This document shows, one piece after another, positions 1 through 64,000 of a stretch of DNA of 64,000 bases. How positions within the stretch are numbered: position 1 is the first letter of the stretch; every line of letters begins with the position of its first letter. The DNA comes from Nitrospirota bacterium (GTDB lineage Bacteria > Nitrospirota > Thermodesulfovibrionia > Thermodesulfovibrionales > Dissulfurispiraceae): assembly GCA_021791055.1 (NCBI GenBank), contig JAJYXI010000042.1, forward strand, positions 1-64,000. The letters are read 5' to 3'. The translations under genes and the position numbers were made by a program. The notes under the pieces are model-generated. The model ran no database searches and was not told where the DNA came from. It was given only the letters and a program-made list of their open reading frames with translations.

Positions 1-50
1 TCCTTCAATATCCCTATGATCTGTTCCTCCGTGTACTTCGTCTTCTTCAT
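1..50 (-). CDS. IS3-family transposase OrfA, N-terminal fragment
   Basis: Reading left from an ATG at 48-50 gives MKKTKYTEEQIIGILK before the window ends. This is the usual start of the helix-turn-helix OrfA protein of IS3/IS911-type elements, which recognises the IS ends and is fused to OrfB by -1 frameshifting. A strong Shine-Dalgarno (AAGGAGG, complement of 56-62) sits 5 bases before the ATG. Only the first 16 codons are visible, so the subgroup and intactness are unknown. Confidence 0.75.
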   Translation of the reverse strand, partial: MKKTKYTEEQIIGILK

Positions 51-124
51 TCTTGCCTCCTTGTTTAGAGTGTTATTTTATCCCAAAACTCTAATTACAA
101 GTGGCACTGTTTTAGGGGGACAGG
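1..124 (-). mobile_element. End of an IS3-type insertion sequence
   Basis: The orfA start (1-50) is followed by a short leader, and then by a TG-starting terminal sequence (complement of about 97-124, TGACCTGTCCCCCTAAAACA). This fits an IS3-family terminal inverted repeat. The reading frame of the neighbouring RHS gene runs into this repeat and stops there (last residues VDLSP), so the IS apparently inserted in the RHS gene. The other IS end is outside the window, so the repeat pair and target duplication cannot be checked. Confidence 0.6.
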
Positions 125-522
125 TCAACGGTACCAACCGCTATGCCCAACCCATTACCTATTAAACCTGTAGCCGAATCAGCAAATTTGTCCCACCTTA
201 CATTCTTTATTCTCTCATTAAAATATTCCGCCGTTCTTGGAAGATACATCATTGTATTATAAATAGCTGAAGCGAATACTTGCGTTGATGAAGCAGGTGC
301 TGGTGCAGGCGTAGGTGTTGGCGTTGACGACGAGCTTGAAGTCGATGTCGAAGATGAACTGGACGATGATGACGATGAGGCAACAGAATTCCAATATGCC
401 TCCTGCTGGCTACGAGAAGATCCAGCCCATGGATCATAATTGCACCAATAGCATCCGCCTCCCCAACCGCCATAGCTATAATACGTATCATACCAGTTCC
501 CTGTTGGGTCTGTATAAATCAA
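112..522 (-). pseudogene. RHS-repeat protein, variable C-terminal part (frameshifted, IS-truncated)
   Basis: This frame continues the RHS core encoded just upstream (519-1208): it opens with IYTDPTGN, the normal continuation of the RHS signature 'NRYSYTRNNPLIYTDPTG'. A Tyr/Gly-rich tip and a low-complexity Ser/Thr/Pro-Ala linker (residues about 48-80) follow. The frame ends inside the IS terminal repeat. RHS tips are usually toxin or effector domains; no recognisable catalytic motif is visible here. The piece is separated from the core by a one-base deletion, so it is probably not translated as a functional protein. Confidence 0.6.
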
Positions 523-1208
523 AGGGTTGTTCTTGTGTAACTATATCTGTTAAATGCCTGTGGATCAAACGGGTCTTGTACTATGCTGTCAGCGCTTATG
601 AATCTTCCAAGTATCGGGTCGTAATATCTTGCATTGTAATAATACAATCCTGTCTCAGGGTCTTCTTCCTGTCCTGTGTATTTGTGTTTTAGATTTACGC
701 TGCCTTGATTGAGCCTTGTTCCTCCGAATGGGTAGTAGTAGATCTCTTCAACTTTGTTGCCTGCTGAATCAGTTATTATGCTTGAGCTTCCGAGATGGTC
801 TGTGTGGTAGTAGTATGTGTTTGAAGATGTTTTACTTGCTATTCTGCTGCTTCCTGCAAAGATGTATTTTGTGCAGTTTCCATTTGTGCATTCATAAAGT
901 TTTCCTATGTAGATGGTGTTGTTTTTCTTTACTCTCTGTCCTGCATAGTCATAGATGAATGTTGTTCCGTTTATTGATATGGGCCTGTTTTCATAGTCAT
1001 AGAATATGTCTCTTTGTGTGCTTGCTATCATATTTCCATTGGCATCATATTGATATGTGTTTGTACCTGCCTGTATTACTGCATGGGCATTACTATTCTG
1101 GAAGAGCCTGTTCAGATATTCATAGAAGGTTAAAAATAAAATGGTCTTTTGAAGCAATAAATAGGTTAGTACCTGTCTATGTTGACTGTGTACCGTCATA
1201 CTTCTCAC
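519..1208 (-). pseudogene. RHS repeat-associated core domain remnant
   Basis: Residues from about 45 onward show RHS/YD repeats (YQYDANGNMI, YDYENRPI, YDYAGQRVKK) and the RHS core ending in HTDHLGSSSIITD, YYPFGGTR, YTGQEEDPETGLYYYNARYYDP and GRFISADS. RHS proteins are large surface or secreted shells carrying variable C-terminal toxins. The N-terminal repeats are missing: the first 40 or so residues look unlike RHS, and the frame begins 17 bases from gpsA. At about 529 the DNA reads AGAACAAC where AGAAACAAC would keep the frame, so one base is missing. Truncation at both ends plus a frameshift indicate a relic. Confidence 0.7.
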
Positions 1209-1224
1209 TTACACACTTGGCTCC

Positions 1225-2235
1225 TTAATATCCATAGAATTCTGATTTTAGTGTGCGGTTCATCAGATCTCTGACTGCTTCTTTGGGAGGTTTTTCTTTG
1301 TAAAGGGTTAGATACACCTGCTCTGTTATAGGCATGTCGATGCTATATTTCTTCGAAAGGTCGTATGCAGATAAAGTTGTAGCCACACCTTCTGCAACAG
1401 ACCTTGTCTGGCTTATTATGTCTGACAGTTTTTGTCCCTGTCCTAATTTATAGCCCACCGTATAATTCCTCGACAATGGGCCGGTACAGGTAAGCACAAG
1501 ATCGCCGAGGCCGCTCAGTCCCGAAAATGTTATTTCTCTTGCATTCATGCTTATGCCCAGCCTTGTAATCTCGGAAAGGCCTCTTGTTATGAGCGCTGCC
1601 CTTGAATTATGTCCGAGTCCGAGTCCGTCGCAGATACCTGCTGCAATTGCTACGACATTTTTCAGTGCGCCGCCGACCTCAACTCCGATTATGTCATCAT
1701 GGGTGTAGACCCTGAAATAGTCTGTGTTGAATATCTCCTGCAAGAGCAATCCTGCCTTCCTGTCTTCTGATGCGAGTGTTACTGCTGTCGGAAGCTTTGC
1801 AGCAACCTCCTTTGCAAAGCTCGGTCCCGAGAGCGTAGAAACAGGCCTGCCGAGAATTTCTTTAAGTATCATTGACGGTGTCAATAGCGTATCGTTCTCT
1901 ATGCCCTTTGATGCGCTTATTATTATTGCTTCGCTCCTGATGTATTGTTTTACCTGGGTGAATATTGACCGAATATATTGCGTAGGAACGACATTCAATA
2001 TGTATCTGGAGTTGGATACAGCCTCGACAATATCATGCGTCGCCTTTAAGTTGACTGGTATGGCAAAGTCCGGCAAATATATATTATTTATCCTTTCTCT
2101 ATTTATACGCTCTGCCAGATCTTTTTCATGCGCCCATAATGTTACATCGTAGCCTTTTTCTGCAAGGAGCGATGCAAGGGTGGTTCCCCAGCTTCCGGCG
2201 CCTATGACTGATATATAGCTATTGGGGTAATTCAT
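1225..2235 (-). CDS. gpsA: Glycerol-3-phosphate dehydrogenase [NAD(P)+]
   Basis: Cytoplasmic enzyme that makes sn-glycerol-3-phosphate from dihydroxyacetone phosphate for phospholipid synthesis. The N-terminal Rossmann motif is clear (VIGAGSWGTTLA, residues 10-21). The C-terminal catalytic part contains GGALKNVVAIAAG with the catalytic Lys and LGHNSRAALITRG. I chose the ATG at 2235 (MNYPNSYISVIGAG) over the upstream TTG at 2253 because it matches the family N-terminus; neither has a clear ribosome binding site. About 336 residues, the usual length. It lies 71 bases downstream of the receiver gene on the same strand. Confidence 0.95.
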   Translation of the reverse strand: MNYPNSYISVIGAGSWGTTLASLLAEKGYDVTLWAHEKDLAERINRERINNIYLPDFAIPVNLKATHDIVEAVSNSRYILNVVPTQYIRSIFTQVKQYIRSEAIIISASKGIENDTLLTPSMILKEILGRPVSTLSGPSFAKEVAAKLPTAVTLASEDRKAGLLLQEIFNTDYFRVYTHDDIIGVEVGGALKNVVAIAAGICDGLGLGHNSRAALITRGLSEITRLGISMNAREITFSGLSGLGDLVLTCTGPLSRNYTVGYKLGQGQKLSDIISQTRSVAEGVATTLSAYDLSKKYSIDMPITEQVYLTLYKEKPPKEAVRDLMNRTLKSEFYGY

Positions 2236-2306
2236 GACAGGGAAATATAACAAAAACAGCTTTATTTAGCAAATTAGCTGCTGATATTTGGCAAAAGGAG
2301 GGCCGG

Positions 2307-2672
2307 TCAAATTTTCTCCTGAATCATTGACAGCAGGTCATGAAGATAAAACGGCTTGTGAAGAAAGGCATCTGCTCCTGCATCCATAAAATCCCTTTCA
2401 TCGCAATCGGCACTTATGCCGATTATCAATGAGCGGGGATATTGAGAGCGTATTGTCTTGGCAAGCTCAATCCCGTCAATATCGGGCATGGAATAATCGG
2501 TAATAACTATGTCAAAATCCATCTTTTTTAGAAGGTCGAGGGCAGATTTACCACCTTCAACAGCATAAACACTGAATCTGTGAAGGCTCAGGGCATCAGA
2601 GAGAAGCTTCCTGACCATCCTGTCATCATCCACAACAAGGATATTTTTCTTGTTATTTGTCTTTTTTATCAT
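2307..2672 (-). CDS. Stand-alone CheY-like response regulator receiver
   Basis: Single receiver domain of about 121 residues with no output domain. It has the acidic pocket DDD (residues 15-17), the phospho-acceptor Asp59 in VITDYSMPD, the Ser of ISAD near 87 and Lys106 in FLHKPF. It probably works by phosphotransfer or protein contact rather than DNA binding; no kinase is nearby. The frame can be extended to an ATG at 2702, but that codon falls inside the -10 box of a good promoter (2694-2722), so the ATG at 2672 is preferred. It is divergent from the XRE regulator. Confidence 0.85.
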   Translation of the reverse strand: MIKKTNNKKNILVVDDDRMVRKLLSDALSLHRFSVYAVEGGKSALDLLKKMDFDIVITDYSMPDIDGIELAKTIRSQYPRSLIIGISADCDERDFMDAGADAFLHKPFYLHDLLSMIQEKI

Positions 2673-2693
2673 ATCAACCAGGCTTTTGGGGAA

Positions 2694-2734
2694 AGCATAC
2701 AACTATTGGTTGTATTTGTCAACGGTTTGCAACC
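2694..2734 (-). promoter_or_regulatory. Promoter with overlapping inverted repeats (receiver gene / XRE regulator)
   Basis: On the minus strand TTGACA (complement of 2717-2722) and TATGCT (complement of 2694-2699) are 17 bases apart, a good sigma-70 promoter for the receiver gene. Two short inverted repeats overlap it: CAAC-5-GTTG at 2700-2712, in the spacer, and GGTT-3-AACC at 2724-2734. The divergently encoded XRE protein (2800) is the natural candidate to bind them. Binding is inferred. Confidence 0.45.
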
Positions 2735-2799
2735 ATAGGTTTATAGACTTTTTACAATTTTATTTATAAAGTTTTCATAGCTCTTATTTAGAGCAATTT

Positions 2800-3153
2800 A
2801 TGAAAAAACAGAATAAAAAGACTATTGACCAACTTATAAAGGAGTTCAGAAAGGCAGCCGGCATATCGCAGATGAAGCTTGCAGAAATGATCGGCGTCTC
2901 ATATCAACAGATACAGAAGTATGAAAAAGGCATCAGCAGTATAAGCATTAACAGATTAAAACAGATATCAAATGCCCTCGGTGTACCTATAAAGGAATTT
3001 TTCCCTTCTGAGAAATGGGTTATTTCAGAGACACTGGCAACATACGGAAAGATGACAGATGATGAGCAGCTTCTGCTGCACCTATTCAGAGAGATAAAAG
3101 ACAAAAAATTGAAAAAAGCCATCATTGAATTTATCAAGACTGTAGCAAAATAA
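2800..3153 (+). CDS. XRE-family transcriptional regulator
   Basis: 117 residues. The N-terminal half is a Cro/CI-type helix-turn-helix (about residues 9-67: LIKEFRKAAGISQMKLAEMIGVSYQQIQKYEKG, then ISINRLKQISNALGVPIKEFF). The C-terminal 45 residues are charged and helical and could dimerise; there is no signal-sensing domain. It is divergent from the receiver gene, and the shared intergenic region carries candidate operators. Targets are unknown; autoregulation is likely by analogy with the family. Confidence 0.85.
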   Translation: MKKQNKKTIDQLIKEFRKAAGISQMKLAEMIGVSYQQIQKYEKGISSISINRLKQISNALGVPIKEFFPSEKWVISETLATYGKMTDDEQLLLHLFREIKDKKLKKAIIEFIKTVAK

Positions 3154-3155
3154 AA

Positions 3156-3599
3156 TTAGAGCTCCAGCATCATGATAACAGCATCCTCTGTGGGATTCAC
3201 ATAATAGCCTTTTCTTGTCCCGACCATGTTGAATCCAAACTTCTCGTAGAGTTTTCTCGCAGCATAATTGGATGCCCTCACCTCAAGGTAGAAAAACCTG
3301 CAGCCCTCTATCCTCAGCCCCTGCATTACATTATCAAGCAGCATCGTTGCAATACCGCATTTTCTGTAATCAGGATGAACAGCCAAATCCAGAAGATGGC
3401 ACTCATCGGCTATATGCTTTACGCAGACATATCCGACAATAACACCGCTAAGCTCTGCAACCCTCGTTATGGAATGTTTGCTGTAAATCTCGCTTTGAAA
3501 TGATGTCTCTGACCAAGGTGTAGTAAAAGAGAGTCTCTCTATCTTTACAACATCAGGTATGTCATCAGAATACATTTCACGGATATATACGGTGTTCAT
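3156..3599 (-). CDS. rimI: Ribosomal protein S18-alanine N-acetyltransferase (RimI-like GNAT)
   Basis: 147-residue GNAT acetyltransferase, which transfers acetyl from acetyl-CoA to an N-terminal amine, classically on ribosomal protein S18. The acetyl-CoA loop is visible as VHPDYRKCGIATMLLD (motif A, residues about 77-92), followed by EVRASNYAARKLYEKFGFNMVGTRKGYY, typical of RimI. It overlaps the end of tsaB by 4 bases, and rimI-tsaB pairing is common in bacteria. The real substrate is assigned by family and context only. Confidence 0.85.
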   Translation of the reverse strand: MNTVYIREMYSDDIPDVVKIERLSFTTPWSETSFQSEIYSKHSITRVAELSGVIVGYVCVKHIADECHLLDLAVHPDYRKCGIATMLLDNVMQGLRIEGCRFFYLEVRASNYAARKLYEKFGFNMVGTRKGYYVNPTEDAVIMMLEL

Positions 3600-4279
3600 G
3601 CACCCAGTTTTATCTCCGCCTCTGACTTCCTGAGATACAGCGGTATAAGCCTTATCGGATCTTCAAATTCGCCCCTTTTTGCCTTAATCATGCCCAGATG
3701 TGCGACATTTGAAGGTGAAGGCACCATGACCTGCGGATGCGTGAAAACAGCCATATTGCCGAGATTCGCCTCGATATCGGATTTGTACAGAAGGGCGCCC
3801 TCTCCTAAAAAAAGTGTCGGCTCGTTTATTCCTGACAAAAGATTGTCTATTTTTATAGTCTGCTCATTCATAGCCCTTGTAAAACCGGCGTTGGTCCATT
3901 TGAATATTCCTGCATAGACCTCTCTTTTTCGCGCATCAAGAAGGGGGCATACCTGATATTTGGCAAAGGGTATGTTCCATGCAAATGCCTCAAGAGTTGA
4001 GACAGATACAAGCCTTTTGCCTGTGGCGTATACAAGACCTTTCACCGTGCTGAGTCCCACCCTGAGCCCTGTGAATGAGCCTGGCCCTATGGCAATGGCA
4101 AAGACATCGATGTCATCTATTTTCAGACCCGACTGCATAAGCATATGATCTATCGCCCCCATTAAGCGCTCAGAGTGCGTAACTTTCACATTTATCCGCG
4201 ATTCGGCAATAAGGTTATTGTCGTCCATTATTGCCACGCCGCCCACCATTGTTGAAGTCTCTATCGCAAGCATTTTCAT
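3596..4279 (-). CDS. tsaB: tRNA threonylcarbamoyladenosine biosynthesis protein TsaB
   Basis: 227-residue ASKHA-fold protein, partner of TsaD and TsaE in making the t6A modification at A37 of ANN-decoding tRNAs. The diagnostic N-terminus (MLAIETSTMVGGVAI) and the core motif AIAIGPGSFTGLRVGLSTVKGLVYA (about residues 61-86) are present. Its operon partner is rimI. TsaC, which makes the threonylcarbamoyl-AMP intermediate, is encoded separately at 32867, so two t6A genes lie in the window. Confidence 0.93.
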   Translation of the reverse strand: MKMLAIETSTMVGGVAIMDDNNLIAESRINVKVTHSERLMGAIDHMLMQSGLKIDDIDVFAIAIGPGSFTGLRVGLSTVKGLVYATGKRLVSVSTLEAFAWNIPFAKYQVCPLLDARKREVYAGIFKWTNAGFTRAMNEQTIKIDNLLSGINEPTLFLGEGALLYKSDIEANLGNMAVFTHPQVMVPSPSNVAHLGMIKAKRGEFEDPIRLIPLYLRKSEAEIKLGA

Positions 4280-4333
4280 ATTCGGTTATAAATTAAATGT
4301 TATGCGTGCGGGAAATAGATTTGCAAGCACCAC

Positions 4334-5551
4334 CTAATTCCCCATTTTAAACTTTCTCGAAAATATTATGCTACCAACAATACACAGTATTGCAAAAATC
4401 TTCAGCGAAGCAACCGTACCGAGGGAGTGCGCTGTAATGCCTATGATGGAATTCCCCACCGGTGCAAAGCCCAAGAACACAAGGGTATAAAGGCTCATCA
4501 CCCTTCCCCTCAATGAATCAGGCACTGCATGCTGTATAAAGCTGTTGCTTGTCGCAAGAAAACTCACAATACCCCACCCTGCAAAAAATATGAAAAGCAC
4601 GGAGAGGTAGAAATTTCTGGAAAAGGATATGCCTAAGATGGCTAAAGAAAAGACAAGCCCTGAAAGAGTAATATAAATGTCCTTTCTCCTGACCTCTCCC
4701 TTGAATGCAATCATCATCGCCGCAATAAAAGATCCTGCGCCTGCAGAAGCAACGAGAAAACTGAGACCCCTGGCCCCCACATTTAATATCTCGCCTGCAA
4801 GTACAGGCAGAAGGGTAATATAGGGGATTCCAAAGAGGCTGAATACCGCAATCAGAGCCATCATATATAAAACAGGCTTCTCTTTTACTATAAACCTCCA
4901 GCCGTCGGCTATATCTTTCCAGATATTGCTCTGATAGGCCTTTATCGCTCCCTTTGCCTTTATTTTAGACAATGCAAAAATCACAGGAATAAAACTCACT
5001 GCGTTGATGTAAAAACATGCAGGAATGCCGATACTCGAAATTATGAATCCAGCTATTACAGGGCCTATAATCCTCGCTCCGTTAAAGGCTGCAGAGTTAA
5101 GGGCAATGGCGTTTGTGATGTCAGCCTTAACAACCACCTCTGCAAGGAATGCCTGTCTTGCAGGCACATCAAAGGCATTCACCGTTCCCAAAAAAGTGGC
5201 AATAATGCCCACATGCCATACAGTTATGATATTTTTATCTGCAAGGATTGCAACCGTGAGGGCAGGTATTATAGACATTATCTGTGTAATAATCAGTATA
5301 TTCCGTTTTGGATACCTGTCGGCGACCATGCCTCCGAAAAGCGTAAATAAAAGTATTGGCAGAGAAGAAAGCGACGCTACAATTCCGAGATAAAGGGGAG
5401 ATTTTGTCAGCGAATACACAAGCCAGCTCTGGGCAACAGAATGCATCCATGTACCTGAAAGGGATATTATCTGACCAAGCCAGAACAGCCTGAAGTCCCT
5501 GACATATAATGCCGGAAATTTCTGGGCCGGAAATCTCTGTCCGTTCTCCAT
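4334..5551 (-). CDS. MFS transporter, EntS/MFS_3-type exporter
   Basis: 405-residue inner-membrane protein with about 11-12 hydrophobic segments. It has the MFS_3 pattern: FRLFWLGQIISLSGTWMHSVAQSWLVYSLTKSP near the N-terminus, the loop-2/3 motif GGMVADRYPKRNILI and the second-half loop PDSLRGRVMSLYTL. This family includes enterobactin exporters and macrolide efflux pumps, so the substrate cannot be named. It is divergent from znuA with only 41 bases between the start codons. Shared metal-responsive control is possible, and a metallophore role would fit, but neither is shown. Confidence 0.8.
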   Translation of the reverse strand: MENGQRFPAQKFPALYVRDFRLFWLGQIISLSGTWMHSVAQSWLVYSLTKSPLYLGIVASLSSLPILLFTLFGGMVADRYPKRNILIITQIMSIIPALTVAILADKNIITVWHVGIIATFLGTVNAFDVPARQAFLAEVVVKADITNAIALNSAAFNGARIIGPVIAGFIISSIGIPACFYINAVSFIPVIFALSKIKAKGAIKAYQSNIWKDIADGWRFIVKEKPVLYMMALIAVFSLFGIPYITLLPVLAGEILNVGARGLSFLVASAGAGSFIAAMMIAFKGEVRRKDIYITLSGLVFSLAILGISFSRNFYLSVLFIFFAGWGIVSFLATSNSFIQHAVPDSLRGRVMSLYTLVFLGFAPVGNSIIGITAHSLGTVASLKIFAILCIVGSIIFSRKFKMGN

Positions 5552-5553
5552 GT

Positions 5554-5570
5554 GTTATTATATCAGTAAC
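5554..5570. promoter_or_regulatory. Candidate metal-regulator operator between MFS exporter and znuA
   Basis: In the 41-base divergent gap, GTTA and TAAC half-sites flank an AT-rich centre (5554-5557 and 5567-5570). This resembles the outer half-sites of Zur/Fur-type boxes. Only the outer four bases on each side are symmetric, so this is a weak candidate. Confidence 0.25.
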
Positions 5571-5592
5571 GACTCTGTTTCGGAGGCTTCAA

Positions 5593-6507
5593 ATGAAAAA
5601 AACCTTTGCCTTTTTTGCTGCTTACCTTTTGCCTTTTGCCATTTGCCTTTTGCCCGCTGAACTCTTTGCCGAACAAATCAAGGTTGTTGTATCCATACAT
5701 CCCCTTTATGACATAACAAAACAAATCGGGAAAGACATGATCGCTGTGAAGACACTGCTGCCTCCTGCTGCATCGCCCCACACATTTGAGCCTACGCCGA
5801 AACAGATGATGGAGCTCCATGACGCTAAGATATTCATCAAAATCGGCGCAGGCCTTGAATTCTGGGCAGACAGGATTGTGAAGGCTGTCTCTAATAAAAA
5901 TCTAATAGTCGTGGATCTGTCAAAAGACATGCCTCTGATACACGGCACACATAGGCATGAACATGGCGAATCCCCGAAAATTTTTTCGGGACGGGCTGCT
6001 GATCCTCACTTCTGGCTCGACCCTGTGCTGACAAAAAAAATTGTGGACAAGATTACAAATGGCCTCATACAAATAGACCCTCAAAATAAAAAATTCTACG
6101 CAGACAATGCAGAATATTATAAACAGCAGCTCGATAAGCTGAATGAAGAGATAATTCAGAAAATTCGCCAGCTTAAGACTAAAGAGTATGTCACATTTCA
6201 CCCTGCATGGAATTATTTTTCAAAAAGATACGGACTAAAAGTGGTTGGAGTCATCGAGGAAGCCCCCGGAAGAGAGCCGACTCCTGGCGATGTCGCAAGG
6301 ATAGTAAAGGAATTAAAGAGATCGAATATACGGGTAGTATTTGCAGAGCCCCAGTCTAATCCAAAGATTGCTGAGGCAATAGCAAAAGAAGCACACGCGA
6401 GAGTTCTATTCCTCGACCCTATTGGCGCATCCAACGCACCTGACAGAGACACCTATATAAAGCTTATACGCTACAATCTATCCCAGATGGAAAGGGCAAT
6501 GAAATGA
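5593..6507 (+). CDS. znuA: Zinc/manganese ABC transporter, periplasmic binding protein
   Basis: Periplasmic metal-binding component of a ZnuABC-type importer, about 304 residues. A signal peptide spans roughly residues 1-22. Family metal ligands are visible in SPHTFEPTP, DPHFWLDP, TFHPAW and the C-terminal EPQSNP region, with a short His-rich loop (HGTHRHEHGE) typical of zinc-specific members. I chose the ATG at 5593 because GGAGG lies at 5582-5586; the longer frame from 5509 overlaps the divergent MFS gene. Two oddities: the signal peptide is encoded by CTTTTGCC-like tandem repeats, and residues just before DPHFWLDP come from a perfect palindrome (5973-5990). Confidence 0.9.
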   Translation: MKKTFAFFAAYLLPFAICLLPAELFAEQIKVVVSIHPLYDITKQIGKDMIAVKTLLPPAASPHTFEPTPKQMMELHDAKIFIKIGAGLEFWADRIVKAVSNKNLIVVDLSKDMPLIHGTHRHEHGESPKIFSGRAADPHFWLDPVLTKKIVDKITNGLIQIDPQNKKFYADNAEYYKQQLDKLNEEIIQKIRQLKTKEYVTFHPAWNYFSKRYGLKVVGVIEEAPGREPTPGDVARIVKELKRSNIRVVFAEPQSNPKIAEAIAKEAHARVLFLDPIGASNAPDRDTYIKLIRYNLSQMERAMK

Positions 6508-6548
6508 GAGATAATCATTCGCATTAAGACATATGGGTGAATAATGGT

Positions 6549-7331
6549 ATGAAGGCTATTGAAATAGAAAATCTTGATGTATCCATAAACAGTAAAGATA
6601 TATTAAAGGGCATAAACCTTGAGCTTGGCGAAGGGAAATTTCTGGGTATTGTAGGCCCAAACGGAAGCGGAAAGACAACACTGCTCAGGGCTATTATAGG
6701 GATAATTAGACCAACATCGGGGACGGTCAGGATTTTTGAAGCCTCTCCTTTTGAGGCGATACAAAAGGGCATATTCGGCTATCTGCCTCAGAGCCAGAAG
6801 ATAGAGATCAACTTCCCTGCAAGGGCAATAGATGTCGTTATAATGGGAATCTATTCAAGACTCGGCATGTTAAAATGGCCTTCAAGACAAGACATTGATA
6901 GAGCAGAGGAAATGTTATCAATCATGGATATGGCCGGCCTCGAAAACGAGCCGTTCAGCAACCTCTCAGGCGGACAGCAGCAGAGGGTATCCATTGCAAG
7001 GGCGCTTATAAACAATCCGAGGATATTAATCCTTGACGAGCCGAGCACAGGCATAGATGTAGTGGGACAGGAAGATTTCTACCATCTCCTGAAGGGACTT
7101 CAGAAGAAACTAAATCTCACCATAATAATGGTCTCCCATGATATAGGCGCTGTCACATCATACGTGGATGAAATCGCATGTCTTAATAAAACACTGCACT
7201 ACCACGGGAGTCCCATGGGTGCTCTCAATGATGCGGTAATAAAGCAACTTTACGGCAAGCATGTGGATATTATGATGCATACAGAGCTTTGTGAAAAATG
7301 CGAAAGGCTTCATAGCGAACGCAAACATTAA
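6549..7331 (+). CDS. znuC: Zinc/manganese ABC transporter, ATP-binding protein
   Basis: ATPase of the metal importer, about 260 residues. It shows Walker A (GPNGSGKTT, residues 36-44), the Q-loop (YLPQSQ), the ABC signature LSGGQQQRVSIARAL, Walker B (RILILDEPS) and the switch His (VSHD). An ATG at 6549 is preceded by GGGTGA (6535-6540) at suitable distance; a GTG at 6537 is the alternative start. The last residues are rich in Cys/His (HTELCEKCERLHSERKH), perhaps metal-sensing. The permease follows after 4 bases. Confidence 0.92.
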   Translation: MKAIEIENLDVSINSKDILKGINLELGEGKFLGIVGPNGSGKTTLLRAIIGIIRPTSGTVRIFEASPFEAIQKGIFGYLPQSQKIEINFPARAIDVVIMGIYSRLGMLKWPSRQDIDRAEEMLSIMDMAGLENEPFSNLSGGQQQRVSIARALINNPRILILDEPSTGIDVVGQEDFYHLLKGLQKKLNLTIIMVSHDIGAVTSYVDEIACLNKTLHYHGSPMGALNDAVIKQLYGKHVDIMMHTELCEKCERLHSERKH

Positions 7332-7335
7332 AATT

Positions 7336-8142
7336 ATGTTCGAGATTTTTTCATATGGATTCATGCAGAGGGCGCTGCTCACAGGAGCAGTGCTGGCAAT
7401 ATTTTCAGGCATAATATCGGTGTTCATAGTCCTCAGACGGGTATCGTTTTTAGGCTCAGGCATATCGCATGCCGCATTCGGAGGGGTTTCCATAGGCTTC
7501 CTGTTAGGCGTCAATCCTCTTATTACTGCCCTTATATATTCCACTGTTGTGGCATTTGGCATAGAACAGATAAGTACAAAAGGAAGGCTTGCTGAGGATA
7601 CAGCCATAGGAATATTCTTTTCGAGTTCCATGGCGCTTGGCATTGTCCTCGTTGGATTATCACCAAGCTACAATGTCGACCTTTTCGGATACCTCTTCGG
7701 CAGCATATTGGCCATAACAAATGAGGATGCATTAATAGCCGTATTCGTAACCATCTTCCTGATGGGGATTATATTCGCAATAATGAAAGAGCTGTATTTT
7801 ATTACATTCAATGAAGAGCTGGCATTTGTGAGCGGAATAAAGGTAAGGCTCATAAAATCCATATTCCTCTTATCAATGGCGATCGCCATAGTAGTAGGCA
7901 TAAAGTTGGTTGGCATTATCCTCATCTCGGCGCTTCTTGTAATACCCGGCGCTACTGCGCATTTGCTGACAAAAAGATTTTACAGGATGGTCTTTATTTC
8001 ATGCCTTATATCGCTCTTTTCCACGATTTCAGGAATTATAATATCATACCGCCTCAATCTTGCGCCGGGAGGCACAATAGTCCTTATGCTGTCAGTTACA
8101 TTCTTCATTGCATTTTTCAACAAGGCATTAAATAATGCTTGA
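7336..8142 (+). CDS. znuB: Zinc/manganese ABC transporter, permease
   Basis: Integral membrane permease of the ABC-3 family, about 268 residues with 7-8 transmembrane helices. The family motif GSGISHAAFGGVSIGFLLG is near the N-terminus, and the coupling region GIKVRLIKS is in the second half. The longer frame starts inside znuC at 7291, but the ATG at 7336 (MFEIFSYGFMQRALL) matches the family N-terminus and leaves a 4-base gap. Together with znuA and znuC this is a complete importer operon. Confidence 0.92.
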   Translation: MFEIFSYGFMQRALLTGAVLAIFSGIISVFIVLRRVSFLGSGISHAAFGGVSIGFLLGVNPLITALIYSTVVAFGIEQISTKGRLAEDTAIGIFFSSSMALGIVLVGLSPSYNVDLFGYLFGSILAITNEDALIAVFVTIFLMGIIFAIMKELYFITFNEELAFVSGIKVRLIKSIFLLSMAIAIVVGIKLVGIILISALLVIPGATAHLLTKRFYRMVFISCLISLFSTISGIIISYRLNLAPGGTIVLMLSVTFFIAFFNKALNNA

Positions 8143-8212
8143 AATTTTATTTGTTTAGGTGTATCTTTGTCTTAAAGAAACAACATGTTTTAAAGAAAGG
8201 GGGTGAAGGAAA

Positions 8213-8572
8213 ATGAAAAAGGCAATTCTATTAGCAATGGCAGTATTATTTCTCTTCTCTTTTGGATGTGCTACAAAAGACTATGTAAAACAGCAGATAG
8301 ACCCTCTTGTTGACAGGATCAGCAAGCTTGAGGCAAGGGTTTCAGCCCTTGAATCCAAGGTGAGCGCAATTGAAGGCAAGATGCCCGGAATTGACGAAGC
8401 CAAGAGGGATGCAAGAGAGGCTAAGTCACTTGCTCAGGAGGCAATGAGGGTTGCAAAGGAGTCTGCCGACAGGGCTGAGGCTGCTGCAAAGAGGGCCGAG
8501 GCTGCTGCAGACAGGGCAGAAGAGGCATTCGGAAAGGCTAAAAAGGCATTTGAATTACAGCAGAAGAAGTAA
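8213..8572 (+). CDS. Small alanine-zipper lipoprotein (Lpp-like)
   Basis: 119 residues. An N-terminal lipoprotein signal ends in FSFGC with Cys19 as the lipidation site. The rest is a continuous amphipathic helix: a Leu/Val heptad segment (about residues 28-60, with repeated LEARVSALESKVSAIEGK) followed by an Ala-rich zipper (about 65-112, AEAAAKRAEAAADRAEEAF). Murein-lipoprotein and alanine-zipper proteins with this build trimerise and anchor the outer membrane to the wall. A strong ribosome binding site (GGGGGTGAAGG) precedes the ATG. It is convergent with the L,D-transpeptidase gene, an enzyme class that in enterobacteria attaches Lpp to peptidoglycan, so a functional link is attractive but inferred. 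Confidence 0.8.
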   Translation: MKKAILLAMAVLFLFSFGCATKDYVKQQIDPLVDRISKLEARVSALESKVSAIEGKMPGIDEAKRDAREAKSLAQEAMRVAKESADRAEAAAKRAEAAADRAEEAFGKAKKAFELQQKK

Positions 8573-9515
8573 TTTCTCTCTCCCGCAAAAAATTTTCTGT
8601 GAAAATTTTTTGCGGGAGTTCTATTTTGAAGCCCGAGATCTCAACAGGAATACCGCTCTTTTCCCGTATGGCATGATATAGCTTTTCTGTATTTACCTTT
8701 TTAAGCAGCCCCTTCTTTTTCAATAATTCCACTGCCTCGTTAAAATAATTTGTATTTTTTTCATAGTCGCTTTTATGTACTTCTATATACACCTTATTGT
8801 CCTTTACACCTACTTTTACAGGCTGCCGCACAATGGTAACCTTCATACCATTGGGCACCACTTGAAAGAGCTTAGGAATATCCTCGGGATACAATCTTAT
8901 GCAGCCGTGGGTAACCCTTCTTCCCACCGCCCATGGCCTGTTTGTTCCATGTATAAGATAACTTCCGAGGGAGAGCCTCAATGCATGGGAGCCAAGTGGA
9001 TTGTCAGGCCCGGGCGGTATCACAGCAGGCAACTCAGGCCTTTCTTTTTTGATTGATTCAGGCACATGCCATGCAGGGTTCGCTATCTTCTCTATTATCT
9101 TGAAACTCCCGACAGGCGTGTCATTGCCTTCATCGCCTATTCCTATGGGGAATGTCCTTACCAGCAATGCCTTCTTCTGTTTCAGAAAGTAGTAAAGCCT
9201 CATCTCAGAAATATTTATAACAATTCCATCATAAGAAGGTATGTCAGGCAATATCCACATTGTCGGTATCTTAACAGTTGAATTATTTCCGGGAAGAAAT
9301 GGATCAAGGACAGGATTTGCGTCTACGATTTCATTGTAGCCAAGTCTGAAACTCCTTGCCACCTCGATTAAAGACTCATTGCCATTGACTTTATAGGTCT
9401 GGACATCTCCGATTACTGTACTATCCTTGCCGTATGAATAAACCTCGGCAGAAACGGGTGAGATGGATAAGACAAAAAACATTAAAATAAAAAAGACAGT
9501 TTTCAATAATTTCAT
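8538..9515 (-). CDS. L,D-transpeptidase with LysM domain (ErfK/YbiS/YcfS/YnhG family)
   Basis: Exported cell-wall enzyme of about 325 residues. Signal peptide about residues 1-23, LysM-like module (YKVNGNESLIEVARSFRLGYNEIVDANP) near residues 40-75, then a YkuD catalytic domain. The domain ends with the active-site motif HGTNRPWAVGRRVTHGCIRLYPED, where the Cys of THGCIRL is the nucleophile. Such enzymes make 3-3 crosslinks or attach lipoproteins to peptidoglycan. The ATG at 9515 starts a proper signal peptide. The last 20 or so residues are encoded by a terminator-like palindrome and by the complement of the lipoprotein gene's end, so the C-terminus looks extended past an ancestral stop. Confidence 0.9.
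   Translation of the reverse strand: MKLLKTVFFILMFFVLSISPVSAEVYSYGKDSTVIGDVQTYKVNGNESLIEVARSFRLGYNEIVDANPVLDPFLPGNNSTVKIPTMWILPDIPSYDGIVINISEMRLYYFLKQKKALLVRTFPIGIGDEGNDTPVGSFKIIEKIANPAWHVPESIKKERPELPAVIPPGPDNPLGSHALRLSLGSYLIHGTNRPWAVGRRVTHGCIRLYPEDIPKLFQVVPNGMKVTIVRQPVKVGVKDNKVYIEVHKSDYEKNTNYFNEAVELLKKKGLLKKVNTEKLYHAIREKSGIPVEISGFKIELPQKIFTENFLREREITSSAVIQMPF
8580..8618. terminator. Perfect 18-bp palindrome, likely bidirectional terminator
   Basis: CTCCCGCAAAAAATTTTC (8580-8597) pairs with 8601-8618 around a 3-base loop. It starts 8 bases after the lipoprotein stop codon and lies inside the coding 3' end of the convergent L,D-transpeptidase gene. The AT-rich stem provides A/T tracts on both strands. 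It probably ends transcription of the lipoprotein gene. Confidence 0.65.
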
Positions 9516-9573
9516 AACTTGAATAATAATCAACAAAGGCCGCTAAATTCAAGCGACCAAAAATATACGAAGC

Positions 9574-9629
9574 TACGATGGAGGTAGCCTGAGTGAAACA
9601 AAATTGCAAACTCAGGAGCCTCCATCGTA
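9574..9629. repeat. Long imperfect hairpin upstream of tRNA-Val
   Basis: ACGATGGAGG (9575-9584) pairs with CCTCCATCGT (9619-9628), and CCTGAGT (9588-9594) pairs with ACTCAGG (9610-9616), around a 15-base loop. The structure lies between the divergent L,D-transpeptidase and the tRNA genes. It has no U-tract and is more like a REP/palindromic element or a structured leader of the minus-strand gene than a terminator. Confidence 0.5.
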
Positions 9630-9649
9630 AGGCTTACTTATCTTAGAAA

Positions 9650-9679
9650 TTGACAAAACCCAACATTATATAGTTAAAT
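9650..9679 (+). promoter_or_regulatory. Promoter of the tRNA-Val/tRNA-Asp unit
   Basis: TTGACA at 9650-9655 and TTAAAT at 9674-9679 are 18 bases apart, and the mature tRNA-Val starts 15 bases after the -10 box. The -35 is consensus and the -10 is weaker. Confidence 0.5.
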
Positions 9680-9693
9680 ATAAATCGTTTCTC

Positions 9694-9769
9694 GGGCGGA
9701 TAGCTCAGCTGGGAGAGCGCAGCCCTTACAAGGCTGATGTCACAGGTTCGATCCCTGTTCCGCCTACCA
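9694..9769 (+). tRNA. tRNA-Val (UAC anticodon)
   Basis: 76 bases with a full cloverleaf: acceptor GGGCGGA/TCCGCCT, D-arm TAGCTCAGCTGGGAGAGC, anticodon stem CAGCC/GGCTG around CTTACAA (anticodon TAC at 9727-9729), T-arm CAGGTTCGATCCCTG and an encoded CCA (9767-9769). It decodes GUN valine codons. It is 16 bases upstream of tRNA-Asp and probably co-transcribed with it. Confidence 0.97.
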
Positions 9770-9785
9770 TTTAAAGCTACCGTTT

Positions 9786-9862
<77 letters not shown>

Positions 9863-9870
9863 GTCTTTCC

Positions 9871-9932
9871 TTTATTTTTCAATTAGTTACCTGCCACATT
9901 ATGTAAAATTAACCGTCCCCAAACTGTCCCCA
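9871..9932 (+). repeat. Left-end arm repeats of the element
   Basis: Three short sequences next to attL recur next to attR in the same orientation but reversed order: TTATTTTTCAATTAGTTA (9872-9889), CCACATTATGTAAAATTA (9894-9911) and GTCCCCAAACTGTCCCCA (9915-9932). The last two are exact in both places. Their position suggests arm-type sites for the integrase or an excisionase. Confidence 0.6.
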
Positions 9933-9998
9933 GAGAACGAAAACAATGTAAAAGGACAGTTCGTCTATCGCTCACAGACCTTTTACACTAACAACAAT

Positions 9999-10028
9999 CA
10001 ACCGTTATCGTCTCCGCTCTAACCGTTG
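9999..10028 (+). repeat. 30-bp direct repeat, copy 1
   Basis: The 30 bases starting CAACCGTTATCG and ending CTAACCGTTG recur exactly at 10775-10804. Each copy contains two AACCGTT words. The two copies flank the small Cys-rich gene and its terminator. Function unknown; a protein-binding site or a recombination remnant are both possible. Confidence 0.7.
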
Positions 10029-10360
10029 ATAATAGCCAATTTGCCGAGACAACCCTATTTTTAGCCTCTTTCTTGCCTGTGGATTGGCTACCAGAGCCGT
10101 TTCCGCCGACCCCTGTTTTTTAGCCCTTGCGGTTTGGCTCTGGGAGCGGTTTTCGGGTTTTCTGGTTATATACATCTTTCGGTATATATAGAGAGAGAGA
10201 AAACAGAAAACTATCAAGAGAAAGGATTACTATCAAAAGGTCATTACATGAGAGAGAAAGACACGGCAAAGGATCAGCCGTCCCGACCTCGCCCTTTGCC
10301 TCTCTCCTGCCGCCTACAGGCAGGCAGAGGTTTTGATAGTTCCTCTGCTCTCTTTTGTTA
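10029..10360. other. Non-coding left region of the element
   Basis: No convincing gene. The stretch contains an AGCCAAT/ATTGGCT pair (about 10034-10093), an AGAGCC/GGCTCT pair (10094-10142), and purine-rich runs. Bases 10147-10181 form a 31/35 inverted match to 20572-20606 at the other end of the element. Open frames here are shadows with no ribosome binding sites. Confidence 0.5.
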
Positions 10361-10390
10361 TAATTGACAATTAATTTAATGGAGGAATAC

Positions 10391-10684
10391 ATGGAAAAGC
10401 GATTAAGTCCAGAAAAAGTTAGACCTCTCTTTGCGAATTATCAGGGAGAATTTCCGATTTCTGTTGATGTGATACTAAACAATTGTTGCCCAGACAACAA
10501 CTGTAATCTTGATTGCATTGGAGGATGGTTACAAAATTTAGAGGAAATGCTGCAATGGAAAGGAGCGGAAAAAAGAAAGAAAATCGCAATACTTAAAGAA
10601 GTGAAACAGAGAATAGAAAATTTAAAAGCCAGTATAGAACCGACAGAGAATAATATCACAACACAGGGGCCAGCCCCCGGATAG
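10391..10684 (+). CDS. Small Cys-rich protein of the mobilizable element
   Basis: 97 residues, family not recognised. The N-terminal half contains a compact Cys cluster (NNCCPDNNCNLDC, about residues 31-43) that could bind a metal; the C-terminal half is a charged helix. It ends TTQGPAPG, similar to the PGR/PGQ tails of other proteins in this element. The start at 10391 has GGAGG at 10381-10385. A strong terminator follows (10721-10760), so it is a separate transcription unit from the mob operon. Confidence 0.7.
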   Translation: MEKRLSPEKVRPLFANYQGEFPISVDVILNNCCPDNNCNLDCIGGWLQNLEEMLQWKGAEKRKKIAILKEVKQRIENLKASIEPTENNITTQGPAPG

Positions 10685-10720
10685 TAAACAATCTGTAATT
10701 CTTTTTTTGTTTAACCGGTA

Positions 10721-10760
10721 AAGGGGACTGTCTCTTTTTATTCGACAGACCCCTTTTTTT
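10721..10760 (+). terminator. Rho-independent terminator after the Cys-rich gene
   Basis: AAGGGGACTGTC (10721-10732) and GACAGACCCCTT (10744-10755) pair with an A-A mismatch around an 11-base loop, followed directly by a T-run to 10760. Confidence 0.8.
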
Positions 10761-10774
10761 TATCTCCTTTAATG

Positions 10775-10804
10775 CAACCGTTATCGTCTCCGCTCTAACC
10801 GTTG
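10775..10804 (+). repeat. 30-bp direct repeat, copy 2
   Basis: Exact second copy of 9999-10028, located between the terminator and the promoter region of the mob operon. Confidence 0.7.
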
Positions 10805-10987
10805 CCCTTTAAAATCCTACACTATTTTGTACATTTCGTTGAGGTCAATCTAAAGAAAAGCTAAAGTAAAAGAAAAGGCACAGATACCTTTTTGTCACCA
10901 ATTTTCTCATATGAACATTCGAAATTTGGTGACCCCGTCCCCTAATCGGGGACACCCGCAAGCGGGAAAAAGGAGGAGGTATAAGAA
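10805..10987 (+). promoter_or_regulatory. Leader of the mob operon with oriT-like inverted repeats
   Basis: Contains a 26-base motif (10815-10840) that recurs at the 16774 promoter. A 13-bp inverted repeat with one mismatch follows (10894-10906 with 10921-10933, GTCACCAA...TTGGTGAC), then two tight hairpins: GTCCCC-5-GGGGAC (10937-10953) and CCCGC-AA-GCGGG (10955-10966). AGGAGGAGG precedes mobC. Inverted repeats directly upstream of mobC-relaxase genes are where oriT is usually found, so this is the best oriT candidate; no nic site can be assigned by eye. Confidence 0.55.
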
Positions 10988-11326
10988 ATGGCAAAAACCA
11001 AGCGGATATTTTTCAGAGTTTCAGAAAATGAGTATGGAATCATAGAATCGAAAATCAGGAGGGCATACAACATCCCAGAGCATTATGTTATTAAGCGGCG
11101 GTTAGGCGATTACATGAGGCAGGCGGCGTTAATGGTAAGGGTGGTAGATATCGAACAGCTAACAGACAGCCTCTCTGCCGTGAGGCGGGAAATCAACCAT
11201 ATCGGGCACAATGTGAACCAGATTGCACATCGGGCCAATGCAGATGGTTATGATGCTGCAATGTATGATGCAGTTTTGGACGAGCTAACAAAACTAAGGG
11301 AGAAAATAAATAACCATGCAATATAG
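10988..11326 (+). CDS. mobC: MobC-type relaxosome accessory protein
   Basis: 112 residues. The N-terminal part (KRIFFRVSENEYGIIESKI) resembles a ribbon-helix-helix DNA-binding segment. The C-terminal motif EINHIGHNVNQIAHRANADG (about residues 75-94) is the diagnostic bacterial mobilisation protein (MobC) signature. MobC proteins bind oriT and help the relaxase melt it. A strong ribosome binding site precedes the ATG at 10988, and the end overlaps the relaxase start by 11 bases, so the two are co-translated. Confidence 0.88.
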   Translation: MAKTKRIFFRVSENEYGIIESKIRRAYNIPEHYVIKRRLGDYMRQAALMVRVVDIEQLTDSLSAVRREINHIGHNVNQIAHRANADGYDAAMYDAVLDELTKLREKINNHAI

Positions 11327-12554
11327 CCCTGTAACAAAGCTTAGCAGTTTTGGAAAAGGCATAGACTCAGACCAAGCCAATGCCCGTTATATCGGGCGTT
11401 TTGGCACGTTGCAGGATGAAATGGGCAATCACATATCCCAAAAAGATAGAGCAGCGGCAGTGCAACAGAGATTAGATTTATGCCCTAATCAGGATAAATC
11501 GTCATACCGGGTTATCGTGTCTTTGCCGGTGGAGAATACAGACAAAGCTAAGGATATAGCGTTGGACGAGGTAAGAGGTCGTTATAGCACGTTTTTATAT
11601 GCGTTTCACTCCACCAATGATAAAGGCGATCCACAACCGCATTTGCACACCCTGATTTTTAACGACCAAAAGAATCATCCGTTGCGGGACAGGCAGGAGA
11701 TATTCAGGCTTAGGGATTCTATTGGCGAGAGGTTTAAAGCCAATAATCTGTCTTTTCCTGATAGCCCTGACAACCTTAAGCCTAAATACAATCAAGCTGA
11801 AATACACATGCGGGAGCGAGGACAGACGCCATGGCTGGACGACATCAGAGCCGCCGTTGAATCCTCTCTCTCCTCTGCAACAGATTTTGATAGTTTTACC
11901 GCTGCCCTCTCACAACACGGCATCAGCATTATCCGCCAGACCGCCAATAGCCTAACCTTTCAGGACTCCGAGGGCAGAAAAGTAAGGCTGAACCGGCTGT
12001 TTAGCGGGATGAAATCGAGAGCAGATATCGAGAATCTCATCCAGAAAAATCAGGGCAATGTTGACCGGCTCAGGCGCTCAGAGGCACTATTTTTGAACCG
12101 CCTCACTAAAACAGCAGAAGCCCTGAAATATCAAGGCATGGACAAACCAGAAATCCAGAATAAGATTAATAATATCCTCTCTCACAGAGCCAATATTGAC
12201 GCCCCTTCTGCCCGCTGGGAGACATTGAAAAATATGAAAACAGAACTGGACAAGGTTATGACGAGGGAGCAGTTGCAGACGATAAAACAGCAGATGTACC
12301 GCCAACAACTGATAAAACGGCATCAGTCAAAAATGCTGAAGAAAGCATTAAGGACAGGTAATCCTGTTGCCGCATTTGCTGCTGGGATTGCCTATATCAT
12401 CAACGCCATTGCCACCCGTTTTGGCGACATCAACCGGGATGGCGTAACAGAAACAAGAGAGCAAGAACTACTGAAAGATATTTTGAAACAACCAACACTA
12501 AAACCAAAACCAGAGCCAGAGCCAAACTACAATAGACCGGCTCCGGGAAGATAG
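11316..12554 (+). CDS. MobP/VirD2-type relaxase (mobilisation nuclease)
   Basis: 412 residues. The N-terminal domain has the fold markers of relaxases: YRVIVSLP (residues 64-71) and a metal-binding His triad H98, H109 and H111 in AFHS...PHLHTLIF. The relaxase nicks oriT and leads the strand into the recipient. The middle region (HGISIIRQTANSLTFQDSEGRKVRLNRLFSGM) resembles the relaxase C-terminal extension seen in MobA/VirD2-type proteins. A coiled-coil and a hydrophobic patch (AAFAAGIAYIINAIA) follow. It ends in a Pro-rich tail (...PEPNYNRPAPGR) preceded by KDILKQP, similar to tails of other proteins here. Confidence 0.85.
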   Translation: MQYSPVTKLSSFGKGIDSDQANARYIGRFGTLQDEMGNHISQKDRAAAVQQRLDLCPNQDKSSYRVIVSLPVENTDKAKDIALDEVRGRYSTFLYAFHSTNDKGDPQPHLHTLIFNDQKNHPLRDRQEIFRLRDSIGERFKANNLSFPDSPDNLKPKYNQAEIHMRERGQTPWLDDIRAAVESSLSSATDFDSFTAALSQHGISIIRQTANSLTFQDSEGRKVRLNRLFSGMKSRADIENLIQKNQGNVDRLRRSEALFLNRLTKTAEALKYQGMDKPEIQNKINNILSHRANIDAPSARWETLKNMKTELDKVMTREQLQTIKQQMYRQQLIKRHQSKMLKKALRTGNPVAAFAAGIAYIINAIATRFGDINRDGVTETREQELLKDILKQPTLKPKPEPEPNYNRPAPGR

Positions 12555-12565
12555 GAGGTATTAAA

Positions 12566-13789
12566 ATGGACTTTGCAAATTTGTATAGCGATTTGTTATC
12601 GAGGACGTCTTATCTGATGTCCTCATACAGCAACGAAATCGGTTCAACCGCCATTGCGTTGGCATTTGTCATGTCTCTATTTCGTATCGGCAACGAGGCA
12701 TGGAAAGGCGGTTACGACAAATCGATGCCGTTCATCAAAGACCAAGCAACAAAATTTTTAGTCGTTGTTGCCCTCTGTATGCCGTTTAACCTTATCCCCG
12801 GATACAACGGCAGCTTTATTACAACGTTTCCACAGGTGGTTATGAACGCTGGGTTTGAAACGGCTAAGGGAATGGTTAGTGCAGGCGGGAATTGGAGTGC
12901 ATCAACGCTGATTATGCTACCCGCTGGACTCGATGACAAAATCAGGAAACTAAAACAGGAACAGAATGCAACGGCGGCAGAGAAAGAAAAAGAATTTAAC
13001 GCTTTATGGGATGGTGACGAATTTAAGAAGGATATGAGCAAAAATGCAACATGGGGCAGTATCGGCACGTTTTTAAAAGGGTTAGCCGTTGCCGGTTTAA
13101 TACTATTGATTATGTCTCCGTTATTGATTGGTTTAGCCATGGTTGGCGGTATAGCCGGCTGGATTGCAGCGGGGACAATCGTTGTTATCGTTTTGGCGCA
13201 GATGCAGGGCTGGGCATCAGGGACAGTATCAGTCACCCCGCCAGCCTTTGAACTCTTACGATGGGCGCTGAACGAGATGGCGCAGATTATGTTTACCAGC
13301 GTTTCAACGTTTAGTTTTTACGCCGTGATGATTACAGCGGCAGTCAAAGCCGTCATTCACACGCTGTTATTTCCCATCAGTGTTGTCAACGTTGGGTTTG
13401 AGAGCAGACGGCAGATTTTTTACGGACAGGTTGCCAAATTTGTATCCCTTGCCTTAACGCCCGTTGTTGCTTGTATCGTCTTTATTGTCTCCGCCGAAGC
13501 ATTTGCCATGCTATCGGGTAAATTTGGTTTAATCGAGGTCATGCAACGGGTTTTTGTCGGTTCAACGCCAGCACAGGACGCCCCGATAATGAGCATCGTG
13601 TCATGGTTTTTCCGTTTTGCCGTTGCCTGTTTGGTCGCCCCTGCAATGCTTGCTCTACCCGTTGCAAAACTGATTTGGCAGAGCGAAAGATTTGCGGCGG
13701 AGGCAGTAGGGCAAGGATTTGCGGCGGTTAACATGATGCAAAACTGGGGCAACGTTGGGGCAAACATGCCGAGTATGCCAAGAAAATAA
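12566..13789 (+). CDS. VirB6/TrbL-like polytopic membrane protein
   Basis: 407 residues with about 6-7 hydrophobic segments, the two clearest near residues 165-215 (GLAVAGLILLIMSPLLIGLAMVGGIAGWIAAGTIVVIVLAQ). The arrangement (N-terminal periplasmic part, central helices, long C-terminal region) fits the TrbL/VirB6 family, inner-membrane channel parts of type IV secretion systems. No other clear T4SS gene is in the element. It may adapt or recruit a host conjugation machine, act in surface or entry exclusion, or be an unrelated membrane protein; I cannot decide. It follows the relaxase with an 11-base gap and a good AGGAGGT site. Confidence 0.6.
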   Translation: MDFANLYSDLLSRTSYLMSSYSNEIGSTAIALAFVMSLFRIGNEAWKGGYDKSMPFIKDQATKFLVVVALCMPFNLIPGYNGSFITTFPQVVMNAGFETAKGMVSAGGNWSASTLIMLPAGLDDKIRKLKQEQNATAAEKEKEFNALWDGDEFKKDMSKNATWGSIGTFLKGLAVAGLILLIMSPLLIGLAMVGGIAGWIAAGTIVVIVLAQMQGWASGTVSVTPPAFELLRWALNEMAQIMFTSVSTFSFYAVMITAAVKAVIHTLLFPISVVNVGFESRRQIFYGQVAKFVSLALTPVVACIVFIVSAEAFAMLSGKFGLIEVMQRVFVGSTPAQDAPIMSIVSWFFRFAVACLVAPAMLALPVAKLIWQSERFAAEAVGQGFAAVNMMQNWGNVGANMPSMPRK

Positions 13790-13805
13790 TAGGAGGGGTA
13801 AAAAT

Positions 13806-13958
13806 ATGGACAGAGAGCAGTTAAGAAAGGATGCACAGGTATTTATTGCTGGGATGAAAGAGGAGGCGGGAAGCATCGGCAGAATCACCGTTGCCGTATG
13901 GATTGCCGTTTTTGTCATGATGGCTATTTTTAACGTTATCGAGTGTATGGGATGGTAA
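13806..13958 (+). CDS. Small single-span membrane protein
   Basis: 50 residues: a charged N-terminal segment (MDREQLRKDAQVFIAGMKEEAGSIGR) and one transmembrane helix (about 28-47, ITVAVWIAVFVMMAIFNVI). The ATG at 13806 follows AGGAGGGG. It is translated within the operon right after the VirB6-like gene. Family not recognised; a small accessory subunit of the membrane protein is possible. Confidence 0.65.
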   Translation: MDREQLRKDAQVFIAGMKEEAGSIGRITVAVWIAVFVMMAIFNVIECMGW

Positions 13959-13969
13959 GGAGGGATAAA

Positions 13970-14221
13970 ATGATTAAACAAATTACAGACGCAGTAGCGG
14001 CGCAATTGAAAAAGTATTTAAAACCACAAATGAACAACATCGATGCTAAGCTGGACAGAATCAACAATCGCATTTCCAATGTTGAATCCTACATGGAATT
14101 GCAACAGATGGTGCGGGGTTATGAATTGATGTTATCGAAATTCGATAACGACATATCCGATATTTTAAACCCTAAACAGACACTGAAAAAACCAGAGAAG
14201 AACAGGAGACCGGGACAATGA
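13970..14221 (+). CDS. Small coiled-coil protein with DILNP motif
   Basis: 83 residues. A helical coiled-coil stretch (about 3-60, with IDAKLDRINNRISNVESYM heptads) is followed by SDILNPKQ and a basic tail ending NRRPGQ. The DILNP-type motif recurs in two other proteins of this element and in one of the second element. The ATG at 13970 is preceded by AAGGAGGG; the stop overlaps the next start (ATGA). Family not recognised. Confidence 0.65.
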   Translation: MIKQITDAVAAQLKKYLKPQMNNIDAKLDRINNRISNVESYMELQQMVRGYELMLSKFDNDISDILNPKQTLKKPEKNRRPGQ

Positions 14222-14442
14222 GCAAAGTCCCAAAGTCCCACGCAGAGGGACAGAGAGGGATATTTACCAGCATCGAAAAAATCTGTTTGTACATAACGAA
14301 TCTGGTTTTTTGGGTTGTTATATATGCCGTTGTTGATAGCCATTACGAGGGGGACGCCGTGTCGATGTTTTTTGGGAGTATAGTTGTATCTCACGTATAT
14401 ATTTTCTTTAAGGAGGTCAGGACATGGACATGCAATTACTAA
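14218..14442 (+). CDS. Small two-helix membrane protein
   Basis: 74 residues with two hydrophobic helices (about residues 21-40 and 48-64) separated by a short loop. Translationally coupled to the preceding gene (ATGA overlap) and overlapping the following gene by 19 bases. No recognised family. Its place suggests a membrane accessory role with the VirB6-like protein. Confidence 0.6.
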   Translation: MSKVPKSHAEGQRGIFTSIEKICLYITNLVFWVVIYAVVDSHYEGDAVSMFFGSIVVSHVYIFFKEVRTWTCNY

Positions 14443-15194
14443 AAACAAAAATGCAGCGTTGTAAAAACGCTGGGAGCATCTACTACCACAAGGGGCGCAG
14501 GGTTGCCACGTTCAACCCTTTGCCCATTGAAAAACGGGCATTAGCAGAGACACAGGAAATTATGCAACATGCAGGTGCAGGAGCTATGTTTAATGTGTAT
14601 CAATCCCTTGCTGAACGATACCGCAGCCTGATTGTCCTGTTGCCCGTTGCGCAATCGATAACGGATCAGGCAATTGCACAGGCGATGCAACGGATGCAAC
14701 TGGTCATTGCCAATGACGGCAAAATGTACTGTTTAGGCTGGTATTACGGCATCCTCTCAAAGAGGGCAAAGCTGGACGTTGCAGAGATGTTTCAGGACAA
14801 TGCAGAGCAGGCAATAAGAGATGTCAGGGAAATGTTAGTTTATGCCTTACATTTAATCCAAACGGCACAGGCGGAGATGCAAGCGTATCAACGGTCTGAA
14901 CGTTATCGAGAGAAAATCACAAACTGGGAAATCGTCAAAAAACATCTCAATTTTCCATCCCTTGCCGACACGGAAATCGAGAACCAAAAACGCAACATCC
15001 CCAACGGCGGAGCGGATTTACTGTCTGTTGAGGACGAGCGCATCTATAATTTTGTTACCAGTGCATATGCAAAACAGATTGCAGACAGCGAGGGCGCATA
15101 TTCAGAGCATCAGGCATGGCGTAGAGAGCTATTATTATCGTTAGGCGAAGACTCCGCAGGAAGCGGGGGATTAACCACAACAATGGGGAGGTGA
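14424..15194 (+). CDS. Unknown helical protein of the mobilizable element
   Basis: 256 residues, predicted soluble and almost entirely helical, rich in Gln, Ala and Met. No known domain is recognised. Start and overlap: AAGGAGGT precedes the ATG at 14424, which lies inside the end of the previous gene. It ends GLTTTMGR, another Gly-Arg terminus. Position in the mob/membrane operon suggests a transfer-related role, but nothing in the sequence shows one. Confidence 0.6.
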   Translation: MDMQLLKTKMQRCKNAGSIYYHKGRRVATFNPLPIEKRALAETQEIMQHAGAGAMFNVYQSLAERYRSLIVLLPVAQSITDQAIAQAMQRMQLVIANDGKMYCLGWYYGILSKRAKLDVAEMFQDNAEQAIRDVREMLVYALHLIQTAQAEMQAYQRSERYREKITNWEIVKKHLNFPSLADTEIENQKRNIPNGGADLLSVEDERIYNFVTSAYAKQIADSEGAYSEHQAWRRELLLSLGEDSAGSGGLTTTMGR

Positions 15195-15200
15195 TTGAAA

Positions 15201-15557
15201 ATGAGTAAAGAGTTTGACGACATTTTAAATCCGCCAAAAACAGCACAGGGACAGGGAGACGATATTATCAGTGCCGATAATATTACTGCAACGTTAACAA
15301 TCAGCAGGGCAGAACTCACACGGGCAATGCAGAAACTACATCAACTCACAGGACAGGATAGACTGCACAATGCTTTTAATCTCATCTGGTATAAAAAAAT
15401 GGACATCGCAACAGCGGAGACGATGGGTATGATTACGACCCTGTATCGATGCGCAAAGGACGGCACGGTTAAACCGCCCGTTGATTTGGACGAGTTTTAC
15501 AGGGAAACAAACGGACTGAATACAGCCCCACCATCGGGCATCAAACCAAGCATGTAA
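15201..15557 (+). CDS. Unknown protein with N-terminal DILNP motif
   Basis: 118 residues. It begins MSKEFDDILNPPKTAQGQ, placing the DILNP motif at the extreme N-terminus. The body (about 35-100) is helical and ends in a Pro-rich tail. The ATG at 15201 is preceded by GGGGAGGTG. Family not recognised. The motif is shared with 13970-14221, 15575-15796 and 59508-60371. Confidence 0.62.
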   Translation: MSKEFDDILNPPKTAQGQGDDIISADNITATLTISRAELTRAMQKLHQLTGQDRLHNAFNLIWYKKMDIATAETMGMITTLYRCAKDGTVKPPVDLDEFYRETNGLNTAPPSGIKPSM

Positions 15558-15574
15558 AAAGAAAGGAGGAAAAC

Positions 15575-15796
15575 ATGTTAAAAGAACTTGAAGCCCTCGG
15601 CAACGGAGACCCAACGCCGTTGTTTAATGCACTAAACAGCACGGCATCAGCACTAATGCAGCTAATGCCCAAACAGGACGAGGCACAGCACATCCTTGAC
15701 GTGCTTAATCCGCCGCAGATGCTACAGAGGCAACAGCCAGAACAGGGACAGGACAATTACAATTCACCAGACCTGTCCCCAAGACCGGGCAGGTAG
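15575..15796 (+). CDS. Small protein with DVLNP motif and PGR tail
   Basis: 73 residues: a helical N-terminal half (LFNALNSTASALMQLMP), then ILDVLNPPQM, a Gln/Pro-rich linker and the terminus SPRPGR. AAAGGAGGA precedes the ATG. It is the last gene of the operon; a strong terminator follows. Function unknown. Confidence 0.62.
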   Translation: MLKELEALGNGDPTPLFNALNSTASALMQLMPKQDEAQHILDVLNPPQMLQRQQPEQGQDNYNSPDLSPRPGR

Positions 15797-15852
15797 ATTT
15801 TACGCTAAGCGTAAAATCAAGGGCAGGTTAATTCCTGCCCTTTTGTTTTTTT
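15797..15852 (+). terminator. Palindrome plus Rho-independent terminator, end of mob operon
   Basis: A near-perfect palindrome GATTTTACGCTAAGCGTAAAATC (split arms, 15796-15818) is followed by GGGCAGG-6-CCTGCCC (15821-15840) and a T-rich run. This closes the 10988-15796 transcription unit. Confidence 0.85.
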
Positions 15853-16000
15853 GTTTACATGCAATTATTTTTTGTTGTTTTGTTGACATCTCATTGATTT
15901 TAAAGACATTTTAACACATATCATTATAAAATAATAGCTATTATTTGAGTTTTTTTAGTGCTAATCTTTTCCTATCAAATTTAATTTTAGGAGGTTTTGG

Positions 16001-16132
16001 ATGGACAGACAGACGGCTTTAGAGAGGGCGGGAGAGATTATCGTAAGAATGGCGGAGAGCCTTACACGGGAAGGGATGCACTCGGTCAAGGAAAAAGAGA
16101 TTAAAGAGATCGCCGAAGGATTAAAGGATTAG
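16001..16132 (+). CDS. Small ORF, 43 residues
   Basis: Charged helical peptide (MDRQTALERAGEIIVRMAES, then LTREGMHSVKEKEIKEIAEGLKD). TAGGAGG precedes the ATG by 7 bases, TTGACA at about 15883 suggests an upstream promoter, and a strong terminator follows at 16153. A free-standing unit with its own signals is probably real, perhaps a small regulator. Family unknown. Confidence 0.55.
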   Translation: MDRQTALERAGEIIVRMAESLTREGMHSVKEKEIKEIAEGLKD

Positions 16133-16152
16133 TTACGTTCCTACACAGCTAA

Positions 16153-16184
16153 GGGCAGGGATTAGTAACGTCCCTGCCCTTTTT
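16153..16184 (+). terminator. Rho-independent terminator
   Basis: GGGCAGGGA (16153-16161) pairs with TCCCTGCCC (16171-16179), followed by a T-run. It ends the small ORF unit and faces the end of the minus-strand gene at 16186. Confidence 0.85.
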
Positions 16185-16185
16185 A

Positions 16186-16749
16186 TTATTCTTGTTCAAT
16201 CCTTCTGTGAAACCTTTCTTCTATTTTATCGAGCCACTTAAGCCACTCACCACGTATTTTATCGTCTTCAAAATCTATCATATCAAACATTTCAGTTGTT
16301 ATATAGCTATTGCCTTTTATTAGACGATACAGATATTGATACTTGGATGTTGACAGAGAAGGAAACTTCCCATGTTTCTGTCTATATTTTTCTATCATAT
16401 CCATGTATTTTCTAATCACCTTTCTTTTTTTATGTGCAGCATCAATGTCTCTGAATTGACCGTATACAACGTTTCTTATTTTGTCATAGAAAATTGGAGA
16501 GACCTTTAACACATTTTTATATATGTCTTCCATATACAGCACATAACCTTGTACTGGGTTTTTAATACTATTTGATAGTGTTCTTTTCAAGTTTTTATAG
16601 CCTTTAAACTCTGACACAATGGCATGATATAGCCCAGCGTCTCGAATATCATTAATCGTTATATCCTTTAGGGCTTTATTTTTTGCAATCGCTAAATGCT
16701 TCACCTTATCTATTACCCTTTCCTTTGTCCATACTTTTGACCTTGCCAT
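16186..16749 (-). CDS. Unknown basic protein, possibly DNA-binding
   Basis: 187 residues, Lys-rich. The N-terminal 55 residues (VWTKERVIDKVKHLA, KALKDITINDIRDAGLYHAIVSEFKGYKNLKRTL) resemble the small helical repeat found in homing-endonuclease-associated and other DNA-binding proteins; this is a by-eye match only. It is divergent from the RHH gene, with a consensus promoter (complement of 16785-16813). It is the only minus-strand gene in the element and could be its regulator. Confidence 0.6.
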   Translation of the reverse strand: MARSKVWTKERVIDKVKHLAIAKNKALKDITINDIRDAGLYHAIVSEFKGYKNLKRTLSNSIKNPVQGYVLYMEDIYKNVLKVSPIFYDKIRNVVYGQFRDIDAAHKKRKVIRKYMDMIEKYRQKHGKFPSLSTSKYQYLYRLIKGNSYITTEMFDMIDFEDDKIRGEWLKWLDKIEERFHRRIEQE

Positions 16750-16773
16750 TTTCCTTATCTCCTTTTCAATTAA

Positions 16774-16826
16774 TCCTACACTAAATTATACATTTTGTTT
16801 ACTGTTATGTCAAACAAAAATATAAT
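16774..16826. promoter_or_regulatory. Overlapping divergent promoters and repeated motif
   Basis: Minus strand: TTGACA (complement of 16808-16813), 17-base spacer, TATAAT (complement of 16785-16790), serving the unknown basic protein. Plus strand: TTTACT (16798-16803), 17 bases, TATAAT (16821-16826), serving the RHH gene. The -35 regions overlap. Bases 16774-16799 match 10815-10840 upstream of mobC (TCCTACACTA, then TACATTT, then GTT), so the same repressor may control both regions. Confidence 0.65.
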
Positions 16827-16866
16827 AAAAATATACAAAACTAAATTTTTAAAGGAGGTTAAGGAC

Positions 16867-17016
16867 ATGAAAAAGACAAAGCTTTTAGCAATCAGAGTTA
16901 ACGAAAAGGATTTAAGAAAATTAGAAAAAGAGGCAGAGAAAGAACGGCTAACAACGAGCGGATTTGCCAGGCACTTGATTTTCAAAGCTCTACAGCCAAA
17001 GCACAAACAGAGTTAA
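16867..17016 (+). CDS. Small ribbon-helix-helix protein
   Basis: 49 residues, MKKTKLLAIRVNEKDLRKLEK followed by a helix-turn-helix-like half. This is the MetJ/Arc build: one beta strand (LLAIRV) and two helices, binding DNA as a dimer. AAAGGAGGT precedes the ATG at 16867. A close look-alike (MKKTKLINFKISEADYKQLKA) is encoded at 60673 in the second element. Both sit just upstream of a primase or helicase gene, suggesting control of replication genes. Confidence 0.75.
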   Translation: MKKTKLLAIRVNEKDLRKLEKEAEKERLTTSGFARHLIFKALQPKHKQS

Positions 17017-17026
17017 AGGGGATACC

Positions 17027-17947
17027 ATGAAAGACTATAATACAATACTTGATTATTTTTATAACGACAACGACCTTGTTTGTATCGCTACAATTCCCGA
17101 TTTTATGGGCAGGAAGCAGCGATTTGCAAGAATTTCAGACCTCAAAACAGAGAAATGGATTAGGTTTTTAAAAGCTGCAAACGCCAATAATTCAAATATC
17201 TATCTGTCTGTATATACGTTCAGGGATAAACAAAGAACCGAAAATGCCGTTGTGGATACTGTAGATAGGATATTTCTTGACTTTGATGCTCCGGGGACAT
17301 ATGAGCAGTTCAGGAAAGATTACGAGCCGACACTTGTCATTAATACCAGCCCGAACAAATATCAATGTTTTTTAAAACTATCAGAGCCGGTATCAAAGGC
17401 AGAGGCTAAGGCTATCAGTAAAGCGTTATCGAAACAATACAATGCAGACCACACTTTCGACCTTGCGAGGATTTTTAGATTACCAGATTTTCGTAATGTG
17501 AAATATCCTGAGCGACCGTTAGCCGTTATCAGCGAGTTTAACCCGCAGACGACTTACAGCCCTTATAACCTGCCGTGTGAGAGGGAGCTAACAAAACCTG
17601 CATCCGCAGGAGAGAAAAGAGACGATACAAACATCATCCCTACTAAAAATAACTCAAATTTGAGCCTCTCCGTGAGCCGTCAGTATGATTACAGCCATTT
17701 TCTTAATTCAGTGCCAGACAAAAATAACGGAGAACCCGATTACAGCAGGGCAGATTTTCGGTATGCTGTTTATCTTCTCTCTCAATCTCATTTTGATAGT
17801 AATGATGTTAAGGACATTTTACAAGCCGAATCGCCAATGATACAGAAAAGAAAAGGATCAGGACTCGATAACTACCTGCAAAAAACAGTAGAGAGAGCAA
17901 AGAACTATCAACAGCAGAATTACAAACCATACGAGCCGAGGAGATAA
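17027..17947 (+). CDS. RepB-type primase (archaeo-eukaryotic primase fold)
   Basis: 306 residues. The N-terminal domain has the AEP catalytic pattern: DRIFLDFDAP with D85 and D87 as metal ligands, NTSPNKYQCFLKL (residues 106-118) as the nucleotide-binding strand, and HTFDLARIFRLPDFRNVKYP (142-161) as the third motif. This matches RepB-like primases of mobile elements. The C-terminal 100 residues form a helical region like a primase C-terminal domain. It lies 10 bases after the RHH gene and shortly before a RecA-fold ATPase, forming a replication module. Confidence 0.82.
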   Translation: MKDYNTILDYFYNDNDLVCIATIPDFMGRKQRFARISDLKTEKWIRFLKAANANNSNIYLSVYTFRDKQRTENAVVDTVDRIFLDFDAPGTYEQFRKDYEPTLVINTSPNKYQCFLKLSEPVSKAEAKAISKALSKQYNADHTFDLARIFRLPDFRNVKYPERPLAVISEFNPQTTYSPYNLPCERELTKPASAGEKRDDTNIIPTKNNSNLSLSVSRQYDYSHFLNSVPDKNNGEPDYSRADFRYAVYLLSQSHFDSNDVKDILQAESPMIQKRKGSGLDNYLQKTVERAKNYQQQNYKPYEPRR

Positions 17948-17951
17948 AAAA

Positions 17952-18062
17952 ATGATAACCAAAGTTATCAAACAGAAAAATTGGCTTAATCTCATCGTTT
18001 ACGTAGGCAAAGACATCAATAACAGTGTAATTACTCATGCTGTTATCTATTCATTAAATTAA
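17952..18062 (+). CDS. Possible small ORF, 36 residues
   Basis: MITKVIKQKNWLNLIVYVGK followed by a short polar tail, starting 5 bases after the primase stop with GAGGAG upstream. No similarity recognised. It fills the gap before the ATPase gene; coding status is uncertain. Confidence 0.35.
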   Translation: MITKVIKQKNWLNLIVYVGKDINNSVITHAVIYSLN

Positions 18063-18073
18063 AGGAGGACGAC

Positions 18074-19276
18074 ATGCACACAAAAGAAAAGCCTACCATG
18101 GCAGTGGTAGGCGACAACGGAAACGGAAAAGAATCTGTTAATACAAATATAGCACAGAACGACATTGAAAATCTATTAGAAACGAGTTTCAATAAGAACG
18201 ACTATTCAAGAATTGTTGGACTTATCAGGCAAGAACCGACTGAGGTTTTTAGAAATAAATACATACGTGTTCTTTGTGAAAAATTAGGACTCGGTTTTGG
18301 TGATGTTTTACGGGACATCGAGAACCAGAAACCAAAGACAGAACAGAAGAAGCTTTCAGAAAAGTTAAGAAGTTTTGAAGATATAATCGATTCAGAAGAC
18401 ATCGAAACAAAATATGTCATTAATAAGCTTTTGCCTGAAAATTTTATCATGCTACTTGCAGGACGGCGAGGAACTAAAAAATCACTAATTGCATTAAGAA
18501 TGGCGATTGACATTGTCAGGGGGGATAGTTTTTTAACAGAGAATTGGAGAACTACAGCAACAGAAGTTGTCTACATCGATTTAGAAAATTCCATCAAGTT
18601 GATTAAAAAGCGACTCAGACTTTTAGCTTACCATTACGCATATAACCTTAAATTTCTATTGCGACAAGACATTTTGAGTATCGATATTGAAAAACAGATA
18701 GAAGAACTTAAAGAGCTTGTAAAAGACAAGGTAGTAATCATCGATACACTATCAAAAATACACAGACGAGATGAAAACAGCAACCCGCACATGACAATAA
18801 TTATGGAACACCTAATCAATCTTGCACAGACAGAGGCTAAAGCATTGATACTTCTGCATCACAAGGGCAAGGGGCTTGGGGATTTGGGCAGTCGTGGAGC
18901 TACAGCGATTGAAGATAATGCAGACGTTGTAATTGAAATTATTCCCGATAAAAACTATGTGAACTTTAAATGCACTAAACACAGAGACTGCAAAGAAGAA
19001 GATATTTCCAGACTTCTTGAAATCAATTTCACAGACGAAGAGATACAAATTAAAGACGTATCAGACCAAGAATTTAATATCTTTTTCCAACATCTCAAAG
19101 ACGAATACAACAAAGACGAATCAATATTTTCAACACAAAGTCGTATCGTTGAAACAATGAAGCCGTACGGCTACAGCAGGGAAACCGTTATAGATTTACT
19201 GTCCGAGGCTTGCGATTATGAATTACTAAAAAGAACAAAAGGCGAGAACAACAGCACGAGATATTGTTTTAATTAA
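18074..19276 (+). CDS. RepA/KaiC-like RecA-fold ATPase (AAA_25)
   Basis: 400 residues. Central ATPase with Walker A GRRGTKKS (130-137, preceded by MLLA), Walker B KVVIIDTLSK (about 223-232) and sensor-like region ALILLHHKGKGLGDLGSRGATAIEDNADVVIEI. This order matches plasmid RepA-type hexameric helicases and related regulators. The C-terminal 60 residues look like a winged helix. In the element it follows the primase, so it is likely the replicative helicase or loader. An N-terminal Gly-rich GDNGNGK stretch is not a true P-loop. AAAGGAGGA precedes the ATG. Confidence 0.75.
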   Translation: MHTKEKPTMAVVGDNGNGKESVNTNIAQNDIENLLETSFNKNDYSRIVGLIRQEPTEVFRNKYIRVLCEKLGLGFGDVLRDIENQKPKTEQKKLSEKLRSFEDIIDSEDIETKYVINKLLPENFIMLLAGRRGTKKSLIALRMAIDIVRGDSFLTENWRTTATEVVYIDLENSIKLIKKRLRLLAYHYAYNLKFLLRQDILSIDIEKQIEELKELVKDKVVIIDTLSKIHRRDENSNPHMTIIMEHLINLAQTEAKALILLHHKGKGLGDLGSRGATAIEDNADVVIEIIPDKNYVNFKCTKHRDCKEEDISRLLEINFTDEEIQIKDVSDQEFNIFFQHLKDEYNKDESIFSTQSRIVETMKPYGYSRETVIDLLSEACDYELLKRTKGENNSTRYCFN

Positions 19277-20559
19277 TGAGCGAACACTTGACAGATATAG
19301 AAGCTATCGAGTATCTTCTCTCCAATCAACAACAGGGAGAGAAGATGCCCGGAACCATAAGGACTAAAGAAAAGTGTCCAAACTGTAAAAAACAGTTTAA
19401 ACATATTGTCCGTATAGGCTTTATCTGTCCTAAATGCAAAACCACGCCTAAGAAATACTTTATCGACCTACACTATCAAAACCAGCGAATTAAGGTATAC
19501 AGCCATCGTACAGGCAGAATCCTTGACAGTTATAGTTTTGCTGGAGAAACGCTTGAACATATCAGGCATGAGTTACGCACACATACATTTGACCCCTCAA
19601 AATATATTGCATCAGAACAAGTAAAGTTTTATTTTAGTGTTGTAGCGGAGAAATGGCTTACAGAAAAGACAGAAAACGCCAACAGAGGACTGTTAGCATA
19701 TTCAACCGTAATGGAGCTTAAAAGATACAATGAGCATTATTTTAAGCCGTTCTTTGGAAACAAGGACATTAGAGACATCAGGCGATATGACATCGATGAT
19801 TTTAAATCATCCCTGCCCGACCATTTAGCACCAAAGACGATTAAGAATATTTTTACTGCAATCAAAAATCTTTTCAATACTGCATATCAAAAAGAGTTAA
19901 TCGAAAAACTGCCAACATTCCCTAAAATTGAAAATACCGAATACAACGGCTGGAAGTGGATCTCCGCAGAGACACAAATTAATATCCTGAATACAATACC
20001 AGAACAGGACAGACCTATATTTGCTTTTCTGTTTTTGCATGGAGTAAGAACAGGAGAAGCGAGAGCATTAAAATTGAAGGATATAGACATACAAGGTAAT
20101 ATTATCAGAATAAGAAGAACATGGACTAAGGGCGGGGACGGAAAAGAAATCATCAGAGAAACGACTAAACAGAAAAAGGAAAACATCATCCCCCTGCATC
20201 CTGAAATGAAGCCCTTTTTTGAATCCTTAAAAACATTTCCTGAAAGCTTTGTATTTCTGAATCCGAGGACACAAAGACCATATAGCGATGATGCACTCAG
20301 AAAAACTTGGTACAAGACAGTAAAGACATTAGGACTTGAGAATGAAGGCATCCGGTTATACGATGCCACAAGACATAGTTATGCAAGCCAGCTTGTCAAT
20401 GCCAATGTACCGTTAAATATCATATCAAAGCTTTTAGGGCATAGCAGTGTTAAAATGACCCAAAGGTATGCTCACACAAACTTAAACACCCTTCAAACAG
20501 CTATTACAACTATCAGCCTACTACCCCCTAAACAAGATAAACAAGCACGAAACGAATAG
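19276..20559 (+). CDS. Tyrosine integrase with N-terminal zinc ribbon
   Basis: 427 residues; the start overlaps the ATPase stop (TAATG). It carries a zinc ribbon (C34, C37, C51, C54), an arm-binding/SAM-like region (about 115-215) and a catalytic domain. Catalytic residues: R258 in HGVRTGE, a Lys in the TWTKGGDGK hairpin, R366 in DATRHSYAS with Asp in place of the usual His at 363, H389 in LLGHSS and the nucleophile Tyr398 in TQRYAH. It should catalyse insertion into and excision from tRNA-Asp. No separate excisionase gene is evident. Confidence 0.93.
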   Translation: MSEHLTDIEAIEYLLSNQQQGEKMPGTIRTKEKCPNCKKQFKHIVRIGFICPKCKTTPKKYFIDLHYQNQRIKVYSHRTGRILDSYSFAGETLEHIRHELRTHTFDPSKYIASEQVKFYFSVVAEKWLTEKTENANRGLLAYSTVMELKRYNEHYFKPFFGNKDIRDIRRYDIDDFKSSLPDHLAPKTIKNIFTAIKNLFNTAYQKELIEKLPTFPKIENTEYNGWKWISAETQINILNTIPEQDRPIFAFLFLHGVRTGEARALKLKDIDIQGNIIRIRRTWTKGGDGKEIIRETTKQKKENIIPLHPEMKPFFESLKTFPESFVFLNPRTQRPYSDDALRKTWYKTVKTLGLENEGIRLYDATRHSYASQLVNANVPLNIISKLLGHSSVKMTQRYAHTNLNTLQTAITTISLLPPKQDKQARNE

Positions 20560-20597
20560 GTTTTCGGTTATCTAAAGATATATATAACCGGAAAACC
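20559..20597 (+). terminator. Hairpin after integrase
   Basis: GGTTTTCGGTTAT (20559-20571) pairs with ATAACCGGAAAACC (20584-20597) with one bulged base. It lacks a long U-run, so it may be a terminator or a protein-binding site. Its right arm is part of the inverted match to 10147-10181. Confidence 0.45.
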
Positions 20598-20606
20598 AGA
20601 AAACCG
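20572..20606 (-). repeat. Inverted end repeat of the element, right copy
   Basis: Read on the minus strand, these 35 bases match 10147-10181 at about 31 positions (CGGTTTTC-GGTTTTC-GGTTATATA-ATCTTT). The pair places related sequences, oppositely oriented, near both ends of the element. Confidence 0.5.
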
Positions 20607-20713
20607 CACCGTTAAGGCATTTCTGATACCCTACCCTCTGGAAACCGCCACTATCAATTGTTTATAAAGATTGTTTCTATAGATGCTTTATTATCAAGCT
20701 TTCACAAGGAACT

Positions 20714-20775
20714 GTCCCCAAACTGTCCCCAACCACATTATGTAAAATTATTTGCGCTTATTTTTCAATAAGTTA
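20714..20775 (+). repeat. Right-end arm repeats of the element
   Basis: GTCCCCAAACTGTCCCCA (20714-20731), CCACATTATGTAAAATTA (20733-20750) and TTATTTTTCAATAAGTTA (20758-20775) repeat the left-end sequences (9872-9932) in the same orientation but mirrored order. Confidence 0.6.
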
Positions 20776-20790
20776 GACCCTGTTAATACC

Positions 20791-20813
20791 GGTTCGAGCC
20801 CCGTCCGCCCCGC
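20791..20813 (+). repeat. attR core
   Basis: Exact copy of the 23 bases at 9838-9860. The next base begins the stop codon of the outer-membrane barrel gene (minus strand), so the integration site lies directly between tRNA-Asp and that gene. Confidence 0.92.
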
Positions 20814-22052
20814 TCAAAACTCATATCTCAATTGTAAATAAAAATTGTCATTTTTATCCAACTGCCCGAACTGGCTCCATCTCTCGCCTTCACCAAAGAT
20901 ATTCCCTCCCATTGCAGCCCACACATGGTCAGAGAAGTTGTATTTGACTTCAGGATTTAGCATGTAGTCTCCGTCTGATGGGCTGTAGAAAGAAAAGAAG
21001 GAAAGCCTTAAGTTCTGGTGCATTAAAAACTGTGTCAGTCTTATAGTGGCAAGCTGATAAAATCTTTTGTCTATAGGAAGCCCGGCAGGTTGGTTTCTCT
21101 TGTATCCTGAATAGTCATGCATGTATTCTCCGTAATATTGAAGTCCTATTGTGAAGTCCTCCCATAACTGCCTCTGGTAGCCCAAGAGAAATCTTGTCTG
21201 TGAGTTCGGCACTGTATAATCGGTTCCACTTCTGTCCTGCCTTGAGTCATAATAGCCTGCCTCAAGGCTCAAGACTCCATCCAAAGCCCTTCCCTGAAGG
21301 CTTGCACCGTAAATAGATAGTTTTGGATAATAAAGGGTAATTTTAGTTGTGTTATTAATGTCATCGGGTATCATATAGGGCTTGCGGAAATAGCCGCGAT
21401 AAAAGTAGAGGGAGGCATCAAAACCTGCTATGTCTCTGTAAACCCTCAAGGCTAACTCGGTATTTTCAAAGGTTGTGGCAGGGTCCTTCTTTTCTCGGTT
21501 TGCAACCATAGGCATAGGGTCAAACATATAAAACCTGTTGGCATCAGGATAGTTGTTAGGTTCAAAAATCGGTATTGCAATGAATTCAAAGGAGGCAATT
21601 TCAGGATATAGTCCGAGTTTTATTCCATCAATACCTTTTTTGAGATATTCCAGAGGCCTCCCTGAGAAGAATGCCTCGTAGTCCTTTGGAAAGACATCGT
21701 TTATAAAAAGAAGGTCTCCAAGTCCCCATGTGACTATCTGCCTGCCTATCCTTAAATCCCAGCTTTTAGCTGTGTAATCTATATAGCCCTCTCTTAACTC
21801 TAAGTCTCCCTTTTCATCAATATGATCATAGGAGGCATCGGTTTTTATGAATACCCTGAACGGCTCCTTTGCTCCATCGAGTTTTAATTGGAACCTCTCT
21901 TCTGCCCATTTGAAATCGCCTCCGTCAGGATTCGTTCTCGTACTAAAGGAATAATTCCCCTGAAAGAAACCATGCAGGCTTATATCGCCTGCATGGGATG
22001 ATGTTATTATGAGTAGTGAAACAAAAAATGAGATTAAAACGAATCTTCTCAT
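20814..22052 (-). CDS. Outer-membrane beta-barrel protein (porin-like)
   Basis: 412 residues. A signal peptide (about 1-21, ending SSHA) is followed by alternating hydrophobic strands and aromatic residues, and the protein ends in Phe (LQLRYEF), the classic C-terminal barrel signal. Segments such as LELREGYIDYTAKSWDLRIGRQIVTWG resemble DUF1302-type barrels, which often accompany RND exporters and LolA-like proteins, as here. It is the last gene of the 30116-20814 run and overlaps the CBS gene by 4 bases. Probable outer-membrane part of an export or uptake system. Confidence 0.75.
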   Translation of the reverse strand: MRRFVLISFFVSLLIITSSHAGDISLHGFFQGNYSFSTRTNPDGGDFKWAEERFQLKLDGAKEPFRVFIKTDASYDHIDEKGDLELREGYIDYTAKSWDLRIGRQIVTWGLGDLLFINDVFPKDYEAFFSGRPLEYLKKGIDGIKLGLYPEIASFEFIAIPIFEPNNYPDANRFYMFDPMPMVANREKKDPATTFENTELALRVYRDIAGFDASLYFYRGYFRKPYMIPDDINNTTKITLYYPKLSIYGASLQGRALDGVLSLEAGYYDSRQDRSGTDYTVPNSQTRFLLGYQRQLWEDFTIGLQYYGEYMHDYSGYKRNQPAGLPIDKRFYQLATIRLTQFLMHQNLRLSFFSFYSPSDGDYMLNPEVKYNFSDHVWAAMGGNIFGEGERWSQFGQLDKNDNFYLQLRYEF

Positions 22053-22471
22053 TTCTGTTCCTCAAAATAACGATAAAACCCTGGAAAGCCCTTTGGCTCC
22101 ACATATGCATCCATTACTGAAAATCTATCTACTACTCCTACGAGCTTCTTATCCCTTACTATGGGGATTACGGTAAAATTATTCTCAAGCATCATCTCAA
22201 TGAGTTTTTCTGCCGGGGTCTCTGTATCAGCAGTTATCGGTTCCTTTGACATGATCTTTTTTGCAGTAAACTCATCCAGCTTAATACCTTCTCTTAAGGC
22301 TCCGAGGAGGTCAAATTCTGTTACGATGCCTATGACCTCCATATCCTCATTTATTACTGGAAGCCCCGGCAGACCGGTTGACATAAACCCGTAAGCAATC
22401 TCTCTTCCTGTTGCATCCGGCCTTACTGCAACCCTCCTGTGCATAAGCATTATGTGCTTCGCATTTATCAT
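22049..22471 (-). CDS. Two-CBS-domain protein
   Basis: 140 residues, essentially two CBS repeats (about 4-60 and 70-128: GLPVINEDMEVIGIVTEFDLLGAL and FTVIPIVRDKKLVGVVDRFSVMDAY). Paired CBS domains bind adenosyl ligands such as AMP, ATP or SAM and gate transporters or enzymes. No catalytic domain is attached. Between the LolA-like and barrel genes, it may be a cytoplasmic energy-status sensor for the transporter. Confidence 0.88.
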   Translation of the reverse strand: MINAKHIMLMHRRVAVRPDATGREIAYGFMSTGLPGLPVINEDMEVIGIVTEFDLLGALREGIKLDEFTAKKIMSKEPITADTETPAEKLIEMMLENNFTVIPIVRDKKLVGVVDRFSVMDAYVEPKGFPGFYRYFEEQK

Positions 22472-22515
22472 TTTAATCCCTCCTTTTCTCCTCTCCCTTT
22501 ATGGGAGTTTACTAT

Positions 22516-23304
22516 TCATTCAATCCATTTCTTTGGAGGCTGTCTGAGGAACCTCTCTGAAAAAAGGCTGTCCTCGATACCGATATTGTAATCCGATTTT
22601 ATGTATGTGACCTCTGTCCTGTGTCCGCTCTGGAGGTTTTTCATTGTCCTTTTTGTGACTGTTGGGAATCCTTTTACGGTCTTTACTTCATCGGCGCTGA
22701 ATACTTTGTAAAGCTCTCCTTTCCTGTCAAAATATTCCTCTTTAAGAGGCAGGAAATTTGTCTTATCAATCCATGAAATTTTGTAACTGTAATCCACATC
22801 ACCGGCCTTTGGCGTGCTTTTTACAACATAGCAGTCTTTCCCGCCAAGCTTTTCTTCTTTCACTATTGAATGTGTATCATCCTGAATGTCCCTTCCGGAG
22901 ATATCCTCATATGTGAAATCCGAGCCGACAAAGCTTGAGCGTTTGTCCTGTGCAGCAATCCTTCTCACCATGTTTATTGCAGGAACAAAGAGCCACCTGT
23001 CATCATCCCTTTCAGGATATTTATAGACCATGAATGTCATATCCTTTACATCAGCGGGCTGAAAAAAATACATGAAGAACTTCTGGTCGCCTCCCGGCTC
23101 GCCATAGTTTTTTCTCAGCATCGTAAGCTCCCTTACCCTCTCCGCACCGCCCTTGCTTATAAGCTTCATCATAACCCTTGCCTTAAAGTCTTTCCCCTGA
23201 TAGAGAAATGCAGCCTGCGATTTTTTCATGACTTCATCTGCTGTGATTGCAGATACATTTAATGGTAAAATCAACATAAACACAAGTAAAAGATACTTTG
23301 TCAT
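22516..23304 (-). CDS. LolA-like outer-membrane lipoprotein-sorting protein
   Basis: 262 residues, periplasmic after a signal peptide (about 1-20). The body matches the LolA-like family (PF17131-type): AFLYQGKDFKARVMMKLISKGGAERVRELTMLRK, RDDDRWLFVPAINMVRRIAAQDKRSSFVGSDFTYEDISGRDI, and KISWIDKTNFLPLKEEYFDRKGELYKVF. Such proteins bind hydrophobic cargo and are typically encoded next to MMPL/RND transporters and barrels. Here it probably ferries a substrate between the RND protein and the outer membrane. Confidence 0.85.
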   Translation of the reverse strand: MTKYLLLVFMLILPLNVSAITADEVMKKSQAAFLYQGKDFKARVMMKLISKGGAERVRELTMLRKNYGEPGGDQKFFMYFFQPADVKDMTFMVYKYPERDDDRWLFVPAINMVRRIAAQDKRSSFVGSDFTYEDISGRDIQDDTHSIVKEEKLGGKDCYVVKSTPKAGDVDYSYKISWIDKTNFLPLKEEYFDRKGELYKVFSADEVKTVKGFPTVTKRTMKNLQSGHRTEVTYIKSDYNIGIEDSLFSERFLRQPPKKWIE

Positions 23305-23322
23305 CTTAAAACCTCCTTCCCA

Positions 23323-24714
23323 TTATTTTATGCCTCCGATATGCTCTTCGCGAAGCTCCTTTAAAAATATCTCATCCGTAGATTTGGTAATATATTCCTT
23401 TTTGGATACTTTTGCTATGCCGGATCCCTTCTTTATTGTCCAGACGAGGAGAAAAATCAACAGAGCAGTGTAAGCAAGGGCAAAGCCGTATTGCGCGTAC
23501 TCGTTGTCAGGAAGAAGTTCAAGCATATTTTTTGCCTCCATGAAGCCACGGGAGAAGAAGATATCGTCTATCTGATCCTTAAAAAGCGAATACGGGAGAT
23601 AGCCTAACATAAAGCCGGGCAGGGCGGTAAGACCTGTCATGTATGCCATGCCGAGCCTTGAATATGTCCTGATCTCGCAGCCGAGCATCATAACACTGCC
23701 GATTCCCAGCATAGGACCGCCTACGAGATGGCCGAGATGAAAACCGTATTTGTATTTTCCGGCCTCTACAACTACCGGCACATCCCATCCGAGGACAATC
23801 CATGTAAAAAGTATTGTCAGATTAAACATAAGTATTGCAACGAGAAGCCCGGCAAATGGCATCAGTCCTGTAAACATGGTTTGGGTTATCTTTGCTACCT
23901 TCATAGCCTCAAAATGTTTTGGCTTAAAAAGGAGGGACTTTGGTGACATTACGGCGCATTCGGTGCCGAAACCGGACTTGGCAATACCGAAGCCAACGAG
24001 AAGGCCGACCAATGTTTTAAGCCCGAGTTCAAACAGCGGAATGCTGCCGATACTGTTAGCCGAATTGCCCTTCAGGGCTGTCCATCCCGCGGAAACAAGG
24101 AGCAGGAGGAAAAAGGCCGTGAATATCAGGCGGACAGGGTCTCTATACGGCTTGTAATCAGGGTCATAACTTAATGTTTCAGTCTGATACTCCAGTTCAA
24201 CGCATTTCTGCACCGTTGACTTGACCTCGTGGTGTTTCATGAACCCGCCGGCATTTAATCTTGCCATAAGCAAAAATGCAAGATATGCAAAGGGGATACT
24301 GACAATAGCCACCACTATTGATGTAAGGCTCATCGCCGGTATGCCTCCGAGGTAATGCCATGCAGTGCATCCCTGTGCAAGCCTGGTGCCGAATCCGAAG
24401 ATCATGGCCCCGAAGAAGGCGAGCATTAAGACGCGGGGAGGGTATTTCACCCAGCTCTTTCTTTCCCGCTCTATGATCGTCACAATGCAGCCCCCGAATA
24501 TCATGCCGATCAGCACCCAGTGGATATCTCCGCTGTATGTCCGTGTAATAAAATCGGTCCCGCTTATATTTTCCTCAAGCGTGCCGAACATCTTTGCAAG
24601 GCCTGTTGTTATGGGTATCGGTGTTTCATATTTCAGGAAATACAATACTTCTGCAAGCCCTACCAGAAATCCTCCCCACACAAAAGACCATGGTTTCGTA
24701 AGAATGTTTCTCAA
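23323..24714 (-). CDS. YeeE/YedE-family sulfur (or selenium) compound permease
   Basis: 463 residues, about 10 membrane helices, two YeeE-type halves. Conserved Cys-bearing loops typical of the family are visible: FGTRLAQGCTAWH (first half), SGFGTECAVMSP and VMMLGCEIRTYSRLG (second half). Characterised relatives import thiosulfate through Cys-mediated hydrogen bonding; a YedE subgroup has been linked to selenium use. It is encoded with SQR and DsrE-type proteins, so a reduced sulfur or selenium substrate is likely; which one is not shown. Confidence 0.85.
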   Translation of the reverse strand: MRNILTKPWSFVWGGFLVGLAEVLYFLKYETPIPITTGLAKMFGTLEENISGTDFITRTYSGDIHWVLIGMIFGGCIVTIIERERKSWVKYPPRVLMLAFFGAMIFGFGTRLAQGCTAWHYLGGIPAMSLTSIVVAIVSIPFAYLAFLLMARLNAGGFMKHHEVKSTVQKCVELEYQTETLSYDPDYKPYRDPVRLIFTAFFLLLLVSAGWTALKGNSANSIGSIPLFELGLKTLVGLLVGFGIAKSGFGTECAVMSPKSLLFKPKHFEAMKVAKITQTMFTGLMPFAGLLVAILMFNLTILFTWIVLGWDVPVVVEAGKYKYGFHLGHLVGGPMLGIGSVMMLGCEIRTYSRLGMAYMTGLTALPGFMLGYLPYSLFKDQIDDIFFSRGFMEAKNMLELLPDNEYAQYGFALAYTALLIFLLVWTIKKGSGIAKVSKKEYITKSTDEIFLKELREEHIGGIK

Positions 24715-24777
24715 TTTGTATCCTCCCCAATTTTCTTGAACTTTTATTCAGGGACACGCCCTGACATTAACTTACTC

Positions 24778-25182
24778 TCAGCCTATTCCGCTGCGGAAGC
24801 TAATCACTTCCTTGATTACATTTTTAAGTTCTACACCTAATTGATTTGCCATATCCTGCCATCCCTTATCTGATTTCCTCATGTTGGCAATATCCCTGTA
24901 AGATTTTTTTGACAGATTCGACATAATGATTATCGCAACCGTGTCTCCTGGCGGGAATTCTTTAATCAGGGTCTCGATCACATCCGGTTTCTGAACCCCG
25001 AAAAAATAGTCCTTAGCCTTTTTCTCAAATGTCTTAAGGTTCTTTGACTGGTTTTTATTAATCATCTTTACCAGTTTTTCCAATCTCTCGGACTCTGACA
25101 GCCGGGCAAAAGATGCCCCGGGCAGCAAAAACATGAAGATAAGCAGCACAACCAAAACCTTTCTGATCACTTTGATATTCAC
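24778..25182 (-). CDS. Small exported protein of unknown function
   Basis: 134 residues with a signal peptide (about 1-26, LLIFMFLLPGASFA); the rest is charged and helical. A GTG start at 25182 overlaps the stop of the RND gene (GTGA), preceded by AAGGAGGTTTGAG, so it is translationally coupled. No family recognised. Likely a periplasmic partner of the RND transporter. Confidence 0.7.
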   Translation of the reverse strand: MNIKVIRKVLVVLLIFMFLLPGASFARLSESERLEKLVKMINKNQSKNLKTFEKKAKDYFFGVQKPDVIETLIKEFPPGDTVAIIIMSNLSKKSYRDIANMRKSDKGWQDMANQLGVELKNVIKEVISFRSGIG

Positions 25183-27557
25183 CTCAAACCTCCTTTAAAG
25201 AGCCAGCCCCTCAATAGTATTATCAGGGCCGGCAGATATATTATTGTCATTAATGCACTGAGCATCATCATGCTCACGATGAAAGCTCCTACAGTTATAT
25301 AAGGCGTAAGCGGAGCAAACATCATTACAGAAAAGGCAGAGGCAAAGAGCACGGCATTGCGCATGATACCCTTGCCAGGTCTTGCAGCAGTCCATAGCAA
25401 TGAATCAGTGATGAGTGATGAGTTAGGAGTTGGTAGTTTAGAATTTACCCCCCCTTCAATCCCCCCCTTAGTAAGGGGGGGCTGGGGGGGTGACTGCTGA
25501 CTCTCAGCTAATCTCTGTCTGAACCTGCTTACAAAATGAATTGCAAAGTCCACTGCCATGCCTAAGCTGAGGCATGATAGCACCGAGATTGGCATGTCGA
25601 ATCTCTTGCCTGAAAATCCTATGACCCCATAAATGAGGAGTATGGTAAATACCAGCGGCACATAGCTTACCAATGCCCATTTAAAGGAACGGAAATTAAA
25701 CACGAGTATCACAAATACAGCAATGAGGGCAAGGATAAAGCCTTTAACCATATCCCACAGCACTTCATGGTTCCAGATGAGATTGAAATAGGCTATGCCT
25801 GCTGGCTTTAGATCAATCGGCAGCGGATTTGCCTTTTTATATTCCCCGGCAGCCTTTATAACCTCTTTCATTGCGCCTGCATCCCATGTCTTGAGCTGCA
25901 CCCATATATTTGCCTTTTTAAATGCCGGATCAACCACATTGTCGAGATCAGAGGGCTTGGCAGACATGCTGAAGAGGAAGAGATACTGTCCTACAGCCTC
26001 CTTTGTTTCAGGCACGGTGTCGAATTTCGGATCATCGTCATGAAGTACACGGTTTATTCTCTTGACATAGTCTGCTACAGAAAATGTCTTTCCCACTACC
26101 GGCAGCTTTTCGATGTGCCTCTGTAGTCCTTCGATGTATCTCATTGTCCCGGGGTTTTTGATAAAATCGTCCTCTTTCGATATTGCTACTATATAGCCGA
26201 GAGATGTGCCCCCGAGCGCGCTGTTTATCTCCCTGTCGGCAACGCGCACTTCGCTGTTCTTTTTGAACCACTCCACCATATTGTTGTTCACCACGATCTT
26301 TGATATGCCGATGACTGCCATGACAAAGAGGACGATGCCTGTAATAACTGTAGCCTTAGATTTGTAAACGCCCAGACCTGCAAGGCTTCTAAGGAATCTG
26401 GATGCCCTGCCTGTCGCCATATCCTCGCCCTGCGATGCCTTATCCAGATTGGATTCCTTCACAAACATGAACATTGCAGGGATGAAGCTGAAGCTCAGAA
26501 CCCTTAGCATCACTGTACCGAATGCCACGAGCCCGCCGAAGACCTTGACAGGAATAATGCTCATGAACAAGAGCACTCCGAAACCAGCTGCAGTTGCCAG
26601 CGCTGTGTATCGCACAGGGCGCCCCACAGCCCGCATGGTCTCTATGATTGCTGTCTTTTTATCCCTCTTCTCTTTATAGCGGAAATAAAACTCATTGAAG
26701 ATATGTATGCTGTCCGTTGCAATCGCCATCAAAAACACAGGCGCCATGGAGCTCATGATGTGAATGGGAAATCCGAGGGCTATTAATAACCCCATGCTCC
26801 ATATAATGCTCATCATAGCATCCATCATCAGCGTAACTGATAAAAATAAATCTTTGAACATCAGATATCTGACAAACAGCATTACCATCCCTGCAATTGG
26901 AGCGAATATTGCCATGAGCTTGAACATCTCTGCGCCGAAGGTATCCCTTGCAACAGGATCACCGGCTACATAGTATTTTTCATCACCTTTTTCCTTTTTT
27001 AATATCTCCCGTATCCTGTCTGCTATCTCTTTGCCGTTGGCTCCTTTTTCAAGGGGCACATAAATGGCCGTAGTCTTTCCATCCTTTGATATGATGCGGT
27101 TCAGAAAAAGGGGATTGTCATAGAGATCCTTCCGGAATGCCTTCAGCTCCCCTTCGTTCTTTGGCACATCGGTCATGAGAGGAGCTACGTGCAATATGCC
27201 TTCCCCGGCAGTTACATTTGTAATTGTCGGAAAGCTGTTCACATCCCGCGAGGCAACGCCTTTTATCCGCATAATCTCATCGGTTATTTTTTTAATCTTT
27301 CCGAGGGTATCGGCATTGACAATGCCCTTCTCATTCTTTATCCCTACTACGATCATGTCTTCGTACAGTCCGAAGGTGCGGTCAACCTCGTCATTCCATA
27401 CCCTCACATCCGATGTTGCCGGAAGCATATTCTTGGGATTCGTGTCGGTCTTCATCTTCGGGAACTGGGTCATGAAGATAAGTGTGATAATTACCGACAG
27501 AATAACCACTAATTTTGGATGTTCAACAGAAAATTCAACAAGAGAAAACTTCCGCAT
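25179..27557 (-). CDS. MMPL/RND-family transporter
   Basis: 792 residues with 12 predicted helices in two halves, each starting with one helix and a large periplasmic loop (LVVILSVIITLIFMTQFPKM then DTNPKNMLP; second half VITGIVLFVMAVIGISKIVV). This is the MMPL-type RND build used to move lipids, hopanoids or other hydrophobic cargo with proton force. Asp-containing helices (FLMAIATDSIHIFNEFYFRYKEKRD and CLSLGMAVDFAIHFVSRFRQRL) are the likely proton path. A repeat-derived insert of about 30-35 residues (including SPPQPPLTKGG) lies in frame after FRQRLAES. Neighbours are a LolA-like protein and a barrel. Confidence 0.88.
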   Translation of the reverse strand: MRKFSLVEFSVEHPKLVVILSVIITLIFMTQFPKMKTDTNPKNMLPATSDVRVWNDEVDRTFGLYEDMIVVGIKNEKGIVNADTLGKIKKITDEIMRIKGVASRDVNSFPTITNVTAGEGILHVAPLMTDVPKNEGELKAFRKDLYDNPLFLNRIISKDGKTTAIYVPLEKGANGKEIADRIREILKKEKGDEKYYVAGDPVARDTFGAEMFKLMAIFAPIAGMVMLFVRYLMFKDLFLSVTLMMDAMMSIIWSMGLLIALGFPIHIMSSMAPVFLMAIATDSIHIFNEFYFRYKEKRDKKTAIIETMRAVGRPVRYTALATAAGFGVLLFMSIIPVKVFGGLVAFGTVMLRVLSFSFIPAMFMFVKESNLDKASQGEDMATGRASRFLRSLAGLGVYKSKATVITGIVLFVMAVIGISKIVVNNNMVEWFKKNSEVRVADREINSALGGTSLGYIVAISKEDDFIKNPGTMRYIEGLQRHIEKLPVVGKTFSVADYVKRINRVLHDDDPKFDTVPETKEAVGQYLFLFSMSAKPSDLDNVVDPAFKKANIWVQLKTWDAGAMKEVIKAAGEYKKANPLPIDLKPAGIAYFNLIWNHEVLWDMVKGFILALIAVFVILVFNFRSFKWALVSYVPLVFTILLIYGVIGFSGKRFDMPISVLSCLSLGMAVDFAIHFVSRFRQRLAESQQSPPQPPLTKGGIEGGVNSKLPTPNSSLITDSLLWTAARPGKGIMRNAVLFASAFSVMMFAPLTPYITVGAFIVSMMMLSALMTIIYLPALIILLRGWLFKGGLR
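25399..25500. repeat. Dispersed palindromic repeat inserted in frame in the RND gene
   Basis: About 100 bases contain a CCCCCCTT/AAGGGGGG palindrome (about 25447-25490) next to a GATGAGTGATGAG-type repeat (about 25408-25430). Read in the RND frame they encode SPPQPPLTKGGIEGGV and a short polar stretch. The same peptide appears in unrelated proteins of many genomes as a translated repeat. Confidence 0.7.
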
Positions 27558-27570
27558 ACACCTTCCTCCT

Positions 27571-28761
27571 TTATGGCAAATTGCTTAATCCGTGTTTCAT
27601 TTTCCAGAGAAAATATCTCTCAAATCCGGCCTTAAGGGACTTAATCCAGGTGCTCTTCATGAGCACTGATTCCTGCCTCGGCGGAAGCACAGGCCTTGCC
27701 TTCATGTATGCGGCAGTATTGCCCATATCCATAAGGCATATCACCGATAACTCCTCAGGCGAAGGCGGAGCTGCATTCCTGAGTTCGGATACAATCGTTG
27801 CCGCTGCTGTCTTTGCCATTGTTACGGTCATATAACCTGTCTTTGGCACGCCTGTTGGCACAGGGGTTGACTCAGGAGGAGCAATAGCCATTGCAACGCC
27901 GATAGTGAAGATATTTTTATATTTTGTATGTCTGTAGTTTTTATCCACCGGTATGAAGCCCCTCGGATTGCCGAGTGGCGCAACAGCAGGGACACCCTTA
28001 AACGGCGGCGCTATCATGGCAAGCTTAAATGGCAGTTTTGTGCCGTCCTTAAGCCTCACCTCTGATGGCACAACCTCTTCAATGGCCTGATTTGCGAGAT
28101 ATTTTATATCCCTCTTTGCAAACTCATCCTCAACGAATCTCTTTGAATTGCCAAGTCCTCCAATGCCGAAATGGCCTACATAGGGCTCTGATGTCAGATA
28201 AAATATCGGCACCTTATGTCTTATTTTTCTTTTCCTCAGTTCTGTATCCATCTCAAATGCGAGTTCGTATGACGGCCCGAAGCAGCTTACTCCCTGTGCA
28301 GAGCCGAGGATTATGGAACCGGGTTCTTCGAGGATTTTCTTCCACGAGAGATTGGTCTTCACAGCATGATCGAGGGTGAATGTACAGTCCGTGTAACCTT
28401 TATCCGGGCCGATACCAGGAATTTCATCAAAAGAAAGATGAGGGCCTGTGGATACTATGAGATAGTCGTACGGAATCTCTCTTGCAGCAGTGAATACCTT
28501 TGATGCATCCGGCTCTATCCTTATAGCAGCCTCGTTAATAAAATCTATGCCTTTTGGCTTCAGTATCTCAGAAACCCTCAGTGTTATATCATCAGGCCTT
28601 CTATGTCCCATAATAAGCCACGGCAGAGACGGCAGGAAGACGAACCTTTCGTCATCGCTCACAACCGTTATCGTTGATTCTTTTCCGAGAAGCCTTCTCA
28701 ACTCAAAGGCAGCGGTGAGACCGCCGAAGGAGCCCCCGAGTATTGCTATTTTTGTCCTCAT
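27571..28761 (-). CDS. sqr: Sulfide:quinone oxidoreductase-type flavoprotein
   Basis: 396 residues, membrane-associated FAD enzyme of the two-dinucleotide-binding family. FAD site GGSFGGLTAAFEL (9-21). Three cysteines, C126 (YTDCTF), C160 (GVSCFGPSYE) and C342 (SVICLMD), fall close to the redox/polysulfide cysteines of characterised SQRs, and the C-terminal amphipathic region FERYFLWKMKHG fits membrane docking. It should oxidise sulfide to polysulfide and reduce quinone. It lies between DsrH and the RND gene. Subtype is not assigned; a flavocytochrome-like relative is possible. Confidence 0.85.
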   Translation of the reverse strand: MRTKIAILGGSFGGLTAAFELRRLLGKESTITVVSDDERFVFLPSLPWLIMGHRRPDDITLRVSEILKPKGIDFINEAAIRIEPDASKVFTAAREIPYDYLIVSTGPHLSFDEIPGIGPDKGYTDCTFTLDHAVKTNLSWKKILEEPGSIILGSAQGVSCFGPSYELAFEMDTELRKRKIRHKVPIFYLTSEPYVGHFGIGGLGNSKRFVEDEFAKRDIKYLANQAIEEVVPSEVRLKDGTKLPFKLAMIAPPFKGVPAVAPLGNPRGFIPVDKNYRHTKYKNIFTIGVAMAIAPPESTPVPTGVPKTGYMTVTMAKTAAATIVSELRNAAPPSPEELSVICLMDMGNTAAYMKARPVLPPRQESVLMKSTWIKSLKAGFERYFLWKMKHGLSNLP

Positions 28762-28776
28762 TACCTTCCCCCGTTT

Positions 28777-29058
28777 TTAGAACATTCCCACTACTTTGCT
28801 TTCATTGACCATAAGGTCCACAAGTCCTTCGTAGTTAATCTCTCTAATACCCTTCCCTATCTCCTCCAAACCCAATCCCCTTAGCCGTGCATCTTCATCA
28901 AGGATAAACGCTGTTCCGCAAAAACCTTCAAGCCTCTCCTTCTGTGCAAAATACACTGCATTCTGTATCAGGCAAATATCAGCAGCCATATCCCTTGCCA
29001 ATTTTACACCCCTTTTACCCTCATGGGTATCCGGTGAACTTTTGATAATTACAAGCAT
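28777..29058 (-). CDS. DsrH/TusB-like sulfur-relay protein
   Basis: 93 residues, DsrE-fold: MLVIIKSSPDTHEGKRGVKLARDMAADICLIQNAVYFAQ is typical of the DsrH/TusB family, the small subunit of the DsrEFH/TusBCD sulfur carriers. Cys at 28 and 46. Together with the DsrF- and DsrE-like genes upstream it gives a three-gene DsrE-F-H set. No dsrAB or tusA is in the window. Confidence 0.75.
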   Translation of the reverse strand: MLVIIKSSPDTHEGKRGVKLARDMAADICLIQNAVYFAQKERLEGFCGTAFILDEDARLRGLGLEEIGKGIREINYEGLVDLMVNESKVVGMF

Positions 29059-29067
29059 AAATCCTCC

Positions 29068-29421
29068 CTAAAAAATCATTGTTGTATCTGATTCATTAAT
29101 AATCTCAGCGATTTCAGAGCTGTTTGCAATAATTACCCCATCTATGATGTCATCATTCTCGAGATGCTCATCTTTTATAGAGGTTTTATCAGCATATACA
29201 TCCGCCCCCATATCAATGCAATCTTTGATCCCCGACTCGATGCTTGAATATTCGGTATTGGATGTGTCCTGCCCCTTTTTAGCTGCGTTCACACCGCCAT
29301 CTACAAGTATCAGTTTTACAGCCATGTCCTCGATTATTCCGCCGAGTGCGTGTCTTATAGCCTCTGGCGCATCAACAGTGCCGTATGGCGGTCTCCTTAA
29401 AATTATGCCTATGCTTCCCAT
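29068..29421 (-). CDS. DsrF/TusC-like sulfur-relay protein
   Basis: 117 residues. MGSIGIILRRPPYGTVDAPEAIRHALGGIIEDMAVKLILVDGGV is the DsrE/F-fold start, and the C-terminal region follows TusC/DsrF proteins. It lacks the redox Cys of DsrE, as is normal for this subunit; one Cys (SGIKDCIDMG) is near residue 68. Co-encoded with DsrE- and DsrH-like genes at 10-base spacing. Confidence 0.78.
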   Translation of the reverse strand: MGSIGIILRRPPYGTVDAPEAIRHALGGIIEDMAVKLILVDGGVNAAKKGQDTSNTEYSSIESGIKDCIDMGADVYADKTSIKDEHLENDDIIDGVIIANSSEIAEIINESDTTMIF

Positions 29422-29430
29422 AATTGCCCC

Positions 29431-29775
29431 CTATAGCCCGAAATTTAAAAAGACGGGTTTTGATTTAATCACATTGAAAAGCCCTTTTAATGAGCTCATC
29501 TCTCCACCTTCAACAGAGTCCTCTGCCGCAAGACCGCGGGTCTGCATGCATCCTGTTCATATGTCAACTTTGAGCCCCCTACCGACAAGATCTTCAAGCG
29601 CCGATAGCGACTTTGGAACCTGTCCTTTTACTATCGAAAACACGCCATCACCCGATGCAATAAGCCTCACCTTCTGACCCCTTTTCAGGGCAGCATCCGC
29701 AAGCTTTAAAATAGTGTGGGTGTTCTCAAAACTATAAGGCGTTGTTGAAAGAAACATCACAATCTCCTTTTGCAT
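29431..29775 (-). CDS. DsrE-like protein, probable selenoprotein (in-frame TGA at 29557-29559)
   Basis: The frame opens with MQKEIVMFLSTTPYSFENTH and keeps DsrE-family character (KLADAALKRGQKVRLIASGDGVF, ALEDLVGRGLKVDI), then meets TGA at codon 73. Without the stop it continues T-G-C-M-Q-T-R-G-L and on to a TAG at 29431, giving 114 residues, a normal DsrE length. Cys homologues carry C-x-x-C-x-x-x-R-G here, so U73-T-G-C76 is the expected redox motif with Sec for the first Cys. A stem-loop with one bulged U (29527-29546) lies 10 bases past the TGA, as a bacterial SECIS would. Role: persulfide/selenide carrier in the sulfur operon. A nonsense mutation or sequencing error remains possible. Confidence 0.75.
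29527..29546 (-). promoter_or_regulatory. Candidate bacterial SECIS stem-loop
   Basis: On the minus-strand mRNA, UGCAGACC (29546-29539) pairs with GGUCU-U-GCG (29535-29527) around a CGC loop, with a single bulged U. It begins 11 bases after the UGA codon. Bacterial SECIS elements sit in the same place and often carry a bulged U. The small loop is less typical. Confidence 0.5.
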
Positions 29776-30116
29776 TAATGCCTCCTTTTGCCTGGATATT
29801 TGCCTTTTTTAGTTACAGGACAGCATGCAGGAGCAGGCAGCTCCTCAATGTAGTCCTTCTTTAAAAGTTTGATTACGTCCGGGATTATGGGGTCTTTGAG
29901 GAAATAGCACCTGAGCCTCCCATCCATATAATGGTCAATAACACCATGTGTTCTTAAAATGGACAAATGCTGCGATACATTGGGCTGGCTTATCTCGAGA
30001 AACTCCTCGAAATCGCTTACGCATTTAACTCCCTTTGTCAGCTCGTCGAGTATCCTTATCCTTACCGGATGGGCAATGATTTTTAAAAGCTCTATCTTTT
30101 TGCCTAATGAACGCAT
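29775..30116 (-). CDS. ArsR-family regulator, possible thiol/persulfide sensor
   Basis: 113 residues with the winged-helix ArsR fold (HPVRIRILDELTKGVKCVSDFEEFLEISQPNVSQHLSILRTHGVI, residues 16-60). Cysteines at 32, 70, 98 and 99 (the last two in PACCPV). Sulfide-responsive ArsR proteins (BigR/SqrR) use one N-terminal and one C-terminal Cys, a pattern that fits C32 with C98/C99; a metal-sensing ArsR is the alternative. It is the first gene of the sulfur operon, and its start overlaps the DsrE-like gene by 1 base. Candidate operators overlap its promoter. Confidence 0.85.
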   Translation of the reverse strand: MRSLGKKIELLKIIAHPVRIRILDELTKGVKCVSDFEEFLEISQPNVSQHLSILRTHGVIDHYMDGRLRCYFLKDPIIPDVIKLLKKDYIEELPAPACCPVTKKGKYPGKRRH

Positions 30117-30141
30117 CTAATTATCACCTCCAATTATATGC

Positions 30142-30179
30142 TTGAATAAAAATATAATAATATTTGAATATATTGTCAA
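30142..30179 (-). promoter_or_regulatory. Promoter of the sulfur operon with two ArsR-type half-sites
   Basis: Minus strand TTGACA (complement of 30174-30179), 17-base spacer, TATATT (complement of 30151-30156). TATTCAA occurs twice, in the spacer (complement of 30164-30170) and at the probable transcription start (complement of 30142-30148), 22 bases apart. GGAGGTGA precedes the arsR ATG. The layout fits repression by the encoded ArsR protein. Confidence 0.65.
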
Positions 30180-30192
30180 GAAAAAAATATAA

Positions 30193-30216
30193 CCTAAATT
30201 AAGCGCTTCTAATTTA
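30193..30216. promoter_or_regulatory. 8-bp inverted repeat upstream of the sulfur operon promoter
   Basis: CTAAATTA-8-TAATTTAG lies about 15-35 bases upstream of the -35 box and next to the MITE-like repeat. It could be an activator or second regulator site. Confidence 0.35.
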
Positions 30217-30219
30217 GAA

Positions 30220-30386
30220 ATATAGGTCAGGTGCGGCGACAAGACTTTAAACCCCTCACTTGTAAAAAATTTATCTTGTATCCGTCATCTACTACATTGA
30301 ATGCTTGTTGGGTGATGCATTTATAATCTTTCATATACACTTAAAACAACACTTTTTAAAGTCTTTGAGCCGTGCCTGACCTATAT
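30220..30386. repeat. MITE-like element with 32-bp imperfect inverted repeats
   Basis: The left arm 30220-30251 (ATATAGGTCAGG, then TGCGGCGAC, then AGACTTTAAA) matches the complement of the right arm 30355-30386 at about 26 of 32 bases. The 103 bases between contain no gene. A short element with long terminal repeats and no ORF resembles a MITE or a decayed insertion sequence. The rest of this gap (30117-30416) holds only the promoter sites. Confidence 0.55.
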
Positions 30387-30416
30387 GAAATCACTCAACA
30401 TGGGTGTTAGATATTC

Positions 30417-31559
30417 TTACTCGTAGAGTTTTGTCTTCGAATAGAAAAACGGTTTGAGGGTCTTGAGCGCCAATACAGAAACTACAGGCTTTAACAGCCA
30501 CGATGCCCTTGATTTGCTTCCAAGGCACCGCTTGCAGTAAGGATGAACAACCTTGAACTTCTTGAACCCTTCGATTATCCTTCTTAGTTCCTCTGATGAA
30601 AGAATCTCCCTCAAAGATGCCTCTTTAAGATTCCCTATTTTTGTGCGCCCGTCAAAGTCAACGCAGCAGAGGGTAACATCTCCGTTATGTAGTATGCTGA
30701 AGTGGTCGCGCATGCCAAAACAGTATCCTGCCCATGCATCATGTATCTTTTCGTCATCGAAGGCATGCCCCCAATCTTCAAGCACATATGTCTCAAAAAA
30801 TATATTGGGATATATTTCCACTACATTCCATTTATATGAGACAAGTTTATTTATTTTCTTCAGTGCCATGTCCTTTTTACCTTTATCAACACCGAGCATG
30901 TCATAGATGCGCCCTGCCCAATATCCGAAGGTGTTTCTCAATTCCCCGGTTGATGAGATGACATGTATAGGGCCTGTCCCTTTTTCCATATCCCTTTTGC
31001 GGAATCTCGTGTTCAAAAAACGGAATTTGAAAATCGTATCTTTATGCCTTGAGTGATAAGAAGAGAAAAAATCGAGAATGCCGTTAAGATAGACATCGAA
31101 TGTCAGCGCCCTCGCCTTCCTGAGCGCAAAGGATTTCTCATCAGGCGTCTGCAGAGAAATATCAACCTGATAGAGGTCGTAGTTTAAAAGTTTTTTTCCT
31201 GCCTCGCCGCCGAGTCCTCCTCCATTGGTTGTTAGTCCTATCTTGATTCCTGTATTACGGGCATAGGAGAGAATATCAAAAAAATCCGGATGGAGTGTTG
31301 GCTCACCCATCACATGGAAGGTGATCTTTTCACATATGTTGTTTTCATGGAGTTCAGAAATTATACGCTTGGCAAGGCCGGTATCCATATAACCGTACTT
31401 CCTTTTCATCTCTGACTTGGGGCAGAATACGCAATTGAAATCGCATACATTGGTAAGTTCTATGTGAACTCTCTGAAGCGGGATTTCAATATGGCCGAAT
31501 CGCTGCTTTTTTGAAGAAATAGCTGTTGACATCTTTTTTAAGCTAACAAAAGCTTTCAC
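30417..31559 (-). CDS. Radical SAM protein with SPASM-like C-terminus
   Basis: 380 residues. The CxxxCxxC cluster motif is at C39, C43 and C46 (LTNVCDFNCVFCPK), followed by a TIM-barrel region (EPTLHPDFFDILSYA, IGLTTNGGG). The C-terminal part has more Cys (WAGYCFGM, DVTLCCVDFDG, HPYCKRCLG), typical of SPASM auxiliary Fe-S clusters. Such proteins modify peptides, sugars or cofactors; no precursor peptide or cofactor gene is adjacent, so the substrate is unknown. Confidence 0.82.
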   Translation of the reverse strand: MKAFVSLKKMSTAISSKKQRFGHIEIPLQRVHIELTNVCDFNCVFCPKSEMKRKYGYMDTGLAKRIISELHENNICEKITFHVMGEPTLHPDFFDILSYARNTGIKIGLTTNGGGLGGEAGKKLLNYDLYQVDISLQTPDEKSFALRKARALTFDVYLNGILDFFSSYHSRHKDTIFKFRFLNTRFRKRDMEKGTGPIHVISSTGELRNTFGYWAGRIYDMLGVDKGKKDMALKKINKLVSYKWNVVEIYPNIFFETYVLEDWGHAFDDEKIHDAWAGYCFGMRDHFSILHNGDVTLCCVDFDGRTKIGNLKEASLREILSSEELRRIIEGFKKFKVVHPYCKRCLGSKSRASWLLKPVVSVLALKTLKPFFYSKTKLYE

Positions 31560-31640
31560 TGGATGTCAACGAAGGCTCATAAAAATATTGCACTATTCTT
31601 TAAATAATGCTAATTTTAATACTAAGGAAGGATTTGATAG

Positions 31641-32870
31641 ATGAGCTCTATTGTTGACACATCTTTTTTAAATTTCAGTTTCACCAATTCCATCTCCGGC
31701 AAATACACACAGGTTCAGAAGAACAGCTATATAAAGTCCATCCAATCCCAGGAAGACGCAGCAAATACAAAGATAAGCGCACTGGGCAAGCTCCTGAATT
31801 CCCTCGAAGAACTTAAAACAAGCCTTGAAGGCATAAAAACAGAATCCCTCAAGATAATGAAAGCCGAGGTCTCTGACGAAGGGATTTTAACAGCCACGGC
31901 ATCTTCATCGGCGACGGAAGGTTTATATTCGGTAAAGGTCAATAGAACTGCGAAATCGCATACCCTTTATTCAAAGATGTATCCTGCTGAAAATTCGGCT
32001 GTGGGTACAGGCATGCTGACCATAAGGATAGGAGACAATATAGGAGTCGATTTAAATATAACAGAATCGAGAAAGACACTCTCCAGAATAAAAGACGCCT
32101 TAAATGCATCAGACGCAGATGTAAAAGCATCTCTTAAAAAAGAGGCTTCAGGCTACAGGCTTGTGATTTCAGCTAAAGACAGCGGTGACGGAAATAAAAT
32201 AAACATAATCGTATCCGATGACGATCTGAATAATACTGATTCAAACGGCCTTTCCGCTCTCTCATACGACACAAATACCGCAAAAAACATGACGGAGTCC
32301 ACCCCTCCTTACAATGCTGTTTTGTTTGCAGACAGCAGCTTCTTTGAAAAGACCGAAAATGAAATAACGGATGCAATAACCGGCGTAACTATGAAACTCT
32401 TAAAGGAAGACGACAAGTTCCCTGTTTACATTACCGTGTCCGAGGATCAGAATTCCCTGATCTTTGAAAAACTTGATTCTTTTATAGAAGCATACAACAA
32501 CACCATCAAATTAACAGATGAGCTTCAAGGCGCTAAAGGGACTCTGAAAAGGGACTCCTCAGTAGGATATTTAAAAAATGCCATGACAGATATCCAGACA
32601 AAAACATACAACAACTCAACCCTCAAATCCCTCGGATTCAAGTTTGACACGCAGGATGTAATGTCGCTGGATATAGGGAAAATTCAGAGCGCAATGCTTT
32701 CAAACCTCGACAATATAACCGATGCCCTCAATACGCTTGCGAGCGAACTGGAGACGACCGTCAATAGTTACATAGACTCGGTTATTCCGGCGCAGCAGGA
32801 CAATTACAGAACAATCGTAGCAGAATACATTAAGTCCGAAAAGCATACCTATCGGGCATTTAATAGATGA
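31641..32870 (+). CDS. FliD-like flagellar filament cap/hook-associated protein
   Basis: 409 residues. The central ATEGLYSVKVNRTAKSHTLYS and the ITDAITGVTMKLLKEDD stretch are characteristic of FliD, and both ends are helical as in flagellar axial proteins. FliD caps the growing filament and is secreted by the flagellar export system. The N-terminus (SFLNFSFTNSISGKYTQVQK) departs from the usual GLASGLD start, and the protein is shorter than many FliDs. It is an orphan: the neighbour is tsaC, overlapping by 4 bases. A divergent adhesin-type FliD paralogue is possible. Confidence 0.68.
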   Translation: MSSIVDTSFLNFSFTNSISGKYTQVQKNSYIKSIQSQEDAANTKISALGKLLNSLEELKTSLEGIKTESLKIMKAEVSDEGILTATASSSATEGLYSVKVNRTAKSHTLYSKMYPAENSAVGTGMLTIRIGDNIGVDLNITESRKTLSRIKDALNASDADVKASLKKEASGYRLVISAKDSGDGNKINIIVSDDDLNNTDSNGLSALSYDTNTAKNMTESTPPYNAVLFADSSFFEKTENEITDAITGVTMKLLKEDDKFPVYITVSEDQNSLIFEKLDSFIEAYNNTIKLTDELQGAKGTLKRDSSVGYLKNAMTDIQTKTYNNSTLKSLGFKFDTQDVMSLDIGKIQSAMLSNLDNITDALNTLASELETTVNSYIDSVIPAQQDNYRTIVAEYIKSEKHTYRAFNR

Positions 32871-33472
32871 TATTAAAACTCACCGACGAAGCCTCTGAAG
32901 AAATAATAAATACATCAATATCCATCCTCAAAAAAGGCGGGATAATCGCATACCCCACAGAGACCTTTTATGGATTGGGAGCCAAATACGATATAGACTC
33001 TGCACTGAAAAGACTTTATGAGATAAAACAGAGGCCGAAAGAAAAGGCGATGCCACTAATTATAGGCGGTATCGATAAGCTATCCTTGATAACAGACTCT
33101 ATAAATGCCTCTGTCAAAGAGCTTATGGACAGATTCTGGCCTGGGCCATTGACAATTTTTTTTCACAGCCGTGCAGGACTCTCGGAATACATCGTATCCG
33201 AGAATAAAGTGGCGGTAAGGATTCCGGGGGAATCTTTTGCGCTCAAGCTCGCATGTGCAGCAGGATTCCCTATAACTGCCACGAGCGCAAATATCTCAGG
33301 CATGCCCCCTGCCGACAGCGCATCGATGGTCCTCGATTATTTCGGCGACAGGATAGACCTGATAATTGACGGAGGCAAAACAAAAGGTGGATTACCTTCC
33401 ACAATTGTTGATGCAACCGACACCGCAATAAAAATCATCAGGAAAGGCGCAGTAGATATCCGGTCATCATAA
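32867..33472 (+). CDS. tsaC: L-threonylcarbamoyladenylate synthase (Sua5/YrdC/YwlC)
   Basis: 201 residues. It makes threonylcarbamoyl-AMP from Thr, bicarbonate and ATP for the tRNA t6A modification completed by TsaB-D-E. Diagnostic motifs: GGIIAYPTETFYGLGA (25-40), KQRPKEKAMPLIIGG, FWPGPLTIF, VAVRIPG and ITATSANISG. It overlaps the end of the FliD-like gene by 4 bases. Confidence 0.93.
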   Translation: MILKLTDEASEEIINTSISILKKGGIIAYPTETFYGLGAKYDIDSALKRLYEIKQRPKEKAMPLIIGGIDKLSLITDSINASVKELMDRFWPGPLTIFFHSRAGLSEYIVSENKVAVRIPGESFALKLACAAGFPITATSANISGMPPADSASMVLDYFGDRIDLIIDGGKTKGGLPSTIVDATDTAIKIIRKGAVDIRSS

Positions 33473-33592
33473 ACCTTTATTCAGAGCCATTCACGGACTA
33501 TCAAGCAGACAGATCCTGTTTATTGAACAATCGTTTATAAAAAGTGAATGTTCTATAAAAAACAACTTTTGTTTTAAAAATTAATTTTTTTG

Positions 33593-33621
33593 TTGACAAA
33601 GAGAAAATTATGGTGTATAGT
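33593..33621 (+). promoter_or_regulatory. Sigma-70 promoter of the HTH/NTase regulator
   Basis: TTGACA (33593-33598), 17 bases, TATAGT (33616-33621). Transcription should start near 33628, which rules out the upstream ATG at 33610 and supports the ATG at 33643. Confidence 0.7.
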
Positions 33622-33642
33622 TTTCTTCAAAAGGAGAAAAGG

Positions 33643-34188
33643 ATGCTTAAAAGCTTATTCTCATCATCCGTAAGAGCCGATGTGCTGGCGCTATTGCTGA
33701 ATAGCCCTGAAGAAAGGTTTTATGTGAGAGAGATAGCAAAGCTCTTGAGAAAAAACCCGTCGGGGGTAAAGAGAGAGCTTGATAAATTAGAGGAGATGGG
33801 GCTTGTATTCAGTGAAAAGGTTGCCAACCTGAAATACTTCCAGGCCGACAGAAATTCACCCCTATTTTCTGAGCTAAAAGACCTTATTGCAAAATCCCTC
33901 GGACTTCCGGGAGCCTTGAAAAGCCTTTTGCGGGCGAATGATATAAAGTCAGCATTTATCTACGGCCCCTATGCCGAAGGAGAGGACACGCCAACAGTTG
34001 ATCTCATTGTCATCGGTTCATTCACCCCTGCACTGCTAATCGGCCTGCACGATATCGAAAAAAATTTCGGCAAAAGGATAAATTGTACCGTAATAGAAGA
34101 GGCTGAATACAAACTAAAAAAGCGGAAGGATGCAAGCGTAAAGCGCATCCTTGCAGAAAAAAGGATTACACTTTTGGGAAGGATATAA
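33643..34188 (+). CDS. Winged-helix regulator with degenerate nucleotidyltransferase domain
   Basis: 181 residues. N-terminal winged helix (LALLLNSPEERFYVREIAKLLRKNPSGVKRELDKLEEMGLV, 12-52) as in MarR/ArsR-like proteins. The C-terminal part resembles the minimal nucleotidyltransferase fold (AFIYGPYAEGEDTPTVDLIVIG), but the usual G-S and DxD catalytic residues are altered, leaving a single Asp, so catalysis is doubtful. Related HTH-NTase proteins act as regulators. GGAG precedes the ATG, and the promoter overlaps any longer frame. Confidence 0.75.
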   Translation: MLKSLFSSSVRADVLALLLNSPEERFYVREIAKLLRKNPSGVKRELDKLEEMGLVFSEKVANLKYFQADRNSPLFSELKDLIAKSLGLPGALKSLLRANDIKSAFIYGPYAEGEDTPTVDLIVIGSFTPALLIGLHDIEKNFGKRINCTVIEEAEYKLKKRKDASVKRILAEKRITLLGRI

Positions 34189-34199
34189 GGCTTAAACTT

Positions 34200-34231
34200 T
34201 CCGCAGAGTTTTTCCATGAAAAATCCTGCGG
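34200..34231 (+). promoter_or_regulatory. Imperfect hairpin before the H1-like peptide
   Basis: CCGCAG-A-GTTTTTC (34201-34214) pairs with GAAAAATCCTGCGG (34218-34231) around CAT. It lies between the HTH gene stop and the peptide's ribosome binding site and could be a terminator or leader structure. Confidence 0.45.
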
Positions 34232-34252
34232 GACCGAAAGGGGGTGAATATA

Positions 34253-34333
34253 ATGGCAACAAAGAAAGCTCCGGCAAAGAAGGCAGCAGCAAAGAAGCCT
34301 GCAGCAAAAAAGGCAGCAGCAAAAAAGAAATAA
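34253..34333 (+). CDS. 26-residue histone-H1-like Lys/Ala/Pro peptide
   Basis: Sequence made only of Met, Ala, Thr, Lys and Pro: MATKKAPAKKAAAKK, then PAAKKAAAKKK. It resembles the C-terminal tail of histone H1 and of bacterial H1-like/AlgP proteins but stands alone. GGGGGTGA precedes the ATG (34253) at 7-8 bases, and a long hairpin with a T-run follows, so it looks like a real independent small gene. Likely a cationic DNA- or RNA-binding peptide; this is inference. No ORF finder with a 60-residue cut-off would report it. Confidence 0.65.
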   Translation: MATKKAPAKKAAAKKPAAKKAAAKKK

Positions 34334-34363
34334 GAAAAGTCGAATTGGGAATGTACGATTTTT

Positions 34364-34440
34364 AGGGAATACCCAAAAACAACTTATACGGTTGCTAAAA
34401 ACTCTTGGGCTGGTTTTTAAGTTGGGTATTCCCCTTTTTT
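34364..34440. terminator. Terminator between H1-like peptide and lpxC
   Basis: GGGAATACCCAA (34365-34376) pairs with TTGGGTATTCCC (34422-34433), followed by an 8-base T-run. The 45-base loop contains a further CAAC/GTTG hairpin. It serves the plus-strand peptide gene and possibly lpxC, which ends at 34441. Confidence 0.7.
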
Positions 34441-35340
34441 TTAGCTATAGTTTAAAACTTGGCGGGGTAAATGGTCAACTTCCGATGAAATCAGGCTATA
34501 GCAGTCCACAGACGAGACGAGCTTCTTCAGAAAGTTTATATTTGCGGTATGGCCTGCCTTTTCAAGCATAATATGTCCATGTATCGGAAAACCGATCAAC
34601 GACAAATCTCCTATCGAATCAAGTATCTTATGTCTTACAAATTCGTCATCGAACCTGAGCCCTGCCGTATTCAAAATACCTTCGTCGCCGACAATCACGG
34701 CGTTGTCAAGAGACCCGCCCTTTGCAAGACCGTTTGCCCTTAACTTCTCAACATCGCTTAGAAATCCAAATGTCCTCGCAGGGGCAATCTCCCTGACAAA
34801 ACTCTTCTCATCGAGATCAACAGTAAGCTCCTGTTGACCTAACATATGATGCCCAAAGTTTATATAGTATGATATGCGTCTTCCGTCGTATGGTAGGGCA
34901 ACTATCCTCGAATGAGCATCCTCATACACAACAGGCTTTGTGATCTTTATATACGGCATCTTTTTGCCCTGTTTTGCTATGCCTGCATCGAGTATAATCC
35001 CTACCAGCTTTGCAGAGCTTCCGTCCAGTATCGGAATTTCAGGACCGTCAACCTCAACGATAAGATTATCGATGCCGAGTCCCGATGCTGCGGCAAGCAA
35101 GTGCTCCACTGTCTTTACCTTTACTATATCAGAGCCGCCGACAAAGCCGATTGTCGTAGCAAAGGCGGTGTCGACAACAGAGGCAACATTTGCCCGTATT
35201 ATTGCTCCCTTGTCTGTGCGATAAAAGACGATACCCGTATTCCTTGAGGCTGGTTTGAGCTTCACAGTCGCATACTTGCCTGTGTGCAAACCAATGCCAT
35301 GGAAGGTGATCTCTTTTTTTATTGTTCTCTGTAATCTCAT
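34441..35340 (-). CDS. lpxC: UDP-3-O-acyl-N-acetylglucosamine deacetylase
   Basis: Zinc enzyme of the first committed step of lipid A synthesis, cytoplasmic, about 299 residues. Motifs: ITFHGIGLHTGKYA, zinc ligand His in VKTVEHLLAAASGLGIDN, RHKILDSIGDLSLIG with the two other ligands (His and Asp), and the C-terminal GHTANINFLKKL His. The ATG at 35340 (MRLQRTIKKEITFHG) matches the family N-terminus; the longer frame to 35394 adds unrelated residues. Presence implies an LPS-bearing outer membrane. Confidence 0.93.
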   Translation of the reverse strand: MRLQRTIKKEITFHGIGLHTGKYATVKLKPASRNTGIVFYRTDKGAIIRANVASVVDTAFATTIGFVGGSDIVKVKTVEHLLAAASGLGIDNLIVEVDGPEIPILDGSSAKLVGIILDAGIAKQGKKMPYIKITKPVVYEDAHSRIVALPYDGRRISYYINFGHHMLGQQELTVDLDEKSFVREIAPARTFGFLSDVEKLRANGLAKGGSLDNAVIVGDEGILNTAGLRFDDEFVRHKILDSIGDLSLIGFPIHGHIMLEKAGHTANINFLKKLVSSVDCYSLISSEVDHLPRQVLNYS

Positions 35341-35457
35341 CAGGGCAATATAGCAAGCAAATAGCATACCATCATAAAAATTAATATAAAACAATGGGAT
35401 AGAAACATCGGAGTGTTGATTAATTTCGATATTGTGTGATATTTACCACACTCAGAT

Positions 35458-35525
35458 AGCTAATAGCTCATGGCTCATAGCTGTTAGCAAGAAAAAATAC
35501 CATGAGCTATGAACTATGAGCTAAT
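35458..35525. repeat. Dispersed AGCTCATAGCT-type repeat
   Basis: Contains TAGCTCATGGCTCATAGC and the reverse-oriented ACCATGAGCTATGAACTATGAGCT. A related sequence is at 53508-53570 after glmS. The last codons and stop of tldD fall in the repeat. Confidence 0.6.
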
Positions 35526-36905
35526 CTCTCCTCCAACCACCATCTCAGGAATCCTTAGGGTCGGCATGGCATCAGAGACAGGAACGCCCTGTCCGTCCTT
35601 TCCGCAGGTGCCAATCGAAAAACCAAGGTCAGAGGCAACCATATCTATAGATTTCAAAACCTCCGGGCCGTTTCCAACAAGTGTTGCACCTCTCACCGGC
35701 TCGCCAATCCCGCCATTTTCTATAATGTATCCTTCCTGAACCTCAAAGACAAAATCGCCTGTTACCGTATTTACCTGCCCTCCGCCCATCTTTTTAACCA
35801 ACAGACCCTTGGTTACAGACCTGATAACCTCATCAGGAGACCTATTACCCTGAGCTATAAATGTATTCGTCATCCTCGGCACGGGTTTATGCTCGTAAGA
35901 CTCCCTTCTGCCGTTACCTGTGGACGTAGTTTTATCCACCATGGCAGTGTATCTGTCGTACATATATCCCAATAGAATCCCCTCTTTCACGAGGATATTC
36001 CGTTTTGAAGGTGTCCCTTCATCATCAAAGGAAAACGATCCCCTCTTGTTTGGAAGGGTCGCATCATCTATAACCGTAATCGCATGAGAGGCCACTTGCT
36101 GGCCAATCTTTTTTGAATAAACAGACAATCCCTGCTGGACAAGGTCTGCCTCAAGACCGTGACCTATTGCCTCGTGAATCATTGTACCGCCAGCCTCTGA
36201 TGAAATAACAACAGGCATCCTGCCGCCGGGCGCCCTCTTTGCACCAAGCATCATCACAGCCCTCTGTGCAGCCTTGAGCGCAACACCATCCATTGGCCTG
36301 TCATCAAAAAGCTCATACCCTATAAGACCGCCAACAGGCTCGTACCCTGTCTGAATAACATCTCCATCTATGGCAATTACCTGCACTACGCCCAGAGTGT
36401 AAACCCTTTCGTCCTCCGACACAAAACCATCGGATGTATAAATCTTCACATTCTGCAAGGAATCACGATAAACGACATTGACCTGTTTAATCCTCTGGTC
36501 AAATTTTCTTGCGGTCTCATTGCCGGTTTTTACAAGGCCAACTTTTTTAGGCATCGGGATAGTTTCAGGAGGTGTTTTTATAACAAAGGTTACCTCTGGA
36601 GACCTCTTTTTCATGTCAATAACAATATCCTGAACAGAACTCGATGCTGCCTTGCTAACCGTATCTGCAAGCTCCATAAGGACGCCTTCAGAAAAATCAT
36701 TGCTATATGCATAAGCGGTTTTGCCGTTATATATAAGTCTGATGCCCATGCCTGCGGTAGCCCCTGCAATCACCTTCTCTATCTTGTCGTCCTCAAGCTG
36801 AATAGCCGTGGTTCTTCTATTCTCAATAAAAATATCCGCATACTCCCCGCCATTTGAAAGGGTCTTTTTTATGAGTTTCTGCAGAATCTCATCATCTACC
36901 ATCAA
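35514..36905 (-). CDS. tldD: TldD-type metalloprotease subunit
   Basis: 463 residues of the TldD/PmbA (peptidase U62) family. The catalytic motif HEAIGHGLEADLV (near residues 244-256, HExxxH) provides zinc ligands with a Cys in STGNGRRES...TCGKDGQG. TldD/TldE heterodimers degrade unfolded or peptide substrates and mature peptides such as microcins. A TldE (PmbA) partner is not in the window. The stop codon lies inside a dispersed repeat (35458-35525). Confidence 0.9.
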   Translation of the reverse strand: MMVDDEILQKLIKKTLSNGGEYADIFIENRRTTAIQLEDDKIEKVIAGATAGMGIRLIYNGKTAYAYSNDFSEGVLMELADTVSKAASSSVQDIVIDMKKRSPEVTFVIKTPPETIPMPKKVGLVKTGNETARKFDQRIKQVNVVYRDSLQNVKIYTSDGFVSEDERVYTLGVVQVIAIDGDVIQTGYEPVGGLIGYELFDDRPMDGVALKAAQRAVMMLGAKRAPGGRMPVVISSEAGGTMIHEAIGHGLEADLVQQGLSVYSKKIGQQVASHAITVIDDATLPNKRGSFSFDDEGTPSKRNILVKEGILLGYMYDRYTAMVDKTTSTGNGRRESYEHKPVPRMTNTFIAQGNRSPDEVIRSVTKGLLVKKMGGGQVNTVTGDFVFEVQEGYIIENGGIGEPVRGATLVGNGPEVLKSIDMVASDLGFSIGTCGKDGQGVPVSDAMPTLRIPEMVVGGEISS

Positions 36906-36982
36906 AAATCCTCCATAAAATTCAATTTCGGTATTTTAACATAAAGGGCTTAACGTCAGAGGAAACAGGATATGGTTTTTAA

Positions 36983-37411
36983 TTATAAATTACCATATAA
37001 GAAATCGATAGGCTGTAAAATTAATGTTTTGCCAATCTTTTTACGGTATAGATTCTTAAAGTCGTTTGAATTTCCAGTTATAAAATAATCCATTCTATTG
37101 GATATAGCAGTGGCAAGTATTATCCTGTCGTTTTGAGGAAGACTATTCACCAATTCATATTTTATATCCGCCAGAACATCGGCAAGAATCTTTGATTTCT
37201 TAATCAATTCGTTAAGCAGCGGCAGTCTTTCAGGTTTTTTTATCTTTATATTAAAAACTGATTCTCTGCAAACAAGGTTGGATACATAGACTTCCACAGC
37301 ACCCATCGATTGAATTTCATAAATCAGATAGGCTCTTGATCTTTCACTGCCTGAATAGGCAATGGAGAACAAAACATTGCTGTCCAGAAATGCCTTTATT
37401 TTTTCTTCCAT
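36983..37411 (-). CDS. PIN-domain toxin (VapC-like RNase)
   Basis: 142 residues. PIN acidic residues: D13 in AFLDSNVLFS, E in VCRESVFN, D in LPQNDRIILATAI and D in TGNSNDF. PIN toxins cleave tRNA or rRNA using magnesium. Overlaps the AbrB-type antitoxin gene by 16 bases, so it forms a VapBC-type pair. Confidence 0.83.
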   Translation of the reverse strand: MEEKIKAFLDSNVLFSIAYSGSERSRAYLIYEIQSMGAVEVYVSNLVCRESVFNIKIKKPERLPLLNELIKKSKILADVLADIKYELVNSLPQNDRIILATAISNRMDYFITGNSNDFKNLYRKKIGKTLILQPIDFLYGNL

Positions 37412-37641
37412 TTAGACAGGATTCCCTCTTTTTCCCCTTTTTTCATCATATCCGCTTTCTCAAGCTGTTTGACAAACTCATCAGAAAACTCTCTTAAAGG
37501 CACTGTTACAGCAGGTTTTATCAGAATGCCATTTTCCTTAAGCTCAATGACCACAGGGGATTTCGGTTTTATGCCTAATTTCTCCCTCAATTTTTTAGGG
37601 ATCGTCACCTGTCCTCTCTCCCCAATTATTACGGTTTCCAT
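37396..37641 (-). CDS. AbrB/SpoVT-type antitoxin
   Basis: 81 residues. N-terminal swapped-hairpin DNA-binding domain (VIIGERGQVTIPKKLREKLGIKPKSPVVIE, residues 4-33), C-terminal charged helix that would wrap the toxin. Upstream of and overlapping the PIN gene; such antitoxins repress their own operon. Confidence 0.87.
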   Translation of the reverse strand: METVIIGERGQVTIPKKLREKLGIKPKSPVVIELKENGILIKPAVTVPLREFSDEFVKQLEKADMMKKGEKEGILSKWKKK

Positions 37642-37877
37642 TTTTCTTACCTCTCTTACATCTTTTATCTTATAATTGCATATTTTCAGAAAATACGCAA
37701 TATTTCGACTGCCATGGTGCCACTACTTAACCTAACTGATAATGCATGATTAAATGGATAGCGAGCGTATTCCCCGCAGCCCCATGCTTCGCACGTCATT
37801 TGGGTCTGCGAGGAATGCGAGATCCAGCGAGGCTTAGGCACAATCTATGCTAAACTCCTGATAAGGTCTTTCAGATA

Positions 37878-39899
37878 TTATTCATGGCTATGGTCCCATC
37901 CCCGAATCTCCGCTTCCTCCCATGCCTTTTTGCATGGAATACTCAGGGCAACAGATGGCTCTTTTCCCTTTTGGAGAAATTTTCCCATATTGAAACATTG
38001 ACTACGAGCCTTCGGGGTTAGGAAATTACGCTCTTTGAGCCATTTGGATAATTCAAACCATCCCTTGCTACCCTTGTTCTTGCAAAATTCTATTACCTCC
38101 TTCTCACTTGGAATGCTTGGATCGTAGGCCGGTCTTCCACCTCCGGCAATATATTCATCACGGATGCTTGGCGGCAGTGTAAAATCTCTGACTTTCAAAC
38201 CATTCCAGCATTCTTCCCTTTTACAGTACTCTGTCACATTCTGCTGAGTGTCGCGAATATAATCGTTCACAATCTGTGACATGGGTTCCAAGATGTCCAA
38301 GATCTTATCGCTGACCGCTTGTTTCTGCCATATCTTTTCCAAGTCAATCCTTAAATCTGTAAGATGAAACAACCATGCAAGGCTATAGGCAACAATATTG
38401 TGATGATATCCCTGAAAGCTCTGCCTGCGAATAATCTTCTCCACAGAATTCCAGAGAATGAGCAACGCAACCGTCTTTTTAAAGAAAGACACCCAGTCTT
38501 CTTCCTTTTGTTCTCTCAGCCATTCATTGAACCGTCCAAAATTTTTCTGTCCTCCCAAGCTTACCATATGGGGAAGTCTCAAATATGTGTTCCAGACTTT
38601 TCCGAACTTGATCTTGTCAAACTTCTGATGTTTCGGTCTAAGCGCATCGAACTGGCGTTTTTGTGCAGGTGTTCTGGCAGTCAAGTTTCTGAATTCCTCA
38701 TAACTTCCTCGGGCACGCTCGTAGAACCAGTAGGTCTGGCGTGAACCACCAGTAGGATCAGGTGCTGGGATGTTGTTTGAAATAGTCTGAATCTCCGGGT
38801 GAGGTGCCTGGTTTGCAGCAAGGTCTGCCAGTTGAACCTTGTTCTGGGTATTTGAATACTCACTGATCTTCGGAACAAGTATGGGGACATCCTCCGTTTT
38901 ATGAATAACGGTCAATTTCATCTGAACATAGATATTGCCAATATCTGCCCGATCTTTCTTTCGAGTATGATAGAGAGAAGCCGTTGTCTGTCCCCCATTT
39001 ACGATCTGAAAATCTTCGGCACGCACCAATCCGAATCCCGCCTCCGAGGATGTGACTTCAACGCTTCTGGCAAAAACCGTGATCCCGTTGTTATAGGCAC
39101 AGAACATGTCGGGCTCTTTCAGTATTGTCTCCCTGATTCCCCTGTTGACATTGCCGCGGGAAGAGAGGAACACCCGTACATTCATGTCGAGCATTTTGAT
39201 GCCCCATTTCGCATACATATCGGCAAGAGCTGAGCCAGGAATGAATCCAAGATAGGTGGAATAGCGGTCAGTTTCGTTTTTTCTGACTACGCATGGGAGT
39301 GGTCCACCGCAATATTCAGCGAATTCTATTGTTATCTTTTCCCTCTCGCCTGTTCTATAAAAATGGCATGTTCTTTCAATGTCCCAGACTGTACGAATAA
39401 TCTCGATGTCGTCAATCACATCAATATCTGCTGGCCTCTTCTGGGTTATTCCATCTGTAATCACAACAATCTTTGCTGTCCTGATATCACCTCTGCACTC
39501 ATTTATGAGACTGGCAAGTTCATGAGCCTCGTTCGAGATGTCAATTCTGTTTTGCAGCCCCTTGAGGCTTCGCGTCAGAAAGTTTGTTGCACTCCTGAAT
39601 AAGGAGTTTACTTCATCATTGGGAATCCGGGCTTTTGCAGGATCGTCTTCATCCATGAAATGTGATATGACGAGTGTAATGTCTTTTAATTCGTCATCAT
39701 AGTGGTAGCCATCAACTTTCATGCCTCTGCCCTTATATGGACAGGGAACAAGACTTTCTATTTCTCCATAGTCCTCCAGAATGCTTCCCATTTTTTCAAC
39801 AAATACCGTTTCTCGCATCACTTCGCCTATAGCATTAGCTTCGGCTCTTATTTCTTCATGGAAGTCTCTTGAAAATTCAAAAACATCTTCGGCGATCAT
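37878..39899 (-). CDS. AIPR-domain protein of the R-M operon
   Basis: 673 residues. The region IKMLDMNVRVFLSSRGNVNRGIRETILKEPDMFCAYNNGITVFARSVEV and EDFQIVNGGQTTASLYH is the AIPR (abortive-infection phage resistance) domain signature (about 240-330). These proteins occur in defence islands, often in R-M operons with Z1 helicases. The N-terminal 200 residues resemble an endonuclease-like fold only vaguely. Last gene of the operon, 4 bases after the PD-(D/E)XK gene. The actual activity (nuclease or other effector) is not shown. Confidence 0.85.
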   Translation of the reverse strand: MIAEDVFEFSRDFHEEIRAEANAIGEVMRETVFVEKMGSILEDYGEIESLVPCPYKGRGMKVDGYHYDDELKDITLVISHFMDEDDPAKARIPNDEVNSLFRSATNFLTRSLKGLQNRIDISNEAHELASLINECRGDIRTAKIVVITDGITQKRPADIDVIDDIEIIRTVWDIERTCHFYRTGEREKITIEFAEYCGGPLPCVVRKNETDRYSTYLGFIPGSALADMYAKWGIKMLDMNVRVFLSSRGNVNRGIRETILKEPDMFCAYNNGITVFARSVEVTSSEAGFGLVRAEDFQIVNGGQTTASLYHTRKKDRADIGNIYVQMKLTVIHKTEDVPILVPKISEYSNTQNKVQLADLAANQAPHPEIQTISNNIPAPDPTGGSRQTYWFYERARGSYEEFRNLTARTPAQKRQFDALRPKHQKFDKIKFGKVWNTYLRLPHMVSLGGQKNFGRFNEWLREQKEEDWVSFFKKTVALLILWNSVEKIIRRQSFQGYHHNIVAYSLAWLFHLTDLRIDLEKIWQKQAVSDKILDILEPMSQIVNDYIRDTQQNVTEYCKREECWNGLKVRDFTLPPSIRDEYIAGGGRPAYDPSIPSEKEVIEFCKNKGSKGWFELSKWLKERNFLTPKARSQCFNMGKFLQKGKEPSVALSIPCKKAWEEAEIRGWDHSHE

Positions 39900-39903
39900 A
39901 AAA

Positions 39904-40554
39904 TTACCTCTTGATTAACAGGAAATATTTCGAAAGATCATAATTGAAATGCCCACAAGCTGAAAGCACAACAGTATAATGAAGGTCACCAAGTCCTTGC
40001 GGTACATCTGTTATCCTCGGAAATCCTTCGCTTACATGGAAAAGCTCTTCTTTTATAACTGTGTAACTGCTATTGTTGTAGAGATGGGTGTGAATATCCA
40101 GATATCCAGCCTCTCTGAGTGAATGTTCGAAAGTATAGGCAACTGGCTTTTCTGAAAGGATGCTTCTTAGAGACTGAACCAGACCGGGTAATGTCTCACC
40201 ACCGGCACTCGACTTCGCAAGAGTAAGGACGAATAAATGCAGAGAGTTCAGTCCCCGGTCGTCAAGTTGTCTCTCATTATTAATTTGAACCTTTCGAGGT
40301 TCTTTTGTTATTGTCGTTTTTACTTCAACTGCATGGCCATTTGTTTCGAAATCATGATAGTTGCGCCTGCAGCCTTTCCATGAATTGACAGCAGCTACAA
40401 ACTCCATACCTGCTTGAATCATGCGCTGTAGCCACCAGAGTTCACCGTACAAGCCGATTTGTTCTTCAGATGAAAGCCCTTCCTGTCCATGCCGTTCAAA
40501 AAAAACGACCCCATCTTGCCAAGAAATCTGCAATTTCACTTCTGCGACTTTCAT
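39904..40554 (-). CDS. PD-(D/E)XK motif protein (DUF4420-like), C-terminal part
   Basis: Contains FFERHGQEGLSSEEQIGLYGELWWLQRM and the nuclease-like core AVNSWKGCRRNYHDFETNGHAVEVKTTITKEP (D, E-V-K pattern of PD-(D/E)XK). In relatives this domain continues from the N-terminal region encoded at 40496-40927. The two frames are joined if the run of eight T (complement of 40498-40505) were seven: ...LARWGRFF then ERHGQEG. So this is the C-terminal part of one roughly 340-residue restriction-nuclease subunit broken by a +1 homopolymer shift. Confidence 0.8.
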   Translation of the reverse strand: MKVAEVKLQISWQDGVVFFERHGQEGLSSEEQIGLYGELWWLQRMIQAGMEFVAAVNSWKGCRRNYHDFETNGHAVEVKTTITKEPRKVQINNERQLDDRGLNSLHLFVLTLAKSSAGGETLPGLVQSLRSILSEKPVAYTFEHSLREAGYLDIHTHLYNNSSYTVIKEELFHVSEGFPRITDVPQGLGDLHYTVVLSACGHFNYDLSKYFLLIKR

Positions 40555-40927
40555 TTGTCAGGCAGCCATTCAGAGATCTGACGAGATCAGCGCAAACAGT
40601 TACAAAAATGTCTCTGTTTTCCCGCTGTTCAAGGAAAAGACGGATATGGCGGGTGTCCCACCTTGGAACATCAAGAGTAAGAATTTCAAAATCCATTCCT
40701 TTCCACTTCGGGAAGTCAATCGAAAGAGTTTCTCCTGAGATCCCAGCCTCAATAAGCAGTTCCCAGATGCTTCCGGGAGAAGTGCAACCAAGCCTGATAC
40801 CCGTTTCTTTTTCCAGATCGAGACGCCGATATGTCCGCTGATGAGAATCTATATCTGGTGGTAGTTTTCTCTCCAATTCTTTCCACATTTCCCGCATGAG
40901 CAAATCTATGCGATCTGCTGAACTCAT
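40496..40927 (-). CDS. PD-(D/E)XK motif protein (DUF4420-like), N-terminal part
   Basis: 143 residues ending at a TGA just after GRFF. The N-terminal region (LLMREMWKELERKLPPDIDSHQRTYRRLDLEKETGIRLG) matches the beginning of DUF4420-type proteins. Overlaps the Z1 stop by 1 base. Its stop arises from eight T's at the slip site; with seven it would read on into 39904-40554. Options: sequencing error, real inactivation, or programmed slippage. Confidence 0.75.
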   Translation of the reverse strand: MSSADRIDLLMREMWKELERKLPPDIDSHQRTYRRLDLEKETGIRLGCTSPGSIWELLIEAGISGETLSIDFPKWKGMDFEILTLDVPRWDTRHIRLFLEQRENRDIFVTVCADLVRSLNGCLTNESRRSEIADFLARWGRFF

Positions 40928-43737
40928 CAGTATTCCTCCATATACACAGGCCCTGCCCAGTACTCAATGGGTACAGCGGTATCACTAAATGGAAAACTGA
41001 CGGCAAAACCAACCACTTCCTGACCGGTTAACCCATAATTATTCTTTGTATTGTCAATATCCTTGCAGGCGGGAAGATATATCAGGATAAGTCCTCTTGT
41101 CTTCGGCCTGACAACCCGAATGGCCAACGATGTCGGAAGTCCGTCCGATCTCTGCTTTCCCCGGGACCGGTCAAATTCCAAAGCCCTTTCAATTTCTTCT
41201 GTCGAGAGGTCCAATAATTCATCGGCAGGACTTGTAAGAGTCCCTATGGATATTTTGTCAGGGAGAACTTCAAGAGGAGTTCTCCTGACACATCCGATTA
41301 TATATTTTCCCATCTGATACTTGTGTTCCGCATCCTGCAGGATATTGGAAACAATAATCACATGCCAGTCAATGAGTTCGTTGTTCTTGTTCTGCCTCTC
41401 AATGAAATCAGCAATCCGTGCAGGATCAACAACCCTTTTTGCGACATCCTGCGTAGCGTAACTCCTCAGAAAGTTCAGTACGGGGGCTGGTTGAACATTC
41501 TCCCAGTGATATCGTGGCTTACTTGGGTCTACTTCTCTTGAACAGTCACGACCAATCTGTTCTGTCAATATCTGGAGAGCTGTGCGGTTGATTGCCAGAT
41601 GTCGTGGATCAAAGACAATGGTTTTGGGGAATTCTCCGGAGAATGAAATGGACAGTTTCTCTGCATTTCTGGATTTGCCAGCAGAAGTAACAGCGAGTCT
41701 GCCGGGATGACTTCGGACTTTGAGGCCGTAATTCTCCGGTGTACTATTGATAGCAACCATATATTCCAGTTCATTTCGCAACTCTTGGTTTGCAAGAGCA
41801 ATATGCCGATACCATTCTGCCAGTTCAGGTGTTGTATATATGCGGCAAAGATCATTGTATCCTTCCCTGTAGCCAAACCAGCGCCCCATTTGCATAAGCG
41901 TGTCATACATACGGGAGGCACGAAGATAGTAGGAAACCGATAAACCCTCCAGTGTCAGTCCTCTTGACAGTTTATCTCCGCCAATGGCAATTACATTAAT
42001 ACCTCTATCCTCCCAAGGGACATCTTCGCCTCGCAGGATTCTTTCTCTCACAAGAGCATCTGCATCCCTGTAGTCTAATATGTCTCCAATCTCACCGTTT
42101 ATACCCTTGACTCTAACCGTCTTTGCGGCACTAAAGAGTTCCCTCTTGATTTCATTCCATGAGGATGGTATTGCTTCTCTAAATCCCTTTCCCTCCATTT
42201 TCGCCGACGTGGGTAGAAAATCATTCTCCCAGAGGCTCCTGAAATCAGACAGGGAGTCCGACCCTGACATTATTCTGGCAACCAGTTTACGCAATTCCTT
42301 TTCAACCAGATCCTTGATCTGTCTCTGCACCGCTCTAAAGCGGGTAACATGAATCAACATGGAGTTATGCACTACACCTTCTTTTCTGATTCTTCTTGTG
42401 GCACAGACCAGCAGAAAACACCTCATGGCCTCCAGTAACGATTCCGGCAGTTGTGCCACACAGAGGCTACTTTTGTGCGTATCGGGTATCCTTTCAGTAT
42501 GATCGACCACATGTCTGACAAGGGGAAGTTGTTCCATGTTTTCAATACCCTGCTCGGAATAGCCTGCAATGCCGAAAACATATTTAGGCCCTATATAATT
42601 GGTCGGCTGTGGAAGACTGATAACAAAATGTCTCGGAAACAAATCTTCACCATAACTGGGATGGAATCCCTTGTTATGAATAAAGATATTTGCATATGGT
42701 GTAGCTGTATATCCGATATATGCACTTTTTTGAAATGTGAACAACAATTGTCTTATATGTTTGTTCGTTTGTGTTGGATCATAATCTTCGACAATATTTC
42801 CATCTTCATCTCTCTCTGGTATTCCTGTATCCACAGATGCAAAATCGCATTCATCATCAATCAATAGCAGCGGAATGTCGGGGATAACTCTTCGGCCTTC
42901 CAGTTCTGTCGTTCCAGGAAGACTGTTCAGCCAGCCGATAAGGTTCTTGAGAATTGTCACATTCTTCTTGATAATCAAAATAATAGGATCACCGGTTACA
43001 GAAGGAATTATTCCTGCCTGTGCAGCCACTGCTCTGCTGAAATCACCGTTCTGGCTACTGCTCGTAAGAGTATTTACAATTCTGTGATCTGAGAATATCC
43101 TTCGGACACCTATACGCCTTTCCCGTCCCGTAAGTCTCTGGATTCTATCCAAGTCATAGCCAAGCAACTCTTCATTAAGACGATCCTGAGTCTGACTTCG
43201 AAGGCTGTTATGAATGCCCGCAAGTATGATAATGAGTTTGTATCCTGCGTCCAAGGCCTTACAGATTAGGGCAGTATAGTTGGATGTTTTACCCGACTGT
43301 ACACTGCCCATAACCATCCCTCTCCTGTCCCATGTTCCTTCGCGGCAGGGATCTTCGAGCCGGCTAAGTATCTCACTCGAAAGCCTGTCAAGATTTTCCA
43401 CCACATTTGCCGGGCGTCCCTTCTGACTGACCAAGTAGGACTTGAGATGATCCCAGAAATGCCACGGAAACTGGCGTTTAATTGGCATGTTCGTTGAAAC
43501 ATTGAACCAGTCTTCATGTCCAACGAAATCTTCCAAGGTAAGAATGGTTCCCTCAATTGTGACAGTGAGCATACTCTCGATCTTGAGAAACAGCTTTTCT
43601 TCGTCTATGCTATCTGCAAAAGAAGGCTTCATAAGCGCAATGAAGGACCTGATTCCTTCTGGAGTAACTTTTTGATTAGCAAAAAATGCGATAGCCGTCC
43701 GAACAATGTCATCGATGCTCATCTGTTTAATATTCAT
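40927..43737 (-). CDS. Z1-domain superfamily II helicase-like ATPase
   Basis: 936 residues. Walker A GSVQSGKTSNY (144-154) and Walker B LLLIDDECDFASVD (about 292-305); the C-terminal half carries the Z1 domain (INVIAIGGDKLSRGLTLEGLSVSYYLRASRMYDTLMQMGRWFGYREGY), a motif VI-like arginine-finger region. Z1 proteins pair with GHKL ATPases and PD-(D/E)XK nucleases in R-M systems and are presumed to translocate on DNA. The start overlaps the GHKL gene by 4 bases. Confidence 0.88.
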   Translation of the reverse strand: MNIKQMSIDDIVRTAIAFFANQKVTPEGIRSFIALMKPSFADSIDEEKLFLKIESMLTVTIEGTILTLEDFVGHEDWFNVSTNMPIKRQFPWHFWDHLKSYLVSQKGRPANVVENLDRLSSEILSRLEDPCREGTWDRRGMVMGSVQSGKTSNYTALICKALDAGYKLIIILAGIHNSLRSQTQDRLNEELLGYDLDRIQRLTGRERRIGVRRIFSDHRIVNTLTSSSQNGDFSRAVAAQAGIIPSVTGDPIILIIKKNVTILKNLIGWLNSLPGTTELEGRRVIPDIPLLLIDDECDFASVDTGIPERDEDGNIVEDYDPTQTNKHIRQLLFTFQKSAYIGYTATPYANIFIHNKGFHPSYGEDLFPRHFVISLPQPTNYIGPKYVFGIAGYSEQGIENMEQLPLVRHVVDHTERIPDTHKSSLCVAQLPESLLEAMRCFLLVCATRRIRKEGVVHNSMLIHVTRFRAVQRQIKDLVEKELRKLVARIMSGSDSLSDFRSLWENDFLPTSAKMEGKGFREAIPSSWNEIKRELFSAAKTVRVKGINGEIGDILDYRDADALVRERILRGEDVPWEDRGINVIAIGGDKLSRGLTLEGLSVSYYLRASRMYDTLMQMGRWFGYREGYNDLCRIYTTPELAEWYRHIALANQELRNELEYMVAINSTPENYGLKVRSHPGRLAVTSAGKSRNAEKLSISFSGEFPKTIVFDPRHLAINRTALQILTEQIGRDCSREVDPSKPRYHWENVQPAPVLNFLRSYATQDVAKRVVDPARIADFIERQNKNNELIDWHVIIVSNILQDAEHKYQMGKYIIGCVRRTPLEVLPDKISIGTLTSPADELLDLSTEEIERALEFDRSRGKQRSDGLPTSLAIRVVRPKTRGLILIYLPACKDIDNTKNNYGLTGQEVVGFAVSFPFSDTAVPIEYWAGPVYMEEY

Positions 43738-45281
43738 TTTTTGAACCTCGTCTGAGCATAATCATCCAGATGAGCCCGGTATGCAGGATGGGTACTGAAA
43801 ATATCCATTCCGCACAGTATATCCACAGCCTGTTCGTGGTTTTTTCCCTCGTTGCGGTATTTCCGGTACAGTTCAAGACAAATATCGAGAAGTTCTTTGG
43901 GCGGCGGATTCAGGTCTGCGGCAAGATCTGCATGGCAATCTTCGTGTTCCAGACCATCCATGATGATAAGGCGATGAGGGACCGTACTTTCGATGACATG
44001 AAAAAGTTTTTTGACCCAGTTCTTCGTTGGAGCGAACTCATCAAGAATCAGCCTGATAACAGAGTTCTCCTGATTTATCTTGTATATGATCTTTTCACCT
44101 ATTTTTTTCTTGATCCATACTTCATCAGTTTGTCTTAAAATACCGTTTTTTCTTACGGCACCGGTTCTCGCTCTGTATACTTCCGCAGCCTTCTGCCGGG
44201 TAGCCTTGGCGACTCTTTCCAATTCAGCCCTCAGACGGTCAGGAGGTATCGCAACTGCCTTTCTGACATCAATAGACCATTCATGGTCCATGTCATTGGT
44301 AATATCAACTTTTATCCTTGCCAGCTTGTAATGTTCTTCTGCCTTTAAATCAAAGTTCAGATATCCACCTGAGACGATCATCCGGCGGTTGCGATAAATA
44401 TAAAACCCTTGCTGTGCATTCCAGCCATTAGGTCCTGCACCATTAATACTCTCAGCTTCACTCCTTTTTGATACATGTGGTAGAACATAGGGCATCACTG
44501 AAATCCTGCTATCTTCGTATTTTTCAGAAGAAAGTTCGCGGGTAAAATCATTCCTGCGGAGATAAGGGTCCCAAGGTTCACACTTGGCAACACCGACGAA
44601 GATATTTATCTTCTTTGGGTGTGGTTCAAGATACTGGTGAAAAACCATTTCGAGATATTCCTTCACAACAAGGAACTTATCAAGAAATGCCTCCTCAGCA
44701 TTGTAAGGTGCTGTTCCGGGGGGCTCATCAATAATTCGGTCAATGTTCTGCCAGAGAACGACAGTTCCGCTCTTGAGCTCATTGATTCCTGAAAGAAGAT
44801 CCATGGCGTCTCTTGGCGGAACCCTTCCCAAAAGCCAATTGCGTGAAGTCTGGACATGATCGAGATCCCAGAACCGGGTTGCAGTTTTAGCATCTGTGGT
44901 TTTTGTAATGACAGTTAAAAGCTTGCACTGCGAAAATGAGGCTGTTTTAAGTCCGAGACCGAATCTTCCCAAATCTTTGGAGTCCCGTTCTTCCAGAGGG
45001 CTTTGCGTTCCCAATCTCATGGCTTCCACCAGACGCTCTTCTGTCATTCCAATTCCATCGTCCATGATACGAATCCAAGGCCTACCATCATTCCATGCAT
45101 ATTCGATCCAAATGTTGCTTGCACCAGCAAAGATGCTATTATCAATGAGATCAGCAACGGCCATGCTCAAGTCATAGCCGAATGCCCTTAGCGAATGTAT
45201 CATTGCATCGGCCCGAGGTGGGCATTTCTCGAAATTGTCAGCGGCGTATGCCATCTCTGTTCGCGGAGACTTTGTTTTCAT
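43734..45281 (-). CDS. GHKL ATPase of the MutL/MORC class
   Basis: 515 residues. N-terminal GHKL ATP site: N-box ADLIDNSIFAGA (43-54, with Asp at the usual Glu position), G1 MDDGIGM (73-79), G2 GRFGLGLK (105-112) and a C-terminal transducer-like domain (YIYRNRRMIVSGGYLNF, with DMDHEWSIDVRKA). This arrangement is the prokaryotic MORC/MutL-like group found in R-M operons. ATP binding would close the dimer on DNA and recruit the nuclease. Confidence 0.85.
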   Translation of the reverse strand: MKTKSPRTEMAYAADNFEKCPPRADAMIHSLRAFGYDLSMAVADLIDNSIFAGASNIWIEYAWNDGRPWIRIMDDGIGMTEERLVEAMRLGTQSPLEERDSKDLGRFGLGLKTASFSQCKLLTVITKTTDAKTATRFWDLDHVQTSRNWLLGRVPPRDAMDLLSGINELKSGTVVLWQNIDRIIDEPPGTAPYNAEEAFLDKFLVVKEYLEMVFHQYLEPHPKKINIFVGVAKCEPWDPYLRRNDFTRELSSEKYEDSRISVMPYVLPHVSKRSEAESINGAGPNGWNAQQGFYIYRNRRMIVSGGYLNFDLKAEEHYKLARIKVDITNDMDHEWSIDVRKAVAIPPDRLRAELERVAKATRQKAAEVYRARTGAVRKNGILRQTDEVWIKKKIGEKIIYKINQENSVIRLILDEFAPTKNWVKKLFHVIESTVPHRLIIMDGLEHEDCHADLAADLNPPPKELLDICLELYRKYRNEGKNHEQAVDILCGMDIFSTHPAYRAHLDDYAQTRFKK

Positions 45282-45363
45282 AAACCCTGTTTGCTTCCTT
45301 CAAAATTTAATCATCGGAATTCCGACATTATATCTTAATAAAATCTCAAATGTTCATAATGAA

Positions 45364-45768
45364 TTATTTAATTAGCCGTTTGAGTTTCTTTTCGATTTTT
45401 TTGGGGTCCTCGAGTTCACACTCCCATATTATTATAACTTTCCATCCAAGAAACTGTAATGCTTTCTCTTTTTGCTTGTCTCTCTCAATATTCTCTTGAA
45501 ACTTTTTCTGCCAGAATTCCTTTCTGCTTTTTGGCTGATATGCATATTTACAACCAAGATGACGATGCCAGAAGCAACCATGCACAAGGATAACGGTTCG
45601 ATACTTCGGAAGTACGATATCTGGTTGCCCGGGAAGATTTTTAACATAAAGACGGAACCGGTAACCCATCCTGTGGAGCAGAGCTCTCACCTGTTTTTCC
45701 GGTACCGTATCCTTTCCGCGTATGCGGGACATCATTTCGCTTCTTTTCTCTTTTGACACGATATCCAT
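45364..45768 (-). CDS. vsr: Very short patch repair endonuclease (Vsr)
   Basis: 134 residues. Vsr motifs: MSRIRGKDTVPEKQVR, LPGQPDIVLPKYRTVILVHGCFWHRH with catalytic D50 and H64, W67, H68, and the Cys/His zinc region. It nicks at T:G mismatches made by deamination of 5-methylcytosine. Overlap-adjacent to the methyltransferase gene (2-base gap), consistent with repair of its own methylation damage. Confidence 0.92.
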   Translation of the reverse strand: MDIVSKEKRSEMMSRIRGKDTVPEKQVRALLHRMGYRFRLYVKNLPGQPDIVLPKYRTVILVHGCFWHRHLGCKYAYQPKSRKEFWQKKFQENIERDKQKEKALQFLGWKVIIIWECELEDPKKIEKKLKRLIK

Positions 45769-45770
45769 GT

Positions 45771-47336
45771 TCAGTCAACCATCCCTGCCTCATTTAATAT
45801 GTCATATACAATTTCAGCAATCTGTTTTGCCAGAAGCGGCGGAACAGCATTTCCTACCTGCACATATTGGGAAGTTCGAGGGCCGACAAATAAATAGTTG
45901 TCTGGAAAGGTTTGCAAACGAGCTGCTTCACGAACAGTGAGACTTCTGCATTGCATGGGATCAGGATGAATATAGTAGTGTCCATCTTTTGAAATATGCG
46001 ATGTAACAGTTGTTGCTGGACGATTTTCGACCTGAACCCTGAAACGATCCGCAAAATTTCCACTATCCAAGGCAAGCGGAACATTATTGTGATCCGGTAG
46101 CAGGTCTGGTGGAAAATCCTTCAAGATCGGGGTCCGATGGCGGACTTTGGCAAAACAGGCAGCATAAAGATACCTGTGCAGGTCGCTATGCATATGGCCA
46201 CGAGTGCTGTGATTGCAGACTCCGTCCAGCATAGGATCGATAAACCACACCTTTGCATAATCAGGTGAGGATTCCACTGACAGAAACTCACTGCCACGGT
46301 CATATTCCGGAGGAGTCAATTCATGCAGAACAGTTCTCACATAATCTTGTACATCTTCTCCAGCAGCCCGGCGTATGCCGGCAAACCAACGTTTATTAAG
46401 GGCATCTCTGAGATTGCCAATCCATGCATGTATACTGTCTGTGGTTCTTGACAGACCGCTACGAACGGCAGGCAGATCGGATAATACGCTTGATGCAGAT
46501 ACCTGTGTTTGCATTGGCAGTGCTTCAGTAGTTACACGGCCGAGATCATCCCGGATACCTAGTAGAATCACACGATGTCTCGCTTGGGGAATTCCGTAAT
46601 TTTCAGCCCGTATTACCGAATCTCGCAAATCGCCGTTGACAAGGGCATTGGCGTTAATCAGAGAATATATGCCATATCGATGTCTGCGACCCGTATGACA
46701 AGTTGTACGACTTTCTCGACGTATTGCTGATGCAGGTTCCTGCAAGTCCTCGATCATGCGATGAAAAATCCTCTGATTTTCCAGAGTGGCTGAGAGAAGA
46801 CCTTTGACGTTCTCCATTATGAATACAGCAGGCCAATGGTCGGCAATTATCTGAAGATATTCTACGTAGAGTCTTTGTTTAACATCTGTCTTGGGATCGT
46901 AATTCTCATTCCCGCTGTTTCGTGAACGACCTGCAAGAGAATATGCCTGACATGGAGGTCCTCCAATCAGTACCCAGTTATCGTTCCCGTTCAGTGCAGT
47001 TCTAATGCGTTGTCTTACAATCCTTTGCGGAAGCTTTTCATTCCCTAATTCTGCAAGCCATGATTTTGCATTCGCAATTTCAGCCTCTCGTGGATGCTTG
47101 TCATATAATTCTTCAAGGGTTATCCGGCCCCTTAGAAATTCATAGTAGTCATCAGGCACTTCAAGCAAGTTGAATTCACGAAAAAAACTTCTCAACCTGA
47201 GTGTCTGATGGGCACTCCGATGTTTTTCGATGGATAGTTTGATATCAAATCGCTTGGCTCCATTTTCGGAAATTACGGAAGAAAATCCTTCTCCAAGACC
47301 ACCAGGGCCAGCAAAAACATCAATAACCGGTATCAC
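45771..47336 (-). CDS. DNA cytosine-5 methyltransferase
   Basis: 521 residues. Motif I DVFAGPGGLGEGF (6-18), motif IV GGPPCQAY with catalytic C129, motif VI ENVKG (175-179), motif VIII near QARHRVILLGIR, target-recognition region about 280-410, motif IX-X (VENRPATTVTSHISKDG, QVGNAVPPLLAKQIAE). Provides the protective modification of the R-M operon. Recognition sequence cannot be read from the sequence. Confidence 0.94.
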   Translation of the reverse strand: MIPVIDVFAGPGGLGEGFSSVISENGAKRFDIKLSIEKHRSAHQTLRLRSFFREFNLLEVPDDYYEFLRGRITLEELYDKHPREAEIANAKSWLAELGNEKLPQRIVRQRIRTALNGNDNWVLIGGPPCQAYSLAGRSRNSGNENYDPKTDVKQRLYVEYLQIIADHWPAVFIMENVKGLLSATLENQRIFHRMIEDLQEPASAIRRESRTTCHTGRRHRYGIYSLINANALVNGDLRDSVIRAENYGIPQARHRVILLGIRDDLGRVTTEALPMQTQVSASSVLSDLPAVRSGLSRTTDSIHAWIGNLRDALNKRWFAGIRRAAGEDVQDYVRTVLHELTPPEYDRGSEFLSVESSPDYAKVWFIDPMLDGVCNHSTRGHMHSDLHRYLYAACFAKVRHRTPILKDFPPDLLPDHNNVPLALDSGNFADRFRVQVENRPATTVTSHISKDGHYYIHPDPMQCRSLTVREAARLQTFPDNYLFVGPRTSQYVQVGNAVPPLLAKQIAEIVYDILNEAGMVD

Positions 47337-47364
47337 TGCAACTCCTTAATTACAAGAATTACTA

Positions 47365-47568
47365 TTAGACATTTTTATTTTTTCCCAGCCATTCATCAAC
47401 TTCCTCTCTCCGGAAACGCCACTGTGTTCCGACCTTTGAAGCAGGAATCTTACCTGCTTGAACCATACGGTAAACTGTATCCTTGCTGAGTCGCAGGAAA
47501 ACTGCTACCTCTTCCAAAGTCATTAAGGTCTCTATGATTTCCTTCTCTTGGTAATTCCTATCTTTCAT
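47365..47568 (-). CDS. HTH_17/excisionase-type DNA-binding protein (operon regulator)
   Basis: 67 residues, a single MerR-like winged helix (LMTLEEVAVFLRLSKDTVYRMVQAGKIPASKVGTQWRFRREEVDEWL). This small class includes excisionases and regulators. As the first gene of the R-M operon it probably plays the controller (C-protein) role. The -10 box of its promoter ends 10 bases before the ATG and lies in the middle of a 23-bp palindrome, so the mRNA would be nearly leaderless. An internal ATG (codon 16) is an alternative start. Confidence 0.8.
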   Translation of the reverse strand: MKDRNYQEKEIIETLMTLEEVAVFLRLSKDTVYRMVQAGKIPASKVGTQWRFRREEVDEWLGKNKNV

Positions 47569-47606
47569 AGTTATGCAAGTATTGCATAACTATGCATATT
47601 AGTCAA
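47569..47606 (-). promoter_or_regulatory. R-M operon promoter inside an inverted repeat
   Basis: Minus strand: TTGACT (complement of 47601-47606), 17 bases, AATACT (complement of 47578-47583). AGTTATGCAA-3-TTGCATAACT (47569-47591) is centred on the -10 box, and TATGCATA (47591-47598) lies in the spacer. A protein bound here would block the polymerase. Autorepression by the HTH protein is the natural reading. Confidence 0.65.
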
Positions 47607-48015
47607 TAACAAAGCATGTTATTCCAGAGTCTCTTATAAAAAGAGAGACGACCTTTTAAAGCGAGAAATCCTTTGCAGTATTGTACAGACCTCTGGGCTG
47701 GTCGAGTAAAGCGTTGACGGTCTCCTGAATGTTTTTAATAGCAATCGTCAACAGTTTCGTTCCCTAATACCTATCGACTTGCAGATGAAACTAACAGTCA
47801 TCGACATTTGAAACTGTCATGTGTTTCAGGAAGAAGTCAATACCTTACCTGACAGGCTATGTCTTGTCCTTTAGCAGGATAAAAAAGCGACTAATTTTCA
47901 TCATATCCCTTACATCTTATCCGATGCCGATTAGGCTTTATTACCTTCTTACAGACCGATAATCTTTTCTTCTTTTCCCTTGCACTAAAAATCCCCAATA
48001 CCATAAAATATCCCC
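47607..48015. other. Intergenic region between R-M operon and mtnP
   Basis: No gene found in this 409-base stretch. It contains GTTGACG (47713-47719) and CGTCAAC (47746-47752) 26 bases apart, a possible hairpin or operator. Low GC and no ribosome binding site elsewhere. Confidence 0.5.
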
Positions 48016-48801
48016 ATGAAAATCGGCTTGATAGGCGGAAGCGGGCTTTATGAGATTGAAGGGCTGGAGATAACAAAGGAAGTCTCCATATCCACGCCAT
48101 ATGGAGATCCCTCATCTGTTTACAAAATAGGAACAATCTGCGACAAAGAAATAGTCTTCCTTCCAAGGCACGGAATTCCCCACAGCATACCTCCCCACAA
48201 GATAAATTACAGGGCAAATATATGGGGCTTTAAATCGCTGGGAGTAGATAGAATCTTATCGGTAAGCGCCGTAGGCGGAATTAACAAAGATATGCCTCCG
48301 GGTTCTATTGTCCTTCTCGACCAGATAATCGACATGACGATTGGAGCAAGGATATCCACATTTCATGATGAAGATAAGGTCGTTCATATAGATTTCACCA
48401 ACCCTTACTGTCCTGAGATGAGGGATTTGATTATTAAAGCCTCACATAATATCGGAGTGCCTATAAATAAAGCAGGAACATATATATGTACAAACGGCCC
48501 AAGACTTGAGACTGCAAAGGAGATAAAGTTTTTCTCCATGATAGGCGCCGATGTTGTAGGAATGACAGCAATGCCGGAGGCATCCCTTGCGAGGGAACTT
48601 GAAATATGCATTTCAGGAATATCTGTTGTAACCAATTATGCTGCAGGAATCTCAGAGCGCAAACTTACAACCACAGAGGTTGTCGAGACAATGAAAAACT
48701 CCATAGACCGCATAAAATCCCTGATTAAAGAAGTCATCTCTCAAACGCCAGACTCCCGCAGTTGTCCATGTAAGGACGCATTAAAAGATGCGGAACTTTA
48801 A
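48016..48801 (+). CDS. mtnP: S-methyl-5'-thioadenosine phosphorylase
   Basis: 261 residues of the PNP/MTAP family: MKIGLIGGSGLYEIEGLE, FLPRHGIPHSIPPHKINYRANIWGFKSLGVDRILSVSAVGGIN and GTYICTNGPRLETAKEI are diagnostic. It splits methylthioadenosine (from polyamine synthesis) to adenine and methylthioribose-1-phosphate. The ATG begins the family N-terminus. Confidence 0.93.
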   Translation: MKIGLIGGSGLYEIEGLEITKEVSISTPYGDPSSVYKIGTICDKEIVFLPRHGIPHSIPPHKINYRANIWGFKSLGVDRILSVSAVGGINKDMPPGSIVLLDQIIDMTIGARISTFHDEDKVVHIDFTNPYCPEMRDLIIKASHNIGVPINKAGTYICTNGPRLETAKEIKFFSMIGADVVGMTAMPEASLARELEICISGISVVTNYAAGISERKLTTTEVVETMKNSIDRIKSLIKEVISQTPDSRSCPCKDALKDAEL

Positions 48802-48876
48802 CTCCTTGACACTATTAGCTTAATCCTATTATCATAAAATGTTCTAAAAATGTTCTAAAAATTTCCGGAGGTTTAC

Positions 48877-49635
48877 ATGTCAGGGCATTCCAAATGGTCT
48901 CAGATAAAACACAAAAAGGCCAGCACTGATGCTAAACGGGGCAAAATATTTACAAAAATAGTCAAAGAGATTTCTGTTGCAGCACGTACAGGTGGCGGAG
49001 ACCCCGAAGGCAATCCAAGACTGAGAACTGCAATTGAAAAGGCCAAAGAAGTAAACATGCCTTATGACAATATTAAAAAGGCCATCATGAAAGGCACCGG
49101 CGAGCTTCCCGGCACCACATATGAAGAGGTCATTTATGAAGGGTACGGCCCGGGCGGAGTGGCGCTCCTTATAGAAACTCTTACAGATAACAAAAACAGA
49201 ACGGTCTCAGAAGTCAGGCATATATTGTCAAAGAACGGTGGGAGTCTTGGAGAGGCAGGATGCGTCGCATGGATGTTTGAGAAGAAGGGGTATATCCTTG
49301 TAGAAAAATCAAAGGTGGACGAAGACACATTAATGTCCATAGTGCTTGACGCAGGCGCAGAGGACATGAAGAATGACCCGAAAGAAGACAATTATGAAAT
49401 CATTACATCCCCTGAAAATCTTAATACAGTGAAAGAAACAATCGAAAAACAGGATATTACTGTCTCATTATCAGAGATAACGATGCTGCCCAAAAGTTAT
49501 GTCCCGATAGAGGGCAGCACAGCCGAGCAGATGGTCAGACTAATCGATGCTCTCGAAGACAATGACGATGTCCAGAATGTTTATGCCAATTTCGATATAC
49601 CTGAAGAGGCAATGGCAACAGCAAGTGGTAAGTAA
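48877..49635 (+). CDS. YebC/PmpR-family regulatory protein
   Basis: 252 residues, TACO1 family: [28 protein letters not shown] and [45 protein letters not shown]. Members bind DNA or the ribosome; recent work shows some relieve stalling at proline runs. AATTTCCGGAGG precedes the ATG. Confidence 0.95.
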
Positions 49636-49649
49636 GAAGTTGGAATTAT

Positions 49650-50273
49650 ATGGTTGAATCTATACATATTACCTTCAAAAGAAAATTCTTAGCAGGACTG
49701 ATAGTTACAATCCCGGCAGTTATAACAATATTCGTCCTGGTCGGAATATTCAGATTTGTTGACGGCATCTTAGGCCCGTTTTTCGACTTCTTCCTCGGCA
49801 GACATGTAGCAGGATTAGGTTTTATTGCAGCCATTGTTATCGTGTTTCTGATAGGAATAGTTTCGACAAATGTATTCGGCAAAAGGGTATTAAGTATTAT
49901 AGAAATGATCTTTCTGAAAATACCGGTCTTTAAAAGCATTTACACCTCAATAAAACAGCTTGTCGACGCATTCTCGCCCGACAACAAGAGTTCTTTCAAG
50001 AAGTTTGTTATTGCTGAGTATCCAAGACCCGGAGCCTACGCCTTCGGCTTTTTGACAAAGGAATGCGTAGTTGAATCCAACGGAAATGAAACGCCGTTAA
50101 AGGCTGTATATATCCCGACAAACAACCTGTATCTCGGAGAAATCGTCCTTCTCGATGACAAGAGCATAACCTATACCGACATATCAATAGAGGAAGGCAT
50201 TAAAATTATTCTTTCAGGCGGAATAGCTGCCCCTTCAAAAATATTGGAGACAAAGGGAGAGCTAAGGCAATGA
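49650..50273 (+). CDS. DUF502 membrane protein
   Basis: 207 residues with two N-terminal helices (FLAGLIVTIPAVITIFVLVGIFRFVDGILGPFFDF and GFIAAIVIVFLIGIVSTNVFGK) and a C-terminal cytoplasmic/periplasmic domain containing EYPRPGAYAFGFLT, the family hallmark. Function unknown. Overlaps glmU by 4 bases. Confidence 0.9.
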   Translation: MVESIHITFKRKFLAGLIVTIPAVITIFVLVGIFRFVDGILGPFFDFFLGRHVAGLGFIAAIVIVFLIGIVSTNVFGKRVLSIIEMIFLKIPVFKSIYTSIKQLVDAFSPDNKSSFKKFVIAEYPRPGAYAFGFLTKECVVESNGNETPLKAVYIPTNNLYLGEIVLLDDKSITYTDISIEEGIKIILSGGIAAPSKILETKGELRQ

Positions 50274-51679
50274 AATCATCTTATTCCTTGGCAGTAGTCA
50301 TCCTCGCAGCAGGTCTCGGCACAAGGATGAAGTCGTCAATACCAAAGGTCCTTCATAAAATATACGACAAACCCATAATTCAGCATGTTGCTGACTCAAT
50401 AAAACATTTAAGGGCAAAAAACAATATAGTTGTGATAGGCCCAAAAACCGATGGAATAAAAAACACCCTTGACGGTTATCCTGTAATATTTACTGCTCAA
50501 AAAGAACCAAAAGGAACAGGAGATGCCCTTAAGGTTGCTATTCAGAAATTAAAGGGATTCAACGGCACAGTGCTGGTATTAAACGGAGACACCCCTCTTA
50601 TAAGCACACAGACTCTACAAAGGTTCTTGAGACTTCATAAACAGAATAAAGAGGATATATCCATCATATCGTTCATCGCAGAGGACCAGCATTCTTACGG
50701 AAGAATCATCAGGGAAGGCAATAGAGCGAAGGCAATAATAGAGGATAAGGATGCAAGCGAAGAACAGAAAAAGATAAAAGAAGTAAACAGCGGCATATAT
50801 GCAATCGAATCCCATACATTAAAGCTTCTGAAAGAAATAAAGATAAACAAGGCAAAAGGAGAGTATTACCTCACCGATATAGCGGATATAGCCGCAAGAA
50901 AAGGCTATAAGGTCGGCGCCCATATCCTCGGAAATGAAGCAGAGATGACAGGGATAAACACCCGTGAAGACCTATATAAGGCCGGTCATTATATGAGGGA
51001 TAAAATTTTATCCGGATGGATGAAAAGTGGGGTTTCATTCATAGATAAGACCTCTGTCTTCATACACCCTGATGCAAAAATAGGCATGGATACGGTCATA
51101 TATCCAAATGTTCATATCGAAGGCAAGACAATCATAGGCAGCGGCTGCATAATATATCCAAATACAAGAATAGTCAGCAGCACGATCGGCAATAATGTAG
51201 TTATAAAGGATTCCACAGTAATCGAATCTTCCACGATAAAAGATAAAGCCGCCATAGGGCCGTTCGCCCATATCAGACCGGGCTCGATAATCGGCTCAGC
51301 ATCCAGGATTGGAAACTTTGTCGAGATAAAAAAGTCCATCATCGGAAGCGGCACAAAGGCATCGCACCTCAGTTATTTAGGAGATGCAGAGATAGGTAAA
51401 AATGTGAACATAGGAGCAGGGACCATAACCTGCAACTATGACGGAAAACAAAAACATAGAACTATAATAGAAGATAATGTATTTGTCGGAAGCGATACAC
51501 AGATTGTCGCGCCGGTGAAGGTTGGGAAGGGCGCATATGTAGGCGCCGGCTCAACAATTACAAAGAATGTCCCTCCCCTATCCCTCGCAGTCAGCAGGGC
51601 TGAGCAGAGGCACATAGAGAAATGGGCACTCAAAAAACAGAAAACAGAAAACAGAAGCCAGAAGTCAGAAAGGGAATAA
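50270..51679 (+). CDS. glmU: Bifunctional GlcNAc-1-P uridyltransferase / GlcN-1-P acetyltransferase
   Basis: 469 residues. Pyrophosphorylase motif LAAGLGTRMKSSIPKVLHKI (14-33) and C-terminal left-handed beta helix of hexapeptide repeats (about 255-430) with the acetyltransferase YDGKQKH catalytic region. Makes UDP-GlcNAc for peptidoglycan and LPS. The last 15 or so residues (KKQKTENRSQKSERE) derive from a CAGAAAACAGAA tandem repeat. Precedes glmS by 4 bases. Confidence 0.95.
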   Translation: MKSSYSLAVVILAAGLGTRMKSSIPKVLHKIYDKPIIQHVADSIKHLRAKNNIVVIGPKTDGIKNTLDGYPVIFTAQKEPKGTGDALKVAIQKLKGFNGTVLVLNGDTPLISTQTLQRFLRLHKQNKEDISIISFIAEDQHSYGRIIREGNRAKAIIEDKDASEEQKKIKEVNSGIYAIESHTLKLLKEIKINKAKGEYYLTDIADIAARKGYKVGAHILGNEAEMTGINTREDLYKAGHYMRDKILSGWMKSGVSFIDKTSVFIHPDAKIGMDTVIYPNVHIEGKTIIGSGCIIYPNTRIVSSTIGNNVVIKDSTVIESSTIKDKAAIGPFAHIRPGSIIGSASRIGNFVEIKKSIIGSGTKASHLSYLGDAEIGKNVNIGAGTITCNYDGKQKHRTIIEDNVFVGSDTQIVAPVKVGKGAYVGAGSTITKNVPPLSLAVSRAEQRHIEKWALKKQKTENRSQKSERE

Positions 51680-51683
51680 AGGA

Positions 51684-53510
51684 ATGTGCGGAATTATAGG
51701 CTATATCGGCAATAAAAATGCCATACCTGTGGTGATGGATGGATTAAAGCGCCTCGAATACAGGGGTTATGACTCAGCAGGCATAGCATATTTCACTGAA
51801 GGCAAAATAGAGGTCAAAAGATGCAAGGGCAAAATCCATGACCTTGAAAGTATAGTCAATAAATGTAATATATCGAGCAATCTCGCCATAGGCCATACAA
51901 GATGGGCAACCCACGGCAAGCCTTCAGACGAAAACGCCCACCCCCACAGGTCGGACGGAATAGTTATTGTCCACAATGGAATAATAGAAAACTATGTGGA
52001 GCTAAAGCATAGACTTCAGGAAGATGGCTTCACATTTACATCAGAGACAGATACAGAGGTGTTATGCCATTTGATAAACAAATATTCAAAGACAAATCCC
52101 CTCGAAGAAGCAGTGAGGACAGCACTTAAAGAGGTTAAAGGAGCATACGCATTTGCTGTTATCAATGAAAGAGAGCCGGATAAAATAGTAGCGGTGAGGA
52201 AGGAAAGTCCCCTTGTTATAGGACTCGGAGAAGGCGAATACTTCCTTGCATCGGATGTCCCTGCATTCCTGAGCCACTCTAAAGAGGTCATATTCATCGA
52301 GAACAATGAAATGGCAGTAATGCACAGGGACGGCGTAATCATAACAGACTTTGAAGGAATGCCTTTAAATAAAAATGTTGTCACAATCTCATGGAGCCCA
52401 TCAATGGCAGAAAAGGGCGGTTACCGCCATTTCATGTTGAAAGAGATATATGAGCAGCCGAGGGCAATAGCAGACACCATCAGGGGAAGGGTCTTGCCTG
52501 AAAAGGGAGATGTGGCAATAGAAGAATTCGGCCTCACGCCAGAAGCCATTAAATCTGTTGACAAGATATTCATTGTTGCTTGCGGCACATCTTATCACGC
52601 AGGGATTGTAGGCAAATACATGATAGAGGAACTGGCAAGAATACCTGTTGAGGTCGATATAGCCTCTGAGTTCAGATACAGAAATCCGCTAATAACCGGC
52701 AACACGCTGTTTATTGCGATAACACAATCAGGAGAAACAGCAGATACCCTCGCAGCCATAAGAGAAGCAAAAGGGCTTGGCGCAAAAGTTCTGAGCATCT
52801 GTAATGTAATAGGCAGCACTGCTTCCAGAGAGTCTGATTTTGTCTTTTATACACATTCAGGCCCTGAGATAGGAGTGGCCTCTACAAAGGCATTCACAAC
52901 CCAGATTGTAGCATTATATCTTTTAGCAATAGCATTAGGCAAAGGCAGGGGCAATCTGTCAGGCGAGGCTTCATCCATGCTTATAGAGGAGCTCCTCCAT
53001 CTTCCTGCAAGGGTAGAACATGCAATGGAACTGGACAGGGAAATAAGCAGCATCGCAAAAGAACTATTCAAGGCAAAGGATTTTCTGTATCTCGGAAGAG
53101 GTATAAACTATCCGATAGCGCTTGAGGGAGCATTAAAACTAAAAGAGATCTCTTATATTCATGCAGAGGGTTACCCTGCCGGCGAAATGAAGCATGGCCC
53201 AATAGCGCTTATTGATGAAGATGTTCCTGTTGTCGTCCTCGCACCTTCCGGAAAGCTGTACGAAAAGGTATTGTCCAACATGGAAGAGGCAAAAAGCAGG
53301 GGAGGCGCCATAATAGCCGTTACTTCAAATAACGACGGCGCTGCAAAAAAGCTTTCCAGATATTCCGTCTCTATAAATGAAAGCAATACTTATTTAAATA
53401 CAGTATTACTCACAATCCCTCTTCAGCTCCTTGCGTATCACATCGCCGTCTTGAGGGGTTGCGATGTGGATCAGCCGAGAAACTTAGCGAAGAGTGTAAC
53501 GGTGGAGTAG
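51684..53510 (+). CDS. glmS: Glutamine-fructose-6-phosphate aminotransferase
   Basis: 608 residues. Class II amidotransferase domain starting at the catalytic Cys2 (MCGIIGYIG), followed by two SIS domains (CGTSYHAG, TQSGETADT, SKPHS-type loop ... EISYIHAEGYPAGEMKHGPIALID). Makes GlcN-6-P, substrate chain for GlmU. Encoded directly after glmU. A dispersed repeat follows the stop. Confidence 0.96.
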   Translation: MCGIIGYIGNKNAIPVVMDGLKRLEYRGYDSAGIAYFTEGKIEVKRCKGKIHDLESIVNKCNISSNLAIGHTRWATHGKPSDENAHPHRSDGIVIVHNGIIENYVELKHRLQEDGFTFTSETDTEVLCHLINKYSKTNPLEEAVRTALKEVKGAYAFAVINEREPDKIVAVRKESPLVIGLGEGEYFLASDVPAFLSHSKEVIFIENNEMAVMHRDGVIITDFEGMPLNKNVVTISWSPSMAEKGGYRHFMLKEIYEQPRAIADTIRGRVLPEKGDVAIEEFGLTPEAIKSVDKIFIVACGTSYHAGIVGKYMIEELARIPVEVDIASEFRYRNPLITGNTLFIAITQSGETADTLAAIREAKGLGAKVLSICNVIGSTASRESDFVFYTHSGPEIGVASTKAFTTQIVALYLLAIALGKGRGNLSGEASSMLIEELLHLPARVEHAMELDREISSIAKELFKAKDFLYLGRGINYPIALEGALKLKEISYIHAEGYPAGEMKHGPIALIDEDVPVVVLAPSGKLYEKVLSNMEEAKSRGGAIIAVTSNNDGAAKKLSRYSVSINESNTYLNTVLLTIPLQLLAYHIAVLRGCDVDQPRNLAKSVTVE

Positions 53511-53570
53511 CTCATAGCCAATTTAGCTCTTAGCCCATAGCTAAGAACTATGAGCCATGAACTTAATTAT
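53508..53570. repeat. Dispersed AGCTCATAGC-type repeat after glmS
   Basis: GTAGCTCATAGCCAATTTAG and CTAAGAACTATGAGCCATGA resemble the repeat at 35458-35525. Occupies the gap before pcrA. Confidence 0.55.
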
Positions 53571-53592
53571 GTTATACTAAAAGGAGAACAAA

Positions 53593-55698
53593 ATGGCAAA
53601 AGAAGTCTTATTAGAGGAACTCAATCCCCAGCAAAAAGAGGCAATACTATATTCAAAAGGTCCGCTTCTCGTACTTGCCGGGGCAGGTAGCGGTAAGACA
53701 AGGGTAATAACCCATAAGTTTGCCTATCTCGTAAGAAAGAAGAAATACCGTCCTTCATCCATCTTCGCTGTCACCTTCACAAACAAAGCAGCAAACGAAA
53801 TGAAAGAAAGGATCAGCCGGTTTGTCGAGCATGATATGAGGCAGTCATGGATAGGGACATTCCATTCCCAGTGTAATAAGATTCTCAGAAGGGAAATAAA
53901 GGCGCTGGGATACAAACCTGATTTCTCGATATATGACGACGACGACCAGTGTAATCTCATACGCCATATCCTCAGGGAGCTAAAGATATACGAGGCGCTT
54001 TACAAAGGTGTCGCTTCGAGGATAAGCATCCTGAAATCATCTCTTATATCTCCTGAAGAATTTCTGTCTCAGGGAGACGGCTTCAGCTTTGACGAAAAAC
54101 TCGGAAGAGTATATCTCAAATATCAGGACGAGTTAAAGAGATGCAATGCACTCGATTTCGACGACCTTATAATGCTTACAGTAAAGTTATTCGAGGAGAA
54201 TCCAAAGATACTAACTAAATATCATGATATGTTCCCTTATGTCCTCGTAGATGAGTTTCAGGACACAAACCATGCACAGTACAGACTACTCCAGCTATTG
54301 TCATTATCCAATAAAAACATCTGTGCTGTGGGAGACGATGACCAAAGCATATACAAATTCAGAGGGGCTGATGTCAGCAATATCCTGAATTTCGAGAAAG
54401 ATTTTCCTGACGCAAGGATTATAAAACTCGAGCAGAATTATAGGTCTACACAGAATATCCTTGATGTCTCCGGTGCAGTGATATCAAAAAATCCTCAGAG
54501 AAAACCGAAAAGCCTCTGGACAGAAAAGGGATGCGGAGAGAAGGTATTCTACTGCAGGCTGAATTCAGAAGAGGAAGAGGCAAAATATGTCGCGCGCACC
54601 ATAAAAGACCTTTACCTGAAGGGCAACTTCGAATACAGCCACTTCGCAATCCTTTACAGGATAAATCTTCAGGCAAGGGCAATAGAGGATGCCTTAAGGG
54701 AAGAGGCCATCCCCTATCATGTGGTAAGCGGTGTGAGCTTTTACCACAGGCGGGAGATAAAGGATATTATCTCGTATATGAAAATCACCCTTAATCCTGA
54801 CGACAATGTAAGCCTGAGAAGAATAATAAACAGTCCGCCAAGGGGCATAGGCGCATCCACCATATCGAAGGTAGAGCAGGAAGCAAAGAAAAATTCGGTC
54901 AGCCTTTTTGCTGCCATAAAATTGATGCTTAAATCAAACGGTGTGGCATCGTCCATTAAAGATAAGCTGAGCGAGTTCGTTAAGATCATGGACAGTATCT
55001 CCTCAAACCCTTACAAAACCGCCGCAGATATGCTCAAGGACATTGTGGAAAAAACAGGTTATATAGAAGATATAGAAGAAGACAGACTGCAAAATATACT
55101 GGAACTTGTGTCATCTGCAGAAAGTATAACCGTTAAAGATTTTGCTGACAGGGTATCGCTCGTGGCAACATCCGATGATGCCACGCAAAAAATATCCGTA
55201 TCACTGATGACCCTGCACAGCGCAAAAGGACTCGAATTTCCGGTGGTCTTTGTTGTCGGCGTAGAAGAAGGAATCCTTCCATATTTCAAGGCAATTGATG
55301 ACGCATCTGAAATGCAGGAAGAGAGAAGGCTCTTCTATGTAGGCATGACAAGGGCAAGGGATGTCCTGTGCATTACAGGGGCAAAGAGGAGAAGGCTTTA
55401 TTCAAAGGTTCAGGAGCAGGAGCCTTCAAGGTTTTTACAGGATATACCAAAAGACTGCTGCCACTGGATAGAAAAGGTACAGCAAAAAATAGAGGCAGCT
55501 CCGGAGCCTGTTAAAATAATCCCTAAAAAACCTGCCGCGGCATATGTTGTCGGATGCAGAGTAAAGCATCCATCATGGGGTGTCGGCGTGGTCAGGGACT
55601 GCTGCGAAGAAGGAAACGACATGAAGCTCACAGTGAACTTCCCGGGCATCGGACTGAAACGCTTAGCTGCTAAATATGCGAACCTTGAAAGGATATAA
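53593..55698 (+). CDS. UvrD/PcrA/Rep-type ATP-dependent DNA helicase
   Basis: 701 residues, SF1A helicase: Walker A LAGAGSGKTRVITHKFAYLV (29-48), motif II YVLVDEFQDTNHAQY, QNYRSTQNIL, YHVVSGVSFYHRREIKDIISYM, motif V-VI (LMTLHSAKGLEFPVVFVVGVEEGILP, EERRLFYVGMTRARD). C-terminal tail resembles the PcrA Tudor-like end (VGCRVKHPSWGVGVVRDCC). Role in repair and replication-fork processing. Precedes gatC by 3 bases. Confidence 0.93.
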   Translation: MAKEVLLEELNPQQKEAILYSKGPLLVLAGAGSGKTRVITHKFAYLVRKKKYRPSSIFAVTFTNKAANEMKERISRFVEHDMRQSWIGTFHSQCNKILRREIKALGYKPDFSIYDDDDQCNLIRHILRELKIYEALYKGVASRISILKSSLISPEEFLSQGDGFSFDEKLGRVYLKYQDELKRCNALDFDDLIMLTVKLFEENPKILTKYHDMFPYVLVDEFQDTNHAQYRLLQLLSLSNKNICAVGDDDQSIYKFRGADVSNILNFEKDFPDARIIKLEQNYRSTQNILDVSGAVISKNPQRKPKSLWTEKGCGEKVFYCRLNSEEEEAKYVARTIKDLYLKGNFEYSHFAILYRINLQARAIEDALREEAIPYHVVSGVSFYHRREIKDIISYMKITLNPDDNVSLRRIINSPPRGIGASTISKVEQEAKKNSVSLFAAIKLMLKSNGVASSIKDKLSEFVKIMDSISSNPYKTAADMLKDIVEKTGYIEDIEEDRLQNILELVSSAESITVKDFADRVSLVATSDDATQKISVSLMTLHSAKGLEFPVVFVVGVEEGILPYFKAIDDASEMQEERRLFYVGMTRARDVLCITGAKRRRLYSKVQEQEPSRFLQDIPKDCCHWIEKVQQKIEAAPEPVKIIPKKPAAAYVVGCRVKHPSWGVGVVRDCCEEGNDMKLTVNFPGIGLKRLAAKYANLERI

Positions 55699-55701
55699 AG
55701 A

Positions 55702-55989
55702 GTGAAAATAACAAATGAAGATGTAAAACATATTGCAAGGCTTTCAAGACTCCATTTGTCAGATGAAGAGACAGATACCTTCAGCGGACAGTTAAGCTCA
55801 ATAATGGAGTATGTGGAACAGTTAAACAGCCTCGATACCGGCAACATAGAGCCGACATCCCATGTGATACCTCTAAACAATGTCATGAGAGATGATATTC
55901 TGATGACCTCCCTGCCTATGGAAGAGGCACTTAAGAATGCGCCGGATTCCACAGAAAAATTCTACAGGGTCCCGAAGATAATAGAATAG
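55702..55989 (+). CDS. gatC: Asp/Glu-tRNA amidotransferase subunit C
   Basis: 95 residues. MKITNEDVKHIARLSRLHLSDEETDTFSGQLSSIMEYVEQLNSLDTGNIEPTSHVIPL is the family pattern. GTG start at 55702. GatCAB amidates Glu-tRNA(Gln) and Asp-tRNA(Asn). gatA and gatB are not in the window. Confidence 0.95.
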   Translation: MKITNEDVKHIARLSRLHLSDEETDTFSGQLSSIMEYVEQLNSLDTGNIEPTSHVIPLNNVMRDDILMTSLPMEEALKNAPDSTEKFYRVPKIIE

Positions 55990-55990
55990 T

Positions 55991-56341
55991 ATGCTTAGAT
56001 GTTTCTTGAGATCGAAGATACACATGGCAACTGTTACCGAGTCAAACCTCGCCTATGAGGGAAGTATTACCATAGATAAGGAATTGATGGATATGTCAGA
56101 TATACTCCCTTACGAGCAGGTTATGATAAGCAATCTGAATAACGGCGAAAGGTTTGAGACCTATGTTATACCTGGAAAGCCCGGTTCGAGGGAGTTTTGT
56201 CTAAACGGCCCTACAGCAAGAAAGGGAGTGGTTGGGGACAAAATTATCATTTTCGCATACTGCTATATGGCTGATGATGAGATAAAAGACTTTGAGCCAG
56301 AAATCATCAAGCTTGACGAAAACAATAATCCTGCAAAGTAA
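55991..56341 (+). CDS. panD: Aspartate 1-decarboxylase (pyruvoyl enzyme)
   Basis: 116 residues. The protein self-cleaves at Gly24-Ser25 (YEGSITID) to form the pyruvoyl group and makes beta-alanine for pantothenate. TARKGVVGDKIIIFAYCYM also matches. The MLRCFLRSKIHMATVTE start is the normal N-terminus, so the ATG at 55991, 1 base after the gatC stop, is right. Confidence 0.93.
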   Translation: MLRCFLRSKIHMATVTESNLAYEGSITIDKELMDMSDILPYEQVMISNLNNGERFETYVIPGKPGSREFCLNGPTARKGVVGDKIIIFAYCYMADDEIKDFEPEIIKLDENNNPAK

Positions 56342-56357
56342 AGCGAATCGTTCACAT

Positions 56358-56399
56358 AGCATATGGCAGTCAGGTTCATTCACCTGCCTGCCATATGCT
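56358..56399. terminator. Bidirectional terminator between panD and bioD
   Basis: AGCATATGGCAG (56358-56369) pairs with CTGCCATATGCT (56388-56399), with an inner CAGG/CCTG pair, followed by TTT. The bioD stop codon lies within the hairpin. Confidence 0.65.
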
Positions 56400-57146
56400 T
56401 TCTATCGAGATACACTTCATTGCAACATCTTCAATATTATCCTTAGTAACATCACTGATATAAGGCAGCATGCCAATTACCGGCACAGGACATAACTTCC
56501 TCAGCACATCAGGATTTGTCTTTTCCGCAAGGCTGTCTTCCGGAGGATTATGGGAGTTAATAATTACTCCAAGCACATTAATTCCCTCTTTTAAAGCATA
56601 GTTAACTGTCAGGAGTGTGTGATTTATTGTTCCAAGTGTTGGTCTTGCAACTACAATAACAGGAAATTCCAAGTCTTTGATAAGATCAATAACAAAATAA
56701 GCCTCTTGCCTCTTATTGATAGGCACAAGCAGTCCCCCTACTCCCTCCACTACCATAAAATCGTATTTCTTAGAAAGAGCGCCATAAGCGCTGAAAATTT
56801 TATCAAGGTCAACAGGCCTTTTTTCCAATTCAGCCGCAACCATCGGCGCAAGGGGAAACTCAAAACGAATTGGAGTAACCAAATCTATGGAATCATCCAT
56901 CTCAGCCGTCTCCCTCAAAAACATCCCATCGGATGGTATTAATGTCTTATCTTGCCCTTTGCCCTTTGCCCCTTGACCCTTGCCCCTTTTTTCAGTGCAT
57001 CCGGTCTCAACAGGCTTCATTGCGCCAACTTTAATACCCTTTTTAATCAAAGCCCTTATTATTGCAGCAGAGACAATAGTCTTGCCTACGCCTGTATCCG
57101 TGCCTGTTATAAAAATGCCTTTTGACAATGGTGCCCTTCTTGTCAT
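56376..57146 (-). CDS. bioD: Dethiobiotin synthetase
   Basis: 256 residues. P-loop GIFITGTDTGVGKTIVSAAII (10-30), VGAMKPVETGC, VEGVGGLLVPINKR. It closes the ureido ring of dethiobiotin from DAPA, CO2 and ATP. Residues about 50-67 (EKRGKGQGAKGKGQDK) are encoded by a GGGCAAAGGG tandem repeat and absent from usual family members, so they are probably a repeat insertion in a loop. Other bio genes are not nearby. Confidence 0.93.
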   Translation of the reverse strand: MTRRAPLSKGIFITGTDTGVGKTIVSAAIIRALIKKGIKVGAMKPVETGCTEKRGKGQGAKGKGQDKTLIPSDGMFLRETAEMDDSIDLVTPIRFEFPLAPMVAAELEKRPVDLDKIFSAYGALSKKYDFMVVEGVGGLLVPINKRQEAYFVIDLIKDLEFPVIVVARPTLGTINHTLLTVNYALKEGINVLGVIINSHNPPEDSLAEKTNPDVLRKLCPVPVIGMLPYISDVTKDNIEDVAMKCISIESIWQAGE

Positions 57147-57189
57147 CTCTAAAATCTGTCAAGTGACTGTTAGATTTTCTTGCAAAATT

Positions 57190-57900
57190 TCAGATAATCC
57201 TGCTTTCAAGGCAGAATACCTGTCCTGTTATATTCTCTGTGCCTGCAAGATACACTATAAACCTTGCCGCTTCCTTCGGATCAGATAGTGTATCTAAAAG
57301 GCTGACCTCTTTTGCCTTCTTCATGGCTTCTTCTGCATTCACTCCCATCTTAGTTGGCATATATCCTGGCAGAATTGCATTTACTTTTATTTTAAACTCT
57401 GCGAGCTCTATTGCAGCAGTCTTTGTAAGTCCAAGCAATGCAGCCTTTGAAGCGCTGTATGCAGCTTGCCCCTCTTTCCCCTTCAGCCCTGAATATGAGG
57501 ATATATTGATAATATGCCCGCCCTCTTTCATCAGTGGCGCAAATGCCTTTATGCAATTAAAGGTACCTTTAAGATTTACATCCATTATCCTGTCCCAATC
57601 CTTTTCGCTCTGCCTTATCAATAACGCATCCTTTATCACCCCTGCATTGTTTACGAGAACATCCACCCTCCCCCACTTTTTACAGACATATTCAGCCATT
57701 TTTGAGACATCCTCAAACCTGCTCACATCGGCCTTCACAGATATAGCCATATCACCAATCATTTCTGCAAGTTCCTGTGCCGACTTCTCGGACTCAAGGT
57801 AATTTATGACAGCCCCATATCCATTTTTATAAAATGCCAGAGCGATTTCCTTTCCCAAACCGCCTGCTGCGCCTGTTATTACAGTGACCTTATTAGTCAT
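57190..57900 (-). CDS. 3-oxoacyl-ACP reductase-like short-chain dehydrogenase
   Basis: About 236 residues. NAD(P)-binding TGAAGGLGKEIA (9-20), NNAGV, catalytic Ser in NISSYSGL and YSASK (Tyr-x-x-x-Lys). FabG-like, as in acyl-chain (including biotin precursor) synthesis, so it fits beside bioD; other substrates are possible. I chose the ATG at 57900; a start at 57912 is an alternative. Confidence 0.85.
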   Translation of the reverse strand: MTNKVTVITGAAGGLGKEIALAFYKNGYGAVINYLESEKSAQELAEMIGDMAISVKADVSRFEDVSKMAEYVCKKWGRVDVLVNNAGVIKDALLIRQSEKDWDRIMDVNLKGTFNCIKAFAPLMKEGGHIINISSYSGLKGKEGQAAYSASKAALLGLTKTAAIELAEFKIKVNAILPGYMPTKMGVNAEEAMKKAKEVSLLDTLSDPKEAARFIVYLAGTENITGQVFCLESRII

Positions 57901-57925
57901 AAGTCTTATCATTAATGGTATAATA

Positions 57926-58093
57926 AAGTCAGCAGGACAGCCTGACTTGAAGCAAAACTTCTGGGTTCTCTGAGGGGCAAAGTAACGACTGCCCCTTCCA
58001 TTTGCACCGAAAAGAACATTTATATTCAGTTTTGCTGCTTATTAAGCACCAACGGCTAATAGTTTTGCAAAAGTCAGGCTGTCCTGCTGACTT
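57926..58093. repeat. Palindromic element with 23-bp perfect inverted repeats
   Basis: AAGTCAGCAGGACAGCCTGA (arm 57926-57948) is perfectly complementary to 58071-58093. Further pairing GCAAAACT/AGTTTTGC (57952-57959, 58061-58068) extends the stem to about 31 bp, with a 100-base loop that includes GGGGCA-10-TGCCCC. No ORF. It lies between divergent fabG and the 58125 gene: a MITE-like insertion or a structured RNA. Confidence 0.7.
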
Positions 58094-58124
58094 ACTGTAC
58101 CTATTTTAAGCAATCGGAGGAAGT

Positions 58125-58685
58125 ATGGCAAGGTTCGAAGAAGTACAGATGACAATAGCAGAGTCTGCAAAGAATTATCTCGATATATACAACATGCAGG
58201 TTCTTATCGAGCAGTTCACCCTCGACAGGGAAGGCAGGTTTTCTCTCACACTGCCCAACATGGAGCAGCCATTCCCTGTATCGGCAACCTTATCATTCAT
58301 TTATGATGCCTTCCAGACAGGGATGACGCTTTACGAAGACAATACACTGGATGAAAATAATGCAGATGTGGATACCTCTATAGAATTAGAGTTTACTGTA
58401 AAATTCCCAATAATGAAAGACTATCCTGATATAGAGTCACTAATCGAGGAAATAAGCGAAGAATACCCTGATACAGAGCCTATCCTGACCATCAGAGAAA
58501 TCATTGGCGGCGATGAACCATTCAAGGAATACGAAATGCACTACAGCTATGATATAGAGGCAGAAGATGCCACAGACAGCGAGTTGTTTGATGAGATATT
58601 TGAAGAACTGAAGGGAATTATGGAGTTGATCTACGCAAGGACAGAAAACTATATAGACCAGTCATGGTACAGGGGTGATGAATGA
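58125..58685 (+). CDS. Conserved-looking acidic protein of unknown function
   Basis: 186 residues, strongly acidic (many Glu/Asp, e.g. EEISEEYPDTEPI) with beta-rich pattern and no membrane segment. I do not recognise a family. CGGAGGAAG precedes the ATG, and the stop overlaps the HAD gene start (ATGA), so the two are co-translated. A cytoplasmic partner of the HAD phosphatase is possible. Confidence 0.75.
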   Translation: MARFEEVQMTIAESAKNYLDIYNMQVLIEQFTLDREGRFSLTLPNMEQPFPVSATLSFIYDAFQTGMTLYEDNTLDENNADVDTSIELEFTVKFPIMKDYPDIESLIEEISEEYPDTEPILTIREIIGGDEPFKEYEMHYSYDIEAEDATDSELFDEIFEELKGIMELIYARTENYIDQSWYRGDE

Positions 58686-59359
58686 TACCGCTAAAGGACA
58701 TTAAATTTGTCCTGCTGGATATGGATGGAACGCTTCTTGATAAATACTTTGACGACTATTTCTGGGAGCACCTCGTTCCTGAGAAATATGCAGAGAAGCA
58801 CTGTATAACCTTTGGCAAGGCAAAAGAGGAACTGCTTTCAAAGTATAAGGACCACGAAGGCACCCTGAACTGGACAGATATAGATTTCTGGTCAAAGGAA
58901 CTGGATCTTGACATACCTGCGCTAAAAGAGCAGATAAAGCACCTCATTGAGGTGCATCCCCATGTGGAAAACTTTCTGAGGATGCTGAAAAGGCACAAGA
59001 AAAAGGTGTATATGGTAACCAATGCCCATTACAAGGTCCTTGATATAAAACTGAAAAAAACAGAAATAGGCAAGTACTTCGATAAATGCATCACATCCTT
59101 TGAAATAGGCTATCCAAAGGAAATGATGGAATTCTGGAAAAAAACAGAGAAGATATTAAAGTTTGATAAAGAAAAGACCCTTTTTATTGACGATACGGCA
59201 GAGATACTCAAGACAGCAAAAAACTTTGGGATAAAATATCTCCTCTTAAAGACAAGGGCAAATTCCAAAAAGCAAGATAAGCCGATAAACGACTTTCCGT
59301 TTTTAAAGGACTTTAAAGAACTCCTAACTCAAGACCCATCTTTCCACAAGACCTTGTAA
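58682..59359 (+). CDS. HAD-superfamily hydrolase (nucleotidase-like)
   Basis: 225 residues. Motif I LLDMDGTLLD (11-20), motif II VTNAH near 118, motif III Lys, motif IV FIDDTAEIL. The cap (DDYFWEHLVPEKYAEKHCITFGKAKEELLSKYKD) resembles YrfG-type GMP/IMP nucleotidases. Substrate not certain. Downstream is the second mobile-element region. Confidence 0.83.
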   Translation: MIPLKDIKFVLLDMDGTLLDKYFDDYFWEHLVPEKYAEKHCITFGKAKEELLSKYKDHEGTLNWTDIDFWSKELDLDIPALKEQIKHLIEVHPHVENFLRMLKRHKKKVYMVTNAHYKVLDIKLKKTEIGKYFDKCITSFEIGYPKEMMEFWKKTEKILKFDKEKTLFIDDTAEILKTAKNFGIKYLLLKTRANSKKQDKPINDFPFLKDFKELLTQDPSFHKTL

Positions 59360-59474
59360 ACCGCCAACAAATCCTTTGCCAGAGCCTATTTACAGAGATT
59401 TGACTTTTTACTGCCTTCACTCTTTTTCACCCGTTTTTTACCTATTATTATTACAATATTATGACAGTGAACGG

Positions 59475-59525
59475 TTGAACAATCGTTCAATCGTAAAAAA
59501 CCCCGACTTAAACACTGGGGGTTTT
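59475..59525. terminator. Inverted repeat and terminator at the edge of the second element
   Basis: TTGAAC-4-GTTCAA (59475-59490) is followed by AAAACCCC (59497-59504) pairing with GGGGTTTT (59518-59525), a terminator hairpin in which the stop of the 59508 gene lies. Probably terminates the minus-strand gene. Confidence 0.6.
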
Positions 59526-60371
59526 GGACTTAGGAGAGCTTGACAGGCAATCCTTTGGATTCAGGACGTCCTGCAAATCGTCCTGTTTAGAGAAATCAAA
59601 TACAGGTATTTCAACATCGTCAACGACAGGCTCAGGGGGATTGAGCTTTTCGTATGTTTCACAAATAACAAAATATGCACCCTCGCATTTTTCCGACAGT
59701 TCAGGGATTGTATTTGATACTTTTTTCATTACTTTGCCCATCATTGCCCACTGTTGGCGCAGGGCATTGTCGAGGGCTTCAGGGGACAGCTCAGGGATTT
59801 CGGCGGCACGCACAAGAGCAACAGCAATGTCCCTCTCATCCATTTTAAGGGCATCGTTAAGGTTTTTAGCGCCCAGCATTTCCAGCACCTCTGCCTTCCT
59901 GATATCCTCTGAGTTTCCGCCTATCCGAAGCCATTCCGCCGTTACATCGTTTTTATCCCACTCCCGCATCTCCGCCTGCATCTCCGCCCTTGCCCGCTGC
60001 GCTTTAAACCTTGCTGCTACTTCCTGCGCCCATTCATCCTTTGGCAGGGACATTAACCTTTCAAATTCGGCTTCAGGGTTAAGGTCTTCAATGTTTGCAA
60101 GGCATTCATCAAGGGATTTTGGTTTATCTGCAAACGCTAATATCTTTTTTACAGCACTTACAAAATCCGTTCCCTCTAACACCATCACGGCATCGACAGC
60201 ATTAATTGTCTTTTTGGTGTCCTCGTGATATGCCAGCCAATAGCCCGGGTTTTTCTTGCTTTCATAAAAATTCCAGCCGTTCTTATTGCTGCAACCAAAA
60301 TACTCTCGAAGATTAACCTTTTTTGCCAGCTCTAAATCCTCTTCACTAAATCTTTTCTTTTCCTTTTCCAT
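59508..60371 (-). CDS. Protein with CHC2-like N-terminus and DVLNP motif
   Basis: 287 residues. N-terminal 80 residues (LAKKVNLREYFGCSNKNGWNFYE, YWLAYHEDTKKTINAVDAVMVLEGTDFVSAVKKILAFA) resemble a degenerate CHC2/primase zinc-ribbon domain without the full set of cysteines. A charged helical region follows, and the tail contains QDVLNPKDC. The same DVLNP motif recurs in the tRNA-Asp element. No family is confidently recognised. Divergent from the RHH/helicase genes, it may be the primase-like partner or a regulator of replication. Confidence 0.6.
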   Translation of the reverse strand: MEKEKKRFSEEDLELAKKVNLREYFGCSNKNGWNFYESKKNPGYWLAYHEDTKKTINAVDAVMVLEGTDFVSAVKKILAFADKPKSLDECLANIEDLNPEAEFERLMSLPKDEWAQEVAARFKAQRARAEMQAEMREWDKNDVTAEWLRIGGNSEDIRKAEVLEMLGAKNLNDALKMDERDIAVALVRAAEIPELSPEALDNALRQQWAMMGKVMKKVSNTIPELSEKCEGAYFVICETYEKLNPPEPVVDDVEIPVFDFSKQDDLQDVLNPKDCLSSSPKSKTPSV

Positions 60372-60672
60372 AGTTCCCTCCGTTGTTGTTTAAAACTATT
60401 AATAGCAAAGGACATAAAAAAGGATATAAGAAAGGCAACAGAGGGCTTAAGGGCATAAGGCTTCCTTACAGGGAAAGGAAGGAAGGCAAAGGACGGCTTA
60501 AAAGATTTGGACAGGGACACAAATTTACGTAGCTGTCCAAAAATAAGAGGGCGGAAAGGCAAGGATAGACAATAAATACACAAAATATTTTAAGACTGTG
60601 AAAACTCACACAAATTTTAAACCTCAATGCTATTAGTAATAAGTATAAAACTTTTAAAGAGGAGGTTTTACC
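60372..60672. other. Regulatory region of the second element
   Basis: No gene. Contains TTTGGACAG (60506-60514) and CTGTCCAAA (60533-60541), a 9-bp inverted repeat, plus AGGAAGG-rich runs. Between divergent transcription units, so promoters of both are expected here. Confidence 0.45.
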
Positions 60673-60816
60673 ATGAAGAAGACAAAACTTATCAACTTCA
60701 AAATTTCGGAGGCTGATTACAAACAGCTTAAGGCAGAGGCAGACAAATTAAGGATACCTTTGTCATCACTTATCAGAACAAAAATTTATACGGCGGAGGC
60801 GGTGAACCATGAATAA
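60673..60816 (+). CDS. Small ribbon-helix-helix protein, second element
   Basis: 47 residues: MKKTKLINFKISEADYKQLK then AEADKLRIPLSSLIRTKIYT. One strand plus two helices, as in Arc/MetJ or plasmid regulators, and the same MKKTKL start and layout as 16867-17016. GAGGAGGT precedes the ATG. It lies upstream of the helicase gene. Not reported by a 60-residue ORF cut-off. Confidence 0.7.
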   Translation: MKKTKLINFKISEADYKQLKAEADKLRIPLSSLIRTKIYTAEAVNHE

Positions 60817-60928
60817 CACTAACGACATAAATATAACTGCTAAGACAATACAAATAGGCTGGTACTGGAATATACGTATATTCCACGCATTTGGAATTAT
60901 TACGGGCAATGATTTGTCAATGAATTAA
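60809..60928 (+). CDS. Possible small ORF containing a palindrome
   Basis: 39 residues (MNNTNDINITAKTIQIGWYW...) starting 4 bases before the RHH stop. Its middle is a 20-bp palindrome, and codon choice looks random, so coding is doubtful. Confidence 0.25.
   Translation: MNNTNDINITAKTIQIGWYWNIRIFHAFGIITGNDLSMN
60866..60885. promoter_or_regulatory. 20-bp perfect palindrome
   Basis: TGGAATATAC-GTATATTCCA, perfectly self-complementary, 55 bases upstream of the helicase gene. Likely an operator for the RHH or another regulator, or an origin-associated site. Confidence 0.5.
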
Positions 60929-60942
60929 GAAAGGAGATAACA

Positions 60943-62445
60943 ATGAATCCAAAAGAAAGCGCCCTGCCGGGCAATGGGCAGGGCAACAACCAAGAGAACA
61001 ACAACGGGAACACTAATCCAAATAATAGCATAAATGATGAAAACAATTATATATGGTTTCCGGGGACAACAACAGAAACTACTGCTAAGAAAAAGAACGA
61101 GCAATTAGAGATGATACGACATAAGCTTGCCGTAGGACGTTGTGGAAGTGTACAGATGTATTATGACCACAGAGCGGGGAGTTATTTCATTATAAATAGT
61201 AATGATGAAACCATATTCGTCAAAGAGACAGGCGCTAAAAAACTAATTTATGATGTTTTTGGTGTATCAGCTAAAGAAGCTGGGCAATTACTCTATGACG
61301 TCCAGAGTGTATATCGGATTTTCGATCCATCAGCACCGGAAATACAATACCGAGGCGAAGGCGAACCCGCATATCTGAATATGTTCACGCCTTCCAGATA
61401 TATGCAGATTGCAGCAGCCGAGACGGAAGACAGCGAAAGAATTAAGGATATGGACTGGGAGCAGTACCCAGCGGTCAGGCTATTACTCGGCAATGTTTTT
61501 GGCGATGATGAAAAGGCTGTAATTTATTTTGTGAATTGGCTAAGCGCAATTATCAACACAAGAAAGAAAATGAAAACAGCTATCGTCTTAAAGGGCAATC
61601 AGGGGACGGGTAAGGGTGTGCTGTTTGACTATGTAATTAGCCGAGCCGTTGGGCAAAAGTATTGCACGACTGTTTCCAACGAGGAGTTACGGAGCGACTT
61701 TAACGACTGTATGGACAACAAATTGTTTGTCGCGTTTAATGAAGTTAAGGCGGATATGCATGAACGCTCAACAATTTACGAACGTCTCAAGGCTTATATC
61801 ACAGACGATAAAATCATTATCAACGGCAAATACAGGCAGGCGGTGCAGCAGAGCCAATATTTTAACTGTATCGTTTTCTCGAACCATGAAATCCCACTAC
61901 AAATTGAGTGGAGCGACAGAAGGTACAGCGTGTTTGAAACATCGCTACATAAACTGCCAGAAGTGGTTAATCGTGAATATGGCAATGACGTTACCATGAG
62001 CGAATGGATAGGGAGTATCCTACCGCCGGAAGTGGATGAATTTCTTATCGATGTGGCACGATACGACTATAACATCGAAACTGCCATGACAGCACTTAAG
62101 ACATCCGCAAAGAAAAGAATCCAAGAATCCACGACAACCGCAATCGTAAAACTCATATCTCACATGAGAGAAAAAGATATTGACTGGTTATCGGTAGAAT
62201 TAATGCCCTTGTGCGAGGGGAAACAGTCAGAGGGGACATTAACGAATCAGTTTGAAAAACTCGAAAAATTTCTAAAAGAAGTAGAGGCAAACAAATATAC
62301 ACAGGACACGTTGAAATGGGTATACCATATTTATATCGGCTTGGAGCAAAACGAGCGGAAAATTTGGCAGACATGGACATCCTACATCGGGCATACATAT
62401 GCCACCTGTGGGGTCAGATACAGGAGTTTCGAGCGCACTAAATAG
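60943..62445 (+). CDS. P4/DUF5906-type phage/plasmid helicase
   Basis: 500 residues. After an Asn/Gln-rich N-terminus (residues 1-45), the SF3 core has Walker A LKGNQGTGKGVLFDY (about 215-229), Walker B KLFVAFNEVKAD and IVFSNHEIPLQIEWSDRRYSVFET (motif C-like). This matches the primase-helicases of satellite phages and plasmids and DUF5906 proteins. AAGGAGAT precedes the ATG. It should unwind at the element's origin; the adjacent 62443-62713 repeats are the candidate origin. Confidence 0.8.
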   Translation: MNPKESALPGNGQGNNQENNNGNTNPNNSINDENNYIWFPGTTTETTAKKKNEQLEMIRHKLAVGRCGSVQMYYDHRAGSYFIINSNDETIFVKETGAKKLIYDVFGVSAKEAGQLLYDVQSVYRIFDPSAPEIQYRGEGEPAYLNMFTPSRYMQIAAAETEDSERIKDMDWEQYPAVRLLLGNVFGDDEKAVIYFVNWLSAIINTRKKMKTAIVLKGNQGTGKGVLFDYVISRAVGQKYCTTVSNEELRSDFNDCMDNKLFVAFNEVKADMHERSTIYERLKAYITDDKIIINGKYRQAVQQSQYFNCIVFSNHEIPLQIEWSDRRYSVFETSLHKLPEVVNREYGNDVTMSEWIGSILPPEVDEFLIDVARYDYNIETAMTALKTSAKKRIQESTTTAIVKLISHMREKDIDWLSVELMPLCEGKQSEGTLTNQFEKLEKFLKEVEANKYTQDTLKWVYHIYIGLEQNERKIWQTWTSYIGHTYATCGVRYRSFERTK

Positions 62446-62713
62446 CACACCTTAGCACAGAATAGCACACTAAAAATTGGCTTAGTGTGCTATTCTTTTT
62501 TCTTTTTAATTCAAAGACTTAACCCCGTTTTAGCACACTTAGCACAGTAATTTTAAAAAAAACTCTTTTTAAATTTCTTCTCTCTTTCCCCCTCTGCTAT
62601 TTCTCTTATACTTTTTTTTCTTATTTTTACTGTGCTACTGTGCTAAAAGATAGATAAGTATATGATATTATTGTGCTTTTTGATAGCACACTTGATAGCA
62701 CACTTGTAGCACA
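62443..62713. repeat. Iteron-like TAGCACA repeats with AT-rich core (putative origin)
   Basis: TAGCACA occurs eight times on the plus strand (62443, 62453, 62463, 62531, 62540, 62684, 62696, 62707) and three times inverted (62486, 62631, 62639). The pairs at 62531-62546 and 62631-62645 form a near-perfect inverted repeat flanking about 85 AT- and pyrimidine-rich bases. Iterons plus an AT-rich stretch next to a replication helicase is how plasmid and satellite origins look. Confidence 0.65.
62460..62507 (+). terminator. Rho-independent terminator of the helicase gene
   Basis: GAATAGCACACTAA (62460-62473) pairs with TTAGTGTGCTATTC (62482-62495) around an 8-base loop, followed by TTTTTTCTTTTT. 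The stem consists of two TAGCACA repeats in inverted orientation. Confidence 0.85.
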
Positions 62714-63126
62714 CTTATATTGGTTCTGTACTGTTTTGGGGTTTAGGGCTAAGAAAAGGATTGCTCATTAAGGGAACGGCAGGGCAAGGCAAGGCAGGAA
62801 CTACCAGCCTTCAGCTAAAAGAGCTACCACAAGCCTCAGAAGAGAGAGAAAAGACACAGCAACAGGCAGTCGGGACGGCATTACCACCAGCCCGCCTTCC
62901 CTGCCATTCAGTTTCCTACCGAGGAGGTCTTATGCCCTCTGCCCGCCTCTCCTGCCCTCTGTTTTTTTCATATAAGAAACTTTTACCCTATTTTGCGTAT
63001 TATAGGGTGGACATTGTCAATTTTTTGAATCAAAAAGGTATAAGAAAAAGCAAATGGCGTCAAACGACCAACCCCCCTTGGGGAAAATTTTTCCCCAAGG
63101 GGGGTTCACTGTGGATTAATCTCTCT
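62714..63126. other. Non-coding region between helicase origin and RHH/CxxC gene
   Basis: An open frame spans 62761-63393 but has no ribosome binding site, unlikely composition and is antisense to the next gene. Short GC-rich motifs (GGGACGG, CCTGCC) loosely recall 10260-10330 of the first element. A hairpin is annotated separately. Confidence 0.45.
63070..63106. terminator. Large perfect hairpin
   Basis: AACCCCCCTTGGGGAAAA (63070-63087) pairs with TTTTCCCCAAGGGGGGTT (63089-63106) with one central T. Lies 20 bases after the stop of the minus-strand gene (63127), so it probably ends its transcription. Confidence 0.7.
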
Positions 63127-63984
63127 TTATATCCATCGCCCAGCCATAAAACCCCCGGCGATGAGGACAACGAACAGCAGTATCATCCACAACGGAATAC
63201 CTGTTTCTGCATATGCTGCATCCCTCTCTGTTGTGAGTTTTGTAATTTCAGACTCCATCGATTCAACAACAGACTGCAAGCGTTCCACTTCAGCCTTGCC
63301 AGCTTCCGTTTCAGCTTTCAGACTGTTGTTTTCATTTTCCAAACGGTTCAACGCAGACTCCAGCCGCTCGGTCTTTTCGACCTCGGACTGTAGACTGCTT
63401 TTTATCCTATCTTTTTCTTTTCCTTGAGCCGTAATCCTTTCGCAGTTATCGCAATCTTTTTCTTTTCCTTGAGAGAGTTCTTGAGCCTCTGCCCTTGCCT
63501 CGGCTATTTCTGCCGTTAGCCTATCGCATTTACCTTGCAGGTTAGTTTTGTGTTCTGCCAGCCTTTCTGTCTCCGCCTGTAGCTCCGCCCTTTCCCTGTC
63601 CATCTCCGCCATCTTTTCGCACGCCGAACAGTCAGGAGCCGGGGATGCCCTTAGCTCCTCTATCTCCTGTTTGAGGTCGGCGATTTGCAGCAGGGTTGTT
63701 GTTAGTTCTGTTTTCGTTTCGCATTCCGAGCAATCAGCAGAGATTTTGATTGTCTCCTCGGCGGCGGCGAGGTCTTTTTGGAGTTCTTTTACCTGTATAC
63801 AGTCCTCACAGTTTTGATGTATACAATCATCGTTATTCTTGTATACATCCTTGTATACAGCCGGATTATCCTGTATACAGCCTGTAACGATGCCCTTAGC
63901 GTAATCGTTTACGCTACCCTGTGTTTTTAATTTTAACCCTTCAAATTCGTCTTCTGAGACCCTGAAACTGATTACTTTACTCAT
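63127..63984 (-). CDS. RHH-like, CxxC-rich coiled-coil protein with C-terminal membrane anchor
   Basis: 285 residues. The N-terminus MSKVISFRVSEDEFEGLKLK fits a ribbon-helix-helix segment. A long coiled coil (about 65-260) carries spaced Cys pairs: CIHQNCEDC (54-62), CSEC (about 85-88), CSAC (about 118-121) and CDNC (about 176-179). The end is a transmembrane helix (about 262-282, GIPLWMILLFVVLIAGGFMAGRW). So it could bind DNA, bind metal or form disulfides, and sit in the membrane. It may tether the element's DNA. GGAGGT precedes the ATG. Not matched to a known family. Confidence 0.7.
   Translation of the reverse strand: MSKVISFRVSEDEFEGLKLKTQGSVNDYAKGIVTGCIQDNPAVYKDVYKNNDDCIHQNCEDCIQVKELQKDLAAAEETIKISADCSECETKTELTTTLLQIADLKQEIEELRASPAPDCSACEKMAEMDRERAELQAETERLAEHKTNLQGKCDRLTAEIAEARAEAQELSQGKEKDCDNCERITAQGKEKDRIKSSLQSEVEKTERLESALNRLENENNSLKAETEAGKAEVERLQSVVESMESEITKLTTERDAAYAETGIPLWMILLFVVLIAGGFMAGRWI
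63794..63879. repeat. Five TGTATACA palindromes inside the RHH/CxxC gene
   Basis: TGTATACA, a perfect 8-bp palindrome, occurs at 63794, 63818, 63840, 63852 and 63872. They fall within the first 65 codons of the 63127-63984 gene. The final bases of the window (TGTAT, 63996-64000), just upstream of the ATG, may begin a sixth. Operator or centromere-like sites are suggested. Confidence 0.65.
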
Positions 63985-64000
63985 ATTTGACCTCCTGTAT

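Follow-up and report, generated by a model that had tools for sequence, protein, structure and literature searches.

A phased palindrome array at the start of a predicted membrane-protein gene in an integrative mobilizable element

Gene Y (63127..63984, minus strand) begins within an array of the 8-base palindrome TGTATACA, of which 13 perfect copies lie in 376 bp (C58:63794-64169). Selection acts on the DNA of this array, and gene and array both sit in an ~11.6-kb integrative mobilizable element that is integrated in the chromosome. We give about an even chance to the reading that Y is a self-regulating, array-binding membrane tether that would serve segregation and/or positioning of the relaxosome. 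The window referred to below is the whole stretch of DNA analyzed (64,000 nucleotides, positions 1-64,000 of the contig); the contig, C58 (85,662 bases), uses the same numbering.

The TGTATACA array and the constraint on its DNA

Five perfect TGTATACA sites had been listed within Y in a preliminary description of this DNA, and all five are exact (63794, 63818, 63840, 63852, and 63872, with spacings of 24, 22, 12, and 20). They are the only copies in the window apart from one cut by the window end, and at least five copies arose in 0 of 100 shuffles. The truncated copy, previously noted as a possible sixth, is real: it can be read in the contig (63996-64003), where seven further perfect copies lie beyond the window (C58: 64018, 64041, 64059, 64071, 64095, 64128, and 64162). 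One-mismatch copies occur at 64007 and 64084, both within gaps of the array. The sites fall into an in-gene block (63794..63879), with five perfect copies just downstream of the codons for the probable ribbon-helix-helix (RHH) N-terminus of Y, and an upstream block (63996..64000, on to C58:64169) that is cut by the window end and has eight perfect and two one-mismatch copies. The array thus straddles the start of Y, reaching some 190 bp into the gene, and covers the control region shared with a divergent mobC-relaxase operon; the site at 63996-64003 abuts the Shine-Dalgarno sequence of Y. No other 8-mer in the 80 kb that we examined clusters as strongly as TGTATACA (13 per 400 bp, versus at most two for any other palindrome), and the whole genome (2.55 Mb) holds 41 copies and no second cluster.

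The perfect sites share a period of ~11.1 bp (R = 0.79; probability ~0.0008 when positions are drawn at random inside the two blocks). This period was picked by scanning 9-13 bp with data and controls treated alike. The one-mismatch copies fill gaps at steps of 11-13 bp. Within the gene, the peptides of Y that are compatible with a site are CIQ, AVYK, DVYK, CIH, and CIQ, and they use two reading frames (CIQ/CIH versus AVYK/DVYK). Because all five, in both frames, take the site-making codons (joint probability of the five choices 4.4e-6, given the codon usage of the contig), we conclude that selection acts on the DNA. The array extends from coding into noncoding sequence, and the spacers between sites are unrelated to each other.

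The codons for the presumed RHH domain (63880-63983) contain zero TGTATACA sites, and sites resume directly after them, which would fit a conflict between protein and DNA constraint. The flank of the sites is asymmetric, with C at position -2 in 11 of 13 when read in one direction (P 6e-6). Such a directional flank around a palindromic core resembles that of direct-repeat centromeres.

Protein Y and the element that carries it

Y has 285 aa, with an ATG start codon preceded by GGAGG, and can be divided into a probable RHH N-terminus, a linker encoded by the array, a coiled coil with CxxC motifs, and a C-terminal hydrophobic helix. The four CxxC motifs reported earlier are present at residues 59-62, 85-88, 119-122, and 178-181. 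AlphaFold2, run without homologues, predicts long helices with confidence within residues 53-260 (the coiled coil) and, with moderate confidence, a terminal helix at 265-281 over the hydrophobic stretch IPLWMILLFVVLIAGGFMAG. Sequence and model bear out the coiled coil and hydrophobic C-terminal helix of the domain build first proposed, and its RHH N-terminus is just probable.

The assignment of residues 1-~38 to the RHH fold draws on several signals. The N-terminal sequence, MSKVISFRVSEDEF, is typical of RHH proteins, and hhalign against a profile of five RHH sequences hand-picked from this analysis gave 79.7%, with the strand and first helix covered. Y can also be aligned in register with two RHH proteins encoded on this contig, and of the three best local alignments of its N-terminus to the 475 ORFs of the contig, two are to RHH proteins. 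Pfam gave no RHH match for Y, including when the N-terminus was searched alone, and PDB gave no match for the N-terminus. The AlphaFold models are weak over this region (pLDDT ~44 and ~60), and a fold of residues 1-52 returned, at low confidence, the first strand and helix with the second helix missing. Neither DUF536 nor a wHTH was among the Pfam matches listed (25, at E<=1), nor did either appear with the N-terminus alone.

Homologues of Y were found neither in its own genome, besides Y itself, nor in the plasmids, phages, or viral contigs searched, nor in 84,980 genomes (by a search sensitive to close relatives only). By sequence comparison, Y is thus an apparent orphan among the collections searched. 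No triple TGTATACA array occurs in 395 other genomes of the phylum, and a literature search for the motif returned no relevant bacterial mobile-element system among the matches listed.

The surrounding element (B, 59311-70899) is classified as integrative and mobilizable because it has an integrase, flanking candidate att repeats, and a relaxase, without a full conjugation apparatus. Candidate attL (59311..59330, plus strand) is a 20-bp direct repeat, CTTTAAAGAACTCCTAACTC, whose partner lies beyond the integrase (C58:70880-70899). It is followed by a 287-aa protein that carries a C-terminal DVLNP motif and is of unknown function (59508..60371, minus strand), a 47-aa RHH-like ORF that could be a third array binder (60673..60816, plus strand), a DUF5906/VapE-like primase-helicase of P4 type that is the candidate replication protein of the element (60943..62445, plus strand), a second array, made up of TAGCACA and unrelated to TGTATACA (62443..62713; 11 copies in both orientations, directly 3' of the rep/primase gene), Y, and the TGTATACA array. 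The TAGCACA array is a likely candidate for an iteron-type replication origin. After the TGTATACA array come a NikA-like/MobC protein, a MobA/VirD2-type relaxase, a TrbL-like protein, small proteins, an excisionase-like HTH_17 protein, and a tyrosine integrase; Y is divergent from the mobC (NikA-like)-relaxase-TrbL-like genes.

A sister element, A (9838-20813), lies in tRNA-Asp on the same contig. The two elements are alike in the C-terminal part of the relaxase (75%), in the TrbL-like protein (83%), and in small proteins, and they differ in the NikA-like protein, the relaxase N-terminus, the replication genes, and the integrase. The breakpoint between them falls inside the relaxase: mobC, the relaxase N-terminus, and the upstream region change together, with 75% identity over the remainder of the relaxase. 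Element A has neither Y nor TGTATACA, and gene and array are therefore absent together in the one comparison available; searches for relatives of the relaxase or the TrbL-like protein returned only element A and one distant TrbL-like protein.

In both elements, a TrbL/VirB6-like membrane protein lies beside the relaxase (C58:65822-67045 in B; window 12566-13789 in A), and a full transfer apparatus was seen in neither. The single match to a coupling protein in the genome is on contig C25, beside an actin-like gene, and this locus is a possible helper for mobilization. There (L217, G000:C25, 4824-7986), the genes for the coupling protein, a small RHH-like ORF, and an actin-like (ALP/ParM) protein are adjacent, and the locus is possibly a conjugative helper with its own partition system. 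The motif D(V/I)LNP occurs in seven proteins of the two elements (13943-14221, 15195-15557, 15575-15796, and 59508-60371, and in C58 67226-67486, 68566-68928, and 68944-69168) and is absent from the remaining ORFs in the 80 kb; it is perhaps a shared docking or secretion signal.

Possible roles of Y and its array

In layout, the Y locus matches the stbA/stbDR/MOB region of R388. There, the oriT region has the stb operon on one side and the MOB operon on the other, transcribed away from it, and the stb promoter is surrounded by 9-bp repeats with 2-nt spacers (11-bp steps), in two sets of five (PMC3098194). As with R388 StbA/stbDR (and RP4 TraK), the Y gene is divergent from MOB genes beside oriT, and as with the stbDRs, the array forms two blocks around the promoter of Y with a unit of ~11 bp. 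StbA, like the putative binder Y, is a single DNA-binding protein, and it affects both stability and transfer (PMC3098194). However, R388 has an stbABC operon and nonpalindromic 9-bp repeats, and its sites do not extend into the gene as those of Y do; Y also differs from StbA in its long coiled coil, C-terminal hydrophobic helix, and probable RHH domain.

In domain plan, Y matches RocS and pSK1 Par, one-protein partition systems without an NTPase, although its own DNA-binding domain is just probable. RocS of Streptococcus pneumoniae has a DNA-binding domain, a coiled coil, and a membrane helix, and a DNA-membrane tether model has been proposed for RocS and pSK1 Par (PMC11500499). These carry a wHTH (MerR-type) and DUF536 plus an amphipathic helix, whereas Y has an RHH-like N-terminus instead of an HTH, a CxxC coiled coil, and a hydrophobic helix. 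A further parallel is ParR/parC (type II, ParMRC), in that phased short repeats lie close to the operon that encodes a probable RHH protein; ParR proteins are RHH proteins on direct repeats, which are 11 bp in R1 (PMC9426499). ParR partners the actin-like ParM, whereas no ParM gene was recognized in the element of Y (the ParM-like family had no match among its scanned proteins and one on contig C25), nor was any partition NTPase; the membrane helix predicted in Y is absent from the ParR description. Finally, Y resembles NikA/MobC proteins in its probable RHH N-terminus, which aligns with that of the NikA-like protein of element A, and in lying on the oriT side of mob genes, but NikA/MobC proteins are small, without coiled coil or membrane helix, and the element has a NikA-like protein of its own as well.

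If Y is a membrane tether, RHH dimers formed by its N-terminus would occupy the TGTATACA array with cooperativity and on one helix face (the 11.1-bp period). The coiled coil would multimerize Y and serve as a spacer, the CxxC motifs would perhaps cross-link it or bind metal, and anchoring in the inner membrane would fall to the C-terminal helix. On the DNA, Y would lie over the promoter and ribosome-binding site of its own gene and over the promoter region of the mobC-relaxase operon on the other side, so that a single complex would set both the level of Y and mob expression; in coating the array, Y would repress itself and probably also mob. After excision, while the element replicates, the tether would serve to position its DNA or to segregate it and/or keep oriT at the membrane for mobilization. 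The array and its phasing, the selection on its DNA, the element context, and the gene order are observed, and the coiled coil and hydrophobic helix are predicted; we infer the RHH fold, array binding, membrane anchoring, repression, and the role in segregation or transfer; the coating, self-repression, and membrane tie in particular are drawn from the parallels with R388, RocS/pSK1 Par, and ParR/parC.

The preliminary description proposed a DNA-binding protein with a membrane anchor acting on repeats in its own gene. As an architecture this is upheld, with an array that is longer than first described, phased, kept at the DNA level, and located at the start of Y beside mob genes. The segregation or tethering and autoregulation roles suggested with it stay conjectural, and to them we add, as an equally serious reading, a role at the relaxosome and oriT, because the locus is an integrative mobilizable element and the array lies in a divergent mob control region. 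Points against a tether are that the RHH match of Y covers only the first strand and helix, that no homologue of Y turned up in the collections searched, that an integrated element needs partition only after excision, that no partition NTPase was recognized in the element, and that it encodes two further RHH proteins (the NikA-like protein and the 47-aa RHH-like ORF). If the tether reading is true, the membrane-tether idea would reach another DNA-binding fold and mobilizable elements, and this element, at 11.6 kb and with a single candidate gene and a sharply bounded array, would make a small test case. It is unlikely, in our estimate, that the locus represents a new class of single-gene centromere, in which an RHH/coiled-coil/membrane protein and an array lying partly in its own coding sequence and partly in the mob control region would form one complex that tethers the excised element, controls how strongly mob is expressed, and delivers oriT to the transfer pore.

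The alternative that survives best, although we also consider it rather unlikely, is that the array belongs to oriT and has the NikA-like (MobC) RHH protein as its binder, Y being a separate membrane protein (e.g., a relaxosome-to-pore connector) whose gene starts inside oriT by chance. The NikA-like gene has a confident RHH family match and begins at a distance of ~105 bp from the array, the DNA between the array and mobC contains imperfect hairpin-like repeats (64170-64240), and the joint change of mobC, relaxase N-terminus, and upstream region between A and B points the same way. However, the array is centered on the start of Y and runs 190 bp into it, and element A has a NikA-like protein yet neither Y nor array, with one element per observation. 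Because both proteins differ between A and B, this comparison does not tell which of the two is the binder.

We regard as improbable that the array is a replication origin, with TGTATACA serving as iterons for the DUF5906/VapE-type Rep or another initiator. Some viral TGTATACA arrays do lie directly 3' of a DUF5906/VapE gene (L013 and L039) or in or beside DnaD-like helicase-loader genes, but in this element the site 3' of the rep gene is occupied by the 11 TAGCACA copies, which makes an origin at TGTATACA less likely, and the TGTATACA array lies at a distance of 1.35 kb, most of which is taken up by Y. Plain autoregulation, in which the sites would be operators through which Y represses its own gene and the mob operon without any part in tethering, is more improbable still: it would suit the site abutting the Shine-Dalgarno sequence and the coverage of the divergent control region, but a phased set of 13 perfect sites and two near-perfect ones, spread over 376 bp, exceeds the needs of a promoter, some 190 bp of array lie inside the gene, and the membrane helix and coiled coil are left unexplained. 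Chance, protein repeats, or tandem duplication as the cause of the clustering is refuted, with next to no probability left to it: three of the five in-gene sites do encode CI(Q/H), but two frames, the codon choice, the noncoding continuation, and the unrelated spacers stand against such an accident.

Arrays of TGTATACA in viral DNA

Mobile DNA repeatedly carries short phased arrays of TGTATACA. In viral contigs, triple arrays occur at 85 loci, versus 31, 27, and 48 for three control palindromes of the same composition, and their spacings peak at 11, 22, and 33 (the control AGTATACT likewise peaks at 22). Their neighbors are rich in replication proteins, above all DnaD-like helicase loaders, with matches for 18 of 126 neighboring ORFs. 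Since many of the viral arrays belong to replication genes, we take them as a recurrent type of array and not as relatives of Y; they are probably read by unrelated proteins, and because phage arrays are often located inside replication genes or next to them, an RHH binder cannot be read from the motif by itself. The RHH-like neighbors of some viral arrays are suggestive (L049, and by eye L029, L042, and L073), with weak Pfam support for L049 only.

At L055, the gene that follows the array was read as encoding an actin-like segregation ATPase. In L024, L040, L052, L078, and L088, the arrays lie within phage DnaD-like replication genes, as if an origin were written into the gene of its initiator. 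One viral contig (L091:1245-1448) has 16 copies of TGTATACA at 11- and 16-bp steps.
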